Source: a virus
Virus record (IMG/VR): IMGVR_UViG_3300021957_000227
Coordinates: 1 to 28,098 of that record
Direction: 5' to 3' (one strand)
Length of the DNA: 28,098 bases
The translations under genes were made by a program, and so were the position numbers. The notes beneath the pieces are model-generated. The model did no database searches, had not been told where the DNA came from, and was given only the letters and a program-made list of their open reading frames with translations. The number at the start of each line of letters is the position of its first letter. Positions within the stretch are counted from its first letter, which is position 1. Shown here in pieces: positions 1 to 28,098 of this stretch.

Positions 1-1113
1 TAATGCATCTTCTAATGTGTTATAAAATGTGTCAGCCTCATCTGGCAATTCACCAACTGAACTAACTGCTTCTCCTACTTCTGTCTGTCTTGTTAACAAC
101 TCTTGATTGTAAACTGTTTCTTCATCGATGTCTTTAACCAAGCCATTAGTGTATTCTTCGTGTGTATCCAAGTGTGCTGTGCTTTGCTCACATGCTGGAC
201 ATACACCATCTTTGGCTTTTTGTAAATTGCTTTTTAATGTTTCTAATTTTTTGTTACTGCGAATTAATGATGTGGAAATACGTTCAAGTTCTGTATTAAG
301 TGTTGCCTTCATGTCTGTGGATTCTTTGAGGACAGCATTTGCTTTGTGATTGTCTATTTCTCGTTGAATATCAATCTCTTCGAGGGTGTCAATTGATGTT
401 TGCATGTCTGCAACCTTGTCACCTTTTGTTTTAGACCATGCTTTGCCACGACTTTCTATTTCTTTAATGTTACGTTCAACACGTTCGTTACTGTTCTTAA
501 CAGCAGTGATACGTATTTCTTCTTCTTTGATTCTATCCTTTGTGACTTTTAATAGTTCTTTAAGTATATCTGCTTTTAATGACAGTTCTGTAATACCTAA
601 CAATTGCTCAATCATTGCACGTTGATCGTTTGCCTTAAGACTGAGGAACGGTTCTGTGTATGTGTTCAATGCAATAAGTTGCTTAAACATTTCGTGTGGG
701 AAGCCAATTATCTTTTCAATTTCTTTTTGTGTTTCTCTGCTATCCCCTTGCTGTTCACCATCACCTGGCTCAGTGCCGTCTACAAAAAACTTTAATGTAT
801 TAGGACGTCTACCACGCTCAATGCGATAAGCAACTCCGTCCTTTTCAAACTCAACAGAAACAATCATTGCTTTGCCGTTGGTTTTATTAATGAGATTATC
901 TTTACGTATATTAGTTAATGCATCACCGTATAATCCATAACTAAGTGCATTTACAATAGTTGTCTTACCAGTACCGTTTCTACTACCGTCTCCACCTAAG
1001 TCGAGATTGTGTCCGAGTACTAACGTTAGTTGGCATTGATCAAAATTAACAGCCTGTGTTTGTGCTCCAATACTCATAAAGTTCTTAGCACTTACATTCT
1101 TAATTTTTAACAT
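1..1113 (-). CDS. 46: gp46-like recombination endonuclease subunit (Rad50/SbcC-type ATPase), 3' end cut by window edge
   Basis: ATPase subunit of the gp46/gp47 complex, the phage counterpart of Rad50/Mre11 and SbcC/SbcD. It resects DNA ends for recombination-dependent replication. The 371 visible residues start at the ATG complementary to 1111-1113 and run off the left edge without a stop. A Walker A motif, GSRNGTGKT, lies at residues 43-51, preceded by the NLDLGGDG stretch typical of marine T4-like gp46. Residues from about 150 onward are rich in Lys, Glu and Leu, as expected for the coiled-coil arm. A zinc-hook motif, CPAC, is at residues 305-308, so the missing part should hold the returning coil and the Walker B/signature lobe. 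The start lies one base after the gp47 stop codon, so translation is probably coupled. Family assignment is firm; only the C-terminal part is unseen. Confidence 0.93.
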   Translation of the reverse strand, partial: MLKIKNVSAKNFMSIGAQTQAVNFDQCQLTLVLGHNLDLGGDGSRNGTGKTTIVNALSYGLYGDALTNIRKDNLINKTNGKAMIVSVEFEKDGVAYRIERGRRPNTLKFFVDGTEPGDGEQQGDSRETQKEIEKIIGFPHEMFKQLIALNTYTEPFLSLKANDQRAMIEQLLGITELSLKADILKELLKVTKDRIKEEEIRITAVKNSNERVERNIKEIESRGKAWSKTKGDKVADMQTSIDTLEEIDIQREIDNHKANAVLKESTDMKATLNTELERISTSLIRSNKKLETLKSNLQKAKDGVCPACEQSTAHLDTHEEYTNGLVKDIDEETVYNQELLTRQTEVGEAVSSVGELPDEADTFYNTLEDAL

Positions 1114-1114
1114 A

Positions 1115-2131
1115 CTAAATTTCTAATCCGTTATATATTCCGATGAGTTGTTGTTTGTCTACGGTGTTACTTTCTATGGTTTCTAACTGTGTAATAACAA
1201 TTTGATCCACACTTTCAAATTTAATTTCGCCGCCTTCGAATTCATCCTGTTCTTCTTTGACTGCAATTAGTTGTAACTCTCTAACATTATACTGTTCAGC
1301 CATCTTCTCTCTGATAAAGTTTGCTTCTTCGTATGAGATACTGATGTCTAACTTTACCCTTGAATATGTATACTCGTCGAGTAAGTCTTCGTGATTGTCT
1401 AACAATTGTTTTAGTGTTATAACTGAATACTTAGGACACTGGTCCCAATTAACATACACAGGCTCTTCGCCCCATGTTAAGAACATTGCACCACGTTCGT
1501 TGTCACTTACGTCTGCATAGTTATGGGGGAACGCATTGCCAATATAATGAATGTTGTTTTTGTACTGACGTTTGTGAAAGTGTCCACTAAACACATACTC
1601 AGGACCACTTAGCATTTTATCATTAATGCCTCCGTGATCTGGCATCTCTACCATTGCATTCATTTTAAAGTAAGGTAATTCAAAATGCCCAAACATGTAC
1701 TTACATTTCATTTTAGACACTGTTTTATAATCGTCGCCTACAAGCCACGGTATAATAGCAACATCATCTTGTTCAAACATGTCATCTACCATAACAAAGT
1801 TAGACAAGTCACGAGCATATTCAATGCTGTTCATCTCACGTTTGTCACGATAGTATAAGTCATGGTTACCTGTGATGAAATATACTTTTTCAAAGTTATC
1901 GTTTAATTTTTTAAGGTCTTTGATTGAAGCATTTAGAGTAGCAACATTTACACTTGCTCTATGATGACTCCAGTCGCCCAGAAAAATACATGTCTCAGCA
2001 TTTCTGGCTTTTGCTTCTGCAATAAACCAGTCTATGTACCTGTGACAATCCTGTAAATGTACGCGGCTATTTTGCTTTAGTCCGTAATGTATATCTGTAA
2101 AGCAAGCCGCTGTCTTGAACAGCGAACTCAT
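1115..2131 (-). CDS. 47: gp47-like recombination endonuclease subunit (Mre11/SbcD-type metallophosphoesterase)
   Basis: Nuclease partner of gp46. The 338-residue product carries the metallophosphoesterase signature in order: D13-I-H15, G52-D53, G88-N-H-D91, G148-H149, and G183-H-F-H186. These residues bind the two catalytic metal ions in Mre11-family enzymes, and the set looks complete. Length is close to T4 gp47 (339 aa). The start ATG (complement of 2129-2131) overlaps the stop of the upstream sigma-factor gene by one base (TAATG), and the stop lies one base before the gp46 start, so all three genes form one translationally coupled unit. Activity should require metal and the gp46 ATPase. 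I see no damage or unusual insertion. Confidence 0.95.
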   Translation of the reverse strand: MSSLFKTAACFTDIHYGLKQNSRVHLQDCHRYIDWFIAEAKARNAETCIFLGDWSHHRASVNVATLNASIKDLKKLNDNFEKVYFITGNHDLYYRDKREMNSIEYARDLSNFVMVDDMFEQDDVAIIPWLVGDDYKTVSKMKCKYMFGHFELPYFKMNAMVEMPDHGGINDKMLSGPEYVFSGHFHKRQYKNNIHYIGNAFPHNYADVSDNERGAMFLTWGEEPVYVNWDQCPKYSVITLKQLLDNHEDLLDEYTYSRVKLDISISYEEANFIREKMAEQYNVRELQLIAVKEEQDEFEGGEIKFESVDQIVITQLETIESNTVDKQQLIGIYNGLEI

Positions 2132-3006
2132 TATTGGTCAAATGCCTCGATATCTGTAGTTTCTGATTCAGTAGATTCTCTTAGTCTACGCATTTCATCT
2201 TCATGTTTTATTTGTCTACTATAACTTGGAAGATGTCCGCTGTCAATCAAAATATCATCTCTAATGTTTTGATTACGTTTCTCAAGATTAAGAACTCTTG
2301 TGAAACTGTTATTAACTGCGGCTGTGTAGTACGCAAATGGATTGTCTGATTTTGCTTCGTTGAACTGTAGGCCCACTTGGCTAAGTTGAACAAGTGCTTG
2401 TCCTCTCATTTCATCTACGTATGTGTACCCTCTCCAGTTTGCCCTGTGAGAATATCTTTCTACTAATTTCAAAAACATTGTACCGAGTGTATTTGTAATA
2501 CGTCCTTTGTTAGGCTCGAAGTGGCCATTACTTAAACTTCCTTCCCAGTGGCTTCTTACAACCTCTTTGATCTCACCATTAACATAAGCATAATGCTTGA
2601 ATGGTGGGAAGTTTACTTTGGCTTTTGTTTCGGCTTCGTTTTTTGGGTTTCTTTTTCTACCTGGCTCTAAAGGAATATGCTCGTATGTCATAACTCTAAA
2701 AGTCACATCTTCATCACTGATTGTAGCAGTGTCCACCGCAAAGTCTTTTTGCTTAGGTTTGTTTCTGTAATCTTTCTTGTCATGACCAAGCATTGCCTGT
2801 GCGTAGCCTTCTGATTGAATTCTCGATGCTTGATTGTCTTTTGCAATCTGTAATGCAGTAGCATCAATTTTGCTGACGTCATCGAGGATAATATCGTTTT
2901 GTATATATTTGTCATCCATAACCCAACAAAATGTAATTTTGCTTTTGTGAATTTCTTTTAATATATCTTTGTTGTTGAGGTAGTTTGTTTTTTTAGCAAC
3001 TGCCAT
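2131..3006 (-). CDS. 55: gp55-like RNA polymerase sigma factor for late transcription
   Basis: Phage sigma factor that directs host RNA polymerase to late promoters with a TATAAATA-type -10 element. The 291-residue protein is longer than T4 gp55 (185 aa). The recognisable sigma core is C-terminal: about residues 191-250 contain WRGYTYVDEMRGQAL, SDNPFAYYTAA and the NSFTRVLNLEKRNQNIRDD segment, matching sigma region 2 of gp55-type factors. Residues 1-130 are a less recognisable, charged extension. An AGGAGT ribosome-binding site (complement of 3011-3016) lies four bases before the ATG, supporting this start. It is the first gene of the leftward unit and has a good sigma70-type promoter, so it should be made by unmodified host polymerase before the late genes. 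The assignment relies on the core motif, gene order 55-47-46, and late-type promoters nearby. Confidence 0.85.
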   Translation of the reverse strand: MAVAKKTNYLNNKDILKEIHKSKITFCWVMDDKYIQNDIILDDVSKIDATALQIAKDNQASRIQSEGYAQAMLGHDKKDYRNKPKQKDFAVDTATISDEDVTFRVMTYEHIPLEPGRKRNPKNEAETKAKVNFPPFKHYAYVNGEIKEVVRSHWEGSLSNGHFEPNKGRITNTLGTMFLKLVERYSHRANWRGYTYVDEMRGQALVQLSQVGLQFNEAKSDNPFAYYTAAVNNSFTRVLNLEKRNQNIRDDILIDSGHLPSYSRQIKHEDEMRRLRESTESETTDIEAFDQ

Positions 3007-3030
3007 ATTGACTCCTGTAATAAGTTATAC

Positions 3031-3059
3031 AGTATACAATATAGTTATAGGAAAGTCAA
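3031..3059 (-). promoter_or_regulatory. sigma70-type promoter for the gp55-gp47-gp46 operon
   Basis: Read on the minus strand, TTGACT (complement of 3054-3059) and TATACT (complement of 3031-3036) are separated by exactly 17 bases. This matches host housekeeping promoter consensus at 5 of 6 positions in each box. The expected start site is near 3024, giving a leader of about 18 bases that includes the AGGAGT ribosome-binding site. Because the genes served encode the late sigma factor and recombination proteins, an early or middle role is likely. No activator site was identified. Confidence 0.75.
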
Positions 3060-3104
3060 CCTAAATCTGCCATTTTCTGGTATTTAACACATGCTTTAAT
3101 AAAT

Positions 3105-3114
3105 GTGATAAATA
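3105..3114 (+). promoter_or_regulatory. T4-type late promoter for the first structural operon
   Basis: GTGATAAATA contains GATAAATA (3107-3114), one base from the T4 late -10 consensus TATAAATA. No convincing -35 box precedes it, as expected for gp55-dependent promoters. With T4 spacing, transcription would start near 3120, leaving a leader of about 23 bases that carries AAGGAG at 3129-3134, eight bases before the ATG at 3143. The identical decamer recurs at 9992-10001 before the second structural operon, which strengthens the call. Confidence 0.72.
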
Positions 3115-3142
3115 TTACACATATAAACAAGGAGATGCTGTA

Positions 3143-4105
3143 ATGGCAGATACAGACGGTAGAGATAATACTTTCATAACTGATACTCAGAATATGATTG
3201 GTGCTACGGCGCCGCAATCAGTTAATGCTGTAAATCAGCAGTTAGCAAGTTTTGTCCGCGGCGGTGTTAATCAATTACCACCAGCATTGCAAGGATTAGC
3301 AGGAGGCTTATTAGATAATTTAATAGGCACACCTAACGATCAATTCACAAACAGCGGATATCGTGATATCATTGCACGTCAAACGGCCCAAGCAAGATTT
3401 GAACTCAACAATATTGTTGCTGGTCAGCCTGTGGGAAATGCTACTACACCACAACTACAAAATACATATGATTGGAGAGCAAGGCTAAGACCCAAAAACG
3501 GTGGCAAGGCAAATTTTTATGCTAAGATGCTGGACAATGCAGGCGTATCAGACGCCGACTACTTGTTAAAACCAATAGAAGAATCAGGTGGTTTAGTTTG
3601 GCAATATACACCGCAAATATTTTTAAGCGGCATGGCTAACTATGACTCTGCAGAAATGCAAGGCATGAACTATCCTATAAACACATATCAAAGTAGTACA
3701 CCACCCGACATTCCAGTAGCGGCAGACTTCACAGCAGATGATATATATGAAGCACGATACTTGTTAGCAGTATTAACATTTTTAAAGATTGCTACCAAAG
3801 GTTACTTTGGTGATCAAGCAGTTGCGGCAGGCAAAGCAGGCACACCGCCTCCAGTTATGGTATTTGAATATCTTGGAGACCATGGATTTAACAAAGTGCC
3901 AGTTGTTGTGCAAAACTACACAGTTCAATATCCAGACGATGTTGATTATGTTCCGGTACAAGTTAACACAGAAATAACTTATGTACCTACAAGAACAAAT
4001 ATTATGGTTAATCTTAAACCTACATACACACCACATAAACTCAGAAGACATTTCAATCTTGAGTCACTTGCAAGTGGACAACTATACAAAGGTGGATTTA
4101 TTTAA
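3143..4105 (+). CDS. gp48-like baseplate tail tube cap protein
   Basis: Probable protein of the hub-tube junction, on which tail tube polymerisation begins. The 320-residue product has a Gly/Ala-rich, poorly structured N-terminus (residues 1-70). A tube-domain-like region follows: RLRPKNGG (115-121), VWQYTPQI (152-159), MNYPINTYQSS (175-185) and ARYLLAVLTFLKIATKGYFG (204-223). The C-terminus closes with GQLYKGGFI, comparable in position to the LYTGTF ending of T4 gp48. T4 gp54 is a structural relative, so tail tube initiator is the main alternative; I favour gp48 from the C-terminus and from the gp53 neighbour. AAGGAG at 3129-3134 sets the start. The stop overlaps the next start by one base (TAATG). 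It is the first gene of the late operon and about 45 residues shorter than T4 gp48. Confidence 0.62.
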   Translation: MADTDGRDNTFITDTQNMIGATAPQSVNAVNQQLASFVRGGVNQLPPALQGLAGGLLDNLIGTPNDQFTNSGYRDIIARQTAQARFELNNIVAGQPVGNATTPQLQNTYDWRARLRPKNGGKANFYAKMLDNAGVSDADYLLKPIEESGGLVWQYTPQIFLSGMANYDSAEMQGMNYPINTYQSSTPPDIPVAADFTADDIYEARYLLAVLTFLKIATKGYFGDQAVAAGKAGTPPPVMVFEYLGDHGFNKVPVVVQNYTVQYPDDVDYVPVQVNTEITYVPTRTNIMVNLKPTYTPHKLRRHFNLESLASGQLYKGGFI

Positions 4106-4419
4106 TGTCTACTAAACATAGAGCAGATAGTTTTCTTAAAAACGCAAGTGTTAGTCCTGACAATATTTTCTTAGGCGTTAATAATTTACCTAAAGTGCCG
4201 GCTTCGTTACAAGACGAGAGGTATAAAATTGGACATGCCTTTGAAGAAAGACCAGACCTACTTGCACATAGATTATATGGCAATAGTAGACTGTGGTGGA
4301 TATTTGCGTTGCGAAACCCAGATGAGCTCAAAGATCCAATCCGAGATTTTAAATCCGGCCTATCAATTTTTGTGCCATCCAAGGAGTCAGTAACTAACTA
4401 CATAGCACCCAGGAGTTAG
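4105..4419 (+). CDS. 53: gp53-like baseplate wedge subunit
   Basis: Small baseplate wedge protein that helps attach wedges to the central hub. The 104-residue product contains the family-typical run from Y40 through RPDLLAHRLYGNSRLWWIFA (49-68), then RNPDELKDPIRDF (70-82) and a closing SIFVPS, a LysM-like compact fold in the T4 family. It is about half the length of T4 gp53 (196 aa), a size usual for marine relatives. Its ATG overlaps the preceding stop by one base, so translation is probably coupled to the tube-cap gene. The next gene follows after two bases. Confidence 0.85.
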   Translation: MSTKHRADSFLKNASVSPDNIFLGVNNLPKVPASLQDERYKIGHAFEERPDLLAHRLYGNSRLWWIFALRNPDELKDPIRDFKSGLSIFVPSKESVTNYIAPRS

Positions 4420-4421
4420 GC

Positions 4422-6905
4422 ATGCCACAAATTCCAGAATATTTTGATCCTTATGTTGGTAAAGTGTATGGCAACATACTTGACTACTACGATAATGCCA
4501 CATACAATTTAAAATTATACATGGTGGAAAAATCTTACACCGAAAATGCACCTGCTGAATTTGGATTAGCAGAAGAGAATCTTACTGCGCCACCGGGGGC
4601 CACAGTAATACTTGCACAGACTGGAGTAACAGGCACCCAAATTGACAATTTAGAAATAGCAAGTGTTGTAACAGCCAACGATGGACCTCAGGCAAATACA
4701 ATAAAGTTTACAATCAAGCAACCGGGTGCGGCAACGTTCCCAGATCAAATACAATTAGCCAAAGTTTATCTGGACCACGAAAATACTTCTCATGCAACCA
4801 TGTTTTTGGAAATACGTTTTCAAGGTTACAGAGAATCAGATTTAGGTCCAAGTGATGTCGAGTGGGATCCTGACACAGGCGGAGATCCTGAAATAGTTGC
4901 TGGCCCGTTTAGATATAAAATTCAGCCAACACAAATTAGGGTAGGAATCGACTCCACAGGCAGTACATATGAATTTGAAACAGTAGCAACGGCATCGTAT
5001 GCATTCAGAGACGATGTATATAAAATACCTAAAACATTAAACACATTGGGTAAAACAATCCAAGAGCATGTCGATGATTTAGAGAAAAAACTAAACGAAC
5101 TTCAAGAATCATCTGATAGCGAAGTTAAAGATGTTATAACATTTGATACAGGTAAGTTAATTGCCGCCGCCGGAGGTGGTAGTAGTGGTGGTTCAAGTTA
5201 TGATTTAATTGATGACCAAACGTTGATATCTAATACTGATCCCGATGCCGAAGATACAAACAGGGTGATAAATTTAGAATCAATAGAGTCTGCAGATGCA
5301 ATAGAAAGACAAAAAGCATTAGAAGACAATCCCAAAGATTCAGGTGAAACAGCAGAACAAGAAATAGAGCAAGATAAAATTTCTGTAGCAGAAGGTACAA
5401 GCATACATGATTATTTCTTAACACTGTTAAGTATGAATGAAGAGTACATTAGCAAAATATCACGCAAGAGTGAAATAGATAACCCTGAAGATGACGACGT
5501 AGACCAGGATCAAGCATTTATATCTTGGTTGAGAATGAATGCTGACACAAAGCAATTAGGATTTGATAAAAGAAGAAACAAGTATGCCCAACAATATACT
5601 TTTATACCAACTATATATAAATCTACAAGACGTGATGTAGCAGTTGATGTCAGAGAAACTGAGATCAAAGATGCAAGAAAAGTAATAGATCAGTTTATTG
5701 AAAATGGCACATTATTAAAATCCTACAATTATATGTTCACAGGATTAAACGATCAAATACAGTCTCTGGATATTCGTTACGATCAAGGTTTGGATTTATT
5801 ATTGCCTCCTAAGGGTGGCGCAATGGGCGATATATCTATTACTGCAACAGATTCGTTAAGTAATACAGTACCAGAAGCAAAGGATTTATCAATTGAAGGA
5901 CAGGTAAATGATTTTTTAAATAAAGCCGAAGATGCAGTTGAAAAAAGTTCGTTGAAAGGACTATTTGATGATTTAAAAGATCTACTTAATACAGCCACAG
6001 GAGCAGTGGATCAATTAGCAAGTGCAGTTGGTCTATCATCTGCACAATTAATTGATTTGGTTAATTTTGGCACGAATGCTAACAAAGAAGCATTTATAGA
6101 ACAGTTAGACGCCGCAACAACAAAACAACTTAATGCCAATATTAATATCAGTACCACATCACCTACTGTGTTAGACCCCACAATAGCACCAGATTACAAA
6201 CCTGAATTTAGTGGTTATGCATACGGATCAGATTTCTTAAATCCTGGGGTAGCATATCCCAGTGTAACACTATTGGAAAACCTTGGCTATATTAATATAC
6301 AAGATAAACTTGCGTCAGCAGGTATTACGGAGCAGGAAGCATTAGAATCTAAACAAGGCACATCAAGTACCACTGACACACCCAGTAAAGTTGCTGGCGG
6401 TACATACAAAGCAGGCTCAGTGCAAAACAAGTTACTTGGATTTATTGCAGGCTCGCATTCAGACACACAGTTTATGACGGAAATAGATTTAGGAATAAGA
6501 GGAGATCCGTGGTATCTCGGAGCATCTGGTTCTGGTTTAGACGGAGTCACTAAAAAGAGCGATAAAGTTGCCGCCAATCATAAGGGCGATGATAATTGTT
6601 TTTTCTTAAATATCAATGCACCGATAACATATGACCCAGATTATACAGACGAAGATAGCCAATTAAACTCAGGTTATTGGGATATGTCGGGTGAAGCAAG
6701 AACATTTGGCGGAGTATATAGAATTACTAAAGTAACAAATAAATTTAATGGAGGTATATTTACTTCTGATGTAAGAGGACAACGTGTTGTACCAATCCAG
6801 CCGGATGCCAAAACACAAACAACTGCGCCAACAACTGCGGCAACAACTGCGCCAACAGACAATCAAGATAGTCCAACTACTCCACCGACGCCAGATGGAA
6901 CATAA
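4422..6905 (+). CDS. large baseplate hub protein, gp27-like by position and motifs
   Basis: An 827-residue structural protein, probably the tube-like hub component that carries the spike. The N-terminal part includes FRYKIQPTQIRVGIDSTGSTYEF (about 165-187) and a Lys/Glu/Leu segment likely to be a short coiled coil (about 207-236). The middle has KQLGFDKRRNKYAQQYTFIP and LLKSYNYMFTGLNDQIQSLDI, the latter resembling hub segments of late-control/gp27-type proteins. The C-terminal part has GDPWYLG, FFLNINAP and GGVYRITKVTNKFNGGIF, which recur in hub proteins, followed by a Thr/Ala/Pro-rich tail (about 794-827). T4 gp27 is only 391 aa, so this is about twice the usual size. AGGAG (4411-4415) six bases ahead supports the start. 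It lies directly upstream of the spike gene, which is the position expected for a hub. Exact orthology to gp27 is inference. Confidence 0.6.
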   Translation: MPQIPEYFDPYVGKVYGNILDYYDNATYNLKLYMVEKSYTENAPAEFGLAEENLTAPPGATVILAQTGVTGTQIDNLEIASVVTANDGPQANTIKFTIKQPGAATFPDQIQLAKVYLDHENTSHATMFLEIRFQGYRESDLGPSDVEWDPDTGGDPEIVAGPFRYKIQPTQIRVGIDSTGSTYEFETVATASYAFRDDVYKIPKTLNTLGKTIQEHVDDLEKKLNELQESSDSEVKDVITFDTGKLIAAAGGGSSGGSSYDLIDDQTLISNTDPDAEDTNRVINLESIESADAIERQKALEDNPKDSGETAEQEIEQDKISVAEGTSIHDYFLTLLSMNEEYISKISRKSEIDNPEDDDVDQDQAFISWLRMNADTKQLGFDKRRNKYAQQYTFIPTIYKSTRRDVAVDVRETEIKDARKVIDQFIENGTLLKSYNYMFTGLNDQIQSLDIRYDQGLDLLLPPKGGAMGDISITATDSLSNTVPEAKDLSIEGQVNDFLNKAEDAVEKSSLKGLFDDLKDLLNTATGAVDQLASAVGLSSAQLIDLVNFGTNANKEAFIEQLDAATTKQLNANINISTTSPTVLDPTIAPDYKPEFSGYAYGSDFLNPGVAYPSVTLLENLGYINIQDKLASAGITEQEALESKQGTSSTTDTPSKVAGGTYKAGSVQNKLLGFIAGSHSDTQFMTEIDLGIRGDPWYLGASGSGLDGVTKKSDKVAANHKGDDNCFFLNINAPITYDPDYTDEDSQLNSGYWDMSGEARTFGGVYRITKVTNKFNGGIFTSDVRGQRVVPIQPDAKTQTTAPTTAATTAPTDNQDSPTTPPTPDGT
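6817..6852 (+). repeat. three tandem 12-bp units encoding a Thr/Ala/Pro tail
   Basis: The 12-base unit CAACAACTGCGS occurs three times head to tail (the first copy starts with A instead of C), near the 3' end of the hub gene. It encodes alternating TTA and TTAP-like residues and keeps frame. The tail reads as a flexible linker. Such short in-frame repeats vary easily in copy number by slippage. Confidence 0.7.
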
Positions 6906-6907
6906 AC

Positions 6908-9577
6908 ATGCAAAGTAGATCAAATCAATCTTATAAAAGAATACAAAAGAACAGTCCAATGTTTGGAATTTATATTGGGCAAGTCACAGCCACAAAAGAT
7001 TTAAGTAGAACAGGACGAATACAAGTTTTTATAGCCACGTTAGCAAAAGACAAATCATCCAACGACGGTTTATTTGATGCAATGTGGAGTTCACCATTTG
7101 CAGGTGGAACTGATCCAGCAGGCATTGGTCAAAAAATAGAAAGTTATGTAGAAACACAACAAAGTTACGGTATGTGGATGGTACCACCAGACATAGGCAA
7201 TCTTGTACTTTGTTGTTTTGGTGACGGTAATTCAAAGTTCCCTTTCATAGTAAGTTGTTTATATCCAGATAGATATAATCACATGGTACCAGGTATGCCT
7301 GCAGGCAAAAGTTATTCTGATCCTAATATGAAATTACCTGTTGCAGAAAAGAATAAACGTGACGAAAAGACCACGCACAACGACGCTGTACGCCCTCTAC
7401 ACGTAGATATTGCAAAAGGGTTAGTAAGACAGGGGTTAGCAAATGACCCGCTTAGAGGGGCAGGAACGGCTGGTGCAAGAAGGGAATCTCCAAGTGAAGT
7501 ATTTGGCATATTAACACCAGGACCCAGAGACACAGATAATTTTAATCACAGATTAGGTGGACACCAATTTGTGATGGATGATAATCTCAATAGCAGAAAC
7601 ATACGAATTAGAACAGCAGGCGGCAACCAAATTTTAATGGATGACACTACTGGTGTTATTTACATGATTAACAAGGAAGGTTCTGCATGGGTAGAACTAA
7701 CACGCACAGGCGATATAAACTTCTTTGGTGAAGGCAGTATAGGCTTCAGAGCAAAAGGCAGTTTCCATTTACGTGCTGATCAAGACATAAACATTGAAGC
7801 AGGACAAGATGTAAACATCAAAGCCGCAGGTGATACTATGGGTGGAGAATACAAAGGCTCTAATCCATTAGGTGCTATAGGATTACCACCATTAGGAACA
7901 GGCGGCAATTTAAGAATTGAAGGCGCAGGAGATTTAACAGCATACGGTGGATTGAATACGCAAATTACTGCAAACGGCGGCGACATTGATTTAAATGCTG
8001 GTGGAAGATTAGCGGCAACTGCCGGCGGACCATTAGGCATGGACTTATTAGCGGCTACCGGGCCAATCAAGATGCAAAGTACAATGCCCACAAGCATATT
8101 AAGTGCGGCTGGGTTTAATGTAAGTTCAGGTGGACCCACCAGTGTTTTAGCACCAACAATATTACTTAACAGTGGCGGTCCTCCGGCACTTCCTGCTCTC
8201 CCGGCTATACCTGCACCACAAATGGGACTCACTGGTAGAAAAGATGCGCCATCAGAAAAAGCAGAATTTGACGAAGCAGGTGCAACAACCGGAGACAGTG
8301 CAGGAGCACCAACCGCCGGAAAACGTCAAGGTAAGCAAGATAAAATAGAAACCATAGTGGGAGTACTGCTTACAAACGAACCTTACATAGGACACTCTCA
8401 ATACGATCCAATAGCGGCCAGTGAAGCAGAAGAACAAGCTCAATCAGAAAGTGTGCTTAAAAATACTCCAGCAAATGCTGTGAGTCAGAAGGCACAGGCA
8501 CCGGCCGATGCACAAACTCCAGACGGTGCAGAAGTTGGCACAGGATACGTAGACGAAGCAGGGGCGGCTATTTCCTCAGTTAGCAATGCAGTCACTGATG
8601 CTTCAGCTCAAGCAGGCGCTCTCATAGACAGTGCATTACCAGATGTTCAAGGTGTCTTAGATGGCATACCTCAATATGCTGATGTCCAGGGTGTGTTAAA
8701 TAATTTCAAAGATGCCGCACAAACAAAACTATTAGAAATAGCAGGACTGGGAGCATTAGTAAATGGTCTCAAATCGGCTATTCCTCCTATACGTTTCCCA
8801 ACTACAAATGCTCTTGGACAAAAGATTATTGGCATTGGCAAGCAATTAAAAGAAGTAGAAGCAAGATTAAAAATGTTTAGTTTAGACGACCTCGGCCTAC
8901 CAACAGATTTATTAGAAGGACAATTAGGTCAAATGAAGGGTGCAATTGATGAAGCAATGGCGGCGGCAAGTTCCTTACAAGATCTCGAATCGCAATTAAA
9001 AGCACAAGGCATAGACATGATACCAGATGGCCCTGGTAAAATATTCCAAGATCAATTTGGCAATAAAATTGTTGACTTCTCACAAGGTATTGGTCCTGTG
9101 GGAGAAACATTAGGTCTTGTTGGTGATATGCAACAAACATGGAACAATGTAAGCGATAGTATTTCAGTTCCTATCAATGACAACCAGCAATTAGCACTTA
9201 CTGAATTTGCACGAAGTATAGGCCCGGATAACTTTAAAAACAGCAACGTACTACAGGCATTAAACAACGGTGAATATCACAGAGTACCGTATTTTATGTC
9301 TGGGTGGGTATTAAGTAAACAACCAGGTTCATCTAAATTAGTAGAAAATCCAAACTTACATCAAATGAGACAGTATCAAGCAAGTGTATTCCAAACACCT
9401 GACGGTCAAGAAGGTCAAAATCTCGTTGTTTCCAAAGGAACAGAGGGTGGAAGTGTAAACTTCTTGTTGTTAGCAGAAGCAATAGATAATTCCAGAGACA
9501 AATATTACGAAGAGGTGCTTAATCCTACCAGCCTGAAGTTCACAATAGCAGACGCAATTAATAATCTCGACTCATAA
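6908..9577 (+). CDS. 5: gp5-like baseplate hub/spike protein with OB-fold and beta-prism repeats
   Basis: Central membrane-puncturing spike of the baseplate. The 889-residue protein opens with an OB-fold-like domain (about 17-125: GIYIGQVTATKD, GRIQVFI, YGMWMVPPDIGNLVLCCFGDG, PFIVSCLYPDR), matching gp5/VgrG-type N-termini. Residues 217-309 contain GGHQFVMDD, GNQILMDDTTGVIYMINKEG, then DINFFGEGSIGF and DINIEAGQDVNIKAAGD, the short alternating pattern of a trimeric beta-prism. Gly/Ala-rich repeats continue to about 423. In T4 gp5 a lysozyme domain sits between OB-fold and prism; here none is seen, but residues 756-831 resemble the C-terminal lobe of a T4-type lysozyme. Residues about 520-740 are Ala/Gln-rich, probably helical. 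The ribosome-binding site is weak, and M18 is a possible alternative start. A terminator follows immediately. Confidence 0.8.
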   Translation: MQSRSNQSYKRIQKNSPMFGIYIGQVTATKDLSRTGRIQVFIATLAKDKSSNDGLFDAMWSSPFAGGTDPAGIGQKIESYVETQQSYGMWMVPPDIGNLVLCCFGDGNSKFPFIVSCLYPDRYNHMVPGMPAGKSYSDPNMKLPVAEKNKRDEKTTHNDAVRPLHVDIAKGLVRQGLANDPLRGAGTAGARRESPSEVFGILTPGPRDTDNFNHRLGGHQFVMDDNLNSRNIRIRTAGGNQILMDDTTGVIYMINKEGSAWVELTRTGDINFFGEGSIGFRAKGSFHLRADQDINIEAGQDVNIKAAGDTMGGEYKGSNPLGAIGLPPLGTGGNLRIEGAGDLTAYGGLNTQITANGGDIDLNAGGRLAATAGGPLGMDLLAATGPIKMQSTMPTSILSAAGFNVSSGGPTSVLAPTILLNSGGPPALPALPAIPAPQMGLTGRKDAPSEKAEFDEAGATTGDSAGAPTAGKRQGKQDKIETIVGVLLTNEPYIGHSQYDPIAASEAEEQAQSESVLKNTPANAVSQKAQAPADAQTPDGAEVGTGYVDEAGAAISSVSNAVTDASAQAGALIDSALPDVQGVLDGIPQYADVQGVLNNFKDAAQTKLLEIAGLGALVNGLKSAIPPIRFPTTNALGQKIIGIGKQLKEVEARLKMFSLDDLGLPTDLLEGQLGQMKGAIDEAMAAASSLQDLESQLKAQGIDMIPDGPGKIFQDQFGNKIVDFSQGIGPVGETLGLVGDMQQTWNNVSDSISVPINDNQQLALTEFARSIGPDNFKNSNVLQALNNGEYHRVPYFMSGWVLSKQPGSSKLVENPNLHQMRQYQASVFQTPDGQEGQNLVVSKGTEGGSVNFLLLAEAIDNSRDKYYEEVLNPTSLKFTIADAINNLDS
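9173..9400 (+). other. lysozyme-like (GH24) C-lobe region within the spike protein
   Basis: Residues 756-831 read Q-x-x-AL-x-x-FA-x-x-x-G-x-x-NF-x-x-S-x-VL-x-x-LN-x-G-x-Y, then VP-x-x-M-x-x-W, then R-x-x-x-x-x-VF-x-TP. This order of residues is the pattern of the C-terminal helical lobe of T4-type/phage P22-type lysozymes. The N-terminal lobe, with catalytic Glu and the Asp/Thr pair near a GxGxT-type hairpin, is not recognisable upstream. A binding or structural role is more likely than catalysis. The match is by eye. Confidence 0.5.
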
Positions 9578-9601
9578 AAAAGGAGGCATAGCCCCCTTTT
9601 T
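9577..9601. terminator. bidirectional intrinsic terminator between spike gene and the small minus-strand gene
   Basis: AAAAAGGAGGC (9577-9587), an ATA loop, and GCCCCCTTTTT (9591-9601) form an 11-pair hairpin with one A-C mismatch. The right arm ends in a T-run for plus-strand transcripts, and the left A-run gives a U-run for minus-strand transcripts. It overlaps the last base of the spike stop codon and lies three bases from the stop of the opposing gene, so it can end both converging transcripts. Confidence 0.85.
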
Positions 9602-9604
9602 GTT

Positions 9605-9847
9605 TTAACCAACCATTTTACGCATTTCTGAATACTCTGGCGGGTGTACGCTCGAGTTGTAACGATAGTTACCCACAAGATTAATGCTATCAAAGATAAC
9701 ATACCGCTTGGTAACAGTATCGTACAGTCCTAAATGAAAATATCGTTTATGCTGGAAAAATATCCTTTGAAAACGACCTTTCTCTGTCTCATTACGAGTT
9801 TGGGCCTTAGCCCAAATTTCGTCGAAACCTTTCAAAAGTTTACGCAT
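9605..9847 (-). CDS. small hypothetical protein, independently transcribed
   Basis: An 80-residue, basic, aromatic-rich protein that I do not recognise. It starts MRKLLKGFDEIW and ends YSEMRKMVG; the centre (about residues 24-60) is rich in Phe, Tyr, Arg and His, including RFQRIFFQHKRYFHLGLYD. There is no signal peptide, transmembrane segment or Cys pair. The start is well supported: AAGGAA (complement of 9855-9860) lies seven bases before the ATG, and a sigma70-type promoter with 17-base spacing lies upstream. It points against the structural genes and stops at the shared terminator, so it forms a unit of its own. Position and promoter suggest early expression, as for many small host-takeover proteins of T4-like phages, but no function can be assigned. 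Confidence 0.75.
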   Translation of the reverse strand: MRKLLKGFDEIWAKAQTRNETEKGRFQRIFFQHKRYFHLGLYDTVTKRYVIFDSINLVGNYRYNSSVHPPEYSEMRKMVG

Positions 9848-9928
9848 GTACGTATTCCTTTGCTATAGGGTGAATGTAACAGCAAATGTGTATGCTGTGG
9901 CGTCACACTATCAAAAGTGCTTACATGT

Positions 9929-9957
9929 ATTTAACTACATCTTAGTTGATTTGTCAA
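9929..9957 (-). promoter_or_regulatory. sigma70-type promoter for the small minus-strand gene
   Basis: On the minus strand, a perfect TTGACA (complement of 9952-9957) is followed after 17 bases by TTAAAT (complement of 9929-9934). An overlapping TAAATA hexamer (9928-9933) would give an 18-base spacer. The predicted start is near 9921, leaving a leader of roughly 75 bases before the ATG at 9847. The same minus-strand stretch also has TTAAATA, which is late-promoter-like, so timing is not settled by sequence alone. Confidence 0.72.
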
Positions 9958-9991
9958 GAGTTTTGGTAAATTAAAACTGTATATAATTTCA

Positions 9992-10001
9992 GTGATAAAT
10001 A
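9992..10001 (+). promoter_or_regulatory. T4-type late promoter for the second structural operon
   Basis: GTGATAAATA, identical over ten bases to the motif at 3105-3114, sits six bases before the ATG of the gp25-like gene. With T4 geometry (motif at about -13 to -6) the transcript would begin at or next to base 10007, the start codon itself. No Shine-Dalgarno sequence is visible. A TATAAT hexamer at 9982-9987 is a possible alternative -10 but lacks a well-spaced -35 box. Confidence 0.65.
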
Positions 10002-10006
10002 CTTGT

Positions 10007-10378
10007 ATGGCAAACTTCAGAGGATTTAATACTGTAGATACAATTAACGCTCCGTATACATTGTCGGGCGATGAACTTGTGAAGCGTGATTTAAAAAACG
10101 AATTCTACACAAAACGTGGAGAAAGAGTTATGCGACCAAACTTTGGTAGCATTGTTTGGGATTTATTAATGGATCCAATGTCACCAAAAGTGGTAACAGA
10201 CATAGAAGAAGATGTCGATAAAATTGTAGCACGTGATCCAAGAGTATCACTATTAAAAACTACAGTAACAGCATTAGAACATGCAATTAGGGTAGACATA
10301 GATTTAAGATTTATACCCACACAAAACGAAGATACTCTGTACTTAATGTATGTCAGAGAAACAGCAGAGGGTATGTAA
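10007..10378 (+). CDS. 25: gp25-like baseplate wedge subunit
   Basis: Baseplate wedge protein that contacts the sheath and helps trigger or template its assembly; the family is conserved from T4 to type VI secretion (TssE). Counting from ATG 10007 the protein has 123 residues, close to T4 gp25 (132 aa). The N-terminal MANFRGFNTVD is typical of marine T4-like versions. The family core follows: LVKRDLKNEFYTKRGERVMRPNFGSIVWDLLMDPMS, with the R-G-E-R-V-M-x-P-x-F-G element equivalent to the R-K-G-x-R-x-F-x-P-x-F-G motif of T4 gp25. An in-frame GTG at 9992 would add five residues but lies inside the late-promoter motif, so I prefer the ATG. The next gene starts three bases after the stop. Confidence 0.9.
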   Translation: MANFRGFNTVDTINAPYTLSGDELVKRDLKNEFYTKRGERVMRPNFGSIVWDLLMDPMSPKVVTDIEEDVDKIVARDPRVSLLKTTVTALEHAIRVDIDLRFIPTQNEDTLYLMYVRETAEGM

Positions 10379-10381
10379 TAG

Positions 10382-13300
10382 ATGGCCAGTAGTAGACAAA
10401 ATAACTTATTTGCGGCAGAAGATTGGAAAATTGCCTATAAAGCATATAGCAAAGTAGATTTTCAGGCGTACGACTTTGACACTATGCGTTCCGCAATGGT
10501 GGATTACATCAGGACAAACTATCCCGAAAACTTTAATGACTTCATTGAAAGTTCAGAATTTGTATCTATAATAGAATTGCTGGCATTCCTTAGCCAAAGT
10601 TTAGCATTCAGAATGGATGTTAATACCAGAGAAAACTTTTTAGAAACTGCTGAGCGAAGAGACTCAGTATTTAAACTTGCAAGAATGTTAGGGTACAATC
10701 CTAAACGTAATTTACCTGCAAGTGGCTTGTTAAAATTAGTGAGCGTGAAAACATCTGAACCTTTAGTAGACAGTTTAGGCACTTCATTGTCAAATAGAAC
10801 TGTGTATTGGGATGATGCAAATAATAGCCAATCCTACGAACAATTCATTACAATAATGAATGCGGCTATGAGTAACACTAATCAATTCTCATCACCAATT
10901 AAGTCAGGTAATATAAACAATATACCTACTGAACTTTATCAGGTTAATACACCAATTAATTCTCCGATTGTGCATAATCTTAATATCACATCATCGGGTT
11001 CAAAAAGACAGTTCAACGTTGTTAATCCAGATTTCAAAGACAATAGTCACTTTTACGAAAGAGAGCCAAGTCCAACAAATTTAATGAACATCATTTATAG
11101 AAATGATGGCGGGGGCCTTGCAAGTAGAAACACTGGATTCTTTAGTTTGATAAAACAGGGTAATTTACAGTTTAAGGACTTTAATTATACTGCGCCAATA
11201 GAAAATAGAATTGAAACAATTACGGTGCCTAACATCAATGAAACCGATGTGTACTTACAGGAAATTGACAGTAACGGTCTTGTTTTAAACGATTGGACTA
11301 AAATTCCTAACACAGTTGGACAAACATTAAACTATAACAGTAAAAGTTTAAACACAAGAAATTTATATTCTGTAGAAAATGCAGGTGCCGATGGAATTAA
11401 AATTAGATTCCCAGACGGAAACTTTGGTAATGTACCAGTGGGTATATTCCGTGTTTGGTATAGAACAAGTGATCCTGCCAGATACACAATTAGTCCAAGT
11501 GAAGCAAAGAATTTAAGTATTACAGTGCCATATGAAAATGCGGCAGGTAAGCAATATGCTGTATCGTTAACATTTAATTTACAGTACGAACTTAATAACA
11601 GTACACCGGCAGAAAGTTTAGCGGCAATTAAAGAACGTGCGCCACAAGTGTTCTATACACAAAATAGAATGGTGTCAGCACAAGATTATAACGTGTTCCC
11701 TCAAAGTCAAAGCACAAACATTGCTAAAATAAAGTCTACAAATAGAACGCATTCCGGACATAGCAGATACATTGATATCAATGATCCGACAGGCGCATAC
11801 CACAATGTGGATACGTTTGCCGACGATGCATACATCTATAATAATATACACAAAACAAGCCAACAAGTTATTGTAAACAATACCACAACTCCAACAGAGG
11901 TTGTGCTTAGTGTGATTACAAACATACTTAAATTACGTAAAGTAAATGATTTTGTTTATTACGGTATGCGAAGCGAGTGGAAAAATCCTACAAAGCCAAG
12001 TGGCAGTTTAGCAAATTTCACATTCGAAGACAGTAATAATGTTAGATGGAATGCACAACCAGTTAAGCCTGAAAGTAAAGTAGGCTATATCACAGAAGAA
12101 TTTACACCCGGTAGTGTTAATGTATTAATAAACAATTCAAATGTTGCCACAGCCAACCATGCTAAAGGCTTAAAAGATAATACATTTATCAAATGGGTAG
12201 ACCCAACTAATGTAACAGATTACAAATGGGCAAGAGTAACAAACATAGAAAATAATGGTGTATTAGGCTCAGCAATATCAACAGCAACTGGTCCGTGGAC
12301 ACTTAGTGAAGAGATTCCAGCAGGGTGGGAAATGAGAGACTTTATTGTTTCTCTTAGAAAGTTGTTTACCACAGCAGAGTTTAACCTCATTGTTGCAGAA
12401 ATTACTGCACAAAGAACTTTTGGTATTGGATACCATTTACAAGATGACTACTGGTATGTTATACCTAACAGTGATTTATCTACATCTGCTAAACAAGGCG
12501 AGTTTGCATTAGACATAAACGGCAAAGGCCCTAACAGTTGGTTATTACTAATGGAATACAGTCCAATAGATGTAAACAACTACAGATACAACATCACTTA
12601 CAGATGTTTAGATTATATTATTCAAAGCGAAGGCTCATTGAAGTTTTACAATATCAACAATTTAAATGAAAGTAATGCTAACAACAGAACATCCAAAGAT
12701 GTAATCACTTTCACAACTGTTAATACTAAACCAGGTGCATACGAAAATTATACATGGAAAGGTAACCTCTGGAGAAATGAAGAATTAGGATTAACAGTCA
12801 CACCAGTGAATCGAATCACAGACATTCCATTGCGTACAAGAAGCACAACATGGAGTGATGTGTCAGTGAATTGGATCAGTAATTTTGGCATACTTAAAAC
12901 AGAAGTAAATGCACCCGATCCTGCAAAAACAAATCAGCAGTTATATGCAGAACATAACGAATACGTTACAGATGCTATTATACCTCTTAACACTTTCCAC
13001 AGTGTAGGTGGTGTTAGCACAGAGACTAACGTTGTTATAGCAAATAACACAGGTAGAATTACATCAATGCCAAGTAAGATTAGCATTCCTTTTAACAATG
13101 CAACATTTGGTACAAATTTTGTTGACACCACAGGTTCAACACCATTTATAACATATAGACAAATAATAGAGAACCAAGGCAGTGGCAGTGAAGTTATATG
13201 GAAAGCAGAACTTGGTAATATCACAGTATCTTCTTATGGTACTAACGGTGACACTTTTGATAATACTATAACAGGTAGATTGCATTTTAAAACATACGAT

Positions 13301-14575
13301 GCCGCCACCGGAATAGGTAGTCTCGAATATGTTAATGTACAAGAAAATGATTTACATTACTCTCAGGATAGAACAGCATTGTTCTCATCAGACAAGTTAG
13401 AAGTATATTACGAAAATAACAAAGAAAAATTAGACCAAGAAATTAAATGGGAAGTACTTGAAACTTACAGAGAGCCAGATGGATACACTGACCCTCGTAA
13501 AATTAGAGTAGCACCACATAATTCGAATGGCGACTTAGTTCCAGATAGACCTTTACAGTTTGAAGAATATGTAGACACCACAGACGAAGTGTTATTTGAA
13601 TACTACACTGATTTTGATGGATATAGATATGATAGACCTATACAAGGTATAGTGTTAGATCTCAGAAACGAAGACGAGTTAACCATTGATAATGCAGGTG
13701 ACAGAATTACACCAGCACGTTATGATAATTGGAAAAAGTTAAGCACAGTTAATTGGTTAATTGTAAAAAATAAAGTTGTAGCAGAAACACTACAGAATAA
13801 AGCAAACGCCAAGGGTGCTGTTGTATTTGTTGTTGATGAATTTAAAACTTATCAACTATTAGCAATTGGTACAACAGGCGAAATTAAACTGGTTGAAACT
13901 AAAGATTATTTTGTTAAACGTGGTAGAGGTAAAACTCAGAACACTGCATCAGCAAGTATTAACTCAGGCACAATTAAGTGGAGCCATGTTGCACCAAATG
14001 ATGTACGCATAGACCCAAGTATTAGCAACATTGTTGAGATGTTGGTATTAACAAGTTCGTATAATGCCCAAGTAAATAAATGGCTCGCAAGGCCAACAGG
14101 CACATTCCCAGCATCGCCAACCAGTGATCAGTTAGGTTCAGAATTTGCAGGGCTAAATACGTATAAGAGTGCAAGTGATACATTAGTATTTAGAAGTGCT
14201 AAATTTAAATTGTTGTTCGGCAATCAAGCAGACGACACAGTTAAGGCTAAGTTTAGAGTGGTAAAATTATCAGATCAATTCAGCGATAACGAATTAAAGT
14301 CACGTATCATTGCATTGATTAATTCTTACTTTGTAGTTAGCAATTGGGAATTTGGCGAAACATTTTACTTCACAGAATTAAGCACATATATACATCAAGA
14401 ATTAGGTAGCTCAATAGGTAGTATAGTTATATTACCTAAAAACACTACAGGGAAATTTGGTGAGATGTTCCAGGTAAAAGCGGAGCCAAACGAATTATTC
14501 TTAAGTACTGCAAGTGTTAATGATATAGAAATCATTGGCAGACTTGATAACCAAACATTACGAGCGGATCGATAA
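10382..14575 (+). CDS. 6: gp6-like baseplate wedge protein, enlarged
   Basis: Main structural element of the baseplate wedge ring, equivalent to the P2 J/TssF-type fold. Residues 1-120 contain YPENFNDFIESSEFVSIIELLAFLSQSLAFRMDVNTRENFLETA and RMLGYNPKRNLPASG, diagnostic for gp6. A second conserved block (about 330-490) includes IRFPDGNFGNVP, GIFRVWYRTS and ESLAAIKERAPQVFYTQNRMVSAQDYNVFP, which matches the baseplate J-like core. The C-terminus (about 1295-1397) again looks conserved: LKSRIIALINSYF, WEFGETFYFTELSTYIHQELG and IVILP. Between these lie about 800 residues of extra beta-rich sequence. T4 gp6 has 660 residues, so this version is twice that length. AGAGGG about ten bases upstream supports the start. 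Confidence 0.88.
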   Translation: MASSRQNNLFAAEDWKIAYKAYSKVDFQAYDFDTMRSAMVDYIRTNYPENFNDFIESSEFVSIIELLAFLSQSLAFRMDVNTRENFLETAERRDSVFKLARMLGYNPKRNLPASGLLKLVSVKTSEPLVDSLGTSLSNRTVYWDDANNSQSYEQFITIMNAAMSNTNQFSSPIKSGNINNIPTELYQVNTPINSPIVHNLNITSSGSKRQFNVVNPDFKDNSHFYEREPSPTNLMNIIYRNDGGGLASRNTGFFSLIKQGNLQFKDFNYTAPIENRIETITVPNINETDVYLQEIDSNGLVLNDWTKIPNTVGQTLNYNSKSLNTRNLYSVENAGADGIKIRFPDGNFGNVPVGIFRVWYRTSDPARYTISPSEAKNLSITVPYENAAGKQYAVSLTFNLQYELNNSTPAESLAAIKERAPQVFYTQNRMVSAQDYNVFPQSQSTNIAKIKSTNRTHSGHSRYIDINDPTGAYHNVDTFADDAYIYNNIHKTSQQVIVNNTTTPTEVVLSVITNILKLRKVNDFVYYGMRSEWKNPTKPSGSLANFTFEDSNNVRWNAQPVKPESKVGYITEEFTPGSVNVLINNSNVATANHAKGLKDNTFIKWVDPTNVTDYKWARVTNIENNGVLGSAISTATGPWTLSEEIPAGWEMRDFIVSLRKLFTTAEFNLIVAEITAQRTFGIGYHLQDDYWYVIPNSDLSTSAKQGEFALDINGKGPNSWLLLMEYSPIDVNNYRYNITYRCLDYIIQSEGSLKFYNINNLNESNANNRTSKDVITFTTVNTKPGAYENYTWKGNLWRNEELGLTVTPVNRITDIPLRTRSTTWSDVSVNWISNFGILKTEVNAPDPAKTNQQLYAEHNEYVTDAIIPLNTFHSVGGVSTETNVVIANNTGRITSMPSKISIPFNNATFGTNFVDTTGSTPFITYRQIIENQGSGSEVIWKAELGNITVSSYGTNGDTFDNTITGRLHFKTYDAATGIGSLEYVNVQENDLHYSQDRTALFSSDKLEVYYENNKEKLDQEIKWEVLETYREPDGYTDPRKIRVAPHNSNGDLVPDRPLQFEEYVDTTDEVLFEYYTDFDGYRYDRPIQGIVLDLRNEDELTIDNAGDRITPARYDNWKKLSTVNWLIVKNKVVAETLQNKANAKGAVVFVVDEFKTYQLLAIGTTGEIKLVETKDYFVKRGRGKTQNTASASINSGTIKWSHVAPNDVRIDPSISNIVEMLVLTSSYNAQVNKWLARPTGTFPASPTSDQLGSEFAGLNTYKSASDTLVFRSAKFKLLFGNQADDTVKAKFRVVKLSDQFSDNELKSRIIALINSYFVVSNWEFGETFYFTELSTYIHQELGSSIGSIVILPKNTTGKFGEMFQVKAEPNELFLSTASVNDIEIIGRLDNQTLRADR

Positions 14576-14583
14576 GGTAACTA

Positions 14584-17500
14584 ATGGCTGATAAAATTTA
14601 TAAAAAACTACCCGGAGTATTGCAAACTACTGCAATTAAAAACTTCTTCGAGAGTACAGTTGAGCAATTATTTAGTAAGGCAAATGTAGATAATGTTCAA
14701 GGCTATATTGGTTCTCCAACAAGCAGTGACGTGGGTGCAAGTAGTAAGTTCCTGTCGGAGCCAACTGCAACAAAAAGATCCTATGCTCTAAGTCCAGTTA
14801 TAAACACTATTAACATTTCATCTGGTGACAGTGAAAATATGATGTTCTACGATGAGTTAATTGATACTCTCAGAGTATATGGTGTTGACACAAAAAATCA
14901 AAATAAAATTTTTAGCGAAGGGTATGCAACTTATACTCCTCCAATTGACGCAGATAAATTATTAAACTATCAAGAATACTATTGGGTAACATCTGGTCCT
15001 ACTCCGATTGCTGTAACAGGAACATTAACCAATCCAATAGACATAGACACTGATATCATTGGCAAAGCAAATTATACACCCAATGGTGGTAAGAAATTCC
15101 GCAACGGCATGCTTGTTGAATTTAGTGGTACGTTTGTTATACCACAAAACAAAGTAAGCAGAAAGTATATTGTAAGCGGTGTTGGCGAGTCTATTAAATT
15201 ATTAGATTGGTTTAGCGATTATAATACTGCATATTCAAGTGCAGAACAGTCGTTGTATAATTCGGACAATGTTGTAAATGCTAAAACAGACGCTAAAGTA
15301 TTAGTAAACCCAAATACAAATAGATTTACATTTGCTGGAGGCTCATTGAATTGGGCAAAAGTTGGTGAAGTTAGCGATGCTATTGTTTCACCTAAAGATT
15401 ACATATTACAAGAACGTGGCGCAGAAAATGATAACACATGGAGCAGAGTAAACTTTTGGTTCCACAGAGATAATTTCTTAGATGCAGGTGACGGTTTACC
15501 TGACAGAACTAAACGTGCTGTCAGACCTATTATAGAATTCAATAAAGAATTAGAATTATACAGTCATGGTGTTAATTCACAAGGTAGTGTAACAATTGCA
15601 TGTGTTAATTACACAAAAGAAACATTAGAAGGCCTATCAGAAGATACATTAGTTGACGGTGTAAACATAATTAATGCAACACTTATTTTTCCAACAGAAA
15701 GTAAGGACATTGCAAAACATATTTACATTGCAGAATCTAACAGTGGCGTTATTGCACTAAGACGTGTAGGCGACCCAGTAAAAAATATTGACAACGTAGT
15801 TGATGGTAGTGAAACATTTGTACCATTTGAATTTGCAGTAGATGATCTCATAAAAGTACAAGCAGGTTCAGTAGGCATTGGCAAAGAGTATAAATGGACA
15901 GGCTTAGAATGGGTATTAGCACAAGAAAAAACAAGAGTTAATCAAGCACCTCTGTTTAATTTATATAACACTGATGGTACATATTTAGGTGATCAAGGTG
16001 TGTTCCCAGAAAACAATTTTGCTGGTAACAAGATATTTGGTTATGCAGAAAAAGCCGACATTGCAAGTTCCACATTAAGTGTTAACGAAGATACAGAGCT
16101 TGGATTTAAAGTTGTTTACAAACAGTTTGTAGCCGGCAGTGAAATATTATTTCAAAACTATCAGTATACTGATTCTTATAGTTACACGCCGTTAGGTAGT
16201 GGTTCAAGCACAGATGCAATTGGTTATTACTATTATAAATTGCTAAAAGCAAAACCTGAATTCCAAGCATACATGAAAGTGTCTGATAAAGTCAGCGAAC
16301 AAAGAATAATTACAACTTACGATTATAATCAATTTAATTTTGATAAGTCTAAAAAAGATTTTTGGATAGGTTGTAAACCAGACATTAACAGATCAACAGC
16401 AAGTGGTTATGATATTGATATTAAAGTTAATAACATTATCAGAACAGATTTCACTTACGGAAGATTGCAAGAAGGATACATTGACTTTGACCAACTAAAT
16501 TTAGAAGTAGGTGACTTCATAGAAATTATTGCAACCAGTGAGTCAGGCTTAATTAAAGAAGGCACAGAAAGTAACTTTGAAATTCCACTGAGCTGGGATA
16601 GAAACTGGTTGAACGACGATATAAGTTATATCACTGAACCAGAGTATTTGCCACATTTTAAAAAATACATTGAGAGACAAGATGGATTTGTTGGCGAGCC
16701 TCTTGGTGCTAATAATTTTGCTAACAGCAAAAAAGATAATGCGTTTGCAACGGATATAGTACAATCAAATCAAGACATTATATTAGGTGCATTCTTACTT
16801 GACGACCAACCACATAACTTAGTAGATGCTATGCGTTTCTGTGGTACTGAATATAACAAGTACAAAAATAGATTAAAAAGCGAAGTAAACAAATACTACG
16901 AGCAACTACCGACTGATGGTTTAAGCAAGGAGTATATTTTAGAAACTGTTTTGAGAAACTTACTGTCATACAAAATAGGCAGAGAAGTATTTAATAGAAC
17001 ATATATTGTACCTTTTGGCGATAACTTCACCGAAGAATTATTTGTAGCATCTAATCAGATCAGAGAAATTGATAGAACATTTGTTAGCACAAATATTGCA
17101 GACTTAGATAAAATAGAAAACAGTTTATTAGTTTATGTCGACACAGATTTATTAGTAGTGGACAAAGATTATACTATCAGTTCTTTCAGTCCATTAACAG
17201 TTGTAGTAAGCGAAAGTTATAACTTACAAGCAGGCAGTGATGTTGTATTTAAAATATACAATGCAGAAAGAGACAGTGCCCAGTGTCCACCGACTCCGAG
17301 TACAATGGGTCTATATCCATTATACCAGCCAGAGATAGCAATGGACAATAGTTATGCAACACCTATTAAAGTTGTTGTAGGACATGACGGCAGTAAGACA
17401 ATGGCTGTAGGTGATATCAGAGATGATATACTACTTGAATTTGAAAAGAGAGTTTATAACGCCGCTAAAGCAGAATTCCGTCAAGCAAACAGTGTAAGCG

Positions 17501-20500
17501 ATTACAGTTTATATAATGTACGTAATGGTGCATTTAGGCAAACAAATTATTCATATAACGAGTTCCATGACTTGATGCGTTACTACTTTAATACTTGGAC
17601 AAACGTCAATGAATTAGACCCTACCACAAACGAATTTTATGACACAAACGATGAGTGGACATGGAACGTAGGTGACAAAGATTTACCTGCAGGATGGAGA
17701 GGCTGGTACGAATATCATTATGATACAATTAGACCTCATACACATCCTTGGGAAATGTTAGGCTTCACAGAAAAGCCTGTATGGTGGGATAAACAATATT
17801 CTTTCTATGCAGAAGATGATTTATTAAAACAAACATTGCTAACAGGTAATTATTCTTTAGCAAATAAAAGTCTTTGGGTTGATTTAGAAAACGGTATTAT
17901 AAGACAAGGTAATAGAGAAAATATTACAAACAATCGTTACTTAATCAATAATCCTTTTAGAAGAGTTGGGCTGTCATCTTTATTACCAGTTGACATGCAA
18001 GGTAATAGAATTGCACCAAATAGAATAAGCAACACTGGTACAACTGAGATTGCTGAAACATGGACAAGCACAACAGGAACACATATTGGCTTGCAAACAA
18101 ACACATTTAGAGATGTAGACGGTTTAACAATTAGTCATAACGGTACTTCTGTGTTTGTTGAATTAATCAATAACGGTATAGATGCAAAGTATAACGTTCC
18201 TATTGTAACAGATTTAAGTCAAAGCCCACTAAATTCTTCGCAGATGAAAGAAAATGCTGTGGCAGTAATGGTTGACGGCAAACCACTGTTTAATCCAAAA
18301 AGCAATTTAAGTTTTAACAATGAAGATGTATGGCATTATGATCGAATTGCAAAAAGTCATACACATGATATTGAATTAGATCATTATCATACTCCAACTC
18401 CGGCAAGTGCAGGTTTATTGGAGTGGGATACAACTGCACATTCACCTTTGATTGGTTGGGCATTTGATGGCTTCCCAATTTACGGTCCATATGGTTACAC
18501 AGATCCAATGGATGTTAGCAGTGATATAACAAACATAAAAAGTTCATTTGTTGTAAAAACAGGAACAAGATTATCAGGTCCAGGTGGAACGTTTACTGGA
18601 TCATTTGTACAAGACTACACATGGAATAATTCATTATCAACTGCAAACGGATATGCAGACAAGTTTAACATGCGTTATGGTTATACTCCTGACAGTCCTA
18701 CAACACCTATTAGATATTATGTTGCTACAGTAGACGACAGTGGTACTCCTATGTTCCCTTATGCAGTTGGTGGTAACACAACCACATTCGATACTGCTAT
18801 AACATGGAATAACGAATACTATCAACAAGGTCCAGCAATCAATGGCATTAACAAATTTATTGTCACAGAAAAAGGTGGACAATATACTAATGCAACTGTA
18901 ACTATCACAGACGATACAGGAATCAACGCAGTAGGAACAGCAGTAATAGAAGATGGTGCTATAACAAGCATAACTGTAACCAACAGCGGACAAAGTTATA
19001 CAAACCCTGTTGTGACTATCACAGGTGACGGAGTTAGAGCTAAAGCATCAGCATTTGTACTCAACAGTGATAGCAGTAATCACAATGCAGTAGTACCAAC
19101 AACAGGCTTAACTATTGCAAGTAGATCAGCATTAACTAAAACATTTGCACAAACTGGTAACACAGACGGCATTTGGAAATTTGGTGATAATGCACCAGTT
19201 GAATATGTGTGGAAGTCCAGTGAACTATTTGCATTTGCTCAGGCAGAAGCATTACTGATTTCCAAGCCAGGTAGATTTGCTACTATATTCTCAGACCCAA
19301 CAAAACTTGCAAGACACGGAGCAAACAGAAAACAGTTGTTTAACAAAACAACATTAAAACGTTGGATGTTTAATAGTGCAGATGATTTTACCATACATGG
19401 TGACATAGACGACAATGGTAACTTCTTAACAAATATTGGTTACACTCAATTTATAAACAGTTGGTTACAGTTCCAAGGCCTAACCACAGACATAGACTTT
19501 GTTGAAAAAGTTAGAACACTAAACATGAAACTTGGTCACAGAATGAGTGGCTTCATTGACAGAGATACAATGGTTGCACGTACTGATCAATACAGTACAA
19601 CAGGTAATGCAACAAGTTTAATTATACCTAAAGAAAATATTAATGTATCATTGCACAGTTCAAATTACAAAACACGTGCAAACTACAGTGGCGTAATTGT
19701 TGAGAAATCAGCACACGGATATAAAGTAAAAGGATACGACAATAATTCAGGTTTCTTTAATGTATTAGAAAGTAAAAAGGATGGTAAGAGACAACGTGTT
19801 GAAGTAGGCGGTGATCCTGCATCATACACAATTTGGGAACCAAGCATCACTTACAAAAAAGGCATTATTGTTGAGAGACTGGGTAGATACTACCAAGCAC
19901 CTATAACACTAAGCCAGGGTGATAAGTTTAATCAGAAACAATGGACTCCGTTGCCAAGCCTACCGCAAATTGGTGCAGTAAGAGGAACACTGTATCAAGA
20001 AACAACAGGCGTAATTACTCGTGTACATTACAACACTGAATTTAAACATGATGCAGATAATGACATCACAGCAGAAGAACAATTATATGATTTCTTTATT
20101 GGATTAGGTAGATATCAAGAATCACAAGGATATTCTTTTGGTGAACACGACAGTTCATTAGGCGAAGTTAGCGATTGGGCGTATGCTGGAAAACAAGCAC
20201 TATTTTGGGCATCAGGTAGATGGGAAATTGGTAACACAATTGAATTATCACCTTGTGCAAATAAAGTTATATTTGAAGCACCACGTGGATTTATTGCTAA
20301 GATTAATAGATCAGACAGAGAACAATTTAGCATTGTTAATCAAACAGGTGCAGTTATTGATCCAAACGACTGTGAAATAGTTAGAGAAGACAACACTATA
20401 GTAATTTCTTCACCAGCAGGTGTAGACATTTACGGTTGCGTATTATTCACTAAAGAAATTGAACATGCTGTCATATTTGATAACACAACAGAATTTAACG

Positions 20501-23500
20501 ATACTATATATAATCCATTATATAATCAAAGACAAAACAGAATTAAGATTAAGGCTAACAGAGCCGCTAACTGGAAAGGACGTTTTGTAACTGAAGGCTT
20601 TATAATTGACGGCAATGAATTAAAACCAAACTTAGATAACATGGCTGAAAGTTTAGGTCGCTACCATGAGTTTGGATTTATACCAGTTGAAAAACAAGTT
20701 TATGAAGCAAGTAGATCTTTGTTTGGTTACACAGAAAAAGAATACTTACGTGAGTTAGATGTTCTCGATGAGCAACAATACGAATTCTATAGAGGCATGG
20801 TACAAAGCAAAGGTACTGCCGAAGCATTAAGCAGAATAGGAAGAAGTAGTGCTATTGTTCAAGGTAATGTTAGTGTATTTGACGAATGGGCTCTTAAAGT
20901 GGGCGACTTCGGTGACACTGACAGTAATCAAAGCATTGAACTAAAGTTAGAGAAAGTAGACTTTAGACAAAATCCACAGCAGTTTACATTAGGCTTTCCA
21001 GAAGATGTTACAAACGTAGTTGATACTATTAGAATATATGAAGCAAGACAAACATATATTACTACACCATTAATTGAAGTGTCAGCACCAACCGATGTTG
21101 ACGGTGTACAAGCAACTGCCGTGGCAACACTTGACCCAGCAACAAACAAATTAAATAAGATTACTGTTACTAACGCAGGTAGCGGTTATAGTTCAGGTGA
21201 TGCAACAACAAGAATTATTTCAAGTAATGTTCTTGTAAGCACAAACGATTATACGTTTAACGTGCCTACTGCTGATAACCTAAGTGGTGTTAACAGTCAT
21301 ATTACTTTTGCAACAACAAACACTATTACTATCACAGATAACCAAAGTGCCAACGGTGCTATTGCTATCAGTGTAACAGGCGAGTCAGGTAATGTAACAC
21401 CAACAGAATTAGTTGATGCTATTAATACTAAACCAGAATTGGGTGGCAACGTTAGTGCAAGAATTGATGCAGTTCACACAGGCACAACTACAAATTATAT
21501 ATTGATGTTGTCAGGTAAAGACTTTACAGTTGCAAACGGTTCTACATTAGGTGTAGCAGATGGTACATACCAACCAACACAGAGATTTGCTGTACAAGGA
21601 ACTGCGGCCAGTAGTTTAAATCCTACTACCGAAGATTCTTGTGTTATAACAGTAAACGATACAGCACTGGCTAATTCATACTTTAGTTTTGATGAAGGTA
21701 GTGACCAAACATTTAGTCCTACACAAAACTATCCACGTATTGACACAACAAGCAGAGACTTATCTGCAGGTGATTATACATTTGATATGATTGCTAACAG
21801 TGAAGAATTAGCATATACTTTTGGCACAGCAATTGATGTAAACAATCTTGCCAAAGACAACAACGGCAAATATAAGTTTGTAGAAGTTTATATAAACGGT
21901 GTTAAGATAGAAAACACAACAACAGACTATTTCTGGGAAGGTAATGTTACAGGGAATATTTCAGGTACATTATTTACACTGACACAAAATGTTATTACTT
22001 TCCATGATGTAACAAAACTACCAAAAGAAGTAGTTACAGCATTGTACAACCCACCGTCAGAATACGAAATGATTGATGGGAAACAACGTGAACTATACTA
22101 TGGTCTAACTGCAAACGATACAATTAGAATTGTTGAAAAATCAACAATAGAGTTAGACACAACATTTAAAGACGACTTGCCTAATACAGATATTAACATA
22201 AAAGTATTATCAAACGAGGGAGTTGTAACAAACGTTAGGGCGGCACGTAATTATGAAGTTACTGCTGACGCTAAAGATGACGATATTATTTTTATAGATG
22301 TTGATGACTCGCAGAGATTCCTCAAGAAGCCAACAGGAATTAGACAGCACAAATTATGGCCTACATTATCTGATGTAGATGCTACAGGATTAAACACTGA
22401 AAAGTACCCTACAATATTAAATTCAGGTTATGTAAACTCAGCAAATGTAAACTTCAAAGCATTTAACATTGGCAGTTTACCAGATCTATTTGATGATCAG
22501 TTTGTTATTAAACCTCAACAAGATAATCTCATACATGTTGCAGTAAGTGAAAACACAGACTGGAACGTTTATAAATTACAAAACATTGGTGCAAGTGTAA
22601 GTTATGTTGGTAAAAACAAAAGTGGCCAAACAAAATTATATACAGATGTAAGTTTGTTCAATTTCTTAGACACAAATCAAATTGGCTTAAACAACACAGG
22701 AAAATATTTAGATTATATATTAACATTAGAAAATGCTAAAAATGTTGATAATGTTGTGGTATGGACCAACGAGAACATTTCACAAGAAAATACAAGTAAA
22801 ATTGATAATTTTGAAGCACCTCGTTTAGTTGAAGCAAATATTAAGAATATTAGACCTTTACGTAGAGCATCCATTGCTTCGGTTGAACCAACAATTGGTA
22901 ATACAGTATCAGGACTTACTATTACAAACTTAGATGATGGCAGTAATACTGTGTTAGTTGAAGGTCCTGCAACAAGAATGCGTAATTTTGTAGAAGGCGA
23001 TTTAGTTAAATTAGTTGACAATGTGGGTACCACAATTACTAAACCAATTGCATACGGGCCATTATCAGGTTCTACTCTAACAATTAATTCAGGTGCAGTA
23101 AGCAGTGTTAATCTCAGCACAGGCGGTATAGGATATAATAGACCACCATCTGTTGCATTCTCATCACCACCTGCATCATATACAGGCAGAGTTACAGCAG
23201 AAGGCACAACTACAATTGCTGGTCCAGTAACCGGCATTACTGTTACTAACAGCGAAGATTTCTTCAATGCAGATATTTCTATTAGCAGTGAATTTGCAAA
23301 ACTTAAAACAGATGGAACAAAAGATAATGCAACGTTCACAGTTGACATCATAGGTGAAATTGATTCTATTGAGATAACAAATCCGGGCATAGCGTATTCA
23401 AATACTACAACACACACTGCCACAATAACACACAATGGCGGTAGTGGTTTAGTTGTTCAAATTGATGGCACATTAGATGTATCAGAAGCAGGTGAAGTTA

Positions 23501-26500
23501 TACGTGCAAGAGTTGTCAATCCAGGTTCTGGATACAGTAAAAATAATCCACCAGTTGTGACTTTCCCTACTAACGGTAATAATCAAGAAGCAACAATGGA
23601 AGTTGTTGTAAGAGGTACGCCTACAGTAACAATGGTTGAGGGTGGTCAATACACCAGTTATCCAACAGTTAGTGTAGTTGGCGAAGGGATTAGACAATCA
23701 TCAACTATATCTGCAGAAGCAGTATTAAATGGTGTAGTAACGGGTGTCATTATCACAAAGCCAGGCGTAGGATATACCTCAGCACCAACTGTTACTTTTG
23801 CAACACACGGAGATGATGCTGTACCAAGTACTCCAGCATCTGGGACAGCAATTATAACACCTAACACTACAGAGCTTGCCGCAGAAGTTACTGCAAAAGG
23901 TGGTTACAGTAATGTTAAAGTAAAACTTGAAGGTACTATACTACCAGAATTAGAATTTATAGCAAATCAAACTACTGCTGAAAAACTTGAAATACAACAA
24001 CTTAAAAGTATTTTAGGAAAGTATCATCAATTGAAATCATTTAATCCAGGAACAGGCACATTCACTGTCAACAATACTAATTTTAATACAAATATTTTAA
24101 CTAAGATACAAAACTTCAGTTACAGCATTGCAGTGTTTAATGATTACAGCACAGGTGTTGCAAATCCTTATTACCCAATTAGTAATGTAACAGCAGGTTC
24201 ATTTACAATTACACGAGCAAACACCGAAAGCTCATTCCCGGCATCAGCACAACATTACAACAAATCAAAATTAGTAATGGATCAACCTCACACATACCAA
24301 GAGGCAGATGTAGTGAGAGTGTTCACTGATAAATTCAGTGGTATGTACACTGTTGATTCTGTGATAAACAATATGTCATTTACAATCAGAGCTCCTTACG
24401 TTAGTGGAGTAACAAGAGGTAATGTAATTGGCAAAGGCATAATTATTGAAACCATAGAACCACATGGTATATCACCGCTTTATGCATTAAAAGATAAAAG
24501 AATTGCATTACACTTTAATAATCCGTTGTATTATAACAAAGTGTTCCCTATTTCACGTGTATCGCCAGATAAAATTATTATAGAAAATCATTGGCCGTTA
24601 GACGATAGAACTTTACATTATTACGAACACCGCACTGCTATATTCAGTGGTGGTACACCGTATACAAGTGGTGGTAATACAGATACAGCCACAAACGCAA
24701 TTAAGTTACTCAAAGACACACCTAAGTTTAATCAAACTGTGGTAACATATAAGAGTAATGCAGAGATTGTGCCTGCAAAATATGTAAACTTTGATCCTGT
24801 AGAATGTGTAATGTGGATAGACACTGAAGCATTGCCAACAAATACAGATATCAGTACTGAGTTTGTGATACAACGACAAATAACAAGAAACGATAATAGA
24901 TTACCTGTAGTGACCACTGTTGATCATAACAAGGTGGAAATGAACGGCGTATCAATTGCCGCTGATAATTATAACAACCCAACTGCACTTGTTAAAAGCA
25001 TTAACAGACAGATGGACATTAGACGTGCAATGGTTAAAACTGATACACGTGGCGATGGTTTATCAATGCAATTGGCATTCTTAAAAGATTATCGAACACC
25101 TGTAGTGGGTGACTTACCAGCCGCACAAATTCCTAACTATGGTCCGTATGTAAGAGACCCAAGATTGATTAGTAATTTAAGTAATGGTAAATTATCACAA
25201 AAGTCAACAATCTTTATGGGCGATGATCAAGAGTTAGATTTAGACAACACATTTAATAAAGGGCCATTAAAGTCAGGACCATCTAAGGGACTAACATATT
25301 CTGATCCAGCAACAGAAATTGAATATTCTTACAGACCAGATTTAAGAGCATACTTGCCAAGTAAGCACGACATAGAAGAAAAATATGTTGATGTTAAACT
25401 GTCAGCAACAAGTGACTTCCAGCAATTACTACCTGAGTTCCACACTCCGATTAGGATTAGAACAGCACCTCCGGAATGGAAAGCATCAGAAGACATAGCA
25501 TCTAATTATGGTGATCAAGTATACAGTGGCGGCACAATTGTAAAATATAATAATGAATATTATCAAGCATTAGGTGGCGTAGTAGTTGAGCATAACTTAA
25601 CATTTACCACAAGTGTTAGCGGACAAGATCAATGGGAAAATATAGGCACTAAGCCTGAGCCATTATTAGATGAAATAAACTCTGGTTTAATAATTAAAAA
25701 GATACCCGGCTCTGGAAGATTTGGAAGTCGTAGCATCACAGCAGGACACGTATTATCTAAATATGACATGCTACAGACTCGTGCAGTTACTGACCCAGAA
25801 GGCGGCAGTGATATCACACTACCAGCATATCGTTTGATGCCTAACAGAGAAAACATTTTCGAAGTATACCAACTTATACAAAACACTGACAATGATATCT
25901 ATTACACGCTCATAGACAAAACATACCCTCCTCTAAGAGCACACGATTACTTTGAAACAGTTAATGCTTATGCAGATATGCAAGGCTATCCGCACAACGA
26001 TTACTGGTACACAAATGACATGGTGCCAAGCACTAACAGTAGCGGAAAAATTACTAATGTAAGATGTCCTCTGAGAAGTACACAGCAATCATCTAACATA
26101 CAACTTCCACCAGTTGAACCAGCATTGTATTTTGGTCCTACGATAGTACCAGAACCGTTTGCTGTGTCAGGCGGTAACGGCAGTAATGCAGAAGCAAACA
26201 TTGAAGGTATGCCAAGGTTTAGAGCCTCTACAAAAGTTGGCCCACAAGGAGAAACTGTATACTTTGATGTGTTCAAACCAGGTTATAATGACTTCTTTAT
26301 GTGGACAGCAGGTTTAACACCCGGTAAATATAGACCGGATGAAAAAGGACCGGGCAGACTCGAAGGTGCTAATAATAATTTAACATCTGTAGGTTATGGC
26401 AGAGGATATTATACAGCAGATGATGTTCATTTGTCAAGTCATTATCCTGTAGAAAGAAGATTACGTTGGGATAGACCAATGCCAAGATTCTTGTACAGTA

Positions 26501-28098
26501 AGAATTTTGAAATAATACCCGAATTTAAAAATTATGAAAATACATTCTATTTAGATAATTTAGGTAACCCTGTTGATGTTGATCAACAAGGCGAAGAGGG
26601 TGTTGTAGCATACAGTTATGTACCTTCAGACAATTATGCATCTACAAATGATGAAAACATTGTTAATACTAAATTTAGACCCGAAGAAGTATTTGTTGCT
26701 TGTTTCTGGACTGAACCACATACTTATGAAAATCAGTTAGTGGGTTATAACAGACGTAATTTAAGTAATGATTTAACAGGCGCTACTTACCCTAAAGCAG
26801 TATATAAAAATTATGAGGGTACAGTAACAAGAGTTAAGTATATTAGATTATCAGAATTACCAGCCACAGCTCAAACAAGAAGAATTATACCAGACACAGG
26901 ATGGGGCGGTAAGGAATGGAATAACTTACGAGTCGACGATGTGATACCTGCATTTACAGGAACGAGCGAAGACGATATTTGGAATATTTTTGATCCAACA
27001 CCAGTTGTAGCAGGTAGCACAGGTGACGCCAACGAATCAATTCCACGAGTAGGCAAAAATATAGATCTTGCTACACCAACAAGATCCAGTCCAATAGATA
27101 TGTTTAATGGATTGTTAGACACTACAAAAGGGTTAGACAAAGTTCCTGCCACTGAAGCAGGACCTATTATGACAGGTGCTATACTTGAAGGCCTTGTAGG
27201 CCCATGTGAAGTAATAGCGGCGCCTGATTCCATACCAGTTGATAACTCATCGGATAGTTGTGTGCGTAATACTACGCCTTCGCATAAGCAGGTGCTATTA
27301 GATAATACATCAGAAGAATGGTTTACATATAATATGCCAGTTGCATTAAATGGTATAACAGGTGATGCAGAGTTCGACTATAATCAAAACTCAGCAGACA
27401 ATCCAGATATATCATCTAAGATATGGGCAAAAACATTCAAGATTTATAATGACCCTGCTGAAAATGTTACTAATACAGGACATACATTCCGTGTGTTGTT
27501 TAACTTCTTAGCATCGCAAGACTTATATAATTCCGGTAGTGTGTTTATTGTACAAAGTGGTATGGAGTTTGATTTTGAGATTGGTGATACAGCAGAAGCA
27601 AAAGCAAATAAAACTGAAATAATAAAGGAATACTTTGCAAACCCAAGTACTATAATTAGAAGGTCTACTATTAGTAGCGGTAACGATTTCTTTAATAACG
27701 GTTCACAGATTAATCAATATGGTGTCGATCCTATGACACCTATTAAGGGCGGTGGCGAAACAACAAAATTTATTCAGAATGCAGATGCAGATCAATTTAC
27801 TAATCTTGCACTACACTCATCTATAGTTGATACTATTATAGAACCAGGTAAAGATTTTATTGGGTCAGACCAAATCTTTGATGTTGGCTCTACCTCAGCA
27901 AGTTCAGAAATACAAGTAGACACAAACCACATAGCAATGGACACGTATGCATATCAAGCCGAAGCAGATAACTCGTTTGATATTGCGGTTCATACACTAA
28001 ATAACCACCCAGATACAGCAGTTAAAGGTGTTGGATTTATAGAACAAAAACTGTCATGTGAAGATGGTCAATATGTAACAGTGTTTGTGCGTTTATCC
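14584..28098 (+). CDS. giant baseplate/tail structural protein (at least 4505 aa), 3' end beyond window
   Basis: One uninterrupted frame from ATG 14584 to the right edge; I translated every codon and found no stop. AAGG at 14574-14577 serves as ribosome-binding site. Segments I recognise from large structural proteins of marine T4-like phages include SRVNFWFHRDNFLDAGDG (about 287-304), GLYPLYQPEI with GHDGS and LLEFEKRVYN (909-960), RPHTHPWEMLGF with KPVWWDKQYS (about 1051-1074), GYTQFINSWLQFQGL (about 1619-1634), YRGMVQSKGTAEALSRIGR (about 2070-2088) and LKKPTGIRQHKLWPTL (2580-2595). Further modules are a YHYH domain, Gly-Tyr strand repeats and two putative carbohydrate-binding patches. It follows gp6, where T4 has gp7 (1032 aa), so a peripheral wedge or fibre-like role is inferred. 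No catalytic site is evident. Composition and codon use match the neighbours. Confidence 0.85.
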   Translation, partial: MADKIYKKLPGVLQTTAIKNFFESTVEQLFSKANVDNVQGYIGSPTSSDVGASSKFLSEPTATKRSYALSPVINTINISSGDSENMMFYDELIDTLRVYGVDTKNQNKIFSEGYATYTPPIDADKLLNYQEYYWVTSGPTPIAVTGTLTNPIDIDTDIIGKANYTPNGGKKFRNGMLVEFSGTFVIPQNKVSRKYIVSGVGESIKLLDWFSDYNTAYSSAEQSLYNSDNVVNAKTDAKVLVNPNTNRFTFAGGSLNWAKVGEVSDAIVSPKDYILQERGAENDNTWSRVNFWFHRDNFLDAGDGLPDRTKRAVRPIIEFNKELELYSHGVNSQGSVTIACVNYTKETLEGLSEDTLVDGVNIINATLIFPTESKDIAKHIYIAESNSGVIALRRVGDPVKNIDNVVDGSETFVPFEFAVDDLIKVQAGSVGIGKEYKWTGLEWVLAQEKTRVNQAPLFNLYNTDGTYLGDQGVFPENNFAGNKIFGYAEKADIASSTLSVNEDTELGFKVVYKQFVAGSEILFQNYQYTDSYSYTPLGSGSSTDAIGYYYYKLLKAKPEFQAYMKVSDKVSEQRIITTYDYNQFNFDKSKKDFWIGCKPDINRSTASGYDIDIKVNNIIRTDFTYGRLQEGYIDFDQLNLEVGDFIEIIATSESGLIKEGTESNFEIPLSWDRNWLNDDISYITEPEYLPHFKKYIERQDGFVGEPLGANNFANSKKDNAFATDIVQSNQDIILGAFLLDDQPHNLVDAMRFCGTEYNKYKNRLKSEVNKYYEQLPTDGLSKEYILETVLRNLLSYKIGREVFNRTYIVPFGDNFTEELFVASNQIREIDRTFVSTNIADLDKIENSLLVYVDTDLLVVDKDYTISSFSPLTVVVSESYNLQAGSDVVFKIYNAERDSAQCPPTPSTMGLYPLYQPEIAMDNSYATPIKVVVGHDGSKTMAVGDIRDDILLEFEKRVYNAAKAEFRQANSVSDYSLYNVRNGAFRQTNYSYNEFHDLMRYYFNTWTNVNELDPTTNEFYDTNDEWTWNVGDKDLPAGWRGWYEYHYDTIRPHTHPWEMLGFTEKPVWWDKQYSFYAEDDLLKQTLLTGNYSLANKSLWVDLENGIIRQGNRENITNNRYLINNPFRRVGLSSLLPVDMQGNRIAPNRISNTGTTEIAETWTSTTGTHIGLQTNTFRDVDGLTISHNGTSVFVELINNGIDAKYNVPIVTDLSQSPLNSSQMKENAVAVMVDGKPLFNPKSNLSFNNEDVWHYDRIAKSHTHDIELDHYHTPTPASAGLLEWDTTAHSPLIGWAFDGFPIYGPYGYTDPMDVSSDITNIKSSFVVKTGTRLSGPGGTFTGSFVQDYTWNNSLSTANGYADKFNMRYGYTPDSPTTPIRYYVATVDDSGTPMFPYAVGGNTTTFDTAITWNNEYYQQGPAINGINKFIVTEKGGQYTNATVTITDDTGINAVGTAVIEDGAITSITVTNSGQSYTNPVVTITGDGVRAKASAFVLNSDSSNHNAVVPTTGLTIASRSALTKTFAQTGNTDGIWKFGDNAPVEYVWKSSELFAFAQAEALLISKPGRFATIFSDPTKLARHGANRKQLFNKTTLKRWMFNSADDFTIHGDIDDNGNFLTNIGYTQFINSWLQFQGLTTDIDFVEKVRTLNMKLGHRMSGFIDRDTMVARTDQYSTTGNATSLIIPKENINVSLHSSNYKTRANYSGVIVEKSAHGYKVKGYDNNSGFFNVLESKKDGKRQRVEVGGDPASYTIWEPSITYKKGIIVERLGRYYQAPITLSQGDKFNQKQWTPLPSLPQIGAVRGTLYQETTGVITRVHYNTEFKHDADNDITAEEQLYDFFIGLGRYQESQGYSFGEHDSSLGEVSDWAYAGKQALFWASGRWEIGNTIELSPCANKVIFEAPRGFIAKINRSDREQFSIVNQTGAVIDPNDCEIVREDNTIVISSPAGVDIYGCVLFTKEIEHAVIFDNTTEFNDTIYNPLYNQRQNRIKIKANRAANWKGRFVTEGFIIDGNELKPNLDNMAESLGRYHEFGFIPVEKQVYEASRSLFGYTEKEYLRELDVLDEQQYEFYRGMVQSKGTAEALSRIGRSSAIVQGNVSVFDEWALKVGDFGDTDSNQSIELKLEKVDFRQNPQQFTLGFPEDVTNVVDTIRIYEARQTYITTPLIEVSAPTDVDGVQATAVATLDPATNKLNKITVTNAGSGYSSGDATTRIISSNVLVSTNDYTFNVPTADNLSGVNSHITFATTNTITITDNQSANGAIAISVTGESGNVTPTELVDAINTKPELGGNVSARIDAVHTGTTTNYILMLSGKDFTVANGSTLGVADGTYQPTQRFAVQGTAASSLNPTTEDSCVITVNDTALANSYFSFDEGSDQTFSPTQNYPRIDTTSRDLSAGDYTFDMIANSEELAYTFGTAIDVNNLAKDNNGKYKFVEVYINGVKIENTTTDYFWEGNVTGNISGTLFTLTQNVITFHDVTKLPKEVVTALYNPPSEYEMIDGKQRELYYGLTANDTIRIVEKSTIELDTTFKDDLPNTDINIKVLSNEGVVTNVRAARNYEVTADAKDDDIIFIDVDDSQRFLKKPTGIRQHKLWPTLSDVDATGLNTEKYPTILNSGYVNSANVNFKAFNIGSLPDLFDDQFVIKPQQDNLIHVAVSENTDWNVYKLQNIGASVSYVGKNKSGQTKLYTDVSLFNFLDTNQIGLNNTGKYLDYILTLENAKNVDNVVVWTNENISQENTSKIDNFEAPRLVEANIKNIRPLRRASIASVEPTIGNTVSGLTITNLDDGSNTVLVEGPATRMRNFVEGDLVKLVDNVGTTITKPIAYGPLSGSTLTINSGAVSSVNLSTGGIGYNRPPSVAFSSPPASYTGRVTAEGTTTIAGPVTGITVTNSEDFFNADISISSEFAKLKTDGTKDNATFTVDIIGEIDSIEITNPGIAYSNTTTHTATITHNGGSGLVVQIDGTLDVSEAGEVIRARVVNPGSGYSKNNPPVVTFPTNGNNQEATMEVVVRGTPTVTMVEGGQYTSYPTVSVVGEGIRQSSTISAEAVLNGVVTGVIITKPGVGYTSAPTVTFATHGDDAVPSTPASGTAIITPNTTELAAEVTAKGGYSNVKVKLEGTILPELEFIANQTTAEKLEIQQLKSILGKYHQLKSFNPGTGTFTVNNTNFNTNILTKIQNFSYSIAVFNDYSTGVANPYYPISNVTAGSFTITRANTESSFPASAQHYNKSKLVMDQPHTYQEADVVRVFTDKFSGMYTVDSVINNMSFTIRAPYVSGVTRGNVIGKGIIIETIEPHGISPLYALKDKRIALHFNNPLYYNKVFPISRVSPDKIIIENHWPLDDRTLHYYEHRTAIFSGGTPYTSGGNTDTATNAIKLLKDTPKFNQTVVTYKSNAEIVPAKYVNFDPVECVMWIDTEALPTNTDISTEFVIQRQITRNDNRLPVVTTVDHNKVEMNGVSIAADNYNNPTALVKSINRQMDIRRAMVKTDTRGDGLSMQLAFLKDYRTPVVGDLPAAQIPNYGPYVRDPRLISNLSNGKLSQKSTIFMGDDQELDLDNTFNKGPLKSGPSKGLTYSDPATEIEYSYRPDLRAYLPSKHDIEEKYVDVKLSATSDFQQLLPEFHTPIRIRTAPPEWKASEDIASNYGDQVYSGGTIVKYNNEYYQALGGVVVEHNLTFTTSVSGQDQWENIGTKPEPLLDEINSGLIIKKIPGSGRFGSRSITAGHVLSKYDMLQTRAVTDPEGGSDITLPAYRLMPNRENIFEVYQLIQNTDNDIYYTLIDKTYPPLRAHDYFETVNAYADMQGYPHNDYWYTNDMVPSTNSSGKITNVRCPLRSTQQSSNIQLPPVEPALYFGPTIVPEPFAVSGGNGSNAEANIEGMPRFRASTKVGPQGETVYFDVFKPGYNDFFMWTAGLTPGKYRPDEKGPGRLEGANNNLTSVGYGRGYYTADDVHLSSHYPVERRLRWDRPMPRFLYSKNFEIIPEFKNYENTFYLDNLGNPVDVDQQGEEGVVAYSYVPSDNYASTNDENIVNTKFRPEEVFVACFWTEPHTYENQLVGYNRRNLSNDLTGATYPKAVYKNYEGTVTRVKYIRLSELPATAQTRRIIPDTGWGGKEWNNLRVDDVIPAFTGTSEDDIWNIFDPTPVVAGSTGDANESIPRVGKNIDLATPTRSSPIDMFNGLLDTTKGLDKVPATEAGPIMTGAILEGLVGPCEVIAAPDSIPVDNSSDSCVRNTTPSHKQVLLDNTSEEWFTYNMPVALNGITGDAEFDYNQNSADNPDISSKIWAKTFKIYNDPAENVTNTGHTFRVLFNFLASQDLYNSGSVFIVQSGMEFDFEIGDTAEAKANKTEIIKEYFANPSTIIRRSTISSGNDFFNNGSQINQYGVDPMTPIKGGGETTKFIQNADADQFTNLALHSSIVDTIIEPGKDFIGSDQIFDVGSTSASSEIQVDTNHIAMDTYAYQAEADNSFDIAVHTLNNHPDTAVKGVGFIEQKLSCEDGQYVTVFVRLS
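18241..18780 (+). other. YHYH domain inside the giant structural protein
   Basis: Residues about 1220-1399 show the YHYH-family order: VMVDGKPLFNP, then HTHDIELDHYHTP, then LIGWAFDGFPIYGPYGY, and closing YADKFNMRYGY with RYYVATVDDSGTPMFPYAVGG. The histidine cluster and GWAFDGFPIYGPYG are the hallmarks. The family occurs in secreted and surface proteins of bacteria and in phage virion proteins; its biochemical role is not established. The His-rich core could bind metal, but that is a guess. Confidence 0.75.
18841..19050 (+). repeat. first pair of Gly-Tyr beta-strand repeats in the giant protein
   Basis: Residues about 1420-1489 hold two divergent copies of a unit built as I-x-x-F/I-x-V-T-x-x-G-x-x-Y-T-N-x-x-V-T-I-T followed by A-x-A-x-V. 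Copies read KGGQYTNATVTIT and SGQSYTNPVVTITG. They follow directly after the YHYH domain and are related to the longer array at 23041-23860. Confidence 0.6.
19801..19980 (+). other. possible carbohydrate-binding (CBM5/12-like) patch 1
   Basis: Residues about 1740-1799 follow the W-x-P-x-x-x-Y-x-x-G-x-x-V-x-x-x-G-x-Y-Y-x-A pattern, ending with W-T-P-L. This spacing of aromatic residues is seen in chitin-binding modules of the CBM5/12 type and in similar modules of phage tail proteins. The copy is degenerate, and I call it only from aromatic spacing. Confidence 0.35.
23041..23860 (+). repeat. array of about five Gly-Tyr beta-strand repeats in the giant protein
   Basis: Residues about 2820-3092 contain GIGYNRPPSVAF, GIAYSNTTTHTATI, GSGYSKNNPPVVTF, GGQYTSYPTVSVVG and GVGYTSAPTVTF, each flanked by V/I-rich strands and A-x-A/V segments. 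The spacing is about 35-55 residues. Copies differ at the DNA level, so this is an old protein repeat rather than a recent duplication. The unit suits a beta-solenoid or stacked sandwich stalk. Confidence 0.65.
25501..25680 (+). other. possible carbohydrate-binding (CBM5/12-like) patch 2
   Basis: Residues about 3640-3699 read Y-G-D-x-V-Y-S-G-G-T-I-V-K-Y-N-N-E-Y-Y-x-A followed after about 25 residues by Q-W-E-N-I-G. The Y-x-G-x-x-V-x-Y-x-x-x-Y-Y-x-A ... W core is the usual aromatic frame of CBM5/12 modules. It resembles patch 1 at 19801-19980 and suggests sugar binding at the cell surface, without proof. Confidence 0.4.

What the first reader, a model, noticed from the sequence alone, without database searches (positions are those of the whole stretch)
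14584..28098. Giant open frame of at least 4505 codons after gp6
A single frame fills 13,515 bases, almost half the window, with no stop or internal break. T4 has gp7 (1032 aa) in the place after gp6. Even truncated, this product is larger than nearly all known virion proteins. It looks like a mosaic: segments shared with marine T4-like structural proteins, a YHYH domain, Gly-Tyr repeat arrays and aromatic patches resembling carbohydrate-binding modules. It may have absorbed the jobs of several T4 wedge and short-fibre proteins.
Basis: partly seen in the sequence, partly recalled or inferred. Interest (0 to 1): 0.7.

Follow-up and report, generated by a model that had tools for sequence, protein, structure and literature searches.

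The report
Giant, domain-inflated phage baseplate-region protein
This is the first 60% of a roughly 7,550-residue phage virion protein, an extra-large aquatic version of a giant tail protein already found in jumbo-phage particles, built from a conserved frame with sugar-binding and YHYH domains inserted into it; unusual in size but not a new kind of thing.

Summary
The open frame is real (14584-28098, 4505 codons, cut only by the contig end; chance about 10^-147). A relative 96% identical over the shared part (IMGVR_UViG_3300047382_000745) holds the whole gene: 7,548 aa, 832 kDa, then an unknown gene, a tail-fibre gene with an S74 chaperone and an Ig/cadherin-like protein.

It belongs to a known family (PHROG 10938) of giant proteins after gp25-gp6 in PA5oct, RaK2, 121Q, Atu_ph07 and SCTP-2. 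Mass spectrometry found the PA5oct and phAPEC6 members in virions. The conserved frame (about 2,900 aa) is broken by two insertions: a YHYH domain, and a 2,000-4,200-aa stretch with Gly-Tyr repeats and (beyond the window) a GLEYA/PA14 lectin-like domain. Both mark one clade of aquatic phages. A CBM5/12-like module sits in the frame.

It has gp7's place, but no detectable similarity to T4 gp7 or to the equally giant cyanophage proteins at the same place. gp8 is undetectable in 11 relatives. Most likely a baseplate-periphery scaffold carrying host-surface-binding domains; 'absorbed several wedge and fibre proteins' is only partly supported. Giant proteins there are known (6,737 aa in S-WAM1; up to 7,694 aa in huge phages).

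The parts
14584..28098 (+). N-terminal 4505 codons of the giant virion protein (3' end cut by the contig end; 7,548 aa in the near-identical relative)
14574..14577 (+). AAGG Shine-Dalgarno-like site overlapping the gp6 stop codon
   Evidence: sequence printed
14584..18027 (+). Frame block A (residues 1-1148), shared by all family members
18235..18729 (+). YHYH domain (PF14240), inside a 310-450-aa insertion between blocks A and B that marks the aquatic long clade
19174..21102 (+). Frame block B (residues 1531-2173)
19825..19959 (+). CBM5/12-like (chitin-binding type 3) module inside block B
21103..28098 (+). First part of the long B-C insertion (4,224 aa in full in the relative)
23095..23964 (+). 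Gly-Tyr repeat zone, 25-37% identity to segments of the cyanophage S-RIM50 giant protein (limits approximate, taken from the relative)
10382..14575 (+). gp6-like baseplate wedge protein (1397 aa)
9992..10378 (+). gp25-like baseplate wedge protein
6908..9577 (+). gp5-like baseplate hub / tail lysozyme
4422..6905 (+). virion structural protein (phrog_11190)
4105..4419 (+). gp53-like baseplate wedge protein
3143..4105 (+). virion structural protein (phrog_12050)
2131..3006 (-). late sigma factor (gp55-like)
1115..2131 (-). SbcD-like (gp47) nuclease subunit
1..1113 (-). SbcC-like (gp46) subunit, incomplete

Best explanation
The frame is the N-terminal 60% of a single, roughly 7,550-residue virion protein of a jumbo-type contractile-tailed phage, a member of the giant protein family PHROG 10938 that follows gp25 and gp6. 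The likely working: three conserved blocks (A, B and C plus the C-terminus, about 2,900 aa) fold into a scaffold at the edge of the baseplate wedge, next to gp6, in the place where T4 has gp7. Two spots in that scaffold tolerate insertions, and in one clade of aquatic phages they were filled with what are probably surface-exposed domains: YHYH (a proposed metal-dependent hydrolase), Gly-Tyr repeat spacers and a GLEYA/PA14 lectin-like domain. A CBM5/12-like module in the frame itself points the same way, to binding of cell-surface polysaccharide before the tail contracts. Shown: ORF, full length in a near-identical relative, family, conserved frame, insertions and their clade, synteny. Supported from relatives: presence in virions. 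Inferred: wedge location, sugar binding, role in adsorption.
For: Intact 7,548-aa ORF in a relative 96.2% identical over the shared part; dN/dS 0.14. PHROG 10938 E 1e-242 on the window part and 4e-71 on the C-terminal part. Same gene order (SbcC, SbcD, late sigma, structural, gp53, structural, gp5, gp25, gp6, giant) in PA5oct, RaK2, 121Q and XaC1. PA5oct gp355 (3,857 aa) carries the record note 'ESI-MS/MS'; phAPEC6 gp245 (381.88 kDa, 17 unique peptides, next to baseplate wedge gp244) is in the published virion proteome. Ninety ORFs hold blocks B and C together, with B-C inserts from 163 to 4,224 aa. All 32 members of the tree with inserts over 2,000 aa form one side of a branch, SH-aLRT 100; every long member in which it can be measured has the A-B insertion, and 10 of 10 insertions scanned carry YHYH. 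The insert is shared at 31-48% identity with independent contigs. CBM5/12 fold in block B: Foldseek probability 0.98-1.00, rmsd 1.9-4.5 A on about 50 residues of chitinase and deacetylase modules. GLEYA/PA14 in the insert.
Against: No solved structure resembles blocks B or C as wholes, so the wedge location rests on gene order and on relatives' mass spectrometry. PHROGs files the family under 'head and packaging', which may be a loose label but is not 'tail'. Whether the protein is one chain in the virion or cut is unknown; phAPEC6 coverage is only 7.6%. The CBM5/12 E-values are weak (0.04-0.5) although probabilities are high. No sugar-binding assay exists.
Confidence: 0.72

Rival explanations
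1. It is a true, extremely diverged T4 gp7 (wedge initiator) that has grown by insertion, and it has also taken over gp8 (and perhaps gp9/gp10) functions.
For: Same place after gp25-gp6. gp8 family PF09215 rings in T4 and S-RIM50 but in none of 11 family members; PF07880 (gp9/10 N-terminus) rings only weakly in 2 of 11. PHROG hits to 'baseplate wedge subunit' families, though through the YHYH domain.
Against: Profile-profile comparison of blocks A, B and C with a T4 gp7 family alignment gives probabilities under 1%; no gp7 chain among PDB hits by sequence or fold. Block A was not folded.
Confidence: 0.3
2. It is a peripheral fibre, whisker or decoration protein rather than a wedge component.
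For: Adhesin-like modules and huge variable insertions; phAPEC6 virions carry unassigned hairy fibres on the sheath and decoration proteins on the tail; PHROG category is 'head and packaging'.
Against: Constant place in the wedge operon after gp6 across divergent phages; a conserved 2,900-aa frame is more than a fibre anchor needs; separate tail-fibre genes follow.
Confidence: 0.2
3. It is a polyprotein or self-processed precursor cut into several virion proteins.
For: Some relatives carry the same blocks in two adjacent genes (5,035 + 3,390 aa; 5,538 + 3,025 aa), and the first of these split forms, and a further contig like it, have a complete Hint/intein domain right at the break.
Against: Most relatives keep one chain; neither the window part nor its relative has a Hint domain; no protease site was identified.
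Confidence: 0.15
4. Assembly artefact or chimaera joining unrelated genes.
For: None beyond size and metagenomic origin.
Against: Independent contigs show the same ORF and the same insert; low dN/dS across the ORF.
Confidence: 0.01

Closest known systems
PA5oct gp355 and relatives (PHROG 10938; Wroclawvirus)
   Same: Frame blocks A, B, C and C-terminus (30-39% identity in the matching stretches), same gene order; marked as detected in virions
   Different: 3,857 aa; no YHYH insertion; B-C insert only 272 aa
RaK2 ORF070 / 121Q gp582 / phAPEC6 gp245
   Same: Same frame, same operon position; phAPEC6 member in the virion proteome
   Different: About 3,325 aa; B-C insert about 165 aa; no YHYH insertion
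Atu_ph07 gp180, Sinorhizobium phage Phosso and SCTP-2 gp140
   Same: Same frame; Atu_ph07 and Phosso already carry a 1.45-kaa B-C insert
   Different: 4,449, 4,555 and 3,807 aa; no YHYH insertion
Kyanoviridae giant protein after gp6 (S-RIM50 'gp7' 6,405 aa; S-WAM1 6,737 aa; P-SSM2 5,195 aa)
   Same: Same genomic place after gp6, similar size; S-RIM50 shares YHYH (39% identity) and Gly-Tyr repeat segments
   Different: No detectable similarity of the frame blocks by profile-profile comparison
T4 gp7
   Same: Position after gp6
   Different: 1,032 aa; no detectable sequence or profile similarity
VrlC of pelagimyophages and cyanophages
   Same: Reported to replace T4 gp7 in marine T4-like phages (PMC7029224)
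   Different: Sequence relation not tested here

Membership tests
Giant virion protein family PHROG 10938 | Significant profile match | tested here: met
   E 1.1e-242 (window part), 3.6e-71 (C-terminal part of the relative)
Giant virion protein family PHROG 10938 | Conserved blocks A, B, C and C-terminus in order in one ORF | tested here: met
   A and B in the window, C and C-terminus in the 96% identical relative
Giant virion protein family PHROG 10938 | Gene order SbcC-SbcD-sigma / gp53-gp5-gp25-gp6-giant | tested here: met
Giant virion protein family PHROG 10938 | Product present in virions | not testable with these tools
   shown for relatives only: PA5oct record note, phAPEC6 gp245
T4 gp7 (wedge initiator) | Sequence or profile similarity to gp7 | tested here: not met
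   hhalign probability under 1% for blocks A, B, C
T4 gp7 (wedge initiator) | gp7 fold | tested here: inconclusive
   models of B (pLDDT 78) and C (pLDDT 80) match no gp7 chain in the PDB; block A not modelled
T4 gp7 (wedge initiator) | Gene directly after gp6 | tested here: met
T4 gp7 (wedge initiator) | Binds gp6, gp8 and gp10 and starts wedge assembly | not testable with these tools
   needs biochemistry or cryo-EM
Kyanoviridae giant post-gp6 protein | Frame similarity | tested here: not met
   hhalign of blocks A, B, C against all parts of a six-member alignment, best probability 1.6%
Kyanoviridae giant post-gp6 protein | YHYH and Gly-Tyr repeat modules | tested here: met
YHYH domain | PF14240 above its curated cut-off | tested here: met
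   86.6 bits against 25
YHYH domain | His triad plus Asp proposed to bind zinc | tested here: inconclusive
   DHYH at residues 1266-1269 and FDGFPIYG are present; catalytic residues not mapped one by one; prediction from PMC7824862
CBM5/12 chitin-binding module | Fold and aromatic spacing | tested here: met
   Foldseek probability 0.98-1.00 to chitinase and deacetylase modules, rmsd 1.9-4.5 A, but E only 0.2-0.5; sequence E 0.036-0.12
VrlC | Similarity to VrlC | not tested
   no VrlC alignment was built

The most novel reading that the evidence does not exclude
Two lineages of contractile-tailed phages (the cyanophage type and the RaK2/PA5oct type), whose frames show no detectable kinship, have each replaced T4 gp7 (and in this lineage also gp8) with one giant protein that serves as a growing cassette for host-surface-binding domains, sharing modules such as YHYH and Gly-Tyr repeats; in one aquatic clade it reaches about 830 kDa per copy.
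Probability: 0.25. Interest if true: 0.65.

Novelty: new variant of a known kind. Interest (0 to 1): 0.4.

Why it matters
The frame/insert dissection turns a single odd giant ORF into a family with a measurable growth history: a constant 2,900-aa scaffold, two insertion spots, and one clade in which both were filled. It gives jumbo-phage structural biologists a definite candidate for the density next to gp6 in PA5oct- and RaK2-type baseplates, and marine virologists a marker clade of aquatic phages. It also corrects an easy misreading: such proteins are not rare freaks but a common solution at the gp7 position.

Tried and rejected
Searched for T4 gp7 kinship by tblastn, profile-profile comparison, PDB sequence search and fold search: nothing. 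Ephrin-receptor, SH2, GAPDH and bunyavirus Gc hits are read as chance (E above 0.03, poor rmsd). The PHROG 'head closure Hc2' hit on residues 365-475 of the second piece lies in or beside the Gly-Tyr repeat zone and is read as a repeat-borne match, not a head protein. The weak TcdB_N Pfam hit (E 0.099, below cut-off) is read as chance. Whole-frame kinship with the cyanophage giant protein was tested and not found. The assembly-artefact idea was rejected by independent contigs. Two first attempts at search for related loci failed on the wrong frame.

Full report
Observation. The window holds one open frame from ATG 14584 to its last base. The window is the complete 28,098-base IMG/VR contig, so the frame is cut by the contig end. 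At this composition the chance of 4505 codons without a stop is about 10^-147. The start codon has an AAGG site 6 bases upstream, overlapping the stop of gp6.

Full length. A search with residues near the cut end found one close relative, IMGVR_UViG_3300047382_000745. Read in full, it has the same gene order and an intact ORF of 7,548 aa (832 kDa), 96.2% identical to the window over 4505 residues. dN/dS over the shared part is 0.14. After it come a 226-aa protein (phrog_11259; homologue of PA5oct gp357), a 746-aa tail-fibre protein with a Peptidase_S74 chaperone, and a protein of at least 1,415 aa with Ig/cadherin-like domains.

Family. The window part matches PHROG 10938 at E 1e-242 and the C-terminal part of the relative at 4e-71. 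Giant homologues lie in the same kind of operon in PA5oct (3,857 aa), Atu_ph07 (4,449), Phosso (4,555), SCTP-2 (3,807), RaK2 (3,326), Vibrio phage 2.275.O (3,771), XaC1 (3,332) and 121Q (3,323). The PA5oct record marks its member 'ESI-MS/MS'. phAPEC6 gp245 (381.88 kDa, 17 unique peptides, 7.6% coverage) is in that phage's published virion proteome (PMC7247149), and its position next to baseplate wedge gp244 was checked here. In IMG/VR at least 486 and 576 matching stretches encode relatives of blocks B and C.

Anatomy. Aligning the family gives a conserved frame: block A (residues 1-1148), block B (1531-2173), block C (6395-7020 of the relative) and a conserved C-terminus. Ninety ORFs among the fetched loci hold B and C together; the B-C distance runs from 163 aa (XaC1) to 4,224 aa (this protein, the longest single-ORF insert seen). 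Long inserts (over 2,000 aa) always go with a second insertion of 310-450 aa between A and B wherever both can be measured; members with short inserts have under 80 aa there. All ten A-B insertions scanned carry a YHYH domain, as does the window (E 2.7e-24). A tree of block B, which leaves the inserts out, puts all 32 long members on one side of a branch with SH-aLRT 100. The long insert is shared at 31-48% identity between independent contigs, so it is inherited. One long-clade contig (3300024228_000554) is 339,794 bases, which suggests jumbo-sized genomes.

Domains. Block B contains a CBM5/12 chitin-binding-type module: PDB sequence hits at E 0.036-0.12 and Foldseek probability 0.98-1.00 on about 50 residues of the AlphaFold model (mean pLDDT 78). 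A chain of the Agrobacterium phage Milano baseplate is among those hits. Gly-Tyr repeats at about residues 2838-3127 match the giant protein of cyanophage S-RIM50 at 25-37% identity. Beyond the window edge the insert has a GLEYA/PA14 lectin-like domain (E 8e-11 and 1e-8). YHYH has been predicted to be a metal-dependent hydrolase tied to tail and baseplate proteins (PMC7824862), and YHYH and other carbohydrate-binding domains are noted in marine T4-like baseplate operons (PMC7029224).

Is it gp7? By position yes; by descent not shown. Profile-profile comparison of A, B and C with T4 gp7 relatives gives probabilities under 1%, and no gp7 chain appears in PDB sequence or fold searches. Block C's model strongly matches only 16 predicted viral proteins in BFVD; the named ones are the Atu_ph07 structural protein and uncultured-phage proteins, two of them called 'YHYH domain' proteins. 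The giant proteins of cyanophages at the same place (4,749-6,737 aa) share YHYH and repeat modules, shown for S-RIM50, but not the frame (best hhalign probability 1.6%). gp8 (PF09215) rings in T4 and S-RIM50 but in none of 11 family members; gp9/10 (PF07880) rings weakly in two. This agrees with, but does not prove, the idea that the giant covers more than one T4 wedge protein.

Working model. The frame forms a scaffold at the edge of the baseplate next to gp6; the inserts are surface-exposed binding (and perhaps hydrolytic) domains for host polysaccharide. Membership, length, frame, inserts and clade are shown. Virion presence is known for relatives. Wedge location and sugar binding are inferred.

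How novel. Giant proteins at this place are established: S-WAM1 6,737 aa in a public record, and proteins up to 7,694 aa in huge phages, some tentatively annotated as structural (PMC7162821). What is added here is the resolved full length, the frame/insert anatomy, the single YHYH-plus-long-insert clade, and the lack of detectable kinship between the two giant families that occupy the gp7 place.

Noticed in passing
L032 residues 4861-5020 of the ORF starting at 5426 (contig 3300025070_000121; same in 3300006752_000025); L121 ORF 2-3487, residues 991-1150: Relatives with the giant protein split into two genes carry a complete Hint/intein domain (PF14890, E 8e-10 and 6e-12) right after the GLEYA lectin domain, ending in VHN|M or VHN|S about 15-20 residues before the stop; the rest of the protein is the next gene, with its own start. 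A possible self-cleaving or trans-splicing junction.
   Followed up: partly
contigs 3300006752_000025 (5,035 + 3,390 aa) and 3300017967_000052 (5,538 + 3,025 aa): Clean two-gene versions of the giant protein, split inside the long insert; summed length about 8,400-8,600 aa.
   Followed up: partly
window 14584-28098 against IMGVR_UViG_3300047382_000745: Synonymous divergence falls along the gene from about 0.28 (codons 1001-1500) to 0.04 (codons 4001-4500), which suggests recombination; in codons 4001-4500 dN/dS is about 0.7, in the insert ahead of the lectin-like domain (small counts, near the contig end).
   Followed up: no
S-RIM50, S-RIM8, S-ShM2, S-WAM1, P-SSM2, S-T4 (L004, L182-L186): Every cultured cyanophage looked at has its own giant ORF (4,749-6,737 aa) directly after gp6 (or the gene in its place), unrelated in frame to this family by the test used.
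   Followed up: partly
IMGVR_UViG_3300047382_000745, reverse complement 38684-42928 (L009:1-4245, minus strand): Open-ended ORF of at least 1,415 aa with bacterial Ig and cadherin-like domains, third gene after the giant ORF, probably another adhesin.
   Followed up: no
window 10382-14575: The gp6-like protein is also enlarged: 1,397 aa against 660 aa in T4.
   Followed up: no
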